This document shows, in pieces, positions 1-64,000 of a stretch of DNA of 64,000 nt (positions are counted from its first letter, which is position 1; every line of letters starts with the position of its first letter). The notes below the pieces were generated by a model that saw only the letters and a program-made list of their open reading frames with translations, was not told the DNA's origin and did no database searches. Made by a program: the position numbers and the translations under genes. Source of the DNA: Microcoleus sp. FACHB-672 (lineage in GTDB: Bacteria > Cyanobacteriota > Cyanobacteriia > Cyanobacteriales > Oscillatoriaceae); NCBI RefSeq assembly GCF_014695725.1, contig NZ_JACJOU010000023.1, forward strand, positions 1 through 64,000, read 5' to 3'.

Positions 1-216
1 GCCAAATCCCACTCCAGCTCCTACGCCAAATCCCACTCCAGCTCCTACGCCAAATCCCACTCCAGCTCCTACGCCAAATCCCACTCCAGCTCCTACGCCA
101 AATCCCACTCCAGCTCCTACGCCAAATCCCACTCCAGCTCCTACGCCAAATCCCACTCCAGCTCCTACGCCAAATCCCACTCCAGCTCCTACGCCAAATC
201 CCACTCCAGCTCCTAC
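1..216. repeat. Nine perfect tandem copies of a 24-bp unit
   Basis: Nine consecutive identical 24-bp units start at position 1; the tenth (217-240) diverges at its end. In frame each unit encodes eight residues of the type PNPTPAPT. The array probably continues past the left edge. It is coding DNA inside the CHAT-protein gene. Perfect identity of nine copies suggests recent expansion or ongoing homogenisation by slippage. Confidence 0.95.
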
Positions 217-3200
217 GCCAAATCCCACTCCAGAACCGACACCTACGCCAACACCAGAGCCGACACCAAATCCCACGCCAAATCCCACTCCAGAGCCGGC
301 ACCAGTTCCCACGCCAAATCCCACTCCAACACCAGAGCCGGCCCCTGTTCCCACGCCAAATCCCACTCCAGAACCGGCACCCAGCCCAACACCAGAGCCG
401 GTACCAGTTCCCACGCCAAATCCCACGCCAAATCCCACTCCAGAACCGGCCCCAGTTCCCACGCCAAATCCCACTCCAACACCAGAGCCGGTACCAGTTC
501 CCACGCCAAATCCCACTCCAACACCAGAACCGTCACCAACACCAGAGCCGGTACCAGTTCCCACGCCAAATCCCACTCCAAATCCCACTCCAGAACCGGC
601 CCCAACACCAACACCAACACCAGAACCGGCGCCTGTTCCCACGCCAAATCCCACTCCAGAACCGTCACCAACACCAGAGCCGGTACCAGTTCCCACGCCA
701 ACACCAACACCAACACCAGAACCGTTACCAACACCAGAGCCGGTACCAGTTCCTACGCCAAATCCCACTCCAGTGCCGGCCCCATCACCAACACCAGAGC
801 CGACACCGACTCCAACACCAGAGCCGACTCCAACACCAGAGCCGGTACCAGTTCCCACGCCAAATCCCACGCCAAATCCCACTCCAGAACCGGCGCCCAG
901 CCCAACACCAGAACCGGCCCCTGTTCCCACGCCAAATCCCACTCCAGAACCGGCGCCCAGCCCAACACCAGAGCCGGTACCAGTTCCCACGCCAAATCCC
1001 ACTCCAACACCAGAGCCGGCCCCAACACCAACACCAGAGCCGACACCGACACCAACACCAGAGCCGGTACCAGTTCCCACGCCAAATCCCACTCCAGTGC
1101 CGGCCCCATCACCAACACCAGAGCCAGTACCAGTTCCTACGCCAAATCCCACTCCAGAGCCAAATCCCATTCCAACACCAGAGCCGGTACCAGTTCCCAC
1201 GCCAAATCCCACGCCAAATCCCACTCCAGAACCAGAACCGGCCCCAGTTCCCACGCCAAATCCCACTCCAACACCAGAACCGTCACCAGTTCCCACGCCA
1301 AATCCCACTCCAACACCAGAGCCGGCCCCAACACCATCACCAACGCCAAATCCCATTCCAACACCAGAGCCGGTACCAGTTCCCACGCCAAATCCCACAC
1401 CAGAACCGACACCAACACCAGAGCCGGTACCAGTTCCCACGCCAAATCCCACTCCAGAACCAGCACCTACTCCAACACCAGAGCCGGCCCCAACACCAAT
1501 ACCAGAACCAGCACCTACTCCAACACCAGAACCAGCACCTACTCCAACACCAGAGCCGGTACCAGTTCCCACGCCAAATCCCACTCCAGAGCCGGCCCCA
1601 ACACCAGAGCCGGTACCAGTTCCCACGCCAAATCCCACTCCAACACCAGAGCCGATACCAGTTCCTACGCCAAATCCCACACCAGAGCCGGCCCCGTCAC
1701 CAACACCTGAGCCGGTACCAGTTCCCACCCCAAATCCCACACCAGAGCCGATATCGTCAGAAATACCAGAGCCAGCAGCAGAACCAAATCCAACACCACA
1801 GCCGGCCCCAATTCCCGCCCCAAGTCCAGTTCCCGCGCCCTATGCCACTCCAAATCCAACACCAGAACCTACACCAACACCAACATTAGAGTCGGCACCT
1901 GTTCCGCTGCCACGTCCCAATTCAACACCATCTCCAGATCCAGCTTCCATGCCCAGTCCGATTCCGGCACCCAGTTCTAGTTCTAATCCCACACCGGCAC
2001 CTATTGCCACGCCTAGCCCGATTCCGACACCGGCACCAGATCCCACGCCCAGTTCACCATCCTACCCAGCGAGCGGCCTGCAGTATCAGCAGATCGTCAC
2101 ATCTTTAGTCACATCCGCTCCTAAACCACAAATTGAAACTAATAACAATTTTCCAAGGCTCAAAATCGATACCGCTGCTTTTGAAATCGACCAATCTTTC
2201 ACGAATCAATTTGAAGCTTATCTGGGGATTTCTCAGGAAAACCAGTCTCCAACCCTGGCAGAAACCCGTAAAATTCTGAGCGAAATTGAACAGGCAACGG
2301 GTGTGAAACCGGCATTGCTGTATATTCGCTTTATCCCAGATGGGGGTGAAATTAATCCTTCAGTCAATCCTGAGTCTCAAACCCAAGGAAATAACAAGGG
2401 ACGGGAGAACGATTCGCTAGAACTGGTAATGGTGACGGCAACGGGAGAGCCGGTTCAGAAGCGATTACCGTCTGTGATGCGCTCTCAGGTGCTAGAAGTG
2501 GCGAAACAATTTCATCAAGAGGTAACGACTGCCTCAAAACGCAACACTAACAGTTACTTGGAGCCGGCACAGCAACTTTATAAATGGATGGTGGCACCGT
2601 TAGAGGATGAACTTCAAGCGCAAGGCATCCAGAATTTGGTGTTGATTCTTGATTCTGGACTGCGAACAATTCCAGTTGCCGCACTGCATGATGGGCAACA
2701 GTTTCTCATAGAAAAATACAGTCTTGGCCTGATGCCTAGCCTGAACTTAACCGATACTCGTTACCAAGACATCAGGAAGATGGAAGTGCTGGCGATGGGA
2801 GCATCGGAATTTACTGACAAGAATCCACTGCCGGCAGTGCCGGTGGAACTCAACGCGATTGCCAAAGATGTGTGGACAGGTGAGTCGTTCCTTAATGAAG
2901 CATTTACTTTAGACAATCTGAAATCCCAGCGCAATACGCGTGCCTTTGGAATTATTCACTTAGCCACTCATGCAGAATTCCAAAGGGGGAAAGCTAGCAA
3001 TTCCTACATTCAATTGTGGGACTCTAAGTTGCGAATGGATCAAGTACGGCAGTTGAGCTGGCATAATCCAGCAGTGGAGTTGTTAGTGCTTTCTGCCTGC
3101 CGCACCGCAGTCGGAGATGAGGAAGCCGAACTGGGGTTTGCCGGCTTAGCCCTGCAGGCAGGGGTCAAGTCAGCTTTAGCGAGTCTCTGGTATGTGAATG

Positions 3201-3445
3201 ATGAGGGCACCTTGGCGTTAATGACCGAGTTTTACCAACAGTTGCATACAGTGCCTATCAAAGCCGAAGCATTACAGCAAGCACAAATTGCCATGATTCA
3301 AAATAATGTGCGCTTGCAGCAGGGTCATTTGCTAAGTTCTACAGAGAATATTCCCTTACCGGCCAGTTTAATAAATTTGGCAAATAAAAATTTATCCCAT
3401 CCCTATTATTGGGCAGGCTTCACAATGATTGGCAGCCCGTGGTAA
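2..3445 (+). CDS. Proline-rich repeat protein with C-terminal CHAT protease-like domain (5' end outside window)
   Basis: The frame is open from the left edge, so the start codon lies outside the window; the GTG at 773 is only an internal codon. About the first 690 visible codons encode degenerate PNPTPEP/PVPVPTP/PTPTPEP repeats, followed by roughly 450 residues of ordinary sequence ending in a CHAT domain (caspase-like clan CD fold, common in cyanobacterial orthocaspase/TPR-CHAT proteins). Visible CHAT hallmarks are the strand [15 protein letters not shown], the catalytic-type His in HLATHAEF (codon 2969-2971), the Cys in [10 protein letters not shown] (codon 3098-3100), [10 protein letters not shown] and the terminal [13 protein letters not shown]. 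Both catalytic-type residues are present, so activity is plausible. The usual N-terminal TPRs are replaced here by a long proline-rich stalk, which may be extended and may span the envelope or serve as a linker (inference). Substrate unknown. Confidence 0.9.
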
Positions 3446-3513
3446 AAACAACAATAAACACTTAAAAGGCAAAAAGAACCATCTTTTATAGGCTAAAAAT
3501 TCTGCTAAATTAT

Positions 3514-4281
3514 TTAGTCAATAATAACGTCTGTTTGAGGTTCTTCTAAATAATGCTGCCAATCGATATTTGGCATATGATCAAACGCATTTTTTAGATA
3601 TTCTTCCCATAATTTTCGCATTTTCGCGAGGTAAGGATCTCCCAGGCGCAATTGTAGCTGATGCCGAATCACAAACGTGTCAGTTTCGTACATCACCATG
3701 TTAATAGGAGGGCCAACAGAAATGTTAGATTTCATGGTGGAATCTATTGACAAAAGGGCGCACTTAGCCGCTGCTTCTAAAGGAGTTTCAAATGTGAGAG
3801 TGCGGTCTAAAATTGGCTTGCCATATTTAGTTTCTCCAATCTGAAGAAATGGCGTTTCTTTAGTGGCGTGAATACAGTTTCCCTGACTGTAAACCAAATA
3901 TAATGACGGATCTTCTCCCTTGATTTGACCGGCAACAAGTACGCTAGCTTGAGCGTTAATACCATCTTGCTTCAGCCAAGCTTTGTCTTGCTCCTGAATC
4001 TGCCGAGTTTTGCTGCCAATATAGCGGGCAATTTCATACATCGTGGGCAGAGTATGGAGAGAGATTTCTTCCTGAGTTTGGATGTCTTTGCGTAATAAAG
4101 TGAGTACGGCTTGGGTCATCGACAGATTTCCTGATGTGCAAATCAGCAGCACTCGTTCCCCCGGATTGGAAAAATCAAAGAGCTTTTGATAAGTGGAAAT
4201 ATAATCGACACCGGCATTGGTGCGAGAGTCGGCAGCAACGACTAAACCACAACGGGTAACGATACCAAGGCAATAAGTCAT
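3514..4281 (-). CDS. Anbu-type proteasome-like peptidase
   Basis: A 255-residue Ntn-hydrolase of the Anbu (bacterial proteasome homologue) family. The chosen ATG at 4281 gives the N-terminus MTYCLG; removal of Met would expose the Thr nucleophile, as in the proteasome beta fold. The frame could extend two codons to a TTG at 4287, but that would bury the Thr. Family landmarks include AADSRTNAGVDYIS after the first strand and the central TSGNLS. Anbu proteins self-assemble into helical or open-ring complexes; the physiological substrate is not established. In many bacteria Anbu sits with alpha-E, transglutaminase and circularly permuted ATP-grasp genes; here it is instead convergent with the CHAT gene and followed on the other side by the OmpA-like gene. 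Confidence 0.88.
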   Translation of the reverse strand: MTYCLGIVTRCGLVVAADSRTNAGVDYISTYQKLFDFSNPGERVLLICTSGNLSMTQAVLTLLRKDIQTQEEISLHTLPTMYEIARYIGSKTRQIQEQDKAWLKQDGINAQASVLVAGQIKGEDPSLYLVYSQGNCIHATKETPFLQIGETKYGKPILDRTLTFETPLEAAAKCALLSIDSTMKSNISVGPPINMVMYETDTFVIRHQLQLRLGDPYLAKMRKLWEEYLKNAFDHMPNIDWQHYLEEPQTDVIID

Positions 4282-4322
4282 GAACAAGCGCGTTGAAAAA
4301 ACCCTTTTTAATCTTATTCTTT

Positions 4323-5243
4323 CTACCGGCTCGCTTTCGGTTCGATGACAATTTCAATCCGGCGGTTGCGCTGCCGGTTGAGATCGGTGTTATTTTCCGC
4401 CACAGGGCGAGTCTCACCGTATCCCATCACAACCCAGTGATATTGGTTGCCCAAGGTGCCGGCCAGATAAGCCAGCACAGCTTGAGCGCGTCGAAACGAT
4501 AAAGCTTGATTTTCTTGAGCATCACCGGCATCATCTGTATGCCCTGCTATGCGGACACTCGCCCCCTGATAGTTTTTCAGATCTGCAATCAAGTTATCCA
4601 AAATTACCCCAGTTTGCGGGCGCAGCATTGCGCTACCTTCTGCAAATAAAACATCACTGGGTAACGTCACCATTGGGCCATTCGTGGCAGATACAGCCTC
4701 AGCAGTGCCGGTTGTTGCCTCTGAAGGTTGCGGAGTTGCTGCTGCCCCAGGTACATTGGCTGCGGGTGCAACTTCTGGAGTGCCCAGCTGCCGCGAAAGT
4801 ACCTGCAACCGGCTTTCTACGGTCTCCGTCGGACGACTGCTACCCAGTTTGGTTTCCAACGTTGCAGTCCGCCCGATTAATTCATTTAACTGTGTCTCTA
4901 ACTGCTGCAGTTCTGAACGCAGTTGTTTGCTTTGTTCAGGCGTGAGATTGGGTGGCGGAGTGGGGGTGGCAATTGGCGGTGGGGGCAGTTGTCTAGTGTT
5001 GGTGGCGAAATTTTCAGGCCCGCGGAAAACGTTTTGCCAGATAGGTGCTTGAGGATTTCTAGCGGGATGGAATTGTGCAATCGCCATGCCCACTGCAAAT
5101 GCTAAACCGCCGCCCAAAACCAGCAGCAGCAGTCGCAAAGTGAAAAACAGAAGTCGCTGATTTTTGCCGGCTGGCTTGGGAGTGCCGGTAGATGCAGCAG
5201 AGGGCTTAGTCACGGGTTTCGATGCAGCAGAGGACTTTATCAC
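4323..5243 (-). CDS. OmpA/MotB-domain peptidoglycan-associated protein
   Basis: About 306 residues. The N-terminus is basic and Pro/Ala-rich, followed by one membrane segment near residues 32-55 (LLFFTLRLLLLVLGGGLAFA). A Pro-rich linker, a short coiled coil near 100-135 and a second linker precede the C-terminal OmpA/MotB domain (about 190-303). The domain shows LSFRRAQAVLAYL, GYGETRPVAENNTD and the terminal NRQRNRRIEIVI helix-strand, which bind peptidoglycan in this family. It is probably an inner-membrane-anchored, periplasmic cell-wall-binding protein. Start is GTG at 5243; a GTG about ten codons further in is also possible. The gene lies 41 bp upstream of the Anbu start on the same strand, so co-transcription is possible. 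Confidence 0.85.
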   Translation of the reverse strand: MIKSSAASKPVTKPSAASTGTPKPAGKNQRLLFFTLRLLLLVLGGGLAFAVGMAIAQFHPARNPQAPIWQNVFRGPENFATNTRQLPPPPIATPTPPPNLTPEQSKQLRSELQQLETQLNELIGRTATLETKLGSSRPTETVESRLQVLSRQLGTPEVAPAANVPGAAATPQPSEATTGTAEAVSATNGPMVTLPSDVLFAEGSAMLRPQTGVILDNLIADLKNYQGASVRIAGHTDDAGDAQENQALSFRRAQAVLAYLAGTLGNQYHWVVMGYGETRPVAENNTDLNRQRNRRIEIVIEPKASR

Positions 5244-5379
5244 GGGTTTGGCTAAATTTTATCGATATTTAATATCACATTAGATGCTACCGTGAACTAC
5301 TCCCAATAGCCGGTAGTCTCAAAAAAGTCCGTATTTGCCGGCAAAGAAAGCAAGCCTAATCAATTGCTCCCCTAGCTTA

Positions 5380-5445
5380 GGGCAATGCATTCGGATACTC
5401 TCATCCTTGGCAAGCCACTGATCGCGCTCGCCGAATGCTTTGCCC
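5380..5445. repeat. Dispersed palindromic repeat, copy 1
   Basis: Left arm GGGCAATGCATTCGG (5380-5394) is complementary, with one mismatch, to right arm CCGAATGCTTTGCCC (5431-5445). It sits in the 339-bp spacer 5244-5582, which otherwise holds nothing recognisable. A second copy with the same arms is at 61092-61159, so this is an interspersed, non-coding palindrome family. Confidence 0.75.
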
Positions 5446-5582
5446 TTACAGTATTTACATTTTGTGGTTTTTGTCAAACACTTCTACGAGACTAAGGATT
5501 TTGGAGTTTTTGAAATGGTTGCAATATCTATATCTCTCGTCAAATCAAGCATCTGTTAACCGGCCTTTCTCAAAGATATCTT

Positions 5583-6176
5583 CTAAAAACGTTTAATCTC
5601 TTTGACAGCCAAAAGCAGAGAGCTAACAGTCAAGCCAATGTAAACCAGCGATAGCCCACTCAAAAAAAATCCCTCAATTAGCTTTTCTCCGCTCAGGAAG
5701 GCCAGCGCAACTGCCCAAAGCCAAAAAGCAAAGCCGTAGCCCCCCACAGCGCCGGCAACTGCCACAGCAACCGCTCCCACGCCAGTGCGGAACCTCAAGC
5801 TGCCGGCTCCGATAAGTATCCCTCCAATGACTGCTGCTGCCACAGCAAACGCTGGGTTTTTACCCGCAGCGAGTCCACCATAAAAAAAACCAAGCAACGC
5901 TCCCGATGCGGTTGCTGACAAAGTATTTGCTACGGTTCTAAACCGTCGCGGCATAAAAGTTTTCAAACCAGAGCCGGCACCAGCAACGCTCAAGCTCACC
6001 AGCAACGCCACAATATAAGACCACTTCCGTCCTCCCACCGGCTCACCTAGAGAGGAAAATACAGTACGCGCTACCGCCGATCCCATTAAAACCGTTAGGA
6101 TCACTGCCACTACGACTAAAACCGCCACCCGTTTGAAAGTTATGCCGGTGGGCACTCGTTCAAAATTAGTTTTCAT
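5583..6176 (-). CDS. Multi-spanning membrane protein of unknown function
   Basis: 197 residues with about five or six hydrophobic segments: one near the N-terminus (VAVLVVVAVILTVLMGSA), then YIVALLVSLSVAG, a Gly/Ala-rich pair around residues 90-150, and two segments near the C-terminus, ending in a basic tail (KEIKRF). I recognise no family or catalytic motif. The ATG at 6176 is preferred over the adjacent GTG at 6179. It is divergent from the glycosidase-like gene at 6259, with an 82-bp shared upstream region. Confidence 0.7.
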   Translation of the reverse strand: MKTNFERVPTGITFKRVAVLVVVAVILTVLMGSAVARTVFSSLGEPVGGRKWSYIVALLVSLSVAGAGSGLKTFMPRRFRTVANTLSATASGALLGFFYGGLAAGKNPAFAVAAAVIGGILIGAGSLRFRTGVGAVAVAVAGAVGGYGFAFWLWAVALAFLSGEKLIEGFFLSGLSLVYIGLTVSSLLLAVKEIKRF

Positions 6177-6258
6177 CACTCAAACGCTTAGCCGGCGATA
6201 TTAACTTTTACTATTAAAACTGACAGACTAACCCTATAACTTTTCACCCTGCCGGCCT

Positions 6259-7185
6259 GTGAGCGTAAATCAACAGAAACCAATCTGGATCAAGCAATTG
6301 CCATTGGCAGCAGGTATCGGTTTGTTGCTGCTGCCACTGCTGCTGTATGCACGACAGCATTTGCTGCGCCCAGTTCGCACCAACCTTGAGATGACGCTGT
6401 TTCAGGGTATTACCTACAAGCGCCAAGCCCGGAATACGCCCCGCCCGTATATGCTGCACATCGTCAGCATTGATTTAACCGCGTCAGGGATTGGAGTGCT
6501 AGTGACACCGGGAAACAGCCAGGCAGGGGACAACACACTCGACGCCAGCAAGGAGATCCAAGCGCGAACCACGTCTGAGTTTGTTAGTGAGTTCAAGTTG
6601 CAACTAGCGATCAACGCCGGCTATTTTTTTCCGTTTCGTGAACATACCCCGTGGGATTTTTACCCTCGTAGCGGTGAGCGCGTCAATGTAGTCGGACAGG
6701 CAATTGCCAACGGATCTACCTACTCTGGTGTGCAATCTGGCAGGCCGGTGTTGTGTTTTAATAGCGGCAATCGTGCTCAAATTTTTGACAGTGGGCAGTG
6801 TCCAACGGAGACGGTTCATGCTGTCGCCGGCAGCCATATTGTGCTGAAAAGGGGCGTTTTATCGCTGAGTCCAGAGTCAAGCCGGCAAGATAAACCTTAC
6901 TCTCGTGTGGCGGTGGCGATAGACCGGCAGGGTCAAAAATTATGGCTGATTGTCATAGATGGCAAGCAACCACTTTACAGCGAAGGCGTTACTTTAGGGG
7001 AATTAAGTGAGATTGCACAGGAGTTGGGTGCTTTTGAGGCGCTCAATCTCGATGGCGGCGGTTCTGCCACTTTGGTTGTTGCCAATGATTCTGGCGTCAA
7101 GGTGTTGAATGCACCCATTCACACGAAGGTGCCGATGCGCCAGCGCCCTGTTGCCAATCATTTAGGTTTTTTTGCTGACTTCTAG
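6259..7185 (+). CDS. Phosphodiester glycosidase (NAGPA-like) family protein
   Basis: 308 residues starting at GTG. A membrane anchor or signal segment lies at about 12-30 (LPLAAGIGLLLLPLLLYA), so the catalytic part should be exported. The domain matches the NAGPA/DUF2233 family, related to the enzyme that uncovers mannose-6-phosphate in animals; bacterial members act on cell-wall or exopolysaccharide phosphodiesters. Characteristic features are LAINAGYFFPF, YSRVAVAID, the key ALNLDGGGSATLVV strand-loop and the C-terminal RPVANHLGFF. The substrate here is unknown. The 149-bp spacer to msrA holds a short CCCCAT simple repeat near 7210-7230. Confidence 0.85.
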   Translation: MSVNQQKPIWIKQLPLAAGIGLLLLPLLLYARQHLLRPVRTNLEMTLFQGITYKRQARNTPRPYMLHIVSIDLTASGIGVLVTPGNSQAGDNTLDASKEIQARTTSEFVSEFKLQLAINAGYFFPFREHTPWDFYPRSGERVNVVGQAIANGSTYSGVQSGRPVLCFNSGNRAQIFDSGQCPTETVHAVAGSHIVLKRGVLSLSPESSRQDKPYSRVAVAIDRQGQKLWLIVIDGKQPLYSEGVTLGELSEIAQELGAFEALNLDGGGSATLVVANDSGVKVLNAPIHTKVPMRQRPVANHLGFFADF

Positions 7186-7334
7186 GCGGAGTATTCACTG
7201 GGAGTTTTGAATGCCCCATGCCCCATGCCCCCTCAACATTTCGTGATTTCCCGAAACTGCTTGAAAATCCGCAGATTCTTTCCCTACCATAAAGTTATGT
7301 AACGACAATCGATGGAAAATCAGATTTAGAACTT

Positions 7335-7988
7335 ATGGGAATATTTGGATTGGGCAAGAAGCTAACACTGCCGTCTCCCCAAGATGCTTTACCGGGGCGG
7401 ACACAGGCGGTTAAAGTTCCCTCTAATCACTATGTCAATGGGAATCCGCTGCAGCCTCCTTTCCCTGCCGGCATGGAAATGGCCATGTTTGGCATGGGGT
7501 GTTTCTGGGGTGCAGAACGCAAATTCTGGCAGCTTGAGGGAGTGTTTAGCACAGCAGTCGGTTATGCCGGCGGGATAACGCCCCACCCCACCTATGAAGA
7601 GGTTTGCACCGGCATGACGGGGCACAATGAAGTCGTTCTCGTTGTTTTTGATCCGAAAGTGATCAGTTACGAAAGACTGTTGAAAGTTTTTTGGGAAAGC
7701 CACAACCCGACTCAGGGAATGCGCCAAGGTAATGACGTTGGCACCCAGTACCGTTCTGGAATTTATGCCTATTCAGATCGCCATAAAAAGCTCGCTGAAG
7801 CTTCGCTCAACGCTTACCAGAAAGCCCTTAGCGCTGCGGGTTACGGGACGATTACCACTGAAGTGATTGAGGCTCCTGAATTTTACTATGCAGAGAGCTA
7901 TCACCAGCAGTATTTAGCCAAAAATCCTAATGGCTATTGCGGCTTAGGTGGAACCAACGTGGGATGTCCGGCAATGATTGAAATTTAA
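7335..7988 (+). CDS. msrA: Peptide-methionine (S)-S-oxide reductase MsrA
   Basis: 217 residues. MsrA reduces methionine-S-sulfoxide in proteins, a repair step after oxidative damage. The nucleophile is Cys56 in the invariant GCFWGAE motif. [38 protein letters not shown] and [15 protein letters not shown] follow in family order. Cys202 and Cys211 near the C-terminus are candidate resolving cysteines. An N-terminal extension of about 50 residues before the core is usual for long MsrA forms. A strong intrinsic terminator follows at 8046. Confidence 0.97.
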
Positions 7989-8045
7989 TTGTAGGAATGC
8001 CGGCAGTAAAAATGGACGTTCAGCCTGCCGGCATTGAATTTTGGG

Positions 8046-8077
8046 GTGAAGAGAAAAATTTTCTCTTCACTTTTTTT
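8046..8077 (+). terminator. Rho-independent terminator after msrA
   Basis: A perfect hairpin with arms GTGAAGAGAA and TTCTCTTCAC around an A/T-rich loop is followed directly by seven T residues on the plus strand. It lies 58 bp after the msrA stop codon, between convergent genes. Confidence 0.88.
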
Positions 8078-8099
8078 AACTCATCAGGTTGAACTTGTT

Positions 8100-8876
8100 T
8101 CACGCAGAAATAAAGTGAACCCAAAAGTCCCCATCTGGGATGCAAACCCGGCGAATTAGCCCGTAGGAGTAGTGGAGATACGCCCCATTAAGATCCGTGC
8201 GATATCCACTCGGAAACCACTCTCCATAGGGATCGTGAACATAGAAGCCGGTGCTGTCATACCCAACCGCTACGAGAATATGACCAAAAGACGTGAAGTA
8301 ACCGTGGATCACTGCCACATTGCCGGCGGCTAACCACTGCTTGACTCCATCAATGGTGGCGCGGGTTGTATAGTCATCGCGCCGACCATAATCTCTGACA
8401 ATTTTCGCCAAGTCTACCGGGTCCCACCGGCTGTAACCCTTACTCAGCGCATATTGATAAAGTTCATCCTCAAATTGGCCAGAAGTCTTTCGGCGGGGAG
8501 TCTTCAGGTACTCCAGACACATGGCAAGTGAGGTGACATTACAAGCGCCGGTGGGATTGTACCAGTTGTCTAGTTGAGACTTGTAAGGAACTGACAACCT
8601 GACCCTTGCCGGTAGGGGTTTTGGATAAACAACGGGGGTTTGAGGCGTATCCCCCAGTATCTGGACGTGTGGTGCGTAAGCGTACCAGGTATTGAAGCCT
8701 TTGAAGGAATCTTTAAGCAGTGCAAATCGAATGTGATCGCGAACAATGACGTAGGAGTGGAGTTCAAACTGCTTCCCCCCTGCCATCTGTTGTTTTTCGG
8801 CCTCTGTGAGTTCAGCCGATTGAATGGGTCTAAGTTTGAAAAAGGTTTCCCTGAGAGTTTTAATAGTCAGTGGCAT
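8100..8876 (-). CDS. C39-like cysteine peptidase family protein
   Basis: 258 residues. The N-terminal 80 residues contain an SH3-like stretch (QFELHSYVIVRDHIRFAL) followed by a Pro-rich linker. From about residue 92 the sequence matches the Peptidase_C39_2 fold: RLSVPYKSQLDNWYN, Cys112 in the TGACNVTSLAMC helix start, His199 in GHILVAVGY and Asp215 in VHDPYGEW, which form a plausible catalytic triad. No signal peptide is evident. The substrate is unknown; the combination is common in cell-wall or secreted-peptide processing enzymes (inference). Confidence 0.82.
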   Translation of the reverse strand: MPLTIKTLRETFFKLRPIQSAELTEAEKQQMAGGKQFELHSYVIVRDHIRFALLKDSFKGFNTWYAYAPHVQILGDTPQTPVVYPKPLPARVRLSVPYKSQLDNWYNPTGACNVTSLAMCLEYLKTPRRKTSGQFEDELYQYALSKGYSRWDPVDLAKIVRDYGRRDDYTTRATIDGVKQWLAAGNVAVIHGYFTSFGHILVAVGYDSTGFYVHDPYGEWFPSGYRTDLNGAYLHYSYGLIRRVCIPDGDFWVHFISA

Positions 8877-9409
8877 ACGCAGAGCTTAATTTACAAATGA
8901 TGCGCGAATTTTATTTTCCCACATCGGTTTATTTTCCCCCCTTTAGTTATTCTTCAGGATTTTACCTCTGTTGCCGGCTCCGGTTTTCCCGTGCTTTGGC
9001 CCAGTTCGGTGTTGAAGATATCATCGGATTTTACAAGGGAAATATTTAATACTTAGCCGGCTTCAGGATGTGCGAACAAGGCAATTGTTACGCAAATCAG
9101 TCTAAATTTCTACTTGACTAGCAACGGTATTTAAACCAATAACTTTTTCTTGTCTTATATAGGTTTGTTTCCCCGCTCATAAATTAATTATTGTTTAACT
9201 AGCGGTCAGGATCTGGCTAAAACTCTTAGGGTGCCGGTGGGGACGCCCATCTCTAGCAGCAAGTTGAATATTCCTCAGCTTACATCCATTAAGTAATTTG
9301 ATCGCACAGGATTCAGCATCAAGTTAACCCATAGGCCAACCTGTTACCCAGATTGCCTTGCTATCCTGAATACAGAGTTGCCCTGCTACCATCGCCGGCC
9401 CAAAAACCT
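8877..9409. other. Intergenic, no gene seen
   Basis: A 533-bp spacer between the divergent C39-like and NDH-2 genes. It is A/T-rich with several GCCGG words. I see no conserved ORF, tRNA or clear terminator. An in-frame extension from 9353 to 9409 before the NDH-2 ATG lacks family similarity and is treated as leader. Confidence 0.6.
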
Positions 9410-10603
9410 ATGAATGAACAACCCGCACGCATTTGCATTCTCGGTGGAGGCTTTGGAGGTCTCTACACAGCGCTGCGTTTGAGTGAGCTTCCCTGGAATA
9501 AACTCGAGAAACCCGAAATTGTTCTGGTCGATCGTAACGACCGCTTTTTATTCTCGCCCCTGCTGTACGAACTCCTTACCGGCGAGTTGCAAACCTGGGA
9601 AATTGCCCCACCTTTTGAAGAAATTTTGGCGAACACCGGCATTCGCTTTCATCAAGGAGCGGCAGCTGGAATTGATGTAGACTCCAAGCTGGTACAGCTT
9701 CAAGATGGCCATGATTTCTCCTATGACCGGCTCGTCTTGGCAATGGGGGGTGAAACGCCCCTTGACATGGTGCCGGGAGCTGAAAATTACGCCTTCCCGT
9801 TCCGGACAGTCACGGATGCCTATCGCTTGGAAGAACGCTTGCGAATTTTGGAAGCATCAGACAAAGAGAAAATTCGCATCGTTATTGTAGGTGCCGGTTA
9901 CAGTGGCGTTGAGTTGGCTTGCAAACTGGCAGACCGGCTTTCAACTCGCGGACGCCTGCGGCTGGTTGAACAAGGTGATATGATTCTGCGAACCTCGGCT
10001 GACTTTAATCGTGAGGCAGCCAGCAAGGCGCTAGAGGAACGGGGAGTGTGGCTTGATATGGAAACCGCAGTGGAATCCATCGGGCCAGAAACGATCTCCC
10101 TGGTGTATAAAGGACAGGTAGACACGATCCCAACAGATTTGGTGCTGTGGACGGTGGGAACCCAAGTTGCGCCGGTGGTGAAATCGCTTCCCCTCAAGCA
10201 AAATCACCGGGGTCAACTCGCTGCACTGCAGACCCTGCAAGCAGTTGACCACCCAGAAATTTTTGTTTTAGGAGATTTGGCCGATTGCAATGACGCAACA
10301 GGTCAGCAGGTGCCGGCAACCGCCCAGGCAGCCTTACAGCAAGCTGATTATGCCGGCTGGAATCTTTGGGCATCCCTCACAGGCCGGCCTTTGTTGCCGT
10401 TCCGCTATCAGGCAACCGGGGAAATGATGACGTTAGGCGTTGACAACGCGACCCTTAGCGGTTTAGGTATCAAACTTAATGGCCCCGCCGCCCATCTTGT
10501 CCGCCGTCTAACTTATCTCTACCGGCTGCCCACATTAGAACATCAGTTGAGAGTCGGTTTCAACTGGATTGCTCAACCGTTGCGGGAAATACTTTCTAAA
10601 TAG
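9410..10603 (+). CDS. ndbB: Type II NAD(P)H dehydrogenase, NdbB/NDC1-like
   Basis: 397 residues; single-subunit, FAD-dependent quinone reductase. The N-terminal FAD-binding fold is ICILGGGFGGLYTALRL; a second Rossmann motif, IVIVGAGYSGVELA, binds NAD(P)H; a third is the FAD ribityl region IFVLGDLADCND. DRNDRFLFSPLLYELLTGELQTWEIAPPF resembles the plant NDC1 and Synechocystis Slr1743 subgroup. That subgroup reduces demethylphylloquinone in vitamin K1 synthesis as well as plastoquinone, so the symbol rests on subgroup similarity. The ATG at 9410 is chosen because the longer frame from 9353 adds residues with no counterpart in the family. An alternative is another NDH-2 paralogue (NdbA/NdbC). Confidence 0.82.
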   Translation: MNEQPARICILGGGFGGLYTALRLSELPWNKLEKPEIVLVDRNDRFLFSPLLYELLTGELQTWEIAPPFEEILANTGIRFHQGAAAGIDVDSKLVQLQDGHDFSYDRLVLAMGGETPLDMVPGAENYAFPFRTVTDAYRLEERLRILEASDKEKIRIVIVGAGYSGVELACKLADRLSTRGRLRLVEQGDMILRTSADFNREAASKALEERGVWLDMETAVESIGPETISLVYKGQVDTIPTDLVLWTVGTQVAPVVKSLPLKQNHRGQLAALQTLQAVDHPEIFVLGDLADCNDATGQQVPATAQAALQQADYAGWNLWASLTGRPLLPFRYQATGEMMTLGVDNATLSGLGIKLNGPAAHLVRRLTYLYRLPTLEHQLRVGFNWIAQPLREILSK

Positions 10604-10658
10604 AGAGACTAGGGGTAGTTTCACTCCGCCCACAGAACCCATAAAATTGATCTCAACG

Positions 10659-10705
10659 TGCGTCATTAACAACAAGTTGTCATTCAACCTGTCGTCAATG
10701 ACGCA
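10659..10705. repeat. Short inverted repeat with GTCATT/GTCGTCAATGAC words
   Basis: TGCGTCATT (10659-10667) is the exact reverse complement of AATGACGCA (10697-10705). Between them are further GTCATT and GTCGTC words at regular spacing. It lies between ndbB and the HAD gene. The pattern resembles TnsB-site arrays at ends of cyanobacterial Tn7-like elements, but no transposition gene is nearby. It may equally be a transcript hairpin. Confidence 0.5.
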
Positions 10706-10741
10706 AAGACCGTTGAAATTATTTTGATAGGGCAACGATCA

Positions 10742-11395
10742 ATGACAAATAATCAGGGACGCCCCAAAGTTATTTTTTTAGATGCAGTTGGCACTTTATT
10801 TGGCGTGCGGGGAAGTGTAGGTGAAGTCTATGGAGAAATCGCCAGCCGGTTTAATGTTAAAGTTTCACCGGAGTTAATCAATCAATCGTTTTATAAAAGT
10901 TTTAAAGCATCAACACCGGCAGCGTTTCCAGGGGCTACGCCGGCACAGATTCCAGAAAGAGAATTTGAGTGGTGGAAAGCGATAGCCGGTCAAACTTTCA
11001 AAACAGCCGGTGTCTTCTATCAGTTTTCAGATTTTGATGCCTTCTTTACTGAAGCCTTCGCTTATTTTGCCACTGATCAAGCTTGGTTTATCTATCCTGA
11101 TGTCTTGCCGGCACTTGAATCTTGGCATCAGAAAAAAATTGAACTAGGAATTATATCAAACTTCGATTCACGCCTGCACGCAGTTTTAAAAGCACTAAAT
11201 TTGGCGGATTTTTTCACATCTGTTACAATTTCAACAGAAGTCGGTGCGGCAAAACCAAATTCTCAAATATTTATTGCCGGTTTGCAAAAACATAACTGCT
11301 CTGCTGAGACTGCTTGGCACATAGGCGACAGTTTTAAGGAAGATTATCAAGGCGCTAAAGCTGTCGGAATGCAAGGCATTTGGGTAAAGCGATAA
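10742..11395 (+). CDS. HAD-superfamily (subfamily IA) hydrolase
   Basis: 217 residues. HAD motif I is VIFLDAVGTLFG (the first Asp is the nucleophile, the second position is Ala, not the usual Asp). Motif II is LGIISNFDSR, motif III the Lys in GAAKPNSQIF, and motif IV is HIGDSFKEDYQGAKAVG. The helical cap lies between. The DAVGTL form occurs in the HDHD3-like group. Motif I lacks the second Asp, so phosphatase activity may be altered or another base may be used. The ATG at 10742 is preferred over a TTG six codons upstream. Substrate unknown. Confidence 0.85.
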   Translation: MTNNQGRPKVIFLDAVGTLFGVRGSVGEVYGEIASRFNVKVSPELINQSFYKSFKASTPAAFPGATPAQIPEREFEWWKAIAGQTFKTAGVFYQFSDFDAFFTEAFAYFATDQAWFIYPDVLPALESWHQKKIELGIISNFDSRLHAVLKALNLADFFTSVTISTEVGAAKPNSQIFIAGLQKHNCSAETAWHIGDSFKEDYQGAKAVGMQGIWVKR

Positions 11396-11497
11396 CCAGC
11401 TGTTAGATTCCCTCACTAAAAAAGCCAAAATTAGAATATTTGGTAATAAAAATTATCGCCTACATCTCATTACACTTCTTGTTTAACCTAGCCGATA

Positions 11498-11569
11498 GCC
11501 GATCAACTATCTGTGTTTATTGCCGATCAACTATCTGTGTTTATTGCCGATCAACTATCTGTGTTTATT
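11498..11569. repeat. Three tandem copies of a 24-bp unit
   Basis: Three exact copies (11498-11521, 11522-11545, 11546-11569) of a unit beginning GCCGATCAACTATCTG. They lie in the 260-bp spacer before the GFA-like gene. A small open frame (11440-11640) spans the repeats and would encode a repeated RSTICVYC, but it has no ribosome site or family, so I treat it as non-coding. Confidence 0.9.
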
Positions 11570-11655
11570 CTGGTTTTAAATTCTTATTTTTTAAACATAA
11601 CAAATTTATTAAAATCTTGAATACATCCTTTCTTGAATAGATTGACAGGAGAAAC

Positions 11656-12045
11656 ATGAACGAACCCATTACTTATGAAGGTGGGTGCCACTGTGGGGCA
11701 GTAAGATTTCAAGTAAAAGTTGAAAAACATGAAGCCACAGATTGTAACTGCTCAATTTGCACAAAAAAAGGCTTCTTGCATCTAATAGTGCCGGCAGAAA
11801 ACTTCACCTTACTACAAGGTGAAAATGAACTAACAACCTACACCTTCAACACCGGCATTGCCAAGCATATTTTCTGCCGAGTCTGTGGAATTCACTCATT
11901 TTACCGGCCCCGTTCCCATCCTGATAGCTTCGATGTCAATGTCCACTGTCTCGATGGTGAAGTAGAGGAACGCTTTCATATCGTGCCTTTTGACGGTCGT
12001 AACTGGGAGCAAAATATCGAACAGTTGCGATCAGACATCCCTTGA
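11656..12045 (+). CDS. GFA/CENP-V family zinc protein
   Basis: 129 residues with the glutathione-dependent formaldehyde-activating (GFA) fold. Zinc ligands are visible as GGCHCGAVRF, CNCSICTKKG and CRVCGIHSFYRPR. The family includes a named formaldehyde-activating enzyme, but most bacterial members have no proven reaction, so only the fold is assigned. An AGGAG ribosome site precedes the ATG by a proper spacing. It is 54 bp upstream of rtcB on the same strand and may share its transcript. Confidence 0.85.
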   Translation: MNEPITYEGGCHCGAVRFQVKVEKHEATDCNCSICTKKGFLHLIVPAENFTLLQGENELTTYTFNTGIAKHIFCRVCGIHSFYRPRSHPDSFDVNVHCLDGEVEERFHIVPFDGRNWEQNIEQLRSDIP

Positions 12046-12099
12046 TGAATTTGTAGTTTTGATGTAGTATATTAGTAGTGCGAAAGGAAAATAACATTC

Positions 12100-13281
12100 A
12101 TGCCCCACGAAAATCTCGAACTTTCAACCCCCAAGCCGGTGCTGTCTTGGGCCGGCCACCCACTAAGCCGTGATGAAGAGAAAATGGCTAAAAACGTGGC
12201 GTCCCTGCCATTTGTGTTTAAGCACGTCTCGCTAATGCCGGATGTTCACCTGGGTAAAGGTGCCTTAGTTGGTTCAGTGGTAGCGACAAAAGACGCATTG
12301 ATCCCCGCCGCTGTGGGGGTTGATATTGGTTGTGGCATGATGGCAGTTCAGACACCATTCACGGCTGATGAGTTGGAAGGTAAACTCAAGAAAATTCGGC
12401 TGGATATTGAAGCAGCAATTCCTGTTGGATTTAATGAGAATAAAAATGTTGAAAAAGCTGTTACCAATTGGCAAGGATGGCGTGATTTCAAAGAACTGCA
12501 TCCAGGAGTGCGGCGCTTGGAAGGAAAAGCCATGAAACAGATGGGTTCTCTGGGTGGCGGCAACCACTTCATTGAAGTTTGTCTTGATACCGAGAACCAT
12601 GTTTGGTTAATGCTGCACTCTGGTTCACGTCACATTGGAAATATGCTGGCGCAAAACCATATTGATACGGCTAAGGAGCTGTTAAAACTGGCAGATAATC
12701 GGTTACCTGATCCGGATTTAGCCTATTTTGTCGCCGGCACTCCTCAGTTTGCCGCTTACTGGCGGGATTTGCAGTGGGCGCAGAACTATGCCCGCTACAA
12801 TCGGGATGTGATGATGAGTCGCTTTGTGCGGATTGTGGAAAAGCATCTTGGCGGCGGTAAGCAGACAAAGCCTTTATTGCAGGTAAATTGCCACCATAAT
12901 TATGCCGAGAAAGAAGTACATTTCGGGGAACAAGTGTATGTCACTCGCAAGGGCGCTGTGCGGGCACAAGAGAATGACTACGGCATTATTCCTGGTTCAA
13001 TGGGTGCGAAATCATTCATCGTTAAAGGCAAAGGAAATAGCGACAGTTACTGTTCTTGTTCCCACGGTGCCGGTCGTTTGATGTCTCGAAATAAGGCGAA
13101 AAACCAATTTAGTGTAGACGATTTGGTGAAACAAACACAAGGCGTTGAATGCCGCAAGGATGGGGGTGTTTTGGATGAAATTCCAGGCGCTTACAAGCCG
13201 ATTGAGCAGGTGATGAAGCAGCAATCGGATCTGGTGGAAGTGGTGGCAACGCTGAAGCAGGTTGTTTGCGTTAAAGGTTAA
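12100..13281 (+). CDS. rtcB: RNA-splicing ligase RtcB
   Basis: 393 residues. RtcB joins 2',3'-cyclic phosphate (or 3'-phosphate) and 5'-OH RNA ends, using GTP and Mn2+, in tRNA splicing or RNA repair. Family signatures visible: LMPDVHLGKGALVGSV, GVDIGCGMMAV (metal-binding Asp/Cys), LGGGNHFIEV, LHSGSRHIG, VNCHHNYAE and the C-terminal CSCSHGAGRLMSR, which carries the guanylated His. No archease gene is adjacent. Length is typical of the shorter bacterial group. Confidence 0.96.
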   Translation: MPHENLELSTPKPVLSWAGHPLSRDEEKMAKNVASLPFVFKHVSLMPDVHLGKGALVGSVVATKDALIPAAVGVDIGCGMMAVQTPFTADELEGKLKKIRLDIEAAIPVGFNENKNVEKAVTNWQGWRDFKELHPGVRRLEGKAMKQMGSLGGGNHFIEVCLDTENHVWLMLHSGSRHIGNMLAQNHIDTAKELLKLADNRLPDPDLAYFVAGTPQFAAYWRDLQWAQNYARYNRDVMMSRFVRIVEKHLGGGKQTKPLLQVNCHHNYAEKEVHFGEQVYVTRKGAVRAQENDYGIIPGSMGAKSFIVKGKGNSDSYCSCSHGAGRLMSRNKAKNQFSVDDLVKQTQGVECRKDGGVLDEIPGAYKPIEQVMKQQSDLVEVVATLKQVVCVKG

Positions 13282-13333
13282 GGCGCAAAGTGAAAAAGCC
13301 GGCTTCTCGATCTGATCTCGTCCCATCAGTAGC

Positions 13334-13413
13334 GGGGGAATCTATTTTCCCCCTCATAGCGAAAGTCCTCTAAAGAAAACTGGAATTTTCCGAGTTCTTT
13401 TTAGAGGACTTTT
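13334..13413 (+). terminator. Two stacked hairpins after rtcB
   Basis: The first hairpin pairs GGGGGAA with TTTCCCCC (about 13334-13354). A second, longer one pairs AAAGTCCTCTAAAGAAAACT (13362-) with its near-complement ending at 13413, followed by a short T run. The gene on the other side (DUF4278) is convergent, so the structure may stop transcripts in both directions. Confidence 0.6.
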
Positions 13414-13478
13414 GCGATTATTGCGAGACTACCAGTTTAGGAAACCGGCAGTTTCAAGTCTGCTTTAGACAAAACTCA

Positions 13479-13892
13479 CTACAGTGAGCAAGTCAACTGT
13501 TGTGATTCTTGTTCCAACATTTGCAGCAGTTGTCGATCTCCACGGGCTTTGGCTGCTTCAATGCGCCGTTCCAGGTTTTGGCAAATATTGGCGCGGTGAA
13601 TTTCGGAGACTTGTGAGACGACGCTATGCGAAGCGTTGCGGGGCGAAACTGCCCACACCGGCGTTTTTTCTACTGGCGCGGCTGAGGCAATGACGCCAGC
13701 ATCCGCAACTTCGCCGGTTTGATAGGCAACACCGCGATATTTCAACGATAAAGCCGGCTGAGGCACGGGAATATGTCTGGGATAGCTGACTGTCCAGGGT
13801 TGTCCCCGATATTTACCCCCAACTTCGCCTTCCATCATGTCAATGGTGGGGGGTTCGTAGTTGTAGCTAGCACCGCGATAAGTGAGTTTCAT
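13479..13892 (-). CDS. DUF4278 domain protein
   Basis: 137 residues. MKLTYRGASYNYEPP, EGEVGGKYRGQPW, YPRHIPVPQP and a second LKYRGVAYQTG are the hallmarks of DUF4278, a small domain found almost only in cyanobacteria and of unknown function. The ATG at 13892 is chosen because the domain begins there and an AAGGA site lies 8 nt upstream; the longer frame to 13949 needs a TTG or an upstream ATG with no such site. The C-terminal half includes a stretch (about 13613-13650) that looks like an inserted palindromic dispersed repeat, followed by a charged helix rich in Arg/Gln. Confidence 0.8.
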   Translation of the reverse strand: MKLTYRGASYNYEPPTIDMMEGEVGGKYRGQPWTVSYPRHIPVPQPALSLKYRGVAYQTGEVADAGVIASAAPVEKTPVWAVSPRNASHSVVSQVSEIHRANICQNLERRIEAAKARGDRQLLQMLEQESQQLTCSL

Positions 13893-14160
13893 ATCGGCAT
13901 TCCTTAACGAATCGTTGTTTCTGGGTTGAGTTGAGAAGTTCATATTCAATAAAAAATTTATTTCTGTATCTTATTTTACCGTTTTTTACCCAAAATCCGC
14001 AAGGTCACGAAAATTTAACATAAATTTGGGTGGTGGGGGGCATCGGGTGCGGTAAAAGGGGGTTTTTGCCCCTATTTTCATGATCCCCCATTCCCCGCCT
14101 ATTCGCTGTGATCGCCTACCCGTCTGTTTGTGACGTGCTACCCCTTGTTGTTGTGACGTG

Positions 14161-14601
14161 CTACCACTTCTTATAAGGCAAAAATTTCCCAGACATCGTG
14201 ATCTTGACACGATCGCCTTTGGGGTCTTCTTCTTTGTCTACGTCGAGGGTGAAATCAATCGCACTCATGATGCCGTCGCCGAATTTCTCATGAATGACCG
14301 ATTTCAGAGGCATTCCGTACACTTGCATAATTTCGTAGAAGCGGTAAATCAGGGGATCGGTGGGAACAACCGGCCCTAACCCTTTGAGAGAGGGTTCAGT
14401 GAGGAGTTGGGCGACACTGGCATCGAGTCCGAGTGCGTCGGTGAGTTGTTTGGCTTCTTCTTCAGAAGCACTTGCTTGCCGGTAGAAAACGGCGGCGATC
14501 CAGACTTCATCGCGTCCAAGAATTTTTTCTAAATCGGCAAAGCTGAGTCCGCTCGCTTTTTTTGCCGCTAAAAGTTTTGAGGTGATGTCTGGGATTTGCA
14601 T
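14161..14601 (-). CDS. cynS: Cyanate hydratase (cyanase)
   Basis: 146 residues. Cyanase converts cyanate and bicarbonate to ammonia and CO2, giving nitrogen and cyanate detoxification. The N-terminal helical DNA-binding-like fold is followed by the catalytic domain. By alignment to the E. coli enzyme the active-site residues are Arg87 and Glu90 ([11 protein letters not shown]) and Ser113 (GIMSAIDF); all are present. The C-terminus FLPYKKW is typical. The 15-bp direct repeat TTGTGACGTGCTACC occurs at 14128-14142 and 14151-14165, the second copy overlapping the stop codon. No cyanate transporter genes flank it here. Confidence 0.97.
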
Positions 14602-14973
14602 TGAGTGTTCCTTTGTCTGTGTGATCGTTAAAGATTGCGCGTAATCATCCCAGATTTAGTTAAAGGAGTTGGTAATTTTTGACACCGACACTCTGTTCCC
14701 AGCAATGTACTACCAGATGAACGCTTCGAGAATACACCGGCATTTGAGAAACGCAATTTGAGAGGAGGCGCAGAAAGCTTGCGCCGCTCGACGGTTATGT
14801 ATAAACTGAGTGCCGACGCTCTCAAAAGCCCGGATTGAGGCTCAAGGCTACGACAACACCGGCCTGAAAGTATGCAACCCAGATCCGCACAATCAGAGAA
14901 GGTGGGAGAGAAACATTTCAGGAAGCTGCATCTCCTCTAACATAATGATCGGAAGTTGAGGAAATTAAGTCAG
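14602..14973. other. Intergenic between cynS and the invertase gene
   Basis: A 372-bp divergent spacer carrying the promoters of cynS and the invertase. A GTG-N8-TAC element near 14672-14685 (minus strand) partly fits the NtcA consensus GTA-N8-TAC, but one base is off and no well-placed -10 box is clear. No ORF supported. Confidence 0.5.
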
Positions 14974-16404
14974 ATGGAAGAAGAGGCGTTAAAAATTCTT
15001 GTTGAGTCGCTGATCGAATATGAAGGTCGTTGGATTGGCACACCGGCTGTCTGCAATCCTGATGTAGCGCATCCTGTTCCTGGAGAGGTGCTAAATTACG
15101 ACCAGGTTTTTATTCGTGATTTTGTTCCCGTTGCGCTGCTTTTTTTGGTAAAAAATGATGAGCTGCCGGTTAAACATCATAAACATACAGAGATTCCACT
15201 CAGCGGCAATGAAATTGTTCGCAATTTTCTGGAAGTAACTTTAGAGTTGCATCAGCAAGCCAGACAAAGAAGTTTTACGGGTCTAGCTTTGATGCCGGCC
15301 AGTTTTAAGGTAATTGTTGACAACGGACAGCAACATTTAGAACCAGATTTTGGCGATCGGGCGATTGCTAGGGTAACGCCGGTTGATTCTAGCTTGTGGT
15401 GGATTCTTTTGGTGCGGGCTTATTGTAAGGCGGTTGGAAATCAATCTCTGGCACATCAAGAGGATTTTCAAGAAGGCGTGCGATTAATTCTGGAACTGTG
15501 TTTTTCTGATCGGTTTGATATGGAACCGACGCTGCTTGTTCCAGATGGTGCCTGTATGATTGATCGCCGGCTGGGAATTTATGGGCATCCGCTAGAAATT
15601 CAAGCTTTATTTTACGCCTCTTTGCGAGCAGCTTCTGAACTGTTGCCCGATAATGAAACCAATGAAAAAGTGAGGCAGGCGGTTCAGTTACGCTTGCAAG
15701 CGCTCAAAGAACGAATTCGGATCGATTATTGGTTAGATATTAAGAGTTTGAATGATATCTATCGCTTCAGAGTCGAGCAATATGGGAAAGAAGTGCTTAA
15801 TAAATTCAATCTTTATTCAGATTCGATTCCCTATGAGTGGTTGAGTGAGTGGTTGGAAGAAAAAGGGGGATATTTTGCCGGCAACCTCGGCCCTTCGCAG
15901 TTAGATTGTCGTTTCTTTACGCTGGCAAATTTGATGACGATTCTGTGTTCTCTGGCAACGAAGATGCAGTCGCAAGAGATTATGGAACTCATCTATCAGC
16001 AATGGGATAAACTGCTTGCCCATATGCCGATAAAAATTTGTTATCCGGCTTTGGAAGGTCGAGATTGGGAAATTTTAACCGGCTGCGATCCGAAGAATAA
16101 ACGCTGGTCTTACCACAATGGGGGAAGTTGGCCGGTTTTAACTTGGATGTTGGCGGCGGCTGCTTTGAAAACCGGCAGATACGATGTGTTAAAAAGATTG
16201 AAAGAAGACCTTGTGGTTGTCGGTAAGCGTTTGTTAGCCGAAGATTGGCCAGAATATTATGATGGTGAGGATGGCCGGCTCATTGGAAAAGAAGCAAGAA
16301 AATTCCAAAGTTGGACAATTGCTGGTTTCTTTTTGACACAAGAGTTAATTGACAAACCAGAATTTTTAATGCTAGTCAATTTTGGGTTTGATGAAGATCC
16401 TTAA
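14974..16404 (+). CDS. Alkaline/neutral invertase, glycoside hydrolase family 100
   Basis: 476 residues. GH100 enzymes hydrolyse sucrose to glucose and fructose in the cytoplasm and are found in cyanobacteria and plants. Family features in order: ESLIEYEGRWIGTPA, LNYDQVFIRDFVPVAL (with the catalytic-type Asp), PVDSSLWWILLVRAY, GYGHP-like IYGHPLEIQALFY, YFAGNLGPSQLDCRFF, GCDPKNKRWSYHNGGSWPVLTW and the C-terminal QSWTIAGFFLTQEL. The ATG at 14974 is preferred over a TTG at 14956 because a GAGGA site precedes it. Together with a sugar ABC transporter elsewhere in the window it points to sucrose or compatible-solute metabolism. Confidence 0.93.
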   Translation: MEEEALKILVESLIEYEGRWIGTPAVCNPDVAHPVPGEVLNYDQVFIRDFVPVALLFLVKNDELPVKHHKHTEIPLSGNEIVRNFLEVTLELHQQARQRSFTGLALMPASFKVIVDNGQQHLEPDFGDRAIARVTPVDSSLWWILLVRAYCKAVGNQSLAHQEDFQEGVRLILELCFSDRFDMEPTLLVPDGACMIDRRLGIYGHPLEIQALFYASLRAASELLPDNETNEKVRQAVQLRLQALKERIRIDYWLDIKSLNDIYRFRVEQYGKEVLNKFNLYSDSIPYEWLSEWLEEKGGYFAGNLGPSQLDCRFFTLANLMTILCSLATKMQSQEIMELIYQQWDKLLAHMPIKICYPALEGRDWEILTGCDPKNKRWSYHNGGSWPVLTWMLAAAALKTGRYDVLKRLKEDLVVVGKRLLAEDWPEYYDGEDGRLIGKEARKFQSWTIAGFFLTQELIDKPEFLMLVNFGFDEDP

Positions 16405-16434
16405 GAAGTCATAGTTGCGGTGAAGTTTGCCGGC

Positions 16435-17916
16435 TCATTCATCTGCCGGCATTTCTCGCAAGAAGTAAAAGCAATCATTTTGCCAATCATTTGCTTCTTC
16501 GCGTCCTAAATAGCCGGTTAAGGGTGAAGAAAGCTCGATGAGAACTTCGTGCAATTGTTCTCGATTTAACAGAGGCTCAGGTGGAGTTGAGTATACATAT
16601 CCTCCGTGAAGTTGATTAAACACAACTTTTTGAGCTTGGCTTTTTTCCAAGTAATCTTTTACAAATTTAACGAGGTACACTCGAAGTTTAATTTGTTGGG
16701 AAACCTGCTGAATGTATTTTTCAACTTCACTATCAGATTTGCCTGGTTTGAGATATTCTTTTAGCTTAAACAAATCCACTGAACCGGGATATTTACTTTG
16801 AAGTTTTACTAACTTTTCTAGTGTTTCCGGGTTAATAATTGCCATATTATGCACCTTTGCGGCGTCTTCGAGTTGTGGAGTCGGCTCACCAGGGCCGATA
16901 ATTAATTTTGCTGTTTGCTCAAGTAGTTTTTTGTCGTTTAGGCGTAGCGTTCCCAAATTCAGCAGTTGCACCGCTGTATCATTAGGAATCTTTTTGCCGG
17001 CTTTACACTCGCCAACTAAGGCATAGGGTTTTGAGCAGAATAAATCTAAGCCGCCGGCACCACCTTTATGAGCGTGATCAATCGTGAATCCTATAAATTC
17101 TAGGCTATCACGCACAGCAATTTCAAAGTCTGTGCCGGCTTGATAGTTACTCTTGCCCACATCTTCTTCTTTACTGCGATTACCTAATTGGGCAATGGTA
17201 TCTATCCAAGCTAAATTCGGATCTGGTTGCGCTTTTGGCGAAGCTTCAGACCAACCCAAAAAGATTTTGATTTCTTGATCAAGTGCTTTGGCTGCTGGAT
17301 TACTCAGAGACATCTGCTCTACTTGAGCCTGTAAAGCCTCTAAACCGCTATCGGGAACGTCTTCTCCTGCTAATAAAAGCGCTTTCCGTTTATTAAAACT
17401 AACCTCTGAAACGATAGGGGTATCGCTCTCACTGCCCATCGTTATAATATCTTCTGACTGATTAGGCCAGTAGAAATGTCCGGGTTCTGTTGGAATATTA
17501 ACAGTGCAAGGATTCGATAAGCGATAAACGCGCAAAATCAAAAGTTTTAGAACCTTGTACTGCTCAAAGATATGTTCTAAAGCAGTTAAATTCCAAACAG
17601 TTGACTTGGCAATGTTAGGTAAAAGATGCTTTTGGTCTGGATTAATCCGCCATTGAAATTCACAACGCGCCCAGGTTTTAAGCTGGATGGGATGCTTTTC
17701 ATATTGGGCAAATGAACTTCTCGCCTGAGTTAAATATTCAGGTTGGTAGTATTCTTCGAGACTGAGATTATCGGGAAGCTTTTGACTGGGATAAAGCCAG
17801 AATTCCTGATTGTCTGGAATATACTGTCTGAATGGCACAGCAATCAGCTTGCCTAAACTCAGCATTTCCACATCAAAAGCCGGCAGTTGAATCCCCTTAA
17901 TAATCTGAACTGTCAT
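16435..17916 (-). CDS. DUF1802-PD-(D/E)XK nuclease fusion protein
   Basis: 493 residues, last gene of a three-gene minus-strand operon. Residues 1-155 resemble DUF1802: AVPFRQYIPDNQEFWLYPS, KTWARCEFQW, LTALEHIFEQYKVLKLLILR and VYRLSNP. A linker (155-255) follows. Residues about 262-345 form a restriction-endonuclease-like core: Glu265 in FEIAVRDSLEFIGF, Asp291 in GGAGGLDLF, and Glu303-x-Lys305 in ALVGECKAGKK, the expected PD-(D/E)XK metal and catalytic residues. The C-terminal 150 residues are charged and helical with no motif I recognise. The start ATG overlaps the stop of the upstream ATPase gene by four bases (ATGA), implying translational coupling. Likely a nuclease component working with the ATPase. 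No published system is recognised. Confidence 0.72.
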   Translation of the reverse strand: MTVQIIKGIQLPAFDVEMLSLGKLIAVPFRQYIPDNQEFWLYPSQKLPDNLSLEEYYQPEYLTQARSSFAQYEKHPIQLKTWARCEFQWRINPDQKHLLPNIAKSTVWNLTALEHIFEQYKVLKLLILRVYRLSNPCTVNIPTEPGHFYWPNQSEDIITMGSESDTPIVSEVSFNKRKALLLAGEDVPDSGLEALQAQVEQMSLSNPAAKALDQEIKIFLGWSEASPKAQPDPNLAWIDTIAQLGNRSKEEDVGKSNYQAGTDFEIAVRDSLEFIGFTIDHAHKGGAGGLDLFCSKPYALVGECKAGKKIPNDTAVQLLNLGTLRLNDKKLLEQTAKLIIGPGEPTPQLEDAAKVHNMAIINPETLEKLVKLQSKYPGSVDLFKLKEYLKPGKSDSEVEKYIQQVSQQIKLRVYLVKFVKDYLEKSQAQKVVFNQLHGGYVYSTPPEPLLNREQLHEVLIELSSPLTGYLGREEANDWQNDCFYFLREMPADE

Positions 17917-19742
17917 GTTACAGTGCCGCCCTCGCTCAGAATTTCACGGATAAGTTTATTATCCGCAGCGAGTTTGAGTTCTTTGACGAAATTTGAAACG
18001 TCCTCTTTTGTAAAACCGTAGTTTTCAGCTTCTTCATACATTGTATAAATCCCTGCTAAAGGATTAATTTCATCTTTCTTCAAAACAACAACCTCACCCC
18101 CTTGTTGATTCACAAGTTGCTGTTCAAGTTCTTTAGCTTTTCTCCAACTTTTTGGGAGGGGTGTAGAACGCACTAAACAACCGCGAGTAATCCCATATTT
18201 GCCGTAGTCTAGCAGTTTCTTCATCGCCGCAGTGAAGGTTGCAGCCGTCTGAGTTTCACAAATTCTGACACCTATCTTTACATTTTTTTGTTGGGTGGAA
18301 TCAGAGCCAGAGATTGTCAAATGAAGGTCATGAGACTTCGCTTTAATAGACTCGACTTTTTGAATGACTAAATTTTCGATAGCTTCTTCTGGCAACATTT
18401 TCATTGCACAGGCAACGATTGCAGCTAACTGATCATCATTTTGCTCAGGGGCAGAAGTTCGACCTAACAATTCGTTATAAGCATCCAAAAATTCTTGACG
18501 TTTCTTTTCTTCTGGGTTTAAGGATGGGGTGACTGACCCTCCGATTTCCACTGAATCGAATTTTTCAGTACACCATTTCATTAGAGAGCGAACTCCAGCT
18601 CCCTTACTGGCAATTCCTTTGATTTCATTTTCATCGAAAGGATATAAAAAAGGGTAGCCATCCGGATTTAAATTCTTTTCAGAATAAAACCAATCCAACC
18701 TCAATTTCACAAGTTCTATCATCTGCTCAGCCGTGGGTGGTTTTGTAGATTCAGACCATTGGCCGACCCGATCTGGGATACCACTTCCCATTTGTTCGAT
18801 TTCCCGCCACCTATCGCTCATAACGCAGCAAAGGATAATCACATTGCTACATTGAAAGTAAATTTTATCAATACAGCTTGCTACAATTTGAGCGGCGCTA
18901 TCTCCACAATCAGCACTGACATTAGGCTGGTCTAATTGATCAAAACAAATCACTACAGGTCGTGAGGCAACGCTAGCTAGCTTACAAATTTGCTGGATAA
19001 ACCAAATAGATTTCGCATCTTGCTCTGGTTGCGACAACTCTGGTAAGCCTCTTTGTCTGGTCTCTGGATGCTCGATACCTTGAATCCAAGCCATGCCAAC
19101 CTGAGCAATGGGGGCAGTTTTGAAGAGTAAAAACAAAACTGCTTTCAAAAAATCAGGATGAAGATCGGATTGATTCTCTAGAATAGCTTCAACCAGTTCA
19201 TCAACCAGTTCATACCTTTGGGCTGTACTATGAGTTCTGAGGATGTATTTTCTTAGTTCTTCAGGATTCTCACATTTTTCAAGATAAGGCTGGTATTTTT
19301 CTTCAAATTCCGTTCCTTTGAGAGTGGCAACCATAGCCGTTGCTAACTGCTGCCATTGTGTAATTCCCCCGACATCTTTGTGATTAAAACTGAGTGATAG
19401 ATAGAAGCGCACATGGGAGTCAATGCGATTGGCATCAACAAATTGAGGAATGTAGGCAAATACTGCGCCCCCTTCCCTCTCAATAGTTTTCCAGATCCGA
19501 TGAATTACGTGACTTTTACCAGTGCCTCGATCGCCCTTGATAGCAATTCCAATTTTGTCCGAATACCTTTTGCGAACTTCGGAAATGGCTTGATATATTG
19601 TTCGATCAACGTGCTGATTGAGGTTAGGCAAATCAGTGACTACGTCCCCCCAAACTTCATCCGCGCTGACGATTGGTTTTAATTTGAAAGGATTTGGGCC
19701 TTGTTTCCGCGCTTCTTCAAATAGTGTGTATGGATCTGTCAT
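17913..19742 (-). CDS. AAA+/ORC-like P-loop ATPase (operon partner of the nuclease)
   Basis: 609 residues. Walker A is GDRGTGKSH (70-78). Walker B is VVICFDQLD (263-271). A sensor-2-like GAGVRSLMKW (381-390) suggests an AAA+ fold of the ORC/STAND type. A separate C-terminal module (about 470-605) with VKIGVRICE, LLDYGKYGITRGCLVR and NPLAGIYTMYEE is shared with the paralogue at 21617-23536. No membrane segment. The ATG at 19742 has an AAGGAAGA site. It begins 17 bp after the winged-helix gene and ends overlapping the nuclease gene. I infer that it couples ATP hydrolysis to DNA recognition or loading of the nuclease. It is much shorter than BrxC/PglY-type proteins. Confidence 0.78.
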   Translation of the reverse strand: MTDPYTLFEEARKQGPNPFKLKPIVSADEVWGDVVTDLPNLNQHVDRTIYQAISEVRKRYSDKIGIAIKGDRGTGKSHVIHRIWKTIEREGGAVFAYIPQFVDANRIDSHVRFYLSLSFNHKDVGGITQWQQLATAMVATLKGTEFEEKYQPYLEKCENPEELRKYILRTHSTAQRYELVDELVEAILENQSDLHPDFLKAVLFLLFKTAPIAQVGMAWIQGIEHPETRQRGLPELSQPEQDAKSIWFIQQICKLASVASRPVVICFDQLDQPNVSADCGDSAAQIVASCIDKIYFQCSNVIILCCVMSDRWREIEQMGSGIPDRVGQWSESTKPPTAEQMIELVKLRLDWFYSEKNLNPDGYPFLYPFDENEIKGIASKGAGVRSLMKWCTEKFDSVEIGGSVTPSLNPEEKKRQEFLDAYNELLGRTSAPEQNDDQLAAIVACAMKMLPEEAIENLVIQKVESIKAKSHDLHLTISGSDSTQQKNVKIGVRICETQTAATFTAAMKKLLDYGKYGITRGCLVRSTPLPKSWRKAKELEQQLVNQQGGEVVVLKKDEINPLAGIYTMYEEAENYGFTKEDVSNFVKELKLAADNKLIREILSEGGTVT

Positions 19743-19759
19743 GATTTTCTTCCTTTATC

Positions 19760-20449
19760 TCAAGATTGTTGACTGGCGAAAAATAACAGTCCTCTCACGT
19801 CGTCGGTGATAGAGTCGCGTTTTTGCTCGTCTGTTGCGCCACGCGCTTCGCCGCTTTGGAGATAGAACAATTGTTCACCCTGCATTTTCATCAGCCACTC
19901 ATTAAAATCTTCACGTCCCACTCGCTCGCCTAGTTCACGGCGCAGATGCCAGAGGGGAACAAGTCCACTGTAGTTGTGGCCTTTATCCAGCTTTTCAAAT
20001 AAGGCGAGAACTTCAGGCTTAAATTTCTCATAAGATGTGATTTCAGCCGTCGGCTTGCCTTGAGATGCCGGCACACTTACCGCACCATCCATTTGACGAA
20101 TCCACTTCAGCAACGCATTAGCAACCCTGCTACCAACTTGAGTGCCGTCAAACTCAAATTCAGCACTTTTTAATCCTTCAGCTAGGCTTTGTCGGCCTTC
20201 ATTGGTTAAAGAAATCTGCGTGACTCGATTTTTATTGGCAATCTCAATTGCTTTAGATTCTTCTAATTCCGTCAAGATATTTTTATAGTCTTGACTTGTC
20301 TCACCTGTGCGTACGATGCGTTTTGTCAAATCCCCTTTCTTAACCCCAGTTTCCGATCCTCCCAAATCCCACAAAGTTAGGAGCAGGCGAGTTCTTGCTT
20401 GGGATTGAAAATCCTTTGAATCCTTATTCTTGCCGGCTTTAGATGACAT
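19760..20449 (-). CDS. Winged-helix DNA-binding protein, first gene of the nuclease operon
   Basis: 229 residues. After a Lys-rich N-terminus, RTRLLLTLWDLGG, LTKRIVRTG, YKNILTELEESKAIEI and the wing-like RVTQISLTNEGRQSL form a MarR/BlaI-like winged helix at about 15-90. The second half (PLWHLRRELGERVGREDFNEWLMKMQGEQLFYL) resembles a further winged-helix or helical dimerisation region. The ATG at 20449 is chosen over TTG 20455. It is the promoter-proximal gene, so it could be the operon's regulator, or a structural DNA-binding subunit (inference). Confidence 0.65.
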   Translation of the reverse strand: MSSKAGKNKDSKDFQSQARTRLLLTLWDLGGSETGVKKGDLTKRIVRTGETSQDYKNILTELEESKAIEIANKNRVTQISLTNEGRQSLAEGLKSAEFEFDGTQVGSRVANALLKWIRQMDGAVSVPASQGKPTAEITSYEKFKPEVLALFEKLDKGHNYSGLVPLWHLRRELGERVGREDFNEWLMKMQGEQLFYLQSGEARGATDEQKRDSITDDVRGLLFFASQQS

Positions 20450-20638
20450 ATTCAAAATTCCTGATAACGTGGATACCGTCTCACACTCTCCAAGTTATAG
20501 TACCCAAAAATTCTTAACTCTCCCTATCAAGTCCCTGGAAAAGCGAAATCAAATTTTTACATAAATTGAAAAATGTTAATTTGTTCTTTCAAACCTTGAC
20601 AACTTTTGCAATTAACAATATGAGAACTTAAATAAACT

Positions 20639-20661
20639 GAAAAAGCCCGCTTCGGCGGGCT
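20639..20661 (-). terminator. Rho-independent terminator after the phzF-like gene
   Basis: On the minus strand the stem AGCCCGC / GCGGGCT with a four-base loop is followed by TTTTT. It lies about 48 bp past the end of the PhzF-family gene and separates it from the winged-helix/ATPase/nuclease operon, which therefore needs its own promoter in 20450-20638. Confidence 0.88.
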
Positions 20662-20708
20662 GAGCTGTAAATTTACAAGTTCATTCAGGAAAACCCATCT
20701 ATTTGCGA

Positions 20709-21497
20709 TTAAGTCAACTCTCCACGCAAAACTGTTACTGCTTGACCGCCTAAATAGACGCGTTCGCCGGCTAAACGTACCCGCACAACGCCACCCCGCG
20801 CTGATGCCTGATAAGCTACAAACTCATTTTTATGTAATCGCTGGCTCCAAAAAGGTGCGAGGCAGCAATGTGCAGAACCCGTCACCGGATCTTCATTAAT
20901 TCCGGCTGCCGGTGCAAAAAAGCGTGAGACAAAATCATACTCATGGGATGCGGATATACAGGTAGCAATGATGCCGCGCACCGGCAGAGTTTTTAATAAT
21001 ACAAAATCTGGCTGCATTTGCCGCAGCTCTTCTTCAGAATCAACCTCAACCAAATAATCAAATTTATTCTTCCCAACATACTTCAGCTTAACGCCTAACG
21101 CTTGCTCTAAAAGCGGCGGCGCAGATGCCGATTCAGGCGCGTTTTTGGGAAAATTCAATTCAATCCAATTTCCCTGGCGTTCCGCTGTCAGCAAACCGCT
21201 GCGAGTGTAAAATTTTGCCTGTGCTGCTGCATCTAAATACTGCAATTCCCACAACACATGAGCACTCGCCAGTGTTGCGTGTCCGCATAAATCGACTTCG
21301 ACTGCCGGCGTAAACCAGCGCAAATTATAACCCTCTTCTTGGGGATATAAAAATGCGGTTTCTGACAAATTCATTTCTGCGGCAACATTCTGCATCCACT
21401 TTTCATCTGCCGGCTCATTTAAAACACAAACCGCTGCTGGATTACCGGAAAACCGTTTATTAGTAAATGCATCCACCTGAATCAGTGTTTTTTCCAT
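20709..21497 (-). CDS. PhzF-family isomerase/epimerase-like protein
   Basis: 262 residues. PhzF-fold proteins share the diaminopimelate-epimerase fold; the founding member isomerises a phenazine precursor, but most members have no known substrate. Visible: QVDAFTNKRFSGNPAAVCVL, the catalytic-type Glu in NLSETAFLYP, RWFTPAVEVDLCGHATLASAHVLWE and DPVTGSAHCCLAPFW. A GAGGAAACG site precedes the ATG. It stands between the two paralogous ATPase genes, all on one strand; there is no evidence that it functions with them. Confidence 0.9.
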   Translation of the reverse strand: MEKTLIQVDAFTNKRFSGNPAAVCVLNEPADEKWMQNVAAEMNLSETAFLYPQEEGYNLRWFTPAVEVDLCGHATLASAHVLWELQYLDAAAQAKFYTRSGLLTAERQGNWIELNFPKNAPESASAPPLLEQALGVKLKYVGKNKFDYLVEVDSEEELRQMQPDFVLLKTLPVRGIIATCISASHEYDFVSRFFAPAAGINEDPVTGSAHCCLAPFWSQRLHKNEFVAYQASARGGVVRVRLAGERVYLGGQAVTVLRGELT

Positions 21498-21534
21498 CGT
21501 TTCCTCTGATTTATTTTCATTTCCTAGAAAGCGT

Positions 21535-21553
21535 GAAAACGAGATTTTCTCGT
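21535..21553 (-). terminator. Weak hairpin between ATPase paralogue and phzF-like gene
   Basis: On the minus strand ACGAG-AAAAT-CTCGT is followed by TTTTC. A five-base-pair stem is short, so termination is probably partial at best. Confidence 0.35.
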
Positions 21554-21616
21554 AAACTTTTTGCTATTTTTTCTTCTTTTAAGTTGCTTGCCTCAAAGTC
21601 ACCCAAAAATCAGCAC

Positions 21617-23536
21617 TCAGGACTTTGTAAAATCTCTCATCAAATTCCGCTGATCTGCCGGCTCCACTTGCTCTACAAACACTGCCTCATTCGTTTCCGC
21701 TTCAGGAACAACTTCAACGGTAGCTTGAGGAGTTTCTCCTCTGACAATTCCTCGAATTAAAGGATTATCTATTGCCAACCTTCTTTGAGCAATAAATTCA
21801 AAAATTTCCGTCTCACTAAATTGATCGGCTTGACGATGCCGGTGAAGTGACCAAATTGCGATCAACGGCTTAATATCTTCTAATTTCAAATTTACCCATT
21901 TTCCCCCCAGTTCAACTGTAAGCTGGGTGAGATAATCATAAGCTTGCCAGTGAGTAGCAATTTCTCGCTCTGAAGCGCGAACGAAACAACCGCAACTTAG
22001 TGCGAAAGTTCCATATTGTGTTAAACGTTTTAATCCTGCTGCCACACTTTGAGCGCGAGTATCCTGAAGCACAGCCACGCCTATCTTGACAGTATTTTCA
22101 TTTTGCGTGCCGGTGATTATAAATTGAATATATTCTTGATTGGCTGATTTGGGTTTCACCTCACCGTCAACCGCTTCTATTTTTACGCCTTCCACAGTCT
22201 GACCGATTAATGTTTTAAAGCTAAAGTTAATCGCTTCAGCCAGCAAAGAATTATTACTCAATTCCTCGCCGAGTTCAATACTCATTGCTTGCTCAAAAGC
22301 TTGTTCCACTTTTTCCAAAGGATCAAGCTCAACAGGGCGAAAATTTTCTGCACACCACTCTAAAACCTGCCGTACTGTCAGTTGTTCTCGACCTAGAGAT
22401 TGTAATTGACCGCTATCAAAGGGATAAACCGGCGTAGGCGGGATTAAGTTTTTAGATGTATAAAAGATTTCCAGCCAGTCACTGACTAACTCGACAATTT
22501 TATCTCCAGTAATATTATTTAATTCAATAACTTCTTTTTTGCCTGAAAAATAAGTGACAAGTCCAGCCGGCAGAGTCAAAATTTTCTCAGTCCAGGTTGC
22601 CGGTGTCATTGTCGAAAGAATCACAACCCCATGATTGAGGCGACTCATCTGAAGGCTATCCCATAAACGCCTGATTAAGCTTGCCACCACCCGTTCCCGC
22701 TTCAAACTGTTATCGCTGCTTTCTGTCGAATCCAAGTCATCAAAACAAATAATCAGCGGATAATAATCACTCATTAAATGCAGAATTTGTACCACCGTAT
22801 CCCAAGCGGTGGATTCTCGTTCCTCGCGGCTGTGATTCGGTAATCCCAACTCATCTGCCTTCCAAGATGCCAGGGATTTGCCGGCTAACCATTTCACCGC
22901 AAAAGGCGCTTGTGCGTTGCAAAGTGTCCACACTAATGCTCGAACAATATCCGGTTCAGGTACATCAGGTTGCGTTTTGAAAACAGCTTCTGTTAACTGG
23001 TTTACCCAGTTTTGATTTTTTGCCTGGGAGTTCCCCGCTAGTTTTCTCACCAATTCGGCAGCAGTAAACGCTTTCGCCATAGGAGTCAGCGCTTTTAAAG
23101 CTTCGTTAATCATCACGGTTGCAAGTTGCTGACACTGTAAAACACCTTGACTTCCTTGGCGTCTCAAGCTATCAACGAGAAGTTGCAGGAATTGGTAGCG
23201 AATTAGATTAACTTCAGTGAATTGATGAGCGTTGGCATAAATAAATAAGCCACTGCTTTGAACTTGTAGCCGATGGCGAATGCGATGAATTAGGTGACTT
23301 TTCCCTGTACCACTGTCACCAGAAATCGTGATTGATATAACTTTAGTTTGCCCAGTTCGCACTTGCTCAATCGCTTGAAAAACATCATCAGAAGCGTGAT
23401 TGTTAACTGTAGTAATATCCGGAAATATTAGACTCCAAATCTCTGAATCTTTTACAGCCGCCGGGCTATTAAATGGGTTGTGAGTAGCGATGGCAGTATT
23501 AAGCGCTTTAATCGGAGAGATAAAATCACAAGCCAT
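21617..23536 (-). CDS. AAA+/ORC-like P-loop ATPase, paralogue of the operon ATPase
   Basis: 639 residues. Walker A is GDSGTGKSHLIHRI (73-86) and Walker B is LIICFDDLDS (261-270). A sensor-2-like LTVRQVLEWCAENF follows. The C-terminal module has VKIGVAVLQD, GTFALSCGCFVR and IKPLIAIWSLHR. It aligns end to end with the ATPase at 17913-19742: NPF near the N-terminus, GD-GTGKSH-IHRI, QQLAT, CFDQLD/CFDDLD and DN-LIR at the C-terminus. A C-terminal acidic tail rich in Glu/Val is unique to this copy. ATG 23536 is used; TTG 23560 is possible, and neither has a strong ribosome site. Unlike its paralogue it has no adjacent nuclease gene. Confidence 0.75.
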   Translation of the reverse strand: MACDFISPIKALNTAIATHNPFNSPAAVKDSEIWSLIFPDITTVNNHASDDVFQAIEQVRTGQTKVISITISGDSGTGKSHLIHRIRHRLQVQSSGLFIYANAHQFTEVNLIRYQFLQLLVDSLRRQGSQGVLQCQQLATVMINEALKALTPMAKAFTAAELVRKLAGNSQAKNQNWVNQLTEAVFKTQPDVPEPDIVRALVWTLCNAQAPFAVKWLAGKSLASWKADELGLPNHSREERESTAWDTVVQILHLMSDYYPLIICFDDLDSTESSDNSLKRERVVASLIRRLWDSLQMSRLNHGVVILSTMTPATWTEKILTLPAGLVTYFSGKKEVIELNNITGDKIVELVSDWLEIFYTSKNLIPPTPVYPFDSGQLQSLGREQLTVRQVLEWCAENFRPVELDPLEKVEQAFEQAMSIELGEELSNNSLLAEAINFSFKTLIGQTVEGVKIEAVDGEVKPKSANQEYIQFIITGTQNENTVKIGVAVLQDTRAQSVAAGLKRLTQYGTFALSCGCFVRASEREIATHWQAYDYLTQLTVELGGKWVNLKLEDIKPLIAIWSLHRHRQADQFSETEIFEFIAQRRLAIDNPLIRGIVRGETPQATVEVVPEAETNEAVFVEQVEPADQRNLMRDFTKS

Positions 23537-24129
23537 AGTATATTGCTTTAAGAGGGTCAATAAAGTTACTAGCTGAAGCGGCGGCGCTATCTAACTGTTT
23601 TACCGCCGGTTCTATCAAAAATTGTCGCTTGCCCCAACTCGAAATAGATTTGCACCCTTGCCGATCAGTTGCTGATGACATCGCACAGCAGGATAGCTAT
23701 ATAGTTGCCGCCTGTTCCTCATCTTTCATGGATTTGCATGATCATCAAGCCCAAAAAGCATGGAAGTAGCGACACAGGGAATCACCTAAAATTTAGCACA
23801 TTAAATTTATATCTACCCACTTCTCTAGTCTATTGCAAAGTAAATATACAAACTATACCCACCTTACTCTCTGGAGTTTGAAAGGGCTAAAGCTTGAAGG
23901 GCGAAGGAGGAAAGAGGCTGGCAAGGCAGGCAGAAATTTTGCAAATTAATTCAAGTCATCTCAAGAAAAGTTTTGGATTTTTTGGCATAAAGTCTCCTTG
24001 AGAAGACGGGATGAAATATCAATTGGTTGCCAGCTAGCGTGTTATTGCCTTAACCCTACTATGAGAAAAGTTAGTGTTTTTTAATAATAAATAGGGTAAA
24101 GCCGGCAGTGCCGGCCCTACTTTGCTTGC
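23537..24129. other. Intergenic, no gene seen
   Basis: About 590 bp upstream of the second ATPase gene and downstream of mdh on the minus strand. It contains a GCCGGCAGTGCCGGCC palindromic cluster near 24100-24116, possibly part of an mdh terminator region. No ORF with a ribosome site or family similarity was found. Confidence 0.55.
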
Positions 24130-25113
24130 CTAAGACTCGGAGGCGCTAGCAATCAGTTCTTTTGCCCGATCAATGTTTTGCCGAACAGATTCAGCGGAAG
24201 CCTTGAACGCAGTTTGTTCGTTTTCAGTTAAGGGCAGTTCCAACACTTTTTCTACCCCACGGCAACCCAGCCGGCAAGGCACACCCAAGAAAAGATCCCG
24301 CAACCCATACTCGCCTTCCAGATAGGCTGCTGCCGTTACCAAGCGCGACTGATTTAATAAAATCGCTTCCACCATCAAGGCAACCGAAGAAGCCGGTGCA
24401 AAATAAGCGCTGCCGGTTTGCATCAGTTCCACAATTTCTGTCCCGCCATTGCGAGTTCGCTCAACGAGGCGTTCAATCGTTGCAGCATCCATCAAATCTG
24501 TGATGGGAATTCCCCCAACCGTACAGTAGCGAGGCACCGGCACCATCAGCTTGCCATGATCCCCCAACACTAAAGCGTTGATATCCTGCACCGAAAGGCC
24601 CAATTCCATCGCAATAAAGGTCTGAAAACGGGCGGAATCGAGTACCCCTGCCATGCCTATTACCCGGCGTCCCGGCAACCCACTCGCCTGCCAAGCTAAG
24701 AAAGTCATGACATCTAGCGGGTTGGTGACGACGATAAAAATGGCATCGGGAGAGTTGGCAACCGCGTTTTTTGTTGCTTCAACAACGATTTTTGCGTTGG
24801 TTTTGATTAAGTCGTCCCGACTCATCCCCGGTTTGCGCGGCAAGCCGGCGGTGATCACGACAATGTCACAACCGGCTGTGTCTTTATAATCGTTAGTGCC
24901 GGTAATTTGCCGGTCGTGGCGTTCCACCCCTCGCGCTTCCATAAGATCGAGGGCGATACCTTGGGGCATTCCGGCCAAGATATCCAGCAATACCACATCA
25001 GCAATGTTTTTTTCAGCAATTCGCTGTGCCAAGGTGCTGCCAACTCTGCCGGCACCAATAACCGCGACACGAGGGCCACTACAAGTAGGTGGAGAGAACG
25101 AGGTAGAGGTCAT
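24130..25113 (-). CDS. mdh: Malate dehydrogenase
   Basis: 327 residues, LDH/MDH family. The NAD-binding motif is VAVIGAGRVGSTLAQRIA. The substrate-specificity loop PRKPGMSRDDL carries the Arg and Met pattern of malate dehydrogenases rather than lactate dehydrogenases. VTNPLDVMTFLAWQASG and the catalytic His in LGDHGKLMVPV follow; a Lys replaces the Asp usually found after the HG in many homologues. The product interconverts malate and oxaloacetate in the open TCA pathway. ndhO lies 52 bp upstream on the same strand, so a transcript could join them. Confidence 0.95.
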   Translation of the reverse strand: MTSTSFSPPTCSGPRVAVIGAGRVGSTLAQRIAEKNIADVVLLDILAGMPQGIALDLMEARGVERHDRQITGTNDYKDTAGCDIVVITAGLPRKPGMSRDDLIKTNAKIVVEATKNAVANSPDAIFIVVTNPLDVMTFLAWQASGLPGRRVIGMAGVLDSARFQTFIAMELGLSVQDINALVLGDHGKLMVPVPRYCTVGGIPITDLMDAATIERLVERTRNGGTEIVELMQTGSAYFAPASSVALMVEAILLNQSRLVTAAAYLEGEYGLRDLFLGVPCRLGCRGVEKVLELPLTENEQTAFKASAESVRQNIDRAKELIASASES

Positions 25114-25165
25114 CTTGGGGGGTACTCGCTACAGGTTCAAGGGCTTTAAGAGTAGCCGGTGGTGA

Positions 25166-25399
25166 CTACTTGGTTTTTTGTAACTGATCGAGGCGCAACC
25201 AAAAGTTTGGAGTAGGCACTATGCCAAATTTGACGAAGGCATATTCACCGCGAATATCTACAACTTCACCGTCAGTTTCAAACATATAAGGCGGAAAGCG
25301 AGGATCGCTGGCTTGCGCTTCCAAGCTATTCTCTAATTTTTCGCGGACGGCGCGAACCAAGTCACCTCTTTTAATGGCTGCTTCTTTTTTATCTGGCAT
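25166..25399 (-). CDS. ndhO: NAD(P)H-quinone oxidoreductase subunit O
   Basis: 77 residues, the usual length. NdhO is a small oxygenic-photosynthesis-specific subunit at the peripheral arm of the cyanobacterial NDH-1 complex, which functions in respiration, cyclic electron flow and CO2 uptake. [48 protein letters not shown] and [10 protein letters not shown] are characteristic (read as separate blocks). It is soluble, in line with a peripheral subunit. Confidence 0.95.
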
Positions 25400-25564
25400 A
25401 GGTTGCTTTGTCGCCTTTGTTTAATGACTTTCTTTAAAAATTTTAAGCTGCTTGAGCACTCAGTTATCTTTGCTTGCTCTGATTCGAGAACAAGAAATGC
25501 CGGCAGTTCCTTACTTTTCTCCGCCTCTCCCCTACTCTCCCACTCAAAAGCTCAGGACTCTCCC

Positions 25565-26503
25565 TCACTCCTGACACTGAGGGCAAAAGTGGGAGGATCG
25601 ACCGGCTAACTTAAGTCGCTCAAGGGGGGTGCTACAGACACGACAAGGTTGACCGGCACGATTGTAAACCCAGGCTACACCGGCATAGTTTCCGTTGATG
25701 CCTTGGACGTTAAGAAAGTTACTGAAGGTTGTGCCACCGGCTGCGATCGATGCTTGCAAAACCTGAATGACAGCATCATGTAAGCGTTCTATCTGTTGCC
25801 GGCTCAAATTTGCACATAGAGTTTCTGGGCGGATGCCGGCTTTAAATAAGGCTTCATCGGCATAAATATTACCCACACCGGCAACAATGGACTGATCAAG
25901 CAAAGCGGTTTTGATGGGGCGTTGGCGTCGCGCTAGCTTGCTGACAAAATATTCCAAGTCAAACTCAGCAGAAAAGGGTTCGGCACCCAGTAGCTTAAGG
26001 CCGGTGATAATTTCTTGGGGATTGGATAGGGGGGGCACCCACCACATTTGGCCAAAGGTACGCTGATCCACAAAGCGCAATTCTCGGTTGCCGGCGAAAA
26101 ATAGGCGGACGCGGGTGTGTTTTTGTAAAGGGGTGTCTTGATCAAGCCACAATAACTGGCCGGTCATCCGCAGGTGAACACCTAGCCAGCCCGTTCCTTG
26201 AGCGCTGAGTCCTGAGTGCTGAGTGCTGAGTTTTAGTGAGGAAGACGGGGACTGCTCAATGCCCCTTGCCCCTTGCCCCTTGCCCCTTGTCCCCTGCAAA
26301 TCATCTAGTTCAGCAAGCAAGTATTTACCCCGCCGGTGCCACTGGGCGAGGGTTTTCCCTTTCAGGCCGGTTAAAAAATCCTCAACAAAAAGAGGATGGG
26401 CGATGGTGCGAGCAAGCAACACATCCCCACCCAATATTTCTTGGCCCAGGGTCAATTGATTTAGACCCTGGCGCACTGTTTCTACTTCAGGCAGTTCAGG
26501 CAC
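25565..26503 (-). CDS. mutM: Formamidopyrimidine-DNA glycosylase MutM (Fpg) with internal insertion
   Basis: 312 residues, longer than the usual 270-290. Fpg removes 8-oxoguanine and formamidopyrimidines and cleaves the abasic site. The start is GTG at 26503, giving MPELPEVET, whose Pro2 is the nucleophile and Glu3 a catalytic acid. HRRGKYLLAEL and GVHLRMTGQLLW flank a low-complexity insertion of about 35 residues. The helix-two-turn-helix region (GVGNIYADEALFKAGI) and the C-terminal zinc finger CRVC...CPQC are intact, so the protein is probably active. The gene starts 3 bp after the psaE stop codon, so it should be co-transcribed with psaE, an unusual pairing of repair and photosystem I. Confidence 0.96.
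   Translation of the reverse strand: MPELPEVETVRQGLNQLTLGQEILGGDVLLARTIAHPLFVEDFLTGLKGKTLAQWHRRGKYLLAELDDLQGTRGKGQGARGIEQSPSSSLKLSTQHSGLSAQGTGWLGVHLRMTGQLLWLDQDTPLQKHTRVRLFFAGNRELRFVDQRTFGQMWWVPPLSNPQEIITGLKLLGAEPFSAEFDLEYFVSKLARRQRPIKTALLDQSIVAGVGNIYADEALFKAGIRPETLCANLSRQQIERLHDAVIQVLQASIAAGGTTFSNFLNVQGINGNYAGVAWVYNRAGQPCRVCSTPLERLKLAGRSSHFCPQCQE
26204..26297. repeat. Simple repeats inside mutM
   Basis: Tandem GAGTGCT units (near 26204-26231) and several copies of CCCCTTG (26261-26297) lie in the mutM coding sequence. Similar CCCCAT and GAGTCCT-type tracts occur in spacers of this window (for example near 7210), so this looks like intergenic-type repeat DNA that entered a gene without breaking the frame. 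Confidence 0.85.
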
Positions 26504-26506
26504 AAC

Positions 26507-26887
26507 TTAGCGAGAATCAGTCCCTTGATTGGGGCTGCCTTCTACAACAGCACTGCCTTCGCCCGATTCGGGTTTAGCAGTTGACTTCGCTTCTGAGTTG
26601 ACACCCGCACCCATACCCGTCTTGCGCTTAGCCTCATCGACAGGAGTTTGTTTGGTGCGTCCGACTGCCTCTCCGCCTTGCTTGGCTTTGCCTTTAGGCG
26701 CTGCAATCTCGACGACTTCGTTGGTTGCGAAGTTGTTCGTATTGACGCCGGCATAGTTGGGGTTGTTGAAACGAACGATGACCGAGTACTTGATGCCGCT
26801 TTGGTCGATAGAAGCGACCGTGCCCGTGTCTTGGAACCAATAGGACTCTTTACGGAGAATGCGAACTGTCGAGCCGCGTTGAACCAT
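26507..26887 (-). CDS. psaE: Photosystem I reaction centre subunit IV PsaE, C-terminally extended
   Basis: 126 residues against the usual 65-75. PsaE sits on the stromal/cytoplasmic side of photosystem I and helps dock ferredoxin. The SH3-like domain is residues 1-65: [43 protein letters not shown] and [11 protein letters not shown]. After it comes an extra tail of about 60 residues rich in Lys, Glu, Gly, Ser and Ala, with no predicted fold. A GGGAG ribosome site precedes the ATG. The rest of the frame is intact, so the tail is probably translated. Confidence 0.95.
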
Positions 26888-27055
26888 GAGTTTTTCTCCC
26901 TTTGTAATTGATATTTAAAGCACACAGCTAATTGCTTTTCAGCGTACTATCCCTGATAGACCCTTGGTTCACTCAATTCTTTAAGTTTTATTGCTATTTA
27001 GGGGCAAGCGTGGCTAGAACTTCCCTTTGTTATTGGTTTTCTGCCTCTGGCGCTC

Positions 27056-27697
27056 TCATTCGTTCCAGCGCACACGAACAAAATGGGCTGAACGTCCCCA
27101 CAGATCGCGGGTGAGCGTAATGTCATCAATGACTAGATTGAAAGGAATGGCAGTAGTTACATATCGCTGGGCGACACTTCCCACATCTGGAGCCAACTGG
27201 GAAGCTGTTGTGGCTGCTATGCCCAAACCTATGAGTTGCTCAATAGGCCCTCGTGGCAACAGCAAATGGATGCCAACAGCAAGGCCGGCTGTCAGCAGCA
27301 TTCCCACTGACAAATTCGTGCCGCAGCGCGGATGTACTGCCAGATCCCACTCGCCGGTGGTGATGCGCTGCAAGGCTCTTCGCACAGCCCGCTGAAGCGA
27401 AGCCGTACTTACATTGCCATACAGGTAAAATCCTGAGTCAGTAGACATCCCGCCCAACCCCTCATTATCGGCGGGTGATGCCGAAGCAATTCTGCTGGGT
27501 GCCGGTGAAGTCGGAGATTGACTCAACACCCAAACAGTCGCGTGTTCCAAGGCATGAACCTGCCGCAGCATTAAAAGTTCTTTTAACCCTGGAACAAACG
27601 CCAATTGCTTGAGTAAATCAGCATCTTGCGTGGGTTGAGGGACAAAATCAAAGGGAGACTGGCCCATCTGCGAAGAAGCAGAAGCGGCAGTTGTCAT
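27056..27697 (-). CDS. DUF6391-like cyanobacterial protein
   Basis: 213 residues. LLMLRQVHALEHATVWVL near residues 41-58 and DSGFYLYGNV, VRRALQRITTGEWDLAVHPRC, GTNLSVGMLL follow in the order of a cyanobacterial family I associate with DUF6391. One hydrophobic stretch near 130-150 (LLTAGLAVGIHLLLP) could be a membrane segment. His and Cys residues in the conserved blocks suggest metal binding, but no function is known. The family name is from memory; the conservation pattern is what I can see. Confidence 0.6.
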   Translation of the reverse strand: MTTAASASSQMGQSPFDFVPQPTQDADLLKQLAFVPGLKELLMLRQVHALEHATVWVLSQSPTSPAPSRIASASPADNEGLGGMSTDSGFYLYGNVSTASLQRAVRRALQRITTGEWDLAVHPRCGTNLSVGMLLTAGLAVGIHLLLPRGPIEQLIGLGIAATTASQLAPDVGSVAQRYVTTAIPFNLVIDDITLTRDLWGRSAHFVRVRWNE

Positions 27698-27825
27698 AGC
27701 AGCAAGCCTCCAAAACCTAATTCAGTAAAAGAAATCTCCCTCAACTTTAGCGCTGACAACTCGGAGCCGGTGCTAAATTTGAGGGGAGATTTTGTTTTTA
27801 CCTTAAACGGTCGCTACCATCCTTA

Positions 27826-28596
27826 TCATTTAGGCTTTTTCGGATCGAAGGGCTGGCCCTCACGGAACTCTCCCTGGAAGCGCTGACCGTTGGCTTTTAC
27901 AAGCGACCCTCTGCCATGTGGTGCCGCACCGCGTAACTCTCCTTGGTAGCGGTCGCCATTTTTGTATCTACAGCTCCCTTTTCCATAGAGACGGCTATTG
28001 TAAAACTGTGCCTCGCATCGGGTGCCATCTGCGCGAGTGAATACGCCATTACCAAAAATAGCGCCGGCGAAAAATGCTCCCTCATAGCGATCACCGTTGG
28101 CAAAGATAAACCGCCCTTGACCATGTGGCTGGCTACTAACTTGACCACTGCTAATGTCTTCAACAAGTTGAAAAGGGCCTTCATAGCGGTCGCTATTATC
28201 AAAGGTGATTTTTCCGCTAACGATATTACCATCGCGGAATGTCCCCTCATAGCGGGCATTACTCGCCCCAAAAATGAAGACTCCTGTGCCATTGGGGCGA
28301 CCGTTGCGAAATTCCCCTTCGTAGCGATCGCCACTTGAAGCATATACATATACCCCTCTGCCATTAGGCACACCATTGGCGAAGTTTCCTACATAGTTGT
28401 CGCCTGCATTTGCACCCGTACCGTAATTGCATTTCACAAACCCATTGGTGGTGTTTCCTTCGCAATAGGGAGGTTGATATTTTTCTCCTCCTCCGGCTTC
28501 TTGTGCAATAGCGGGGAAGGGACTCATATAACCGCTAATCTCGAAGACAAACGCCCCTAATATCATTAGTCCTAGTTTCTGAATTGAGTTAGGCAT
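27826..28596 (-). CDS. MORN-repeat secreted protein, copy A
   Basis: 256 residues. A signal peptide (residues 1-30, KLGLMILGAFVFEISGYMSP... AIAQE) is followed by about eight MORN-type repeats with the pattern GDRYEGEFRNGRPNGTGV. The ATG at 28596 is chosen over one six codons upstream because a GGAGG site lies 10 nt before it and the paralogue starts at the same point. MORN repeats form beta-hairpin strips; bacterial secreted forms have no assigned role. The product should be periplasmic or outer-membrane-associated. Confidence 0.85.
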   Translation of the reverse strand: MPNSIQKLGLMILGAFVFEISGYMSPFPAIAQEAGGGEKYQPPYCEGNTTNGFVKCNYGTGANAGDNYVGNFANGVPNGRGVYVYASSGDRYEGEFRNGRPNGTGVFIFGASNARYEGTFRDGNIVSGKITFDNSDRYEGPFQLVEDISSGQVSSQPHGQGRFIFANGDRYEGAFFAGAIFGNGVFTRADGTRCEAQFYNSRLYGKGSCRYKNGDRYQGELRGAAPHGRGSLVKANGQRFQGEFREGQPFDPKKPK

Positions 28597-28879
28597 TAGG
28601 TAAAGTCCTCCCATCAGTTGTTACTTGTTATTGGTCAAGTTGATATGGACACTCCCATCTCGGCCACTTGTAAAAATGCGTTGGCGGGATGCCTAGAGTT
28701 TGTTTTAAGTTAGTCACAAGAAAGTAAAAAGCCAAATACTTTCTTTTTAAATTTTAATTTTTAATTCGAGCGACCTGAAAAAAATAATCCAACTTTATAG
28801 ATACTGTCATAAAATACAGTATCCCCATGTGGAGCAGGGTTGGGTTCAAAAGCAACTAAAGTCTCTGCCATCCTGATAA

Positions 28880-29635
28880 TTAAGGCTTTTTTGGATCGAA
28901 AGGTTGACCGTTGCGGAATTCTCCCTGGTAGCGCTGACCGTTGGCTTTTACAAGTAGCCCTCTGCCATGAGGCACTGCGCCGCGTAACTCTCCTTCATAA
29001 CGATCCTTGTTTGGGTATCTGCAACTGCCTTTACCGTCTAGCTCATTATTGTAGAACTGCGCTTCACAGCGGGTGCCATCTGTGTGAATGAATACGCCAT
29101 TACCAAAAATAGTACCCCCGAAGTATTCTCCCTCAAAGCGAGAGCCGTTGGCGAAGAAATATTTGCCTTGGCCGACCGGCTCAAAACTCAGGTCTTGCGG
29201 CTGCCCTTGAGCGTCAACAACGATTATGAGATTAATGCGTCCTTCAAAGCGATCACCAGTAGATAAGAAGAATTTTCCACTTGTGATAAAACCTTCGCGG
29301 AACACTCCCTCGTAGCGTGTATTATCCTTGCCAATATATACCCCGGTGCCATGAGCCTTGCCGTTGCGCCACTCTCCGTCATATCGCTCGCCCGTGGGAA
29401 ATACAAATATCCCTCTGCCGTTGGGTAGACCATTAGCCCAGCCTCCTACATAGTTTGCACCCGTCGCGTAAGTACATTTCACCGGGCCGTTGCTGGGATT
29501 ACCTTTGCAGCGTGGACGTAGATAATTATTTTCTTGTTGGGCTACTGATGGGGCGCTATGAGTGGCATAACCGGCCATCTCAAAGAGCAATGCCACTACG
29601 ATCATCATCCCTAGTTTCTTGATTGAGTGAGGCAT
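28880..29635 (-). CDS. MORN-repeat secreted protein, copy B
   Basis: 251 residues, a tandem paralogue of the neighbour at 27826. It has the same signal peptide style (MPHSIKKLGMMIVVALLFEM) and the same order of MORN repeats: NGLPNGRGIFVF, GERYDGEWRNGKAHGTGVY, NGSRFEGEY, DGTRCEAQFYNNELDGKGSCRY and a shared tail ending FDPKKP. The mid-part (about 115-140) differs most. The 283-bp spacer 28597-28879 has no gene. Confidence 0.85.
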   Translation of the reverse strand: MPHSIKKLGMMIVVALLFEMAGYATHSAPSVAQQENNYLRPRCKGNPSNGPVKCTYATGANYVGGWANGLPNGRGIFVFPTGERYDGEWRNGKAHGTGVYIGKDNTRYEGVFREGFITSGKFFLSTGDRFEGRINLIIVVDAQGQPQDLSFEPVGQGKYFFANGSRFEGEYFGGTIFGNGVFIHTDGTRCEAQFYNNELDGKGSCRYPNKDRYEGELRGAVPHGRGLLVKANGQRYQGEFRNGQPFDPKKP

Positions 29636-30156
29636 AGTTCAGTTTCTCCAATCTGTTATTAGTTGTTGTTAAGTGGGTAGGAACAAAAGCTAGTATGATT
29701 TTTCCTTCTTAAAATTTAATTTTTAATGTTGATATTTGGCGAGCTGAGAGAAATAATTCAACATCCAGGCGACACTCATAGAGCGATATATTTTACTATT
29801 CTGAACGATGAAATTCAAAGGCCACAAATCGATACCGCTAATTGCTAAATAAAGGTTGTCCAGAGAAAGCCTAATAAGCCTGCCGAGCAGAAGGAAATAT
29901 CAAACAGCAACCGTCGTAAGAAAACTAAGGTTCCCGATTTCCATTAAGGCTTTTGAAAATGGCTCTGAAACCTTGAGGGGCAAAATCTGCGAAAGCGAGT
30001 TCCCCACACCGACTCAAGAGAGTTAACACATAGATCCACAACTTTAGACAGTTACCTGATGTTAATGACATCGCCACCTGCCTAAAGTTGTATTAATGTG
30101 AGTCATCCAAGCAAGAGGGGACTGAGTAGCAAAGCTGAAAAATTAACAGCAATGTC
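29636..30156. other. Intergenic with a long hairpin
   Basis: A 521-bp spacer. ACAACTTTAG (30038-30047) pairs with CTAAAGTTGT (30082-30091), forming a 10-bp stem with a partly paired 34-nt loop. No T run follows on either strand, so it is not a classical terminator. No ORF supported. Confidence 0.55.
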
Positions 30157-31386
30157 CTAAGAGATTGCCCCTGGTGCCGCTGCCGGTGCGACGGGTTTTT
30201 CCCCAATCGATTTAGGAACCTCTATGCCCTTCTCCTCTAAAATCACGACCGGCTCTGCACCTTCAGTCATTTCCACCCGTTTAACGAGTACCTGGCCATT
30301 AGAGAGCCGTTGTCCAACTTTGACATATCGACTCGCAGCTTCATCCGGTGCTTTTACAATAATCTGAGTCTCTCTACCCACTTGGACAACGCCAGTGACT
30401 TCCACCGCTCTCGCGATGTCTGGCTGCGGCGGTGGCGGTGCTGCCGGCGCGGCGGGTACTGGGGGAGCCGGGGGAAGCTGAGGGCCAATTGCCACCGGCA
30501 ACTCTGGCAGTCCCGGCACTTGCCGAGTCGGTGCGCTGGGTAGTTTAGGTGGTGTAGGTGGTTTTGGGCGCGAAGCTACGGCAGCAGGGGGTTTAGGCGG
30601 AAGTTGAGGGCCAATTGCCACCGGCAACTCTGGCAGTCCCGGTACTTGCCGAGTCGGTGTGTTGGGAAGCCTAGGCGGTGAAGGCGGTTTCGCCTGCGCT
30701 GTATTTGCGGGACTTGTACGACCGTTTTGTGCTCTATTTGCGGGACTTGTACGACCGTTTTGTGCTCTATTTGCAGGGTTTGTGCGACCGTTCTGCGCTG
30801 TATTTGCGGGGCTTGTGCGAGCGTTTCGATTGGGGAGATTGGGTCCAATTGCCACCGGCAACTCTGGCAAACCAGGAACTTGTCTGCCCGGTGTGCCTGG
30901 AAGTTGAGGGACTCCTGTTGCAAGGCTTCTGCGATTGGGCTGAGGCAACCCAATCCCCGGCAAATCACCTGGCAGTGATGCGACAGTCTGTGATTTCAGT
31001 TCCGGAAGCTTGGGTAATGCCGGCACGTTTTGCCCACCGGCTGCGGCGGTTTTTGGCGGTGTCAGGGGTTGAACGGCAATACCGGCAAAGGGGTTTGTCC
31101 GACCTGTCTGCACCAGCTTTGTCCGTTGTTCTGCGGAGGTAGACGGTGTGATGCCGGGTGGTGGGCCAATAGCGGGTGATTTTTCCGCTATTGGCGGCTT
31201 GGTGGTTGCCGGTGCTTGAGCCGTGGCGGCTGGAGACTGCCCTGGAGTTGCTGCTGGGGTCGCTGCTGCTGGGGTGGCAGCCGGCGATGGGGTGGCTGGC
31301 TGGCTACTTTGATCGCCTGATCCTCCACAGCCACTTAATAAAAGTACAAGAATTGCTACCGACACCCTCATTGATGGTCTACGCAT
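30157..31386 (-). CDS. Proline-rich lipoprotein with internal repeats
   Basis: 409 residues. The lipobox LLLSGC near residue 20 predicts Cys acylation and membrane attachment. A Pro/Ala/Thr-rich region follows, then nested repeats: three copies of a block containing TRQVPGLPELPVAIGP, and about four copies of an 11-residue AQNGRTSPAN unit. The C-terminal 90 residues (AVEVTGVVQVGRETQIIVKAP, YVKVGQRLSNGQVLVKRVEM) form a compact beta-rich domain resembling PilP-like or SH3-like folds; the resemblance is weak. Probably a periplasmic envelope protein. Confidence 0.7.
   Translation of the reverse strand: MRRPSMRVSVAILVLLLSGCGGSGDQSSQPATPSPAATPAAATPAATPGQSPAATAQAPATTKPPIAEKSPAIGPPPGITPSTSAEQRTKLVQTGRTNPFAGIAVQPLTPPKTAAAGGQNVPALPKLPELKSQTVASLPGDLPGIGLPQPNRRSLATGVPQLPGTPGRQVPGLPELPVAIGPNLPNRNARTSPANTAQNGRTNPANRAQNGRTSPANRAQNGRTSPANTAQAKPPSPPRLPNTPTRQVPGLPELPVAIGPQLPPKPPAAVASRPKPPTPPKLPSAPTRQVPGLPELPVAIGPQLPPAPPVPAAPAAPPPPQPDIARAVEVTGVVQVGRETQIIVKAPDEAASRYVKVGQRLSNGQVLVKRVEMTEGAEPVVILEEKGIEVPKSIGEKPVAPAAAPGAIS
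30698..30829. repeat. 33-bp tandem repeat in the lipoprotein gene
   Basis: About four copies of a 33-bp unit starting at 30698, 30731, 30764 and 30797. The first two are nearly identical, the last two diverge. Each encodes 11 residues (PAN.AQNGRTS on the minus strand). Confidence 0.88.
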
Positions 31387-31604
31387 AATGGCTCACCCAC
31401 ACAAGCTTTAATTTTACGAGAGCTTATATATCATAAGATGCTATCATTATAAGTTGATTTACTTCTATTGATAGAGAATTTAAAACAACGATATTTGTAA
31501 GTGTTTTAGGATTTTTGTAAGAGTTTATTCCATAAGAGAGGTTAAGAAAGTAAAGGTCAATGATATGATGAGGGCGAAATTGCTGAACTAAACGGTAACT
31601 GATT

Positions 31605-33203
31605 ATGGCCCAAGCACCTGTATATCCGGTGGTGCTAGTCATTTTAGACGGTTGGGGCTACCGTGAGGAAACTGACGGTAATGCGATTGCCCTAGCCAAC
31701 ACACCCGTGATGGACAGCCTCTGGGCAGCCTATCCGAAAACGTTAATCCGCACTTCCGGGAAAGCCGTAGGCTTGCCAGAAGGCCAAATGGGCAATTCCG
31801 AAGTGGGTCACATGAATATTGGTGCCGGTCGGGTTGTCAAGCAAGAATTGATGCGGATTTCTGATGCGGTTGAAGATGGCTCGTTGCTGAGGAATCCAGC
31901 CCTATTAAAAGTTTGCCAAGAAGTGCGGGAATCGGGCGGCAAGCTGCATTTGGTGGGTCTTTGCTCAGAAGGAGGTGTGCACTCCCATATCTCCCATCTG
32001 TTTGGATTGTTAAAGCTAGCAAAGGCTCAGGGCATTTCAGAGGTTTGCATCCACGCGATCACAGACGGTCGGGATACTTCGCCAACAGAGGGAATCCAAG
32101 CGATTGGGCAAATTCAAGATGCGATTGAGCGTATTGGAATTGGGCGAATCGTCACCCTTAGTGGCCGGTACTACAGTATGGATCGCGACCACCGCTGGGA
32201 TCGCAACAAACGTGCTTATGATGTGATGACTCAGGATGGCCCTGGAGATGGCCGTTCAGCTTTAGAGGTCTTGCGAACTTCTTACAACGAGGGAATCACA
32301 GACGAGTTCATTGCGCCGGTTCGGCTCGCACCCGGAGCAGTGGAAGCCAAAGATGGGATGATTTTCTATAACTTCCGCCCAGACAGGTCTCGGCAGCTTA
32401 CTCACGCCTTTGTTAGCGAGAATTTTAACGGCTTTGAACGCGAACTCATTCGTCCCTTGTCGTTTGTGACCTTCACCCAATATGATTCGGAACTGCCGGT
32501 GTTGGTCGCCTTCGAGCCGCAAAACCTGACTAAGATTTTGGGAGAAGTGATTGCCGAAAACGGTCTACGGCAGCTTCGCACTGCAGAAACGGAGAAGTAC
32601 GCCCACGTGACGTATTTCTTTAATGGGGGTCTCGAAGAGCCGTTTGAGGGCGAGGATCGAGAGTTAGTGCAAAGTCCGATGGTGGCCACTTATGACCAAG
32701 CACCGGCAATGTCGGCGGAGGCTGTAACGGATGTGGCCAGCGCAGCCATTAAAAAAGGTATCTACTCGCTTGTGGTGATCAACTACGCCAACCCCGATAT
32801 GGTGGGGCACACCGGCCAAATAGAACCCACGGTCACAGCCCTTGAAACGGTGGATAAGTGCCTCGGTCGCTTGCTGAGCAGTATCATTGGTGCCGGCGGC
32901 TCCGCCATCATCATTGCTGATCACGGGAACGCTGAATGTATGCGAGATGATGCTGGAAACCCCTGGACAGCTCACACCACAAATCCGGTGCCCTTTATCT
33001 TAGTAGAAGGGGAGGGGTTGAAAATTCCAGGGCACGGAACCGAAGTTTCTCTGCGAAGCGATGGCTGCTTAGCTGATATTGCTCCGACTATTTTAGAAAT
33101 TTTGAAACTGCCTCAACCCTCCGAAATGACTGGCCGCTCTATGATAGAGCCAGTAGAATTTGAATCCCGCGCAAATCGCACGCCAGTGCGGATTCGTCTA
33201 TAA
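31605..33203 (+). CDS. gpmI: 2,3-bisphosphoglycerate-independent phosphoglycerate mutase
   Basis: 532 residues, family-typical. The enzyme interconverts 3- and 2-phosphoglycerate in glycolysis and carbon export from the Calvin cycle, using two Mn2+ ions. VVLVILDGWGYREETDGNAI begins the phosphatase domain (metal Asp). Ser65 in GQMGNSEVGHMNIGAGR is the phosphoserine nucleophile. HAITDGRDTSP and GRYYSMDRD mark the transferase domain, and ITDGRDT, NPDMVGHTG and IIADHGNAE carry the remaining ligands. secG follows after 94 bp. Confidence 0.97.
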   Translation: MAQAPVYPVVLVILDGWGYREETDGNAIALANTPVMDSLWAAYPKTLIRTSGKAVGLPEGQMGNSEVGHMNIGAGRVVKQELMRISDAVEDGSLLRNPALLKVCQEVRESGGKLHLVGLCSEGGVHSHISHLFGLLKLAKAQGISEVCIHAITDGRDTSPTEGIQAIGQIQDAIERIGIGRIVTLSGRYYSMDRDHRWDRNKRAYDVMTQDGPGDGRSALEVLRTSYNEGITDEFIAPVRLAPGAVEAKDGMIFYNFRPDRSRQLTHAFVSENFNGFERELIRPLSFVTFTQYDSELPVLVAFEPQNLTKILGEVIAENGLRQLRTAETEKYAHVTYFFNGGLEEPFEGEDRELVQSPMVATYDQAPAMSAEAVTDVASAAIKKGIYSLVVINYANPDMVGHTGQIEPTVTALETVDKCLGRLLSSIIGAGGSAIIIADHGNAECMRDDAGNPWTAHTTNPVPFILVEGEGLKIPGHGTEVSLRSDGCLADIAPTILEILKLPQPSEMTGRSMIEPVEFESRANRTPVRIRL

Positions 33204-33297
33204 GATGGAAATCGGTAAATGAGTCATAAGTCATTCATCATGAGTTGCTTATGACCCATTACTGATTAACCATTACTGATTAATAACTGACAACACC

Positions 33298-33531
33298 ATG
33301 ACCATTGTTAGCTTTTTGCAGATTATCTGGGCCTTGTCCGCACTTGGCTTGATTGTATTTGTGTTGCTGCACAGCCCCAAAGGTGATGGCATCGGGGGCA
33401 TTGGCGGACAAGCCCAACTTTTCACAAGTGCTAAGAGTGCTGAAACCTCGCTCAACCGCATTACTTGGGGTCTCAGTATCATTTTTATGGGCTTAACGGT
33501 GATTTTGAGCGCCGGGTGGCTGGGCAAATAA
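33298..33531 (+). CDS. secG: Protein-export membrane protein SecG
   Basis: 77 residues with two membrane helices (IIWALSALGLIVFVLLHSP and WGLSIIFMGLTVILSAG) joined by a Gly-rich cytoplasmic loop with KGDGIGGIGGQAQLF. SecG is the accessory subunit of the SecYEG channel. The gpmI-secG order is common in cyanobacteria. Confidence 0.95.
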   Translation: MTIVSFLQIIWALSALGLIVFVLLHSPKGDGIGGIGGQAQLFTSAKSAETSLNRITWGLSIIFMGLTVILSAGWLGK

Positions 33532-33551
33532 GTCAGCTGACGAACATTTTT

Positions 33552-34397
33552 TTGTCCCTTGTCTCTCGTAACCGGCAAAGGACAAGACTGGTATTTCTGG
33601 CCACCAGCACAGTCTGGCTCGTTATCTTGATTAATATCACTCTCTCAGCTGCCGCCCCCACCGGCAGCTGTTATGGTGTTTTAGGGAAAGAAACAGCGAT
33701 CGGGGCGCAGCAATGCCACCCACAGGCCGGCCTGGCAAATCGGATCTTAAGCTTAGAAGAGACAACATCCCCACCGGCAGCCTTACCGCCCCTACAGACG
33801 CACCCCCTGCCCCCCTCGCTAGCTCAGTGGCAAGATCCGACTGGCAGCGGCGATTATTTCTCCGAGGTGAAATCTCTGCCCGTTGGGTATCTGATCTGGT
33901 CGCGATTTCCGGTTAAAGTTTTTATCGAGTCAACCGCCTCTCCCTCATCCCAGCAGTGGGCTAACGCTGTCTTGCAAGCGGTGCGGGAATGGAGCGTATA
34001 TTTACCCTTAGACATCGTCAAAGACTCGGAAACGGCAGATATTGCGATTTTGCACCGGCGTCCCCCCTTGCGAATGTCTCCTGATGGCAACCTACCCCGC
34101 GCTCGTTCTGCTGAAACCCGCTATGAGTTTTATATCAGCCACGAAGCAGACTCACGGGCAATGCTGTGCCACCGCTTCACAATCTTGTTAAGCCCTAACC
34201 AGGCTGGTCCATACATTCAAGCAGCCGCCCGTCACGAACTTGGCCATGCTTTGGGACTCTGGGGCCATAGTCCCCTGGAAACCGACACTCTCTACTTTTC
34301 CCAAGTTCGCAACCCACCCTCCATTTCCGCTAGAGACATCAACACCCTTAAGCGGATTTATGAGCAACCGACTCGCTTGGGCTGGTCTGTGGATTAA
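33552..34397 (+). CDS. Matrixin-like zinc metalloprotease
   Basis: About 281 residues. The zinc site HELGHALGLWGHSP (about 34230-34272) fits HExxHxxGxxGH of the metzincin/M10 group, and RDINTLKRIYEQP after it is typical of the matrixin-type domain end. A hydrophobic segment (LVFLATSTVWLVILINITLSA) near the N-terminus suggests export. The frame is open from a TTG at 33465 inside secG. I use TTG 33552 as it lies after the secG stop and just before the signal-like segment, but there is no ATG or clear ribosome site, so the start is uncertain. Probable periplasmic or outer-surface protease. Confidence 0.75.
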   Translation: MSLVSRNRQRTRLVFLATSTVWLVILINITLSAAAPTGSCYGVLGKETAIGAQQCHPQAGLANRILSLEETTSPPAALPPLQTHPLPPSLAQWQDPTGSGDYFSEVKSLPVGYLIWSRFPVKVFIESTASPSSQQWANAVLQAVREWSVYLPLDIVKDSETADIAILHRRPPLRMSPDGNLPRARSAETRYEFYISHEADSRAMLCHRFTILLSPNQAGPYIQAAARHELGHALGLWGHSPLETDTLYFSQVRNPPSISARDINTLKRIYEQPTRLGWSVD

Positions 34398-36293
34398 TAT
34401 TTGTCTTGATTTAGATGGATATATACCCTGAGCGAAACAAAAAGTGAAAAAAAGGCACCAAGAGAAAGGCGCACTTTGTCGCTGATTAACTTGCGATTAG
34501 CATAAAAAGTAGCAAGGAAAAAACAAGACTCTTTTGCTTTTTTTTAAAATTTCTGTGTAGATTTAGAAGCCAATTAAGCATTTGCCGATCTTCGCGCTAC
34601 AATATCTTGCTTATATCCGGATCAGTAAAGCATCGGCTGGCTGCTTACCGGCTCAGTTTTTAAAGTTAGGCTAGGGTTTTTGTCACCTTGGTAAAATATC
34701 TGAGGTGTCTAAGCAGTCGGTAGCGGTTTATTTTAGAAGGAATGGGTAATATAAGTAATAGCGAAGAGGCGACTTTCTTCTCTTAGCCTCTAAATGGCTG
34801 TTTGCCCTCCCTAATTAGCAATAGAAGTGTGCTGCCGGTCAGAAAAACCTGATAAACCCCGATTTGTGCTGGGAGTGACATCCAATAAGACTCTTTTATT
34901 TTTCACCGATTACAGATCCCCCCAAGCTTGTTTTGAAGGGAGTGTTCAACCTTCCTTTTCAAAGCCGGCACAGCGATTTGAGCCGCCAAGGGTGCGGGAG
35001 AAGCACGCTCAACCAACTCTTTTTGAGGCAAAAATTCCAGGATTGGGATGAGAAATGTTAAGTTCTGAAAGCTACCCACTGTCAACTATCAAAAGGATTC
35101 ATTAGAATAGCGGAAAGTAGTGGGCTTAAGTATCCGGTTCAGCGATCCTGTCTCAATTAAAAATAGGGATGAGGATTGTAACGAACCAGAGCAAAAGACG
35201 CAAGGATTAAAGAGGCGTCGGGGAATTGACCCAAAAAAGCCCTCTCCAGTGGGTACTTCAGAGACTTCCCCAGTTAAGACTGCTAACAAGCGGTTGGGTT
35301 CAGACGCTTGAAAAGGAGACATTTTCGCAGGGATGGATATAGTAAGTTAGCGCACATTGTGCCAGTTTCTCGCCTTCTCGGTCCTTAAAAACTGGCATCC
35401 TACCCACCCAAGCAAAATTGGATGAGGTACTTAGGGGAAAGCACGATGAATTTTGTCAAAAATTTAAGTAGTATTTAACAGAATGCAAGACACGGCCTAA
35501 ATGAGTTAAAAAGGGGTGGTGAACCTGGGCAGGATGGTTCAAAACAGAAGTTGGCGGATTGAGACATCTACTGAGTTCTTGTGGCTAACACGCTGCCGGC
35601 ACCAACACTCCAACTCTCCCACACCCAATTTGGGTTGATTTAATGACTGAATGCTGTGACTGCGATGCTGCACTTCTGGATCGCATGAAGAGGCAATTGT
35701 AGAAAGCAGTTTGAAAGTATCTACTGCCGATCCCACCAAACCGGCTTGATTAAAGCGCAAAGTGCGTATGAAGTTCAAGGATACAGGGTAAATATGGGTG
35801 CATTAATGATTATCGGTTTCCTGATCAACTCAGATGGCAAAACCGAATGGCTTTTTTACCACTGACTTGCTAGTGGAATTAGAACGCAACGGTGCAGCGA
35901 GATTCTCATTTCAGGATCGCGCTTTTCCAAATACCTAGCATCTTGCACACTTTTCAAGAGTTCAACTGAGATGACATGGTTGATGTAAACCAAGCTAGCT
36001 TGGCAGGACTCTCCGAAACTACAATTAAGCCAACAAAGTAGCGTGCTATTTTTGTGAAAAAGGCTACAATCGGAGAGGTCTGAGCAAGATTCAACCTTTA
36101 CTTATCCCACACTCGCTATATGCCGGCATATATGGTGGCGGCGAAGGGATTTATCTTCCAGTTAACTAGCCCGCAGTTGTTCAAGCCATTGAGCGCTTGT
36201 AAAAAGCTGTAACCGGCTATTTTGTATAAAGCTCTATTGAGCACAAGCTATCTAGTTATTGATTGTTTCATGAAGGAGCATGAGGAACGCAGC
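34398..36293. other. Very long non-coding stretch upstream of sigA
   Basis: About 1.9 kb with only short frames on either strand, none with a ribosome site and a family. It includes a hairpin TGCCAGTTT (35360-35368) / AAACTGGCA (35389-35397) with a 20-nt loop. No tRNA T-loop motif was seen. It could hold several sigA promoters, a long 5' leader, small RNAs or a decayed gene. Confidence 0.6.
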
Positions 36294-37469
36294 ATGACCC
36301 AGGCTAAAAACGTACTTGCAACCCTTGATCAGCCTGAGCTGGAAACTTTTACCCAGCCTGAGATCGAGTTAGAAGATCTTTTAATTGAAGAAGCAGAAGA
36401 TGAGTTGATTGGTGCCGACTCCGGCGATCAAGAAGCCTTTCTAGATGCTCAGTCTGATGATGAGGACGCGAAGTCTGGGAAGGCTCGCTCTGGCCGGCGG
36501 AAAGCCCAGGCTAAGAAAAAGCATTATACAGAAGACTCGATTCGCCTCTACCTGCAAGAAATCGGCAGAATTCGACTGCTGCGTGCAGACGAAGAAATTG
36601 AGCTGGCACGTAAGATTGCCGATTTGCTTGAATTAGAGCGTGTGCGAGAGAAACTCTCTGATGACTTAGCTCGGATTCCCAAGGATGCGGAGTGGGCTGA
36701 GGCTGTGAAGATGCCATTGCAAGACTTTCGTCGTCGCCTGCATTTAGGCCGGCGCGCAAAGGAAAAAATGGTGCAGTCTAACCTCCGGTTGGTGGTTTCG
36801 ATTGCGAAAAAGTATATGAATCGAGGTCTGTCATTCCAAGACTTGATTCAAGAAGGCAGTCTGGGTTTAATCCGGGCGGCTGAGAAGTTTGACCACGAAA
36901 AAGGTTATAAATTCTCGACCTATGCGACTTGGTGGATTCGTCAGGCAATTACCCGTGCAATCGCCGATCAGTCGCGCACCATTCGTCTTCCCGTTCATCT
37001 TTACGAAACAATTTCTCGAATTAAGAAAACCACCAAATTACTTTCCCAAGAAATGGGTCGCAAGCCCACGGAAGAGGAAATCGCCACTCGCATGGAGATG
37101 ACCATTGAGAAATTGCGGTTTATTGCCAAGTCCGCGCAGTTGCCAATTTCTCTGGAAACTCCTATCGGGAAAGAAGAAGACTCTCGCTTGGGAGATTTTA
37201 TTGAATCTGACGGAGAAACCCCGGAAGATCAAGTTGCTAAAAATCTACTCCGGGAAGACCTTGAAAGTGTCCTCGACACCCTCAGCCCTCGCGAACGTGA
37301 TGTTTTGCGTTTGCGCTATGGCTTGGATGATGGGCGCATGAAGACGTTGGAAGAAATCGGTCAAATATTTAACGTCACACGCGAACGAATTCGGCAGATC
37401 GAGGCAAAAGCATTGCGGAAGTTGCGCCACCCCAATCGCAATAGCATTCTCAAAGAATATATTCGCTAG
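36294..37469 (+). CDS. sigA: Group 1 (principal) RNA polymerase sigma factor SigA
   Basis: 391 residues from ATG 36294, preceded by GAGGAACGC; longer frames begin at 36222 or 36270 but lack this site, and cyanobacterial SigA proteins begin MTQA. An acidic N-terminal region (about 10-75) is followed by region 1.2 ([16 protein letters not shown]), region 2 ([38 protein letters not shown]: core binding, -10 recognition), region 3 and region 4 ([38 protein letters not shown]: -35 recognition). It directs housekeeping transcription. It ends at a strong terminator. Confidence 0.96.
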
Positions 37470-37527
37470 TATCGCTAATGGTTAATCGCTGAATAATTAG
37501 TGATTAGTCATTAGTAAATTAAAAAAA

Positions 37528-37568
37528 AACTGGGCGTTCCCTTTGGAATTCCCAGTTACTTTTTTTTG
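37528..37568 (+). terminator. Rho-independent terminator after sigA
   Basis: AACTGGGCGTTCC pairs with GGAATTCCCAGTT (two mismatches) around a four-base loop, and TTTTTTTT follows two bases after the stem. It is bounded upstream by an A-rich run, so partial function on the minus strand (for the hli gene) is possible. Confidence 0.88.
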
Positions 37569-37681
37569 GAGATTGTAGAGATTGATAAACTGAGTGTGGG
37601 CTACATCGGCACTCTTAGCGCATAGGATTTTTCGGCCTTACAAGAGATGAATGCAATTTGATATTACGAGGTTTTGAAGAA

Positions 37682-37834
37682 TTAGATTAAGCCCCAGAAG
37701 TGAAGCAAACCTTTTCCCGTTACCAATTCCAGAATCATTGCGCCGGCAAAGCCAATCATTGCCAGACGACCGTTCCAGTTCTCGGCACCGGGGGTGAAGC
37801 CAAAGCGCCAAGCGTTGCGATTTTCTTTTTCCAT
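37682..37834 (-). CDS. High-light-inducible protein (HLIP/Scp, single-helix chlorophyll-binding)
   Basis: 50 residues starting at ATG 37834 and ending at TAA 37682-37684. The protein contains AENWNGRLAMIGFAGAMILE, which carries the ExxNGRxAMxGF chlorophyll/carotenoid-binding signature of the Lhc superfamily, in a single hydrophobic helix. HLIPs photoprotect photosystem II assembly intermediates and chlorophyll synthesis. The N-terminal MEKENRNAWRFGF is typical. It is too short for many gene-finding length cut-offs. An HLR1-like box lies about 36-53 bp upstream, consistent with RpaB regulation by light. It is convergent with sigA. Confidence 0.93.
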   Translation of the reverse strand: MEKENRNAWRFGFTPGAENWNGRLAMIGFAGAMILELVTGKGLLHFWGLI

Positions 37835-37869
37835 GAAGATGAATGAGCTTTAGCTACATTTTTTTAAGT

Positions 37870-37887
37870 TGTGTAAATAAATGTAAC
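37870..37887 (-). promoter_or_regulatory. HLR1-like box (RpaB site) upstream of the hli gene
   Basis: On the minus strand the sequence is GTTACATT-TA-TTTACACA. It fits the HLR1 consensus of two (G/T)TTACA(T/A)(T/A) direct repeats separated by two bases, with only the last two positions off. HLR1 is bound by the response regulator RpaB and controls hli and photosystem genes in cyanobacteria. Its location just upstream of an hli start codon supports the call. Confidence 0.7.
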
Positions 37888-37975
37888 AAATAATCTTTGT
37901 AGGTGCAAGAAGCAGCCGATTCTAATGACTGTGAGAAAACTTCACTGCTAGACAAAAAAAACTGATTGAACGCAG

Positions 37976-39187
37976 CTAAGGCAAGATCGCAATGCCTGTT
38001 TCTGGGTCAAATAAATGAATTTTGTCCGGTGCAATCGCCAGCCAAAGTTGCTCACCGGCATTTACAAGACGATCTGGCTCAATTCGCACCTGTAGCATTG
38101 AGGGATTGCCGGCATTCTCAATGGGACTAACATGAAGTTGCGTTTCCGCGCCGAGGGATTCCACAAGATCAACTTGAACTTGGATATTTCTCAGCGCTGG
38201 CAGACTAATGTTTAAGTGTTCTGGGCGGATGCCTAAAATCAGTGATTGGCCCTTATATTTTTCCAAAGCCGGTGCCCAAGTGTCTGGCAGCGTGAGGCGG
38301 AATTGGTTCTGGTAGAGCAACAGGGGTGCTTGAAACTGCACCGGCAAAAAGTTCATCGGGGGTGAGCCAATGAAGCCGGCAACAAAGCGATTTACAGGCC
38401 GGTTGTAGAGTTCCAGTGGTTTTGCCACCTGCTGAATTTGGCCGGCATACATAACCGCAATGCGATCACCCATTGTCATCGCTTCAGTTTGGTCGTGAGT
38501 GACGTAAATCGTGGTTGTTCCTAGCTGGCGTTGTAGTTTGACGATTTGAGCGCGGGTTTCAGCACGAAGTTTCGCGTCTAGGTTCGATAGGGGTTCATCC
38601 ATCAAGAAGACTTGGGGGTTACGGGCGATTGCCCGTCCAAGGGCAACTCGCTGCTTTTGCCCCCCAGATAGCTGCTTCGGCAGCCGATCAAGGAGTGATT
38701 CAATTTGCAATAGCTGGGCAACCCTTTCCACCTGTGTGTCAACCGCTTTCTCTTGCGCTGAGAGGTAGCGCAGATTTTTCGGCAAGGATCGCGTCATGCC
38801 GGCGAACATTTTTTCAGCAGATTTACCGATTGATAACGAGTCATTTTCCCCATTGCCAAATTTGGTGCGCCGCAGCCCAAAGGCAATATTGTCATAAACT
38901 GTCATGTGGGGATAAAGGGCGTAATTCTGGAACACCATCGCAATGTCTCGCTCTTTCGGGGGCAATTCATTGACGAGGCGATCACCGATTTGAATCTCGC
39001 CGCCGGTGATTTCTTCTAAACCGGCGATTAAGCGCAGTAGGGTACTTTTCCCGCAACCCGACGGCCCAACCAGTACCATAAATTGGCCATCTGGCACTTC
39101 TAAATTGATGTCCCGCAAGATGGACTTGTTTTCGCCTTTGCGACCGGGAAAACTTTTGTAAACACTTTTGATAACAACTTTTGCCAC
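37976..39187 (-). CDS. ABC transporter ATP-binding protein, MalK/UgpC/GgtA type
   Basis: 403 residues. Walker A GPSGCGKST, Q-loop VFQNYALYPHMTVYDN, signature LSGGQKQRVALGRAIARNP, Walker B VFLMDEPLSNLDAKLR and switch His in YVTHDQTEAMTMGD are all intact. The C-terminal TOBE/MalK-like domain (about 270-400) ends the protein. A roughly 45-residue insertion lies between the Q-loop and the signature (around residues 108-152). The GTG at 39187 is used; TTG 39196 also fits. Divergent from the binding-protein/permease operon with a 102-bp shared promoter, so it probably energises that importer. Confidence 0.87.
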   Translation of the reverse strand: MAKVVIKSVYKSFPGRKGENKSILRDINLEVPDGQFMVLVGPSGCGKSTLLRLIAGLEEITGGEIQIGDRLVNELPPKERDIAMVFQNYALYPHMTVYDNIAFGLRRTKFGNGENDSLSIGKSAEKMFAGMTRSLPKNLRYLSAQEKAVDTQVERVAQLLQIESLLDRLPKQLSGGQKQRVALGRAIARNPQVFLMDEPLSNLDAKLRAETRAQIVKLQRQLGTTTIYVTHDQTEAMTMGDRIAVMYAGQIQQVAKPLELYNRPVNRFVAGFIGSPPMNFLPVQFQAPLLLYQNQFRLTLPDTWAPALEKYKGQSLILGIRPEHLNISLPALRNIQVQVDLVESLGAETQLHVSPIENAGNPSMLQVRIEPDRLVNAGEQLWLAIAPDKIHLFDPETGIAILP

Positions 39188-39289
39188 GGCGGTCAATATC
39201 TAATACATCTGGAAAGTTGAGGGAGATTCGATCTCTTCACCCGATATTTCTAAAATATATGAGAAGTCACAAAATTAGGAAATTTAATA

Positions 39290-40540
39290 ATGAGGGCAAA
39301 AAGGTTAGCCGGCTTCGTGATCTCGATACTCGCGCTTATAACTTTAGCAGGCTGTAGGACGAAAGACACGATCCCTGCTCAACAAGTTGTTACACTTGCC
39401 GGTTGGCAAAGCAATCTCAGCGAACAGCGGCTTCTCAAACAGCTTATTCAGAAATTTGAAGAAAAATATCCTCATATTAAAGTTAAATATGAAGTGATTA
39501 ACAGTGAGTATATGTCTGTTATTTACACCCGCTTAGCCGGGGGAACTGCGCCAGATGTATTTTATTTAGAGGCATTTGAAGCCCCTAGATTGATGAAGGA
39601 GGGGGCATTAGAATCTCTAAACGCTTATGTAACCACAGATTTTAATATTGCTGATTTTGAGAAACGGTTACTAGATGCTTTTAGAAATGACGGTGAAATA
39701 TATGGCATTCCGAAGGATTTTTCTACTTTAGCTCTTTTTTATAACAAACAAGCTTTTAAAGAAGCCGGTATTTCCCAACCCCCTAGAAATTGGGAGGAGT
39801 TGATTAGATATTCCCAAAAACTGACGGCTGATAAAAATAAAGATGGCAAAATTGATCGCTACGGTTTTGGAGTTTCTCCAGAATTGGCGCGACAATATTT
39901 TATGATTAAAGCTTGTGGAGGAGAGTTAACGGATCAAGCGGGTAAAGCGGCTTTTGCAACACCAGTCGGGTTAAAAGGTCTGCAATTTGTGATTGATCAG
40001 TATCGAAAAGATCAGTCTTCCGCACAACCTTCAGATGTTGGAGCAAGTTGGGGCGCTGAAATGCTTGGCGCTGGAAAAGCGGCGATGGTTATTGAAGGAT
40101 TGTGGGCAATTCCTAATTTAAAGGATACGTTTCCAAGGCTAAATTATGCAGTAGTGGAGGTGCCGGCAGTTTGTGGTAAAAAAGGCACAATGGCTTTTAC
40201 GGTTGCTTATGCAATGAATAAAGATGCGAAGAATAAACCGGCTGCTTGGGAGTTAATTGCTTTTTTAACCGGCACAGAAGCGATGAAAATATCAACAAGT
40301 ACAGGATTCGCCTTACCTAGCCGCCAATCTGTTATGCAAACGTTTAAACAAAATCCCCAATATATTCCGTTTACTACAGGTGCCGGTTATGCAACCGTTT
40401 GGCAAGGAGGTGAGAGGCTTAGCAAAATTGTTACCAGTTTTAATAATCAATTTATCAGTGCGATGATTGGGCAACAATCTTTGTCGGAAGCCATGCAAAA
40501 ATCTCAAGAAACAGCCAACAAAGATTGTATGACTCCCTAA
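39290..40540 (+). CDS. ABC transporter sugar-binding lipoprotein
   Basis: 416 residues. Lipobox LITLAGCRTKD anchors it to the membrane. The fold matches the MalE/UgpB-type extracellular solute-binding family 1: FEEKYPHIKVKYEV, GGTAPDVFYLEAFEAPRLM, YGIPKDFSTLALFYNK, NWEELIRYSQKL, GKAAMVIEGLWAIPNL and TAYAMNK-like VAYAMNKDAKNKPAAWELI. Likely ligands are sucrose, trehalose or glucosylglycerol by analogy to GgtB, but the specificity cannot be read from sequence alone. First gene of an operon with two permeases. Confidence 0.87.
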   Translation: MRAKRLAGFVISILALITLAGCRTKDTIPAQQVVTLAGWQSNLSEQRLLKQLIQKFEEKYPHIKVKYEVINSEYMSVIYTRLAGGTAPDVFYLEAFEAPRLMKEGALESLNAYVTTDFNIADFEKRLLDAFRNDGEIYGIPKDFSTLALFYNKQAFKEAGISQPPRNWEELIRYSQKLTADKNKDGKIDRYGFGVSPELARQYFMIKACGGELTDQAGKAAFATPVGLKGLQFVIDQYRKDQSSAQPSDVGASWGAEMLGAGKAAMVIEGLWAIPNLKDTFPRLNYAVVEVPAVCGKKGTMAFTVAYAMNKDAKNKPAAWELIAFLTGTEAMKISTSTGFALPSRQSVMQTFKQNPQYIPFTTGAGYATVWQGGERLSKIVTSFNNQFISAMIGQQSLSEAMQKSQETANKDCMTP

Positions 40541-40560
40541 ATTAGCAGAGAAATAGACTT

Positions 40561-41466
40561 ATGTTTAATTTAAAAACGTTAAGCAAAAATAAAACTATAA
40601 GAGAAAGTTTCTCTGCTTATTTATTTATGACTCCTACAATCCTAATTTTAGGAGTATTTTTAGTCCTTCCAATTATTTTTGCTGTATTTTTAGCTTTTCA
40701 TAAAGTAAAAATTTTAGGTGAACTAAATTTTAAATGGATTAACGGACAAAATTTTCTGTGTCTTGTTAATGATGAGCGAGTTTGGATTGCGCTAAAAAAC
40801 ACGGCTGAGTATGTGGCGATAGTGGTGCCGGTTCAAACAATATTAGCGCTTGCTTTAGCGACAATTTTAAATGCTCAAATTAAAGGAAAAAACTGGTTTA
40901 GGATTATTTTCTTTCTCCCAACCGTTACATCTTCAGCAGTTTTAACCTTAATTTTTATGTGGATGTTAAATTCTAACGGCTCAATTAACACGCTGTTAGG
41001 ATTTATCGGGTTGCCGGCTTACAATTGGATAGGCGATCCAGATGTAGCGCTGAAAGCCATTATGCTGATGAATATTTGGTCAACTGCGCCATTTTACATG
41101 GTGATCTATTTAGCGGCGATGCAAGATATCCCTGAAAGTTTATATGAAGCAGCAACGCTTGATGGCGCGACAACCTGGGAAAAATTTTTATATATTACCT
41201 TGCCGTTTTTAAAACCGGTGACTTTTTTTATTATTGTGATCGGAATTATTGGCACATTTCAACTCTTTGATCAATCTTATATCTTTTCTGCCGGCTCAGG
41301 TGGCCCTAATAACGCTACTCTAACGCTTGTGCTTTTAATTTATCAGTATGCTTTTAAAAATTTAGAAATGGGTTATGCTGCTGCCCTCGCTTTAATGTTA
41401 GCCTCAGTTATTATGATGGCAACCGTTATTCAACGCAGTTTGTATAGAGAAGAACAATTGAAGTAG
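40561..41466 (+). CDS. ABC sugar transporter permease, MalF/GgtC type
   Basis: 301 residues, about six membrane helices. The EAA loop EAATLDGATTWEKFLYITLP contacts the ATPase. It lies 20 bp after the binding-protein gene. Confidence 0.87.
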   Translation: MFNLKTLSKNKTIRESFSAYLFMTPTILILGVFLVLPIIFAVFLAFHKVKILGELNFKWINGQNFLCLVNDERVWIALKNTAEYVAIVVPVQTILALALATILNAQIKGKNWFRIIFFLPTVTSSAVLTLIFMWMLNSNGSINTLLGFIGLPAYNWIGDPDVALKAIMLMNIWSTAPFYMVIYLAAMQDIPESLYEAATLDGATTWEKFLYITLPFLKPVTFFIIVIGIIGTFQLFDQSYIFSAGSGGPNNATLTLVLLIYQYAFKNLEMGYAAALALMLASVIMMATVIQRSLYREEQLK

Positions 41467-41479
41467 GGGGTGAAAAGCA

Positions 41480-42304
41480 GTGAATCGTTTTTATTGGTCA
41501 AAAGCAATCTTATACGCAAGCTTAATTTTTTATGCAATTATAACGATACTGCCCTTTATATGGGCGCTTTCTGCTTCTTTCAAACCCCTGGAAGAGATTT
41601 TAACCGGCGGTTTAAGTTTTATCCCCAAACAACCCACACTTGATAACTACAAACAGATTTTTATTGAACAACCGATCTTTCTGCGGTGGTTTTTAAATAG
41701 TTTAATTGTCGCTATTTGCGTCACCGCTTTCAATCTATTATTTAACTCAATGGCTGGTTACGCTCTTGCACGACTTCAGTTTCCCGGCCAAAATTTATGG
41801 TTTTTCTTGATTTTAGCAGTTTTAATGGTTCCCGGCCAAGTTACTTTAATTCCCAGTTATTTAATTTTAAAAACTTTGGGATGGTTGAATTCTTATCAAG
41901 GTTTAATTGTCCCTAGCGCTGTTAATGCAACATTTATATTTATGATGCGACAATTCTTTGTGAGTTTCCCCAGAGAATTAGAAGAAGCTGCTACGCTAGA
42001 TGGATTAGGGCGGCTAGAGACATTTTTTAAAATCGTGTTGCCTTTAGCAAAGCCGGCTTTAGCCGCACAAACAATCTTTGTCTTTATGGGTTCTTGGAAT
42101 AATTTTTTAATGCCCCTGGTTATTCTATCCGATCAAGAGCTATTTACGCTTCCCCTTGGTTTAAATGCCTTTAAAGGGCAATATGTAACTTATTGGAATT
42201 ATCTCATGGCTGCCTCAATGATTTTTACGCTGCCGGCTTTGGTAATTTATGCCTTTTTTAATCGTTATTTCATTCAAGGTGTTACCTTCACCGGCGGTAA
42301 ATGA
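41480..42304 (+). CDS. ABC sugar transporter permease, MalG/GgtD type
   Basis: 274 residues from GTG, with an upstream GGGGG tract as ribosome site. About six membrane helices. The EAA loop is EEAATLDGLGRLETFFKIVL. MalG-type proteins pair with a MalF-type partner, as here, 13 bp upstream. Ends at TGA 42304; a decayed gene follows. Confidence 0.87.
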   Translation: MNRFYWSKAILYASLIFYAIITILPFIWALSASFKPLEEILTGGLSFIPKQPTLDNYKQIFIEQPIFLRWFLNSLIVAICVTAFNLLFNSMAGYALARLQFPGQNLWFFLILAVLMVPGQVTLIPSYLILKTLGWLNSYQGLIVPSAVNATFIFMMRQFFVSFPRELEEAATLDGLGRLETFFKIVLPLAKPALAAQTIFVFMGSWNNFLMPLVILSDQELFTLPLGLNAFKGQYVTYWNYLMAASMIFTLPALVIYAFFNRYFIQGVTFTGGK

Positions 42305-42385
42305 GGTAGAGATAAAATTAATATAATTTTAAGAATTTAAAGCAAAGATGACTAAGAATCGGCAGAGAAAGTTGGTGAAAATAAG

Positions 42386-42594
42386 ATGACGCGACTGCCT
42401 CACGATCAGTTTTCCAAGCAATATTTTCAAGAGTTGTTAGCGCTGCTAGGTTCAGTAAAGACAAGCCGAAAGTATCACCGGAAGTCCTGCAAGTGGATGT
42501 CTAGTTTGTGCCGGCACCCCAAACCTGGACAGAAGCCCAAGTTCTAAGTTTACTGGGTCAAATGGCATCAACGCCAAAGCAGCCCTTAAAATCG
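42386..42594 (+). pseudogene. Remnant of an Rpn/DUF4351-type (PD-(D/E)XK, transposase-like) gene
   Basis: The ATG at 42386 begins MTRLPHDQFSKQYFQELL, the typical N-terminus of the cyanobacterial Rpn/DUF4351 family. A one-base deletion near 42470 shifts the frame; the next frame then continues KVSPEVLQVDV, a TAG stop (from an expected TGG), then FVPAPQTWTEAQVLSLLG and QMASTP, again as in that family. Only the first quarter of a gene remains. No promoter or later part is seen. Confidence 0.72.
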
Positions 42595-42677
42595 ACAAAG
42601 CCATATAACGGCTGTAATTGCTTTGCCGTGAAGATTTCCCCTTCAGCTGGGCAGCCTTTACTTACACGAAGGGCAAA

Positions 42678-42698
42678 CAAAAAACCCGCTGATGCGGG
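42678..42698 (-). terminator. Rho-independent terminator after the gyrA-type gene
   Basis: On the minus strand CCCGC-ATCA-GCGGG is followed by TTTTTT. It lies about 50 bp past the stop codon of the topoisomerase gene. Confidence 0.85.
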
Positions 42699-42744
42699 CT
42701 TTGTTCGTAATAACTTTAAATGTTAACCGGCACGCAAATCATCT

Positions 42745-45336
42745 CTACCCCAATTCCTGGGAACACAGTGTCAGGGAAATTACCTTCTCCCCAGAATTGA
42801 GTAAAGGCACCCGATCACCGGCACCATCTTTACCCCAGATTGCCACCTCACCAATCGGCAACTTCACCAACCGATCCGCAGAAGTGTGTAACATCACCGA
42901 AGCATCCTTCGCTGCCGGCACGATCCCCGCTAAGGAATCACTCTTGGTGGTAAACTGCAACGCCTGAGTCCCAATTTCTCCCCGATTTGCCGGTCTCAAT
43001 AAGTGTATCGGCAACCGCTTCGCAAACCCTAACTCAGACACCAGCAACAAATCTTTATTCGTTCCCATTGTTGCACAGCCAACTAACTCCTCCTGCTTCC
43101 GCAAGCGCAATGCCTGATAACCCTGTGCCGTGCGTCCCATCACCGGCAACTGCTCCTCATTCACCTCAAAGCGCAACAGCCGGCCTCCAGAAGTTGCCAA
43201 AACTACCTCCTCATCAGCAGCCGCCAGATGTGCATACACGAGCAAATCGTCATCCTTCAACTTCATCACCGTCAGACCTCGACCTGTCATATTGGCCAAC
43301 TCTAATAAGGGAATCCGCTTAATGCGTCCCTGCTGCGTTAGCATAATTAGCGTCATACTGTCAAGATAGTCTGAGATAATAAATTGAGCGGTGATCGCTT
43401 CCCGATCGTTGTGGACAGACTGAGGTAGCAAAGTCACAAACGGCTTGCCCTTCGCGTCCCGACCCGTTGCCGGTGGAATGTCCCCAACCTTAAGCGCAAA
43501 CGCCTTGCCGGTGCGAGTCAAGGCTAAAACATCCTGCCCCGTCTTAGCCAACTCAGTCTGAACTGAAAAGTCCTGATTACTCGGCACAGACTCCGCGCCC
43601 TTGCTCTTTTTCCGACCGCGAGTAGGCTGCTGTAACGCCGCCACCGGCAGCCGGCGCACATATCCCCGGTGCGTGAATTCCAGAACCGTTTCTTCCTCTG
43701 GGAAAGGAAGAGAGGCAGGGGGGGAGACTGGAAGCGGGGGAGAGTCTGACTTATTTCTCCCTTTTTCTGCTTTCTCCTGAGTTCCCTTGCCGGCTTTTTC
43801 TTCTGCACCTTTACCCTTCTGCCGTTGTGCCGATTTATTTCCGTAAATCCGGGTACGGCGCGGGTCGCCATACTTCTTTTTCTGGGATCTCAAGTCTTTT
43901 TTCAGGGCTTTGAGCAGTTCCTGACGATCACCCAGCAACAGTTGCAATTCCTGCCGGCGCTGCGTTAGCTCCGTAAACTCCGTCTGCAAATTCTGCCGTT
44001 CTAAACCCGTCAGCCGGCGCATAGGCATCGCCAAAATCGCATCTGCCTGCCGATCACTCAAATTCAGCTGCTCCTGAAAAGCGATCTTGGCAGTCGTGCC
44101 ATCCGGCGCATTTCTGAGAATGTCAATCACTGCATCGAGATTTCCCAACGCATTGAGCAAACCCTCAACAATATGCAGCCGTTCCTCAGTCTTATTCAGT
44201 TCATGATTATATCGGCGCGTCAGTGTCAGCTCTCGGAAATTCAAAAACTGCAGCAATAACTCCCGCAGCGTCAACTGGCGGGGCTGACCCTCCACAATCG
44301 CTAGCAAAATCGCCCCAAAGGTAGACTGGAGCGCTGTTTGGTGGTACAGGTGATGCAGGATGTTTTGAGGCTCTACCTCTCGTTTGAGTTCAACAACGAC
44401 ACGCATCCCCTCACGATCGCTCTCGTCGCGGATATCAGAAATGCCCTCAATTCGCCCTTGATTGACTAACTCTGCCATCTTTTCAATCCAAGCCGCTTTA
44501 TTGACTTGGAATGGCAGTTCTGTCACTACAATTGCCATGCGCTTGTGCCGGCCTCGCCCTCCTTGAACCTCTTCAATTTGAGCAATGCCCCGGACAGAGA
44601 TGCTGCCCTTGCCGGTGGTGTAAGCTGCTCGAATTCCCTCTGTCTCGACGATTTCGCCGCCGGTGGGGAAATCTGGCCCTGGAATCAGCTCAAACAACTT
44701 CTCATCGGGCAGATCGGGCCGGTCGATTAAGGCAATTAAACCATCAACAATCTCTCCCAAGTTGTGGGGAGGAATATTGGTGGCCATCCCCACCGCAATC
44801 CCAGAGCAACCGTTGAGCAATAAGATCGGCAGTTGCGCCGGCAGTACCACCGGCTCTTGCTGTGAGTTATCGAAGTTGCCAATAAAGTCAACCGTCGCCG
44901 CGTCAATTTCAGCCAGCATCGCCTCGTGGCTTACCGGCGCTAAGCGAGTTTCGGTGTAACGCATGGCTGCCGGTGGGTCATTGTCCACCGAACCAAAGTT
45001 GCCATGACCGGCTAGCAGCGGATAGCGCGTCGAAAACTCCTGCACCATCCGCACCAATGCGTCGTAAACCGCCTGATCTCCGTGGGGATGATATTTCCCC
45101 AGCACATCCCCGACCACACGGGCGCATTTGCGGTAGGGTCGGTCTGGTGTCAGCCCCAACTCGTGCATAGCGTACAAAATTCGCCGGTGGACGGGTTTTA
45201 AGCCATCGCGAACGTCCGGCAGTGCCCGCCCGACGATCACACTCATGGCATATTCAAGATAGGACTGTTGCATCTCCGTGTGCAGGGCAGTGGAGATCAC
45301 CTGTCCTGTCGAGAGCAAGTTCAACTGTTTGGCCAT
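42745..45336 (-). CDS. gyrA: Type IIA topoisomerase subunit A (GyrA/ParC type)
   Basis: 863 residues. The breakage-reunion domain has [21 protein letters not shown], the quinolone-resistance region (about 76-100, [20 protein letters not shown]) and the catalytic Tyr127 in [10 protein letters not shown]. The six-bladed C-terminal domain has repeats such as [25 protein letters not shown] and [14 protein letters not shown]. The GyrA-box position reads [12 protein letters not shown], a poor match to QRRGGRG, so the protein may act as a Topo IV/second GyrA paralogue. A low-complexity Lys/Glu then Pro/Ser insertion of about 50 residues lies between the two halves (43690-43845). The symbol is the default annotation. 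Confidence 0.88.
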
Positions 45337-45833
45337 GAGTTCAGTTCCTTAATTCCCAACTTTTAACAGTGTCGTGCAATTTAAGCCATGTCATCTAGCG
45401 TAACGGAAGACTTGGTCTCGATCAGACTTCTGTGCCGGTGCTTGATGGTTTGTTATAGATTCTTTGGTGGGGGGCTAAGGCTATAGCTGAGTTCGCTTTT
45501 AAAATTGAAAATCAGTTATCCCTCAAACGAAACCACCTTCAACCACTTTATTCACACCGGCTGACGGCAGCATCGCATAGCACCCCAGTCTTCACAAAAA
45601 TTGTTTCTGTGAGAATTAATCAATTAATGCCGGTTTAGGAAAATAGCTTGAGAAATACTTTTTTGATTGACTAACCTTCGATGGGTCTTTAAACCTAGAC
45701 TATAAGAGTAGCTTGCCAAAATTTCTAGGTGTAAACCACTTCGGGTGATTTTACGGGCCGGCTCTGACTTCAGCCTTCTGGCTAGGTAGCACACAGACAA
45801 GACATACTGGTAGGGATAGGCGAGGAGGTACGG
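45337..45833. other. Intergenic upstream of the small ORF and response regulator
   Basis: A 497-bp divergent spacer between the topoisomerase gene and the 45834 ORF. No clear structure, repeat or ORF; the ribosome site of the next frame is at its right end. Confidence 0.5.
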
Positions 45834-46028
45834 ATGTCCTTTATTGTGTGCCCCTTAGCGCATGGCATTCAAACTTATAACTTTGTGGCTCAACCCCAAG
45901 TTTTTCGGGCGAATGCTATGCCTTGCGACCACGTTGTGCTAACGGTGTCGGTCGCTTATAAACGGGGACATGACTGTTCTGTAGCTGGCGGTAACGCCCA
46001 GCTTTTCTCCAGTCCTAAACAAGTTTAG
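45834..46028 (+). CDS. Possible small protein upstream of the response regulator
   Basis: 64 residues, MSFIVCPLAHGIQTYNF onwards; no family recognised. In favour: a strong AGGAGGT site four bases before the ATG, and its TAG stop is followed immediately by the next ATG in the response-regulator frame. Against: the sequence has no conserved pattern I recognise and the spacing is short. It may be a leader peptide or the translated start of a longer mRNA leader. Confidence 0.35.
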   Translation: MSFIVCPLAHGIQTYNFVAQPQVFRANAMPCDHVVLTVSVAYKRGHDCSVAGGNAQLFSSPKQV

Positions 46029-46052
46029 ATGGTATCCAGTGGGAAGTTCAAA

Positions 46053-46451
46053 ATGAAAACCGTTTTGATTGTGGAGGACGATCAGGTCAATGCGCGAGTA
46101 TTTTCTAAGATCCTGACCAAACGGGGCGGCTTAGCCGTAAAGCATACCGAAAATGTGGAAGAGGTGATGCAAATTGCCCAAGCTGGGGAAGCGGACATTA
46201 TTTTGATGGATGTCTCCCTCGCTCGCAGTGTTTACAAGGGCAGAGCGGTTGATGGCATCAAAATCACTCAAATGTTAAAGTCAGACCCTCAAACGGCTAG
46301 TCTGCCCATTATCCTGGTGACGGCTCATGCGATGGCCGGCGATCGCGAACAATTTCTAGAGCAGAGTGGAGCAGATGGGTATATCTCCAAACCTGTGGTC
46401 GATCACCAAGAGTTTGTTGATCGAATTATGGCTCTGCTGCCCAAGGATTAA
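46053..46451 (+). CDS. Single-domain response regulator (CheY/DivK-like)
   Basis: 132 residues. Receiver domain: KTVLIVEDDQVN, phospho-acceptor Asp53 in DIILMDVSLA, the Thr in LPIILVTAHAM and Lys in DGYISKPV. No output domain. ATG 46053 is chosen (GGGAAG upstream); the frame could begin at ATG 46029 with eight extra residues. No histidine kinase is adjacent, so its partner is unknown. Confidence 0.9.
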   Translation: MKTVLIVEDDQVNARVFSKILTKRGGLAVKHTENVEEVMQIAQAGEADIILMDVSLARSVYKGRAVDGIKITQMLKSDPQTASLPIILVTAHAMAGDREQFLEQSGADGYISKPVVDHQEFVDRIMALLPKD

Positions 46452-46457
46452 AGTGGG

Positions 46458-46510
46458 TTTTAGATTTTAGATTTTAGATTCTTACCCAATCCAAAATCTA
46501 AAATCTAAAT
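46458..46510. terminator. Bidirectional A/T-rich terminator between convergent genes
   Basis: TTTAGATTTTAGATTTTAG and the complementary AAAATCTAAAATCTAAA flank a 12-nt loop. Long runs of A and T on both sides make it usable in both directions, and it lies between the response regulator and TPR genes, which converge. Confidence 0.7.
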
Positions 46511-46513
46511 GCT

Positions 46514-47395
46514 TTAGGGCGACATGACAGGAGGTGTAGGAGCTTCTTGATTTTGCGCTAGGGAGGCTTGGATACGAGGCGTTTCTAAGAATTTTTGGGT
46601 GTCTTGGAGCAAGCGCTCTCCCCAAAGATTTTCTTTGAGAAACTCTATATCCCCATATCGGTTGTCTAATTTTAGCGCCGCTTCTCCCATCGCTAAGCCC
46701 TGTTCTTGGTCGCCTTTGGTGTAAAGGGCGACAGCAAGGGCCAGCATTGGTTCGGCTGCTTTGTCGTCAATGGAAACAGCGGTTTTCCACCTTTGAATCG
46801 CTCCTTCAATATCGCCTTTCTCGTAGTTGACTAATCCAATGTTGTTAATCGCCGGCCAAAAGTTTTTCTCTTGGGCGTAGGCTTTTTCATACTCTGCGAC
46901 AGCTTCGGGAAATTGATTGAGCTTGTAGTAAGCATTTCCCAAATCGAATAAAGCACCCGGAACATTGGGTTTTAATTTCAAGCCGGCTTGTAACTCTTGA
47001 ATGGCTGCGGCGTAGTTTTCCTGCTGAAACCGCGCCGATCCTAGGGCAAACAAGATTGAAGCATTCTCAGGATCTAGGTTTTGAGCTTGTTGCAGGGCTG
47101 CAACTCCTTTTTCTAGTTCCTCGGTTTGGATATATAAACTACCCAGCAGCGCCCAAGTTTGAAAACTTTTCGGTGCCAACTGAGTGGCTAGCTCAGCTCT
47201 GGGCAAAGCCAATTCATATTGCCTGAATCGCGCTAGCTGCGCGGCTTCCTCTGCTATGCTCAAGCCCGTTTTCTCCATTTGGGTTGAGTCAAGTTGCAGG
47301 GGATGGGGCAATAATGCCTGTCCAAAAGCAGGCACAGCAGCACTCCCGACAGCAAGAGTGATTAAGAAACAGATGAAAGGAATACGCTTTGGCAC
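46514..47395 (-). CDS. TPR-repeat protein, exported
   Basis: 293 residues from GTG. A signal peptide ends near residue 25 (ICFLITLAVGSAAVPAFGQA). Six or so TPR motifs follow, such as ALLGSLYIQTEELEKGVAAL, LFALGSARFQQENYAAAIQE, LFDLGNAYYKLNQFPEAVAE and IGLVNYEKGDIEGAIQRW. TPRs mediate protein interactions. The likely location is the periplasm or thylakoid lumen. Partner unknown. Confidence 0.85.
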   Translation of the reverse strand: MPKRIPFICFLITLAVGSAAVPAFGQALLPHPLQLDSTQMEKTGLSIAEEAAQLARFRQYELALPRAELATQLAPKSFQTWALLGSLYIQTEELEKGVAALQQAQNLDPENASILFALGSARFQQENYAAAIQELQAGLKLKPNVPGALFDLGNAYYKLNQFPEAVAEYEKAYAQEKNFWPAINNIGLVNYEKGDIEGAIQRWKTAVSIDDKAAEPMLALAVALYTKGDQEQGLAMGEAALKLDNRYGDIEFLKENLWGERLLQDTQKFLETPRIQASLAQNQEAPTPPVMSP

Positions 47396-47998
47396 AGTAC
47401 AGCTTTGAAAAAATGCTAAGGGTTCTCGGCTAGCTTAGATCATCTCATTTCAATCGTGACAAAAATCCGCTCGAAAAACTAGCCCTGTCCACTTCTTCAA
47501 TCTCTTTTCTGGCTAATCTGTATAAATTACATCGCTTCCCACTCTATCTGCCGGCAGCAGTGTATGGGGTTTTCTCCGTAAAGTCTTACCGCGTTATGAT
47601 CACTTGTGCTTCCAAAATCCATTAAGTTATACTTTTTTAATGCACGTATTTTAAATTAAAGAACATTATTGTATATAGCATTTATCCATTTGTATTTTGC
47701 AAAATAATCACAAAATGAGCAAACAGCCTGAAAGAGAAGTTCCGCTCAAATGGCTAAACTCGGCTCGAACTTGGAACCGTTGAATTGAGCCAAAGTCGGG
47801 GTTTTGCGCCGGCAGCGTGGTACGAGGCAAAAACTGAGCTTAGTATTGCAACTTGAGTGCGTTGGCAACAAGCCGATTGCTTCAGCCGGCTCACTCAAAA
47901 TTTCAGCGGGATGGATCTACCCCAAGAGGGACAAATGAACGGGGATCACCCTGTTAGTATCTATATTAAAGATTAGTACACTTTGAATAGGATATTTT
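47396..47998. other. Intergenic, no gene seen
   Basis: About 600 bp, A/T-rich, between divergent genes. No RNA gene or ORF recognised. An AGGA ribosome site for the next gene ends it. Confidence 0.55.
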
Positions 47999-48334
47999 AT
48001 GCCAGAAAATCAATCTGAAAACTTCGATGTTCAGCAGCAAAATGAGAGCATTCAAGCCGGTGAACAAAAATTACCAGAAGTTAATGTAGAGGACGACTAC
48101 GAAGCTTCAAAACAATTTAGTGGTGGTGTCAGTGCCGAGGCGGCTGAAGCTGCGACGGCTCCTAACTTTAGGGTTTCCCAACCTCAAGAAACCACAAACG
48201 CAACTCAGCAAACTGGCGCTCCTGGAGATTACCGCCAGATGGCTAAAGATATCAACCCTTCATCACAAGCTAGCAGTACCGTCAGTGATGAACTGGTAGA
48301 AAAAGCTTTGGAAAAGGGCCAGTCGGCTCAGTAA
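47999..48334 (+). CDS. Acidic, probably disordered hypothetical protein
   Basis: 111 residues, Gln/Glu/Ser/Asn-rich and low in hydrophobic residues (NQSENFDVQQQNESIQ). The only conserved-looking block is PGDYRQMAKDINPSSQAS. No motif or family recognised. An AGGATATTTT site precedes the ATG. Composition fits a cytoplasmic disordered or stress-type protein (inference). Confidence 0.55.
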   Translation: MPENQSENFDVQQQNESIQAGEQKLPEVNVEDDYEASKQFSGGVSAEAAEAATAPNFRVSQPQETTNATQQTGAPGDYRQMAKDINPSSQASSTVSDELVEKALEKGQSAQ

Positions 48335-48365
48335 GCTTTCCGAATTTTTTACACCTAAATACTGC

Positions 48366-48395
48366 CCTCGCTCAACCGATTCATGGTTGGGCTTT
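48366..48395 (+). terminator. Weak hairpin after the acidic protein gene
   Basis: CTCAACC (48371-48377) pairs with GGTTGGG (48385-48391), one G-T pair, seven-nt loop, followed by CTTTAATT. Confidence 0.4.
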
Positions 48396-48463
48396 AATTG
48401 TTGGATAAACCAAATTTTTATTTAGAATTATGCCGATATTTAAAAGGTATTTTCTGGGAAAAT

Positions 48464-49129
48464 TCAAACTTTGGGTGAGTCAAAATCTCGCTGCTTTAAG
48501 CTTTCTATCACCTCAATCAGTTCTTCGGGTCGATCAATTAAAAAATCTGGATTTTGCGCGGCTAACACTTGTTTGGAATTAAACCCCCAAGTCACGGCAA
48601 TTATTTTGATCTGACTTTTTTTAGCCGCTTCTATATCGCGCGTTTCATCGCCAACATAAACAACTTCTTCAGGAGTGAAACCTTCTTTGATTAGAAATTT
48701 CTTAATGACTCTATGTTTACCAAATAAAGTCGTTTCTGCATAAACAAATTCAAATAAATCTTGTGCCTCATTATTTTGAAGAATGCTCATAACATTTGGC
48801 TTAGAGTTAGAAGTAATAATTCCTAGCTTATTGCCTTGACTTCTTAGTTGTGTCAGAACTTCCTTTATTCCTGGCACTGGATGGATTCGAGGGATCTCAT
48901 GAGCTAATTCTAACTTTACTTTTCTTAATAAAAACGGAACTTTAAAAATAGAAACTCCGGAATCCTTAATAACTTCTCTAGAGCTTAAGTTTTTGAGCTG
49001 TTCAATATCCGCCCGACTCGCTTGCTTGTATTTAAATTCAACAGCCAAGCGATTAATAACAACAATGAGTGCCTCAAGAGTATCGGCAATTGTGCCATCA
49101 AAATCAAAAACTATTACTTTTACGGTCAT
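48464..49129 (-). CDS. HAD hydrolase, phosphoglycolate phosphatase-like
   Basis: 221 residues. Motif I VFDFDGTIADT with both Asp, motif II LGIITSNSKP, motif III Lys in FGKHRVIKKFL region, motif IV VVYVGDETRDIEAAKKSQI. The helical cap and length resemble Gph-type phosphatases; the actual substrate cannot be told from sequence. No neighbour suggests a pathway. Confidence 0.85.
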   Translation of the reverse strand: MTVKVIVFDFDGTIADTLEALIVVINRLAVEFKYKQASRADIEQLKNLSSREVIKDSGVSIFKVPFLLRKVKLELAHEIPRIHPVPGIKEVLTQLRSQGNKLGIITSNSKPNVMSILQNNEAQDLFEFVYAETTLFGKHRVIKKFLIKEGFTPEEVVYVGDETRDIEAAKKSQIKIIAVTWGFNSKQVLAAQNPDFLIDRPEELIEVIESLKQRDFDSPKV

Positions 49130-49236
49130 AATTTAGCTAAACTTATTTGCAACGAAATATCGGCTGTATTTGAAAATGACGATTAAGCGCAATTCAGAAG
49201 CTATTTTGACGCTTGGAATGTAAGTTTTTTGTACAT

Positions 49237-50211
49237 TTATTTCCACGTTTCACATTTCTCTTCAATAACTGCTTGACCGGCTTCCAGATTAACCCTGGCA
49301 TTGCGCCGCAGCATCTCTGGTTTAATCCGCCGCAGCGCTGATGCACGAAAGCGCTGATCCCACTGTTCATCGGATATCTGGGCTAATTCTGCGAGAGTGG
49401 GAGCAACATTCTCAGGATAAGGTTGAAACTCTGCCACATCGGTTTCTTTAGCAAATCGTTGGTTCCAGGGACACACATCCTGGCAAATATCGCAGCCGGC
49501 AACCCAACCGTGCATCTGGGAGGTGATGGCATCTGGCAAATCTTCCCCGCGATTCTCAATCGTATGATAGGCAATGCAGCGATTAGCATCCACCACAAAT
49601 GGCTGGACGATCGCGCCGGTGGGACAGGCATCCAGACAGCGAGTGCAAGTACCGCAGTGTTCGGTATGCGGTTGATCCGGCGTTAGAACCAGATCAGTCA
49701 AGACTTCTCCTAAAAACACCCAAGAACCGTACTCTCGCGAGATCACATTACTGTTCTTCGCGACCCAACCAATCCCAGCTTGCTGCGCCCACATTTTATC
49801 CTGAATCGGGCCGGTGTCCGCATAGTAACGTGCTTGGATGCCGTCGCCTTGCGCTTGCAACCAGTTTGCCAACGCCTTCAGTTTTTTATGCAGTACCTTG
49901 TGATAATCCCGTCCCCATCCATAACGGGAGATTTTGGCATATTTTTGTTCTTCTGGACGCTGCTGAGGAGTGTAGTAGTTGAGTGCTACGCAGATGACAG
50001 ACTGCACCTGTGGCATTAACCGGCGAATCTCTTGACGGTTCGGGTTAGCCATCCAATCCATATCAGCGTGGTAGCCTTTCGCGAACCACGCCTGTAGGTG
50101 CGCCGCATCTGAAATGCCGGCAGCCGCATCTGCTGTAGCGATTCCAACCTTGTGGAATCCCAACTCTGTAGCTTTCTGTTTAACCTGGGTGCTACTAACT
50201 GGTGAGTTCAC
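49237..50211 (-). CDS. queG: Epoxyqueuosine reductase QueG
   Basis: 324 residues. QueG reduces epoxyqueuosine to queuosine in tRNA anticodons, using cobalamin and two [4Fe-4S] clusters. The N-terminal domain has LGFHKVGIATA and GRDYHKVLHKKLK. RYYADTGPIQDKMWAQQAGIG is the cobalamin/substrate region. CGTCTRCLDACPTGAI and CDICQDVCPWN bind the two clusters. GTG 50211 is used; a TTG at 50289 would add 26 basic residues not seen in the family. Confidence 0.95.
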   Translation of the reverse strand: MNSPVSSTQVKQKATELGFHKVGIATADAAAGISDAAHLQAWFAKGYHADMDWMANPNRQEIRRLMPQVQSVICVALNYYTPQQRPEEQKYAKISRYGWGRDYHKVLHKKLKALANWLQAQGDGIQARYYADTGPIQDKMWAQQAGIGWVAKNSNVISREYGSWVFLGEVLTDLVLTPDQPHTEHCGTCTRCLDACPTGAIVQPFVVDANRCIAYHTIENRGEDLPDAITSQMHGWVAGCDICQDVCPWNQRFAKETDVAEFQPYPENVAPTLAELAQISDEQWDQRFRASALRRIKPEMLRRNARVNLEAGQAVIEEKCETWK

Positions 50212-50503
50212 AGGCTTAAAAATTAGGGCAGGGGCAAGTTTATGCTTCTTTCTCACCAGCCGAATAGCGCATTTATCCTGCGAAGACAAATCGATCTAGC
50301 GATCAGGAGCGCAAACGATCAAAGTATTATAATTTTTGTCCGACCTATTGGTAAATTTTATAGATAAATTGTTGAAAAGCGTTACATAATTGCCATTGCT
50401 CGGCGAGTTTGCAGTTTCACCCTCTGATCAAGGTATGAATGATTGCGTCCCAATATTCGTTTAAAATCGATTTGCCGCCTATGCTTTCTCCAGGGTGAAT
50501 CTG

Positions 50504-50947
50504 ATGGAAACCGAAGACGCTATCAACTCAAACACTGAATCGGCATCTGCAACTGACATCACAATAGAAGGCATTACAGAGCCGGTGGTGCAGCGCTATT
50601 TTGAAACGTTTAATGCCGGCGAGTTTGAGGCTACAGCGGCGCTGTTTGCCGCAGATGGACAGATGAACCCCCCTTTTGAGGAGCCGCTGGTCGGCCCTGA
50701 AGCAATTGCGGCTTACTTAGAGGCGCACGCGAAAGGGATGCAGCTAAATCCGCGCCAAGGCATCACCGAACCCTTAGAAAATAACCAAACTCAGATTCAA
50801 GTGAGCGGTAAGGTCCAGACTCCGTGGTTTGGTGTGAATGTCAGTTGGATTTTTATACTCAATCAAGAGCAGGAAATGATTTCTGCCACGATTAAACTGC
50901 TGGCGTCTCCCCAGGAATTGCTAGATATGCGCCAATCTCAGTCTTAA
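50504..50947 (+). CDS. OCP C-terminal-domain homologue (CTDH), NTF2-like
   Basis: 147 residues. After a 20-residue leader comes an NTF2-like domain whose ITEPVVQRYFETFNAGEF, PPFEEPLVGPEAIAAY, GKVQTPWFG and LLASPQELL closely match the C-terminal domain of the orange carotenoid protein. Tyr32 and Trp115 occupy the positions that contact the carotenoid keto group in OCP (by alignment from memory). CTDHs bind or carry ketocarotenoid and deliver it to helical carotenoid proteins; no HCP or OCP gene is in the window. ATG 50504 has an AGGGTG site. A generic NTF2/SnoaL enzyme is the alternative. Confidence 0.8.
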   Translation: METEDAINSNTESASATDITIEGITEPVVQRYFETFNAGEFEATAALFAADGQMNPPFEEPLVGPEAIAAYLEAHAKGMQLNPRQGITEPLENNQTQIQVSGKVQTPWFGVNVSWIFILNQEQEMISATIKLLASPQELLDMRQSQS

Positions 50948-51159
50948 TAGCTGAAGCATCACTCGGCGTTTAGGCATGAAGGCTTCCTAAACGCGAGTTA
51001 AGTGGATCAACGGCTGCGAATCTTAAGGGTTTGCCGGCTTTAGATTAGCATAACTAATTAGAATTTCTAATTTTATTTCACATCAATTTAGTTTATTTGA
51101 CACTCCCATAAATTGCGATGTGCCGGCTATTCTGCGATTAACCTAAGCAGAAGATTAAT

Positions 51160-51297
51160 ATGATTTCTCAATGGTTTAGGAAAGGGTTAAACCGGCTCAA
51201 AGCTTATGCCCAGATAGATAGCGCCGGTGGAGTTTCTATTCTCCGCTTGAGCGCTATCGTGAAAGACATTTCACTCATCGCGGTTGCTGAAGCCTGA
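51160..51297 (+). CDS. Possible 45-residue peptide
   Basis: ATG 51160, stop 51295-51297. The N-terminal part is basic and amphipathic (MISQWFRKGLNRLKAYAQ), the C-terminal part hydrophobic (ISLIAVAEA). AGAAG lies nearby as a weak ribosome site. No family recognised; it may be a chance frame. Confidence 0.25.
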   Translation: MISQWFRKGLNRLKAYAQIDSAGGVSILRLSAIVKDISLIAVAEA

Positions 51298-51314
51298 TCC
51301 AGACCCCTAGATGA

Positions 51315-51743
51315 CTAAGCTTTTTTCACTTCTGGCAAACTGGCTTCCAACTTGAGACAGTTACGACCGTCTATTTGCAAGCAATATTCAACCCTATCCA
51401 TCAGACGATTCATAATCAGCCAGCCATAGCCGCCATCAGACATCGCTTCAGGTGATGGGGCCATATAGGTAGACAGATCGTATCCTCTGCCGTGATCCCA
51501 AACTTCCAGGGCAATGTCACGCTCCTTAAGTTCTAAGCGAATTAGCACCGGCAGGTTAGGCTGATCTCTATGGGCGTGCCGAACTACGTTGGAATAAGCT
51601 TCCGCTAGAACCAGGCGCAAGCGATTGGACTGACGGGGCCAATCTACATATTCGCCGACTTCAACCTCTAAAGAACCCAGCAGCCAGTTTTCGACGATCG
51701 TCAAAAACCTCAAATCACTTGGCACATGAAGCTCAGTTCTCAT
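51315..51743 (-). CDS. Anti-sigma-factor-type ATP-binding kinase (RsbW/SpoIIAB-like)
   Basis: 142 residues, HATPase_c_2 fold. RLVLAEAYSNVVRHAH holds the N-box Glu/Asn; LEVWDHGRGYDLS is the G1 box; SDGGYGWLIMNRLMD is the G2-like glycine-rich loop. Family members phosphorylate STAS anti-anti-sigma proteins or bind other partners. It starts 3 bp after the SpoIIE-type phosphatase gene; the pair is a probable partner-switching module. No STAS protein is in the window. Confidence 0.85.
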   Translation of the reverse strand: MRTELHVPSDLRFLTIVENWLLGSLEVEVGEYVDWPRQSNRLRLVLAEAYSNVVRHAHRDQPNLPVLIRLELKERDIALEVWDHGRGYDLSTYMAPSPEAMSDGGYGWLIMNRLMDRVEYCLQIDGRNCLKLEASLPEVKKA

Positions 51744-51746
51744 AGC

Positions 51747-53405
51747 TCACAGAACCTCCAGAGAAAGAATAGTTTGGTCATCTTCTTGCTCCACCGCTTG
51801 ATCGCGGATGCGAGCTAATAAATTATTCAGGTCTAAAGGAGCCGGCTCAGCCAGTAGAAGCTCCCATAGCCCCGACTGTTGGAGCATGGACCCTGCATTT
51901 GACCCGCTGCCGGCGGAGCCTTCTTCAGAGATAGTGGCTTCTGTAATGCCATCGCTCGTTAGTAGAAAGATATCCCCTGGATTTAACGCTAAGGTGCCCG
52001 CTTTGGCTTTCCACACCGGCAAGATCCCCAAAGGAACGCCTCGAACTTTTAGGAAATTTGGCTCGATCTCTGCTTTGTCAGCCACCGCTTGCTTAGACCA
52101 AACGAGGGGATAAATGTGTCCCGCATTTGCATAAACCAGTTGCTTGGTTGCCGGTGTGTAACGAGCCAGAACCATAGTGATAAAGCAGTTATTACTCACC
52201 AGATCCTCTGAGAGGATGCTGTTAAGGTTTTGCATCACCTGTTCGGGTTCAGGCGTATTTTCCTGAGACAATTCCCGTCGCATGACTGAAATGGCACTTG
52301 CCATAAACAGTGCGGCTGGAACCCCTTTACCCGAAACATCCCCCACCGCTACCCAAATATCTCCTTGAGCGTGAATATAAACTTCAAAGAAATCGCCTCC
52401 CACTTCTCGCGCCGGATAGCAGCAAGCTTGGACCTTCGCACTCTCCATCTCTGGCCAACTTTGGCGCAGCAGGTTCGTTTGAATTTGACGCGCCACTTCT
52501 AGCTCAGCTCGCATTTGCTGGGCTTGTTCTTGGCTGCGCTGGTAAAGCTTGGCTTGCGAAAGCGCGAGGGCGGCTTGTTCTGCCATCCCTTCAATTAGCT
52601 GGACATCTTCAGATGACCAAGCAGCAGCGTGGTTGTCTTGGTAAAGCGATAAAACCGCCAGAAAATCCTTTTGGTAGAGCAGTGGCAACACCAGCCGATT
52701 TGCACTGTTGCTGTCTTCTTCACCCAGGCTAACTTGGCGCTGCCGGCTTTCTAGGACTGTGTGAAGCAGGGGATCTTCGTGATAGAGGGGCGTTTCCGAG
52801 TTAAGCGCTTGATAAGAAAAGGTTTCTGGCATCAAGCGATCACTTTCCACCGGACGCAGGATGCCGGCGCTAGCATGAAAAGTCCGGCCCATCGTCTCCA
52901 CAATGGTTTGGAGCATACTGCGATAGTCCAGTGACTCGCGGATCGCACTCATCACGTCGTTAAAGAGTAATTCCCGCCGCAAAGCTCTTTGCAGTTCGTT
53001 GGTTCGTTGCTTGATAACTTTATAAGTTTCCGAAGCTTGTTGAACCACCGCCTTTAGTTCTTCAGGCTGCCACGGTTTAGTAATGTATTTAAAGACTTGG
53101 CCTGAGTTAATTGCCTCCACCAAATCTTCCACATCGGTGTAGCCTGTCAGTAAGATGCGAATCGTATCGGGATAACGATCTACCGTTTTTCCCAAAAACT
53201 CTGTGCCATTCATTTCTGGCATTCGCTGGTCAGAGATGATGACAGCCATTTCCCCCTGCTGATCCAGCGTTTCCAGGGCACTCAAGGCACTGTCGGCTCT
53301 GTAGACCTGAAAATCTCGCCGAAACGTCCGGTACAGCAAGTCTAGGTTGTCTGCCTCGTCATCAACTACCAAGAGTTTGAGTTTGCTTCGATTTCCTTGA
53401 CTCAT
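51747..53405 (-). CDS. Response regulator with GAF and PP2C (RsbU/SpoIIE-type) phosphatase domains
   Basis: 552 residues. Receiver domain (10-125): LLVVDDEADN, Asp59 in VIISDQRMPEMNG, TGYTDVEDL and ITKPWQPEEL. A short coiled coil and a GAF domain (about 150-290) follow. Residues about 310-551 form a SpoIIE-type PP2C: EVGGDFFEVY, VAVGDVSGKGVPAALFMA, GHIYPLVW and LLTSDGITEA, with the metal Asp residues in place. The receiver probably gates dephosphorylation of an unseen STAS protein. ATG 53405 chosen over GTG 53417. It is followed immediately by the RsbW-like gene. Confidence 0.9.
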   Translation of the reverse strand: MSQGNRSKLKLLVVDDEADNLDLLYRTFRRDFQVYRADSALSALETLDQQGEMAVIISDQRMPEMNGTEFLGKTVDRYPDTIRILLTGYTDVEDLVEAINSGQVFKYITKPWQPEELKAVVQQASETYKVIKQRTNELQRALRRELLFNDVMSAIRESLDYRSMLQTIVETMGRTFHASAGILRPVESDRLMPETFSYQALNSETPLYHEDPLLHTVLESRQRQVSLGEEDSNSANRLVLPLLYQKDFLAVLSLYQDNHAAAWSSEDVQLIEGMAEQAALALSQAKLYQRSQEQAQQMRAELEVARQIQTNLLRQSWPEMESAKVQACCYPAREVGGDFFEVYIHAQGDIWVAVGDVSGKGVPAALFMASAISVMRRELSQENTPEPEQVMQNLNSILSEDLVSNNCFITMVLARYTPATKQLVYANAGHIYPLVWSKQAVADKAEIEPNFLKVRGVPLGILPVWKAKAGTLALNPGDIFLLTSDGITEATISEEGSAGSGSNAGSMLQQSGLWELLLAEPAPLDLNNLLARIRDQAVEQEDDQTILSLEVL

Positions 53406-53752
53406 GCAAGACCCCACTTCCCGGCTAATCCATCAACTCGCGCTCGAAGATCCATTATCCAAACACTATAAGTTCGGGTCACAGGAAGATATCCGGGATG
53501 TTTGGACAATGGATCTTCAACTAAAGATACAGCCAATAGCATCAGTACATCCGGCTTTATGCCAATATGTTTGCGACACGTCTGGCAAATAGCTAGCGAG
53601 ATATTCCCTTAAAGAAAGTACCCTAAAATTGGGTGTCTCTAACAGGTAGAAGTTGCCCAGTTAAAACCGGCATTCCCAGTTTTAGCTCTCGTCATCGCTT
53701 CTAGCTCTGTGCAATTCCCATTGGGTGAGGGGTGTTACCCCCTATTTTTATA
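53406..53752. other. Intergenic upstream of the phosphatase gene
   Basis: A 347-bp stretch between rsmH and the phosphatase gene, both minus strand. AGGGG-TGTTA-CCCCC followed by TATTTTTATAT (53728-53755) looks like a plus-strand terminator although no plus-strand gene precedes it. No ORF supported. Confidence 0.4.
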
Positions 53753-54664
53753 TCACGCACTTGATTTTTCGGCTAACCTGAGTTTTGCCGAGCGTGATCG
53801 AGGATTGATTCCCAGTTCATCAGCTTGCGGCAAAATGGGCTTTTTCGTCAAGACCTTTAGCAGGGGGGAGTCTCGCAGGCGATGTTTTACGATCCGGTCT
53901 TCCAGACTGTGAAAACTGATAACTCCCAATCGGCCTCCTGGTTTTAGCCAATTGGGGGCGAGGTTAATAAATGTTTCTAAAGAGGTTAGCTCTTGGTTAA
54001 CCACGATTCGCAAGGCTTGAAAGACGCGGGTAGCTGGGTGGATGCGACCATGACGGTATTTAGGGGGAACGCTGCCGGAGATCGCATCTGCGAGTTCTGT
54101 GGTGGTGTGGAAGGGACGCCGGCCTACAATTTGACGCGCTAGCCGGCGCGACAGGCGTTCTTCTCCATAGGTGTAAAAAATATTGGCTAGTTCAGTTTCA
54201 TCCCAGTGATTGATAATTTCTGCGGCTGTCAGGGATTGCCGGCAATCCATCCGCATATCTAGCTCAGCCTTGTGGCGAAAGCTAAATCCTCGTGCCGGTG
54301 TATCAAGCTGGCCAGAACTTACGCCCAAATCTGCAATAATTCCGTCAAATAGAGTGTTATTTGGCTTAAATTCGGCATAGTTTCCCCGCCAAAAATTGAC
54401 ACGTTCGCTATATTGTGCAAGATGGGCCTTGGCAGTAGCGAGTGCTTGCTCATCCCGGTCAATTGCCGTTACTCTGACACCAGGAGACAGGGCCAAAAGC
54501 AAACTGCTGTGGCCGCCGGCACCCACCGTTGCATCCAAATAATGACCATCCGCAACGATCACCACACCCTCAAGCAATTCCCGACTCAACACCGGCACAT
54601 GGACAAATCCAGGTGTTTGCGTGTCTGTCTTCTCTTCCAAATCTCTCAATTCTTCATCCTTCAT
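53753..54664 (-). CDS. rsmH: 16S rRNA (cytosine-1402 N4)-methyltransferase RsmH
   Basis: 303 residues. The family's [14 protein letters not shown] opening, SAM site [60 protein letters not shown]-type core and [15 protein letters not shown] end are present (read as separate blocks). It methylates C1402 in the ribosomal decoding centre. ATG 54664 is used and overlaps the end of the M48 protease gene by 11 bp, implying coupling; a GTG at 54682 would extend the overlap. Not in a division/cell-wall cluster here. Confidence 0.95.
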
Positions 54665-56570
54665 GTTTGTAAATAGCCGCACCCTGTATTTCTCGCAAGA
54701 TTTGTTCTAAATTTTTGAAGTTTTTCTCTTGAGAATTAAGAAGAATAACATAAGCTTGTCCGGGAAGCTTTACTTCAGACACAAACTGGTTGAAAAATTG
54801 TTGATCACTGTCCGAACTTTGGAATTTATACCAAGTCCGACGTAATTTTATTCCTAACACATAAAAAGGCTTTTCGGGAAAATAGATCACCCTTTTCCGG
54901 ACTAAATAGACCTCTTTAACTTGAGTGTAACGAGAAACTAGCTGCCGCAGAGGTTCTAGAGCTGGTGATGGCAGATCGTGAGGCAGAAACGTGTCACTTT
55001 CCTGCACAAAAGACCGCTCTTGCTGAGCTATTAACAGTAACTCATAATGTTGTTGAGCGCGTGCTTGGTAAGCTTTTGCTTTTTCGATCTGTCCCTGCTC
55101 TTTGAAAAAAGCATAAATCAACTCACACCCAGGCAGCACTTTTTCCGGGTCTTTTTCCATCGCTTTCTCGATGTGACCGATGCCAGAAAGTTCATTTTTC
55201 TCTAATAAAATTTGACCTAGTAAAAAGTGTGTTGAAGGATGTGCCGGCGCAGTCGTGAGGATTTCTCTCAAAAGTGGAATCGCTGCTTCATTTCCCTTAA
55301 ATTCTGCCGTCCAAGCGGCGTGATCCCAAGCGTCCTCCGGCGTGAGCTGCTGAGTTTTAGCTTTCTTCTCAAGGATTTTTAACTGATTTTGTGCTTCTTT
55401 AGCGTAGGCATAGCGTTGCCGCCAAGGCGTTTCCATTTCCTGTTTCCAGGTATGGTCAAAATCTGCGAGAAACTGTTTAAATTTACTTTCTAAAAATTCT
55501 TGAGCTGCACTAATTTTGATATCAGCCGGCAGGGGAAGTTGCTTGGGTTTGCCTTTGAGATAACCTAAAGCAGAAAGTCTGTCTGTTAGGCAAGGATGGG
55601 TGTCATCCAGATCGGTCTTTTGTGCAAGCGCTCGGTCTAGCCAAATAGTCGCCTCATCAGCCGGAATACCTGCAGCCAAGGCTTTGACCAAATCCGTATA
55701 AATTGTTGCCGGCGGCTCGACTTGATGAATTACTTGTTTGTCAATATTTGGCCAGAAAGAATTGTGCAAAAATCTAGCGCTGATTGTAGTATTAATCAGG
55801 GCTTCAGCCACATTTTGCGCTCCTGCGAGGGCCGCCGCACATCGATCTGCTTCATATTCATCCATTCGCGCTAAAACAAACGAGTAAGCGTAAAAAAATG
55901 GAGCATACCAGTTAAAAAAATTCTGAAAAAGAACGGAAGATCCCCCGTGATTGCTTTGTTGTAATCTTTCTAATATTTGAACATAAATTTGCCTAACGCG
56001 ATAAATCCAGCCGGCAAAGCGACTGTGGTTACCAGATAAATGTCCTAATTCATGAGCAAGAACCGCACGCAACTGTTCTGGAGAAAGCGCTTGCATTAAA
56101 GGCAGTCCCACGCGTAAATAGTTTTGCTGCCATCCAAATATTCCTAAACGAGGTCTTTGGGTAACCCCTGCACTGAACTCTTCGGTGAGCAAGATGTGAT
56201 GAAAACGTGGCGCTTCCAACTTTAACGTGAGTTCGTCAACCAGCTCAAACAAGCGAGGGACATCTTGCTGGCGCAATTCTAAACCCGTAGGTGGGGGAAA
56301 ATGCACCCACAGGGATTTGAGGACGATGAATGTGGGAACGAGAATCAGAATAGCGAATTTGATCATGTAACCATTGAGTCTGCCGGTTGAGATCACCATC
56401 GCCACAAGCAGTCCTAGGATAGCCAGTAGCAGTGCCAGGATGGTGAAGATGTAGGCGTAGCCAAGCATTGCAAGCAACGCTACACAAAGCTTGTAGAGTG
56501 CCGGCTGCTGATGAGCAAACTTTTCAAGGCGCTGGATGAGCGCATCAAACTGTGGTTGAGTTATGGCCAT
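54654..56570 (-). CDS. M48-family zinc metalloprotease with C-terminal TPR-like region
   Basis: 638 residues from ATG 56570. Two hydrophobic segments (about 35-100) are followed by the protease core: the zinc site [10 protein letters not shown] and the third ligand Glu in [12 protein letters not shown]. The C-terminal half has TPR-like helices ([37 protein letters not shown]). M48 membrane proteases such as HtpX act in membrane-protein quality control; the cytoplasmic or periplasmic side is not clear here. A TTG at 56609 is a less likely start. Confidence 0.85.
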
Positions 56571-56814
56571 GAGACATATTCTTTTGTTGGGAAGATCGAA
56601 GCTGATCAATCTTGCCGATAGCTTTGTTTAATCTTGGCCTATTCCCTTACCCTTCAATCCATATAATTAGAAGAAGTGCAACAAAAATCAATATTAGGTG
56701 CTAGACCTGCCGGCTCACCGAGGATTGGAGATGGGCGATTTTATCCAACATCCACAATCCAACATAAACTGGGTGCGGCGGCTCGAAACTGTATAAAGGG
56801 GAGAATGCTGAGCG

Positions 56815-57999
56815 ATGTCAAGGATTGAAACAAGAACAGAACCCATGATCCTCAACATGGGTCCCCACCACCCTTCCATGCACGGGGTGCTGCGGTTAAT
56901 TATGACTCTCGACGGTGAGAACGTGGTGGATTGTGAGCCGGTGATCGGCTACTTGCACCGAGGAATGGAAAAGATCGCCGAAAACCGCACCAACATCATG
57001 TACGTTCCCTACGTCAGCCGGTGGGACTACGCCGAGGGAATGTTCAACGAGGCAGTTACCGTTAATGCGCCGGAAAAATTGGCTGATATTGCCGTTCCCA
57101 GACGCGCCAGCTACATCCGCGTGATTATGCTGGAGTTGAACCGGATCGCCAACCACTTGCTCTGGCTTGGGCCATTTATGGCTGACGTTGGTGCTCAGAC
57201 ACCCTTTTTCTACATTTTCCGGGAACGTGAGCTGATTTATGACTTGTGGGAAGCTGCCACCGGCTACCGGATGGTAAATAATAACTACTTCCGCATTGGG
57301 GGAGTTGCGGCAGATCTGCCTTACGGTTGGGTTGATAAGTGCGAAGATTTTTGCGACTATTTCGATCCCAAAGTTGATGAATATGAGCGCTTAATTACAG
57401 ATAACCCAATTTTCCGCCGGCGCGTTGAGGGAATTGGCACGATCAGCCGTGAAGAAGCCATTAACTGGGGACTTTCTGGCCCAATGTTACGCGCTTCTGG
57501 CGTTAAGTGGGACTTGCGAAAGGTTGACCATTACGAGTGCTACGATGACTTCGACTGGGAAATCCACTGGGAAACTGCCGGCGACTGTATGGCGCGTTAC
57601 GTGGTGCGAATTCGAGAAATGCGCGAGTCGGTGAAGATTATTCGCCAAGCTTTGAAAGCATTGCCTGGTGGCCCATTTGAGAATTTGGAAGCCAAACGCA
57701 TGGCAGAAGGGCCAAAATCTGAGTGGAACAGCTTTGATTACCAGTTTATTGGTAAGAAAATTGCTCCTACTTTCAAGATTCCTAAAGGCGAACATTATGT
57801 CCGTGTTGAAAGCGGCAAAGGTGAGTTAGGAATTTACATTATCGGAGATGATAATGTCTTCCCCTGGCGCTGGAAAATTCGGGCTGCTGATTTCGTCAAT
57901 TTGCAAATTTTGCCTCAGCTATTGCGGGGCATGAAAGTTGCAGATATTGTCACAATTTTGGGCAGTATTGACGTGATCATGGGATCGGTTGACAGATAA
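56815..57999 (+). CDS. ndhH: NAD(P)H-quinone oxidoreductase subunit H
   Basis: 394 residues. NdhH is the 49-kDa-type subunit of NDH-1 (mitochondrial NDUFS2, E. coli NuoD) at the quinone site. [33 protein letters not shown], the [19 protein letters not shown] block and the C-terminal [18 protein letters not shown] are family features. Arg49 in LHRGMEK (codon 56959-56961) lines up with the human NDUFS2 residue methylated by NDUFAF7. The downstream gene encodes an NDUFAF7-type methyltransferase. Confidence 0.97.
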
Positions 58000-58017
58000 G
58001 ATATTTTCAACCACAGA

Positions 58018-58172
58018 TGATAGCGCAGCGTGGCGCTAGGCATACGCAGATGAACACAGATAACTTGTCTTCATCTGCGTATGCCTGCGGCACACTTCGC
58101 TATCATTTGAGGTTAAAAGCTAAAGATAACTTGTCTTCATCTGCGTATGCCTAACGGCACGCTGCGCTATCA
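58018..58172. repeat. Inverted/direct dispersed repeat between ndhH and the methyltransferase gene
   Basis: The 37-bp left arm (58018-58054) is inverted relative to the 37-bp right arm (58136-58172) with about two or three mismatches. A third, more diverged copy (58070-58106) lies between, in the same orientation as the right arm. Each arm contains the core CATCTGCGTATGCC. The ACAGATGA/ATCTGCG words are typical of interspersed cyanobacterial repeats. It looks like a small MITE-like element, and it supplies the false upstream start (58147) for the next gene. Confidence 0.85.
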
Positions 58173-58212
58173 TATGCGTTTATCGGCGGTTAAAAAAATT
58201 CCAAGTATTCTT

Positions 58213-59403
58213 ATGGATGAGAGCAACCGGCAGCTTTGCGAAATCATTGGTCAGCAAATTGCCGAGAGTCCCAACAAGCGTATTACATTTGCTGAGTATA
58301 TGGATTTGGTGCTGTATCACCGACAGCACGGTTATTATGCGACAAATCAAGTCAATATTGGGACGAAAGGTGATTTTTTTACCTCGCCGCATCTCGGTGC
58401 TGATTTTGGTGAATTACTGGCAGAGCAATTTTTTGAAATGTGGGAAATTCTGGGGAAACCGGCCCCGTTTCAATTAGTAGAAATGGGTGCTGGACAAGGA
58501 TTGTTAGCGGCGGATGTGCTCAAATATTTGCACAAACACTATTTTGATTTTTTTGAAGTTTTAGAATATGTGATTGTTGAAAAAGCTGCGGCGCTGATTG
58601 AAGAACAAAAACATATTTTATCAAAGTTATTAAGATTTGGCGCTAATTTGCGCTGGTGCCGATGGGAAGAGATGCCGGCAGAATCGATCACAGGTTGCTT
58701 TTTTTCTAATGAGTTAGTAGATGCGTTGCCGGTGCATCAGTTTTTGATTAAAGACGGACAATTAAAAGAAATTTATATAACGAACAACTCCATATCCCCC
58801 GCTTTATTTAAGGAGGAGACGGGCGAACTTTCTACCCCGGAGATTGCCAAGTATTTTGAATTTGTGGGGATTGATTTGCTGGGAGGTAGCTATGAAGATG
58901 GCTATCGCAGCGAGGTAAATTTAGCAGCTTTAGAGTGGATGCAAACGGTGGCAAATCGGCTGCAACGCGGGTATGTGCTAACGATTGATTACGGCTATCT
59001 GGCTGAGCGATATTACAGCCGGCAACGACGCGAGGGAACCTTGCAATGTTACTATCAGCACGCCCATCATAACGATCCTTATATTAATGTGGGCCGGCAG
59101 GATATTACGGCTCATGTCGATTTTACGGCTTTGCAGCGTCAGGGAGCATTGTGCCGGTTGCAGCCGGTGGGATTTGCTCAGCAGGGATTGTTTTTGATGG
59201 CGCTGGGTTTGGGAGATCGCATTGCAGCGCTTTCCAATATGCAGACACAAGATATTTCAGATTTACTGCGCCGGCGCGAGGCGTTGCACCAGTTGATGAA
59301 TCCGATGGGATTGGGTAATTTTGGGGTATTAATCCAGAGTAAGGGGTTAAATGAGGAAGAGAAGGGGCGCAGTTTGAAGGGATTGAGCGTGCCGGTGATG
59401 TAA
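58213..59403 (+). CDS. MidA/NDUFAF7-type SAM-dependent methyltransferase (DUF185)
   Basis: 396 residues. RITFAEYMDLVLYHRQHGYY, GDFFTSPHLGADFGELLAEQ, the SAM site FQLVEMGAGQGLLAADVL, CFFSNELVDALPVHQF, GYVLTIDYGYLAERYY and the later HVDFTALQ follow the NDUFAF7/MidA family. The human homologue dimethylates an Arg in NDUFS2 and is needed for complex I assembly. The ATG at 58213 is used since homologous sequence begins there; the longer frame from 58147 is encoded by the repeat element. It directly follows ndhH, the NDUFS2 counterpart. Confidence 0.9.
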   Translation: MDESNRQLCEIIGQQIAESPNKRITFAEYMDLVLYHRQHGYYATNQVNIGTKGDFFTSPHLGADFGELLAEQFFEMWEILGKPAPFQLVEMGAGQGLLAADVLKYLHKHYFDFFEVLEYVIVEKAAALIEEQKHILSKLLRFGANLRWCRWEEMPAESITGCFFSNELVDALPVHQFLIKDGQLKEIYITNNSISPALFKEETGELSTPEIAKYFEFVGIDLLGGSYEDGYRSEVNLAALEWMQTVANRLQRGYVLTIDYGYLAERYYSRQRREGTLQCYYQHAHHNDPYINVGRQDITAHVDFTALQRQGALCRLQPVGFAQQGLFLMALGLGDRIAALSNMQTQDISDLLRRREALHQLMNPMGLGNFGVLIQSKGLNEEEKGRSLKGLSVPVM

Positions 59404-59558
59404 GAATTTGCCAAAGATTTATTTTCTTCCCATAATCAGAATTATTGCTCCCCATTATTCTTTCTACCCTATCCCCCTCTCCCCGATCAGTATTCTTTAA
59501 GTGGGAAGGGAGTAGCAACGGGCTTTTTAGTCTGTGCAGGAAGAAAGTTATTTGCTAA

Positions 59559-60863
<1,305 letters not shown>

Positions 60864-61199
60864 GAGATATAACGATCAGCTTTGAGCGGTCTTCGTGTTG
60901 GTTATTTCTCTTTTTTTGAGGCGGTGCTTTGCGCCGGTCTCAAGAATGCTCTATCTAAAAATAATTGCCGCCCGATAATGCCGGTAATTATTTTATAGGG
61001 AAACGAGAAATAATTTTCTACACGCTAAAGTTTTGATTCTTGCGTTCTCAAGTAAAATTCTTGGGAACGCAAAAAATTGAGAATTTAAAAAGGGCAAAGC
61101 ATTCGCGTCATAAATCTTGAGTTGAAACCCTTACATCTCGCCCTCAAATGCTTTGCCCCTACCTTGATAAATCACCACTAACCACTAACAAATAATCCT
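60864..61199. other. Intergenic with a dispersed palindromic repeat (copy 2)
   Basis: A 336-bp spacer. GGGCAAAGCATTCG (61092-61105) and AATGCTTTGCCC (61147-61158) are inverted to each other and match the arms of the element at 5380-5445. Between 60890 and 60960 only A/T-rich sequence. No ORF supported. Confidence 0.6.
61092..61159. repeat. Dispersed palindromic repeat, copy 2
   Basis: The same arms as copy 1 (GGGCAAAGCATTCG and its inverse) around a different centre, with an extra CGCCCTC segment next to the right arm. Two copies about 56 kb apart in one window indicate a multi-copy family. Confidence 0.75.
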
Positions 61200-61805
61200 A
61201 TGCAGGAATGGATAACGAACATCATGGTTTCCCTTGGCTACTTGGGAATTGGGTTGCTGATGTTCTTGGAAAACTTGTTTCCCCCCATCCCCTCAGAGTT
61301 AATCATGCCGCTGGCCGGTTTCACAGTCTCCCAAGGCAAAATGGAGTTTGCGCCGGCCCTTTTGGCGGGAGTATTGGGCACTATCCTAGGGGCGCTGCCG
61401 TGGTATTATGCCGGCAAACTGTTAGGTGATGAGAAATTGCAGGGTTTGGCCGATAAGTACGGCAAGTGGATTTCTGTATCCGGTAAAGATATTCAAAAAG
61501 CAAATAACTGGTTTAAAAAATATGGCAAGCAAGCTGTATTTTTTGGCCGGCTTGTGCCTGGAGTTCGCACCCTAATTTCCATTCCTGCCGGTATTAACGG
61601 CATGGCTTTGCTGCCCTTTCTATTTTACTCAACCATCGGCACAGTCTTGTGGGTGGGTTTACTCACCTTTGCCGGCTTTGTTTTAGGTGATAACTATGAA
61701 CTTGTAGAAACCTACATCGGCCCGCTTAGTAAAATCGTTCTGGCTATTTTAATCGCTGGATTTATTATCTGGGTCGTTAGAAAAAGAATGAGAATGAACA
61801 CTTAA
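61200..61805 (+). CDS. DedA-family membrane protein
   Basis: 201 residues with a VTT/SNARE-associated Golgi fold. GIGLLMFLENLFPPIPSELIM, AGFTVSQGKM, LGALPWYYAGKLLGDEK, FFGRLVPGVRTLISIPAG and a final membrane helix match DedA proteins, which act as phospholipid (undecaprenyl-phosphate or PE) scramblases or transporters in bacteria. The specific lipid is not evident. Confidence 0.9.
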   Translation: MQEWITNIMVSLGYLGIGLLMFLENLFPPIPSELIMPLAGFTVSQGKMEFAPALLAGVLGTILGALPWYYAGKLLGDEKLQGLADKYGKWISVSGKDIQKANNWFKKYGKQAVFFGRLVPGVRTLISIPAGINGMALLPFLFYSTIGTVLWVGLLTFAGFVLGDNYELVETYIGPLSKIVLAILIAGFIIWVVRKRMRMNT

Positions 61806-61882
61806 ATATAATCTTGCAATACTGATTAATTAAACCTGAAAGCTGATAGCTTAATACAGGATATTTTTGTAGTAAAAACCGC

Positions 61883-63655
61883 TTGAAAACGCGATCTAGT
61901 TATTGGCAACTACTGCCCTACATCAAAACCCAATGGCCAACGATTGCTAAAGCACTGGCTTGTACTTTGGGGTTTACCGTATTTTGGCCCATCTTAGCTT
62001 GGCTAGCCGGTCGCATGGCCAATTTTATCGGAGAAGGAAATGTCGTGGCTATCCTGCAACTAGCAGGAGTCGCCGCGATCATTTTTCTGATCCGAGGTAC
62101 TGTCCAATATGGGCAAGATGCTTTAATGGCTAAAGCTGCTTTGAGGATTGCTTTAGACCTCCGTAAACAAGTTTATGCTCACTTGCAACAACTGAGTATT
62201 GACTACTTTGCGACTGCAAAAACCGGCGATCTTTCCTACCGGCTAACTGAAGATATTGATCGCATCGGGGAAATTATCAATAAAGTCTTTCATCAGTTCA
62301 TTCCCTGCATTTTGCAACTGATTGTCGTCTTGGGTTACATGGTTTGGCTAAACTGGCAGCTAACCCTTGCCGCGCTGATTATTGCGCCACTGATGGCTTT
62401 TTTAATTGGCTGGTTTGGGGAACGGCTGCTTGTTTTCTCCCGCAGCAGTCAAAATCGCACGTCTAATTTATCTTCCCTCCTCACAGAATTGTTTAGTGGT
62501 ATTCGCTTGGTGCAAGCTTTTGCTGCGGAAGAGTACGCCATTAATAGTTTTAGTAAAGAAGCCGAACACAATCGGCAGGCAAAATACCTGGCAGAAAGAG
62601 TCAAAGCGCTTCAATTTGTCGTGGTTGGCTTTCTGGAAGCGATGAGTATCTTACTACTCTTTTTCTTGGGAGGCTGGCAAATATCCCAAGGAAATTTAAC
62701 AGGGGCCGGCTTTATTAGCTACGTCACAGCCGTCGCACTGTTAATTGATCCGATTTCCCTAACGACCAGCAATTACAGTGAGTTTAAGCAAACTGAAGCA
62801 TCGGTAGACCGAATTTTTGAACTATTTGCCATTCAACCAACCGTTCAAGAGAAGCCCGATGCGATCGCCCTGCCTCATGTCACCGGCAAAGTAGAATATC
62901 GCAATGTTTCCTTTGCCTATCAGAAGCAAACCGCAGGAGACGAGGAAAACGCCCCTTCTCCAAATCCTGAAACTTCAACGCCAGTTTTGCAAAACTTAAA
63001 TTTGCTGGTGCAGCCGGGGGAAGCGATCGCATTGGTGGGTGCATCGGGTGCCGGTAAAACAACGCTGGTTAATTTATTACCGCGTTTCTATGATCCCCAA
63101 GCCGGTGAAATTTTCATTGATGGCGTAAAGATTCAAGATGTGACCCTTCGCAGTCTGCGCCGGCAGATCGGCATTGTCCCCCAAGAACTTACGCTTTTTT
63201 CGGGTAGCATTGCCCAAAATATTGCTTTCGGTCAGGCTCAATTTGATCTCAAAGATGTTCAAGAAGCCGCTAAAATCGCGAATGCTCACGATTTTATTAC
63301 CCAACTGAGCGATGGCTATCATACTTGGGTGGGTGAACGGGGTGTCAACTTATCCGGGGGACAGCGTCAGCGACTTGCGATCGCCCGCGCTGTGCTGTTA
63401 AACCCTCGAATTCTCATTCTGGATGAAGCCACCTCAGCCCTTGACTCTGAATCTGAAGCCCTTGTGCAGCAAGCTTTGGAACGCTTAATGCAAGACCGCA
63501 CAGTGTTTATCATCGCCCACCGGCTGGCTAGTGTGCGCCGCGCTGACCGGATTTTAGTCATGGAACAGGGGCGCATTGTGGAGTCTGGCACTCATCAGGA
63601 ATTGCTGGATCGGGCCGGTCGTTATGCCCGTTTTTACGCCCAGCAATTCAGTTAA
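61883..63655 (+). CDS. ABC transporter, fused permease/ATPase (MsbA-like exporter)
   Basis: 590 residues starting at TTG 61883. Six membrane helices (about 1-310) with DYFATAKTGDLSYRLTEDID coupling helix, then the nucleotide-binding domain: Walker A VGASGAGKTTLVN, Q-loop VPQELTLFSGSI, signature NLSGGQRQRLAIARAVLLNP, Walker B ILILDEATSALDSE and switch His in IIAHRLASVRRADRI. A short low-complexity Glu/Asn/Pro stretch (about 355-368) links the two. Substrate unknown: lipid, drug or polysaccharide. Confidence 0.93.
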   Translation: MKTRSSYWQLLPYIKTQWPTIAKALACTLGFTVFWPILAWLAGRMANFIGEGNVVAILQLAGVAAIIFLIRGTVQYGQDALMAKAALRIALDLRKQVYAHLQQLSIDYFATAKTGDLSYRLTEDIDRIGEIINKVFHQFIPCILQLIVVLGYMVWLNWQLTLAALIIAPLMAFLIGWFGERLLVFSRSSQNRTSNLSSLLTELFSGIRLVQAFAAEEYAINSFSKEAEHNRQAKYLAERVKALQFVVVGFLEAMSILLLFFLGGWQISQGNLTGAGFISYVTAVALLIDPISLTTSNYSEFKQTEASVDRIFELFAIQPTVQEKPDAIALPHVTGKVEYRNVSFAYQKQTAGDEENAPSPNPETSTPVLQNLNLLVQPGEAIALVGASGAGKTTLVNLLPRFYDPQAGEIFIDGVKIQDVTLRSLRRQIGIVPQELTLFSGSIAQNIAFGQAQFDLKDVQEAAKIANAHDFITQLSDGYHTWVGERGVNLSGGQRQRLAIARAVLLNPRILILDEATSALDSESEALVQQALERLMQDRTVFIIAHRLASVRRADRILVMEQGRIVESGTHQELLDRAGRYARFYAQQFS

Positions 63656-63681
63656 TCATTGATGATGAGTCGTTTAATCGG

Positions 63682-64000
63682 TTAAAGCTTTTCAAGATAG
63701 TTGAGCAAATCGGCCATTTCTTGGGCACTAGGCTGGAACTGGGGCATGGGTGGGGTTTTTCCGCTGATAACTTGTTTGATGAGGCGAACGCGAGACTTGC
63801 GCTGGGAGATGCTATCTAGGCTTGGCCCAACACGGCCTTGTGCTTGCACGCCATGACAGCCGGCACAGTTCATTTGAAAGATAGCGTGACCCTGAACTGC
63901 ATCGCCATTCATGGATAAAACGCTTTTAACGTAAGGATCGGATGTCTGAATGTGGTAAAAGCCGACAACTCCCAACACAGCGAGCAATATCGCCGCCAGC
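63682..64000 (-). CDS. cytM: Cytochrome cM (5' end outside window)
   Basis: The frame is open through the right edge, so the start codon is missing. A hydrophobic anchor (AAILLAVLGVVGFYHI) is followed by SDPYVKSVLSMNGDAVQGHAIF, the heme site NCAGCHG, VGPSLDSISQRKSRVRLIKQV, then the Met ligand in TPPMPQFQPSAQEMADLLNYL. The order and spacing match cyanobacterial CytM, an electron carrier or regulator linked to respiration under heterotrophy or stress. It is convergent with the ABC exporter. Confidence 0.88.
   Translation of the reverse strand, partial: LAAILLAVLGVVGFYHIQTSDPYVKSVLSMNGDAVQGHAIFQMNCAGCHGVQAQGRVGPSLDSISQRKSRVRLIKQVISGKTPPMPQFQPSAQEMADLLNYLEKL

Follow-up and report, generated by a model that had tools for sequence, protein, structure and literature searches.

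The window, which is the whole stretch of 64 kb that was analysed, carries an operon of three genes on its minus strand. From the ORFs the order could be read as a wHTH (winged-helix) gene (19760..20449), followed after 17 bp by the gene of an ATPase (ATPase 1; 17913..19742), and then by a nuclease gene (16435..17916) that overlaps the former by 4 bp. A preliminary description had put forward three same-strand genes with this very spacing, and the coordinates agreed when they were re-derived. Upstream of the operon, and likewise on the minus strand, lie phzF (20709-21497, identified by Pfam), the gene of a second ATPase of 647 amino acids (atp2; 21617..23560), which is thus located between mdh and the operon, mdh itself (24130-25113) and mutM (25565-26503), the latter two being read from their sequence. 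A terminator-like hairpin after phzF (20644..20661, minus strand) is consistent with a separate transcription unit, though such hairpins occur at chance level in the region (5 found, 4.1 expected); a promoter scan of the region was uninformative (4 found versus 8.1 expected). In the comparison with Microcoleus vaginatus WJT46-NPBG5, dN/dS was 0.13, 0.13 and 0.11 for the three operon genes, 0.15 for atp2 and 0.07 for the neighbours mdh, phzF and an invertase gene. The operon genes are under purifying selection.

Domains and conserved residues of the encoded proteins

The wHTH protein counts 229 amino acids from the ATG at 20449 and 231 from the TTG at 20455, where the frame is also open. It consists of an N-terminal domain (residues 20-95 of the 231-residue frame; 20171..20398, minus strand), a middle part and a C-terminal domain (residues 131-231; 19763..20065, minus strand). 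Winged-helix models of Pfam match it below threshold only. The family alignment comprised 43 rows, and a search of the window's genome with the wHTH profile recovered the operon protein and the wHTH protein of a sister module, and nothing else.

ATPase 1 (609 aa) combines an AAA+ region, which appears ORC/Cdc6-like on the basis of a weak fold match, with a C-terminal domain (residues 430-605; 17928..18455, minus strand) that is probably restriction-endonuclease-like (REase-like), given the secondary structure of the model and weak fold matches. The Walker A (GDRGTGKSH, 70-78) and Walker B (VVICFDQLD, 263-271) elements are present as had been reported, and G73, G75, K76, F267 and D268 are invariant in the 46 ATPase rows, so that the P-loop ATPase motifs are in place. 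The late arginine R385, identical in at least 90% of these rows, is a candidate sensor 2. The nearest Pfam family is AAA_16, with a score below threshold. Structure models of the nuclease and ATPase 1 were built on 4 and 6 sequences, respectively, and that of ATPase 1 reached a pLDDT of 74. Its Foldseek list was headed by RdrA (rank 1, probability 0.94) and included BrxC at rank 17 (probability 0.54), both with E-values of 5e-3 or worse, as well as Cdc6 (1fnn; probability 0.95, E=0.027), ORC, NSF, other AAA+ proteins and unrelated proteins. EcoT38I, MspJI and AspBHI, which appear in the same list with E-values of 0.02 or worse, were taken as matches of the C-terminal part. As none of its acidic or lysine residues is invariant, this part was read as a silent REase-like domain.

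The second ATPase, which had been overlooked in the preliminary description, is a paralogue with 33% identity to ATPase 1 and is separated from the operon by phzF. In the ATPase tree it groups with full support (100/100) with the solo-type ATPases of loci L076-L079, for which no wHTH or nuclease gene was found within their fetched 16-18 kb.

The nuclease (493 aa) was delineated by Pfam, alignment, structure model and Foldseek. Its N-terminal part (residues 11-178; 17383..17886, minus strand) matches DUF1802 (PF08819) with E=1.6e-16 and 61.1 bits, against a cut-off of 25, and is joined to a PD-(D/E)XK core (residues 241-412; 16681..17196) as had been proposed; a C-terminal tail (residues 456-490; 16447..16551) forms the 3' end of the operon. 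The residues named before, D291, E303 and K305, were indeed found and do not vary in any of the 44 rows, nor do E265 and the GG.GG.D loop that carries D291. The alignment omits genome G153, where the frame is cut by a contig end, and, like the other alignments, locus L055, which is the same genome region as L036. The model was usable from residue ~241 to 410 (blocks of 10 residues with pLDDT 74-92, except for two at 49 and 57), and the DUF1802 part had a pLDDT of about 30. Between residues 260 and 375 the order of helices and strands equals that of the PD-(D/E)XK fold (alpha-beta-beta-beta-alpha-beta). Foldseek placed HindIII first (probability 1.00, E=2e-3), followed by N.BspD6I and VC1899, with EndoMS at rank 7; the E-values were all 1e-3 or higher, and from rank 6 on the list includes unrelated folds (e.g. 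MenB). The model thus supports, with weak Foldseek scores, the nuclease fold that had been predicted and the assignment of the protein to the PD-(D/E)XK superfamily, its core being nearest, weakly, to restriction enzymes.

Distribution and linkage of the three families

To make an inventory of the operon, 292 genomes of the phylum were searched with profiles, using as thresholds an E-value below 1e-130 for the nuclease, at most 2e-30 for the wHTH C-terminal domain and at most 3.4e-16 for the ATPase. The nuclease was recovered in 43 genomes, a strong wHTH C-terminal domain in 45 and the ATPase in 44. All 43 nuclease genomes possess the wHTH protein and 42 of them the ATPase; in the remaining one, G153, the wHTH and nuclease genes sit at the ends of two contigs. 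The two additional strong wHTH matches belong to G129, with a wHTH and a helicase gene, and G133, with a wHTH and an ATPase gene. Another 22 wHTH matches were weaker (E 1e-10 to 5e-4), and the three that were inspected (G121, G054 and G229) were all sister-type wHTH genes. When the loci of the nuclease genomes other than the window and G153 were examined, the order wHTH-ATPase-nuclease was found on one strand in 40 out of 41, the last (G155) being cut by a contig end. Including the window, the three families are therefore contiguous in 41 of the 43 nuclease genomes, with contig ends cutting the other two, which bears out their supposed conservation as a set. Given this contiguity and the low dN/dS values, the three-gene set is not a matter of chance. 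The ATPase frame is interrupted in 4 of the 41 contiguous loci (G118, G103, G039 and G282).

The search of a plasmid collection gave no match to the nuclease, ATPase or wHTH protein, a phage collection contained no match to the nuclease or ATPase, and the profiles of these two recovered nothing from viral contigs. A pattern scan returned three loci, all cyanobacterial. Within the fetched stretches mdh, mutM or pgi was encountered in 15 of 41 sample loci, and in 10 such genes were found on both sides. This conserved position is unlike that of a freely mobile island and counts against a role in defence, as do the interrupted ATPase frames, the lack of plasmid matches to any of the three proteins and the lack of phage matches to the nuclease and ATPase. 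In 85 of the 160 flanking genes PADLOC detected 58 families, and the 25 that were listed each hit one gene, a raw count without random baseline.

Exchange between the ends of the operon

The ATPase tree separates a distant type I clade of 8 rows (support 100/100), to which the window, M. vaginatus, Cylindrospermum and five more belong, from a broader type II. Comparison of the nucleases of the two types (340 pairs, with 10 type I nucleases, the window and M. vaginatus being counted apart) gave a DUF1802 identity of at most 36%, whereas the core was at least 70% identical in 52 pairs and at least 90% in 4. For nine of the 10 type I nucleases there is a type II counterpart whose core is identical by 75% or more; that of the window nuclease is L070 (core 83-85%, DUF1802 26%). 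In the type I locus L037 and the type II locus L062 the DUF1802 domains share 30% and the cores 97-99% of their amino acids. Their DNA is ~97% identical from codon ~237 to codon ~414; ahead of this segment identity is mostly 33-56%, right behind it 26-56%, and in the tail it is back up to 70-86%. Two versions of the core exist, each in both types (7 and 3 within type I, 19 and 15 within type II). Judging from these comparisons, the nuclease core is a cassette that has been exchanged between the two ATPase lineages with sharp breakpoints, and such exchange points to defence.

To specify which parts of the operon follow the species, pairwise identities were correlated with those of gyrA over 29 genomes, leaving out G118 and G103, which have no full-length ATPase frame. 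The correlation was high for the N-terminal domain of the wHTH protein (r=0.88), and amounted to 0.70 for the middle part of that protein and 0.56 for the nuclease tail. It was weak for the wHTH C-terminal domain (0.26), the AAA+ region (0.17), the C-terminal part of the ATPase (0.18) and DUF1802 (0.35), and within the nuclease for the linker (0.43), the core (0.33) and the segment that precedes the tail (0.18). The difference between the two wHTH domains was 0.62 upon bootstrapping (0.39-0.79). Most correlations of the interior with gyrA were nevertheless significant (Mantel p 0.0005-0.034), so some vertical signal remains. Among each other, the wHTH C-terminal domain and the AAA+ region correlated at 0.87 and DUF1802 and the AAA+ region at 0.76, against 0.10 for the core and the AAA+ region. 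These correlations imply that the wHTH C-terminal domain, the ATPase and DUF1802 travel as one unit and the core as another, and that the wHTH N-terminal domain stays with the species. They further suggest separate roles for the two wHTH domains, regulator-like for the one that stays with the locus and adaptor-like for the one that co-varies with the ATPase. That DUF1802 varies along with the ATPase hints that the two touch, which is the one pointer towards the earlier idea that the ATPase loads or activates the nuclease; DUF1802 is a candidate docking domain on the ATPase. Within family f6 alone (20 genomes, without the window) the N-terminal domain followed gyrA at 0.74 and the wHTH C-terminal domain at 0.26. 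As the f6 nuclease tail also reached just 0.26, the 3' end seems less clear as a resident anchor than the 5' end.

Remnants of the wHTH N-terminal domain and/or the nuclease tail were found away from the module in G284, G251, G245, G022, G024, G127 and G153, the former domain occurring as a solo ORF of ~100 amino acids in G284, G245, G022 and G127; longer stand-alone nuclease tails are present in G087, G133 and G135. The two end remnants enclose Bunzi-like genes in G245, G022 and G127 (the nuclease remnant of the latter being a frame of 21 amino acids, E=0.0035), and in G153 such genes follow a wHTH remnant whose frame is broken, while no nuclease tail was found there. We use the label 'Bunzi-like' considering that the match to BnzB is strong (E about 1e-62) but that to BnzA weak (E=0.0034 in L144). 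The four replacements probably represent one lineage, and two of these genomes, G022 and G153, have module genes plus, elsewhere, the Bunzi-like locus. In G245, G022 and G127 the dS of bnzB (0.04-0.09) was far below that of the adjoining wHTH remnants (0.40-0.92), which indicates that the cargo is younger than its frame. G251 carries a PDC-S28 helicase (836 aa, E=2.3e-276) between the nuclease tail and mdh. In G129 the gene that follows an intact wHTH gene encodes a helicase of the SNF2 type (1097 aa), which DpdE and DrmD match in part (best E 1.6e-15) and a PLD-like model below cut-off. Between the remnants in G284 we saw mdh fragments only, and beside the nuclease tail in G024 no recognisable defence gene. 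In L068 and L080 the nuclease 3' tail is repeated downstream of the nuclease, and inspection by eye revealed toxin-antitoxin-like genes between the copies in L068. The resident 5' end as opposed to the weakly vertical interior, together with the defence genes beside the end remnants, points to defence.

Phage copies, putative function and known systems

The wHTH C-terminal domain was also found repeated in tandem in phage proteins, namely ORF078 of Planktothrix phage PaV-LD and proteins encoded on six metagenomic phage contigs from IMG/VR. Three of the four such phage proteins that were inspected have an ADP-ribosyltransferase-like (ART) neighbour: ORF079 of PaV-LD, which adjoins ORF078, and the neighbour in L093 match an ART family above cut-off (E 2.4e-5 and 6.5e-6), and the neighbour in L090 an ART-related family below it (E 5.4e-4); for L092 no neighbouring gene falls within the stretch that was fetched. 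By eye, two neighbouring proteins in L090 are alike over their N-terminal ~170 residues and ORF078 and ORF079 have a similar N-terminal stretch in both, as if one delivery region were combined with different payloads. The two PaV-LD genes sit between annotated head and tail genes. The second copy of L092 is 65% identical to the host domain of L075 and the second copy of PaV-LD 60% to that of L074, the next best being 41%. In hosts, the domain occurs in these wHTH proteins and weakly, where inspected, in sister wHTH proteins. A common cyanobacterial domain as source of the phage copies was rejected, as in the 292 genomes all 45 strong matches were confined to the nuclease genomes, G129 and G133, and the three weaker matches inspected, out of 22, were of the sister type. 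The phage copies point to defence, and we read them as putative counter-defence; on sequence alone a role as trigger would be as possible.

Based on the above, we estimate with a probability of roughly 0.7 that the operon is an anti-phage or anti-mobile-DNA module of the ATPase-plus-nuclease kind, located in a hotspot of cassette exchange. The earlier designation as an undescribed DNA-processing or defence system thus stands as far as the lack of a name in the libraries is concerned, and its interpretation is partly supported, since defence appears strongly, albeit indirectly, indicated by the evolutionary data. In such a module the first wHTH domain would repress or tune the operon from its own promoter and stay with the locus, and the second would dock on the ORC/Cdc6-like ATPase. 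The ATPase would assemble on invading DNA, where its catalytically silent REase-like domain may help to grip the DNA, and DUF1802 would tether the nuclease, whose PD-(D/E)XK core would cut. The phage response would consist of the adaptor domain in tandem, delivered with the virion and acting as decoy or inhibitor. We propose that, with an interchangeable core, allele exchange would change the cutting preference or allow escape from phage inhibitors. The operon carries no modification enzyme and no self/non-self rule, which counts against this reading.

A housekeeping machine for DNA repair or recombination in filamentous cyanobacteria, with HerA-NurA-like end processing, would likewise pair an AAA+ ATPase with a REase-type nuclease, and would account for the purifying selection and for the recurrent neighbourhood near mdh, mutM and pgi. 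It is unlikely, considering that the nuclease occurs in just 43 of 292 genomes and has its core swapped as a cassette, that the interior tracks species history weakly, and that defence genes lie beside the remnants of the ends and copies of the wHTH C-terminal domain in phages. Those phage-borne copies also point to phage where the operon might otherwise be directed against plasmids or transformation DNA, in a Wadjet-like role. Natural DNA uptake occurs in some cyanobacteria, and the compact winged-helix, ATPase and nuclease logic would recall that of plasmid-targeting machines; yet no SMC-family or Toprim component was encountered among the four window proteins searched, and we regard this possibility as rather unlikely. 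Very improbable, finally, is a domesticated or mobile element that moves itself and has the operon ends as its boundaries. The repeated 3' tails of L068 and L080, the toxin-antitoxin-like genes between those of L068 and the scars at several sites would fit, but the operon has no match to a transposase or integrase, its 5' end follows species history, and the breakpoints fall within genes, which is where homologous recombination would place them.

Within the defence reading a more specific picture can be sketched, which we put forward tentatively, at somewhat less than even odds. The first wHTH domain and the last ~35 nuclease codons would be conserved coding anchors, between which recombination swaps either whole defence systems (the module in its two lineages, Bunzi-like, PDC-S28) or the catalytic domain of the nuclease alone. 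The resident N-terminal winged helix would regulate any cargo, and cyanophages would respond with proteins that mimic the adaptor domain in tandem and are delivered next to ADP-ribosyltransferases. The exchange of cassettes at two levels and the adaptor-domain copies in phages are the most interesting parts. If the operon is indeed a defence module, filamentous cyanobacteria would possess a new anti-phage system, and a clear case in which immunity evolves as the catalytic domain of a nuclease is exchanged within a machine whose parts co-vary; as ORF078, a candidate for counter-defence, belongs to an isolated phage (PaV-LD), the idea is directly testable.

No named system in PADLOC, NCBIfam or PHROGs matches the operon, as had been supposed; a sequence search of solved structures gave nothing convincing, and the system was not found in the open-licence literature. 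PADLOC signatures of BREX, DISARM, Dnd, Wadjet, Gabija, Zorya, Septu and Qat were weak only on the four window proteins, where the best matches were DpdH on atp2 (E 1.1e-4) and Avs2 on ATPase 1 (E 2.4e-4). Nothing in NCBIfam (June 2026) exceeded the curated cut-off on these proteins, the nearest being ATPase_Sll1717 on atp2 (27.5 bits versus 75). RADAR and BREX are represented in the Foldseek list of ATPase 1 by RdrA and BrxC, at the E-values given above, but the operon has no RdrB, PglZ or methyltransferase partner. With HerA-NurA it shares the logic of an ATPase plus a nuclease; however, ATPase 1 is nearest to AAA_16 (below cut-off) and not to HerA, and the nuclease is a DUF1802-REase protein with no match to the NurA family. 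Bunzi (BnzA-BnzB) shares the locus ends, as remnants, and its proteins are unrelated. In the phosphorothioate defence SspABCD-SspFGH, a three-gene SspFGH set with a Walker-A ATPase damages foreign DNA (PMC8092258). The window operon also has three genes and a Walker-A ATPase, but its third gene lacks the FtsK translocase. The window proteins had no Ssp match at E up to 1, and sspBCD genes were not recognised by eye in the window's ORF list. Among the sister modules, whose ATPase and wHTH proteins had no match to SspF or SspG, the window's own genome harbours one (L088) with a wHTH gene and two sister-type ATPases. In L081, L083 and L085 the sister wHTH-ATPase pair, more distant in sequence, is followed by one fusion protein of exonuclease, PD-(D/E)XK and FtsK parts, of which the C-terminal part in L081 and L083 matches SspH (PADLOC E=3.2e-65 and 1.5e-66, respectively).

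Genes flanking the operon and its proposed hotspot, and a repeat region elsewhere in the window

In locus L068, toxin-antitoxin-like genes (2735-5596), recognized by eye, lie 3' of the nuclease gene, interspersed with two repeats of the nuclease 3' tail. Adjoining the hotspot, the proposed cassette-exchange site that holds the operon, there are recurrent pairs of small genes (~110 and ~120 aa; L033 4502-6736, L044 4441-5481 and L134 5968-7430), which are oriented convergently with the nuclease. The second small gene showed a weak similarity to retropepsin-type aspartyl proteases (Pfam E=0.0017 for the L145 copy, below the cut-off). In the window itself, at 773-3445, a long Pro-Thr-Glu repeat region is followed by what by eye resembles a CHAT-type protease C-terminus; the opposite strand carries an open frame as well.

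Related genes in the same genome

The genome of the window also encodes a stand-alone DUF1802 protein of 198 aa (G000:C33:113484-114032; L142 5467-6063), which is far nearer to the Pfam model (E=2.5e-72) than the DUF1802 domain of the nuclease. On contig C7 (G000:C7) a sister module was found (L088 4286-9529), in which a wHTH gene (299 aa) precedes a pair of related ATPases of 710 and 682 aa, with no nuclease visible in the flanks of these three genes.

Fusion proteins in the sister modules

In three other loci a wHTH-ATPase pair is followed by a fusion gene that joins a 3'-5' exonuclease to a PD-(D/E)XK nuclease and an FtsK translocase (L081 4659-7451, L083 2827-5355 and L085 8421-10970). In L083 the fusion closes a cluster (2827-13915) that also holds three related ATPases along with two wHTH genes. 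The C-terminal part of the fusion in L081 and L083 resembles SspH of the SspFGH phosphorothioate defence, and the fusion is possibly an undescribed SspH-type defence effector.
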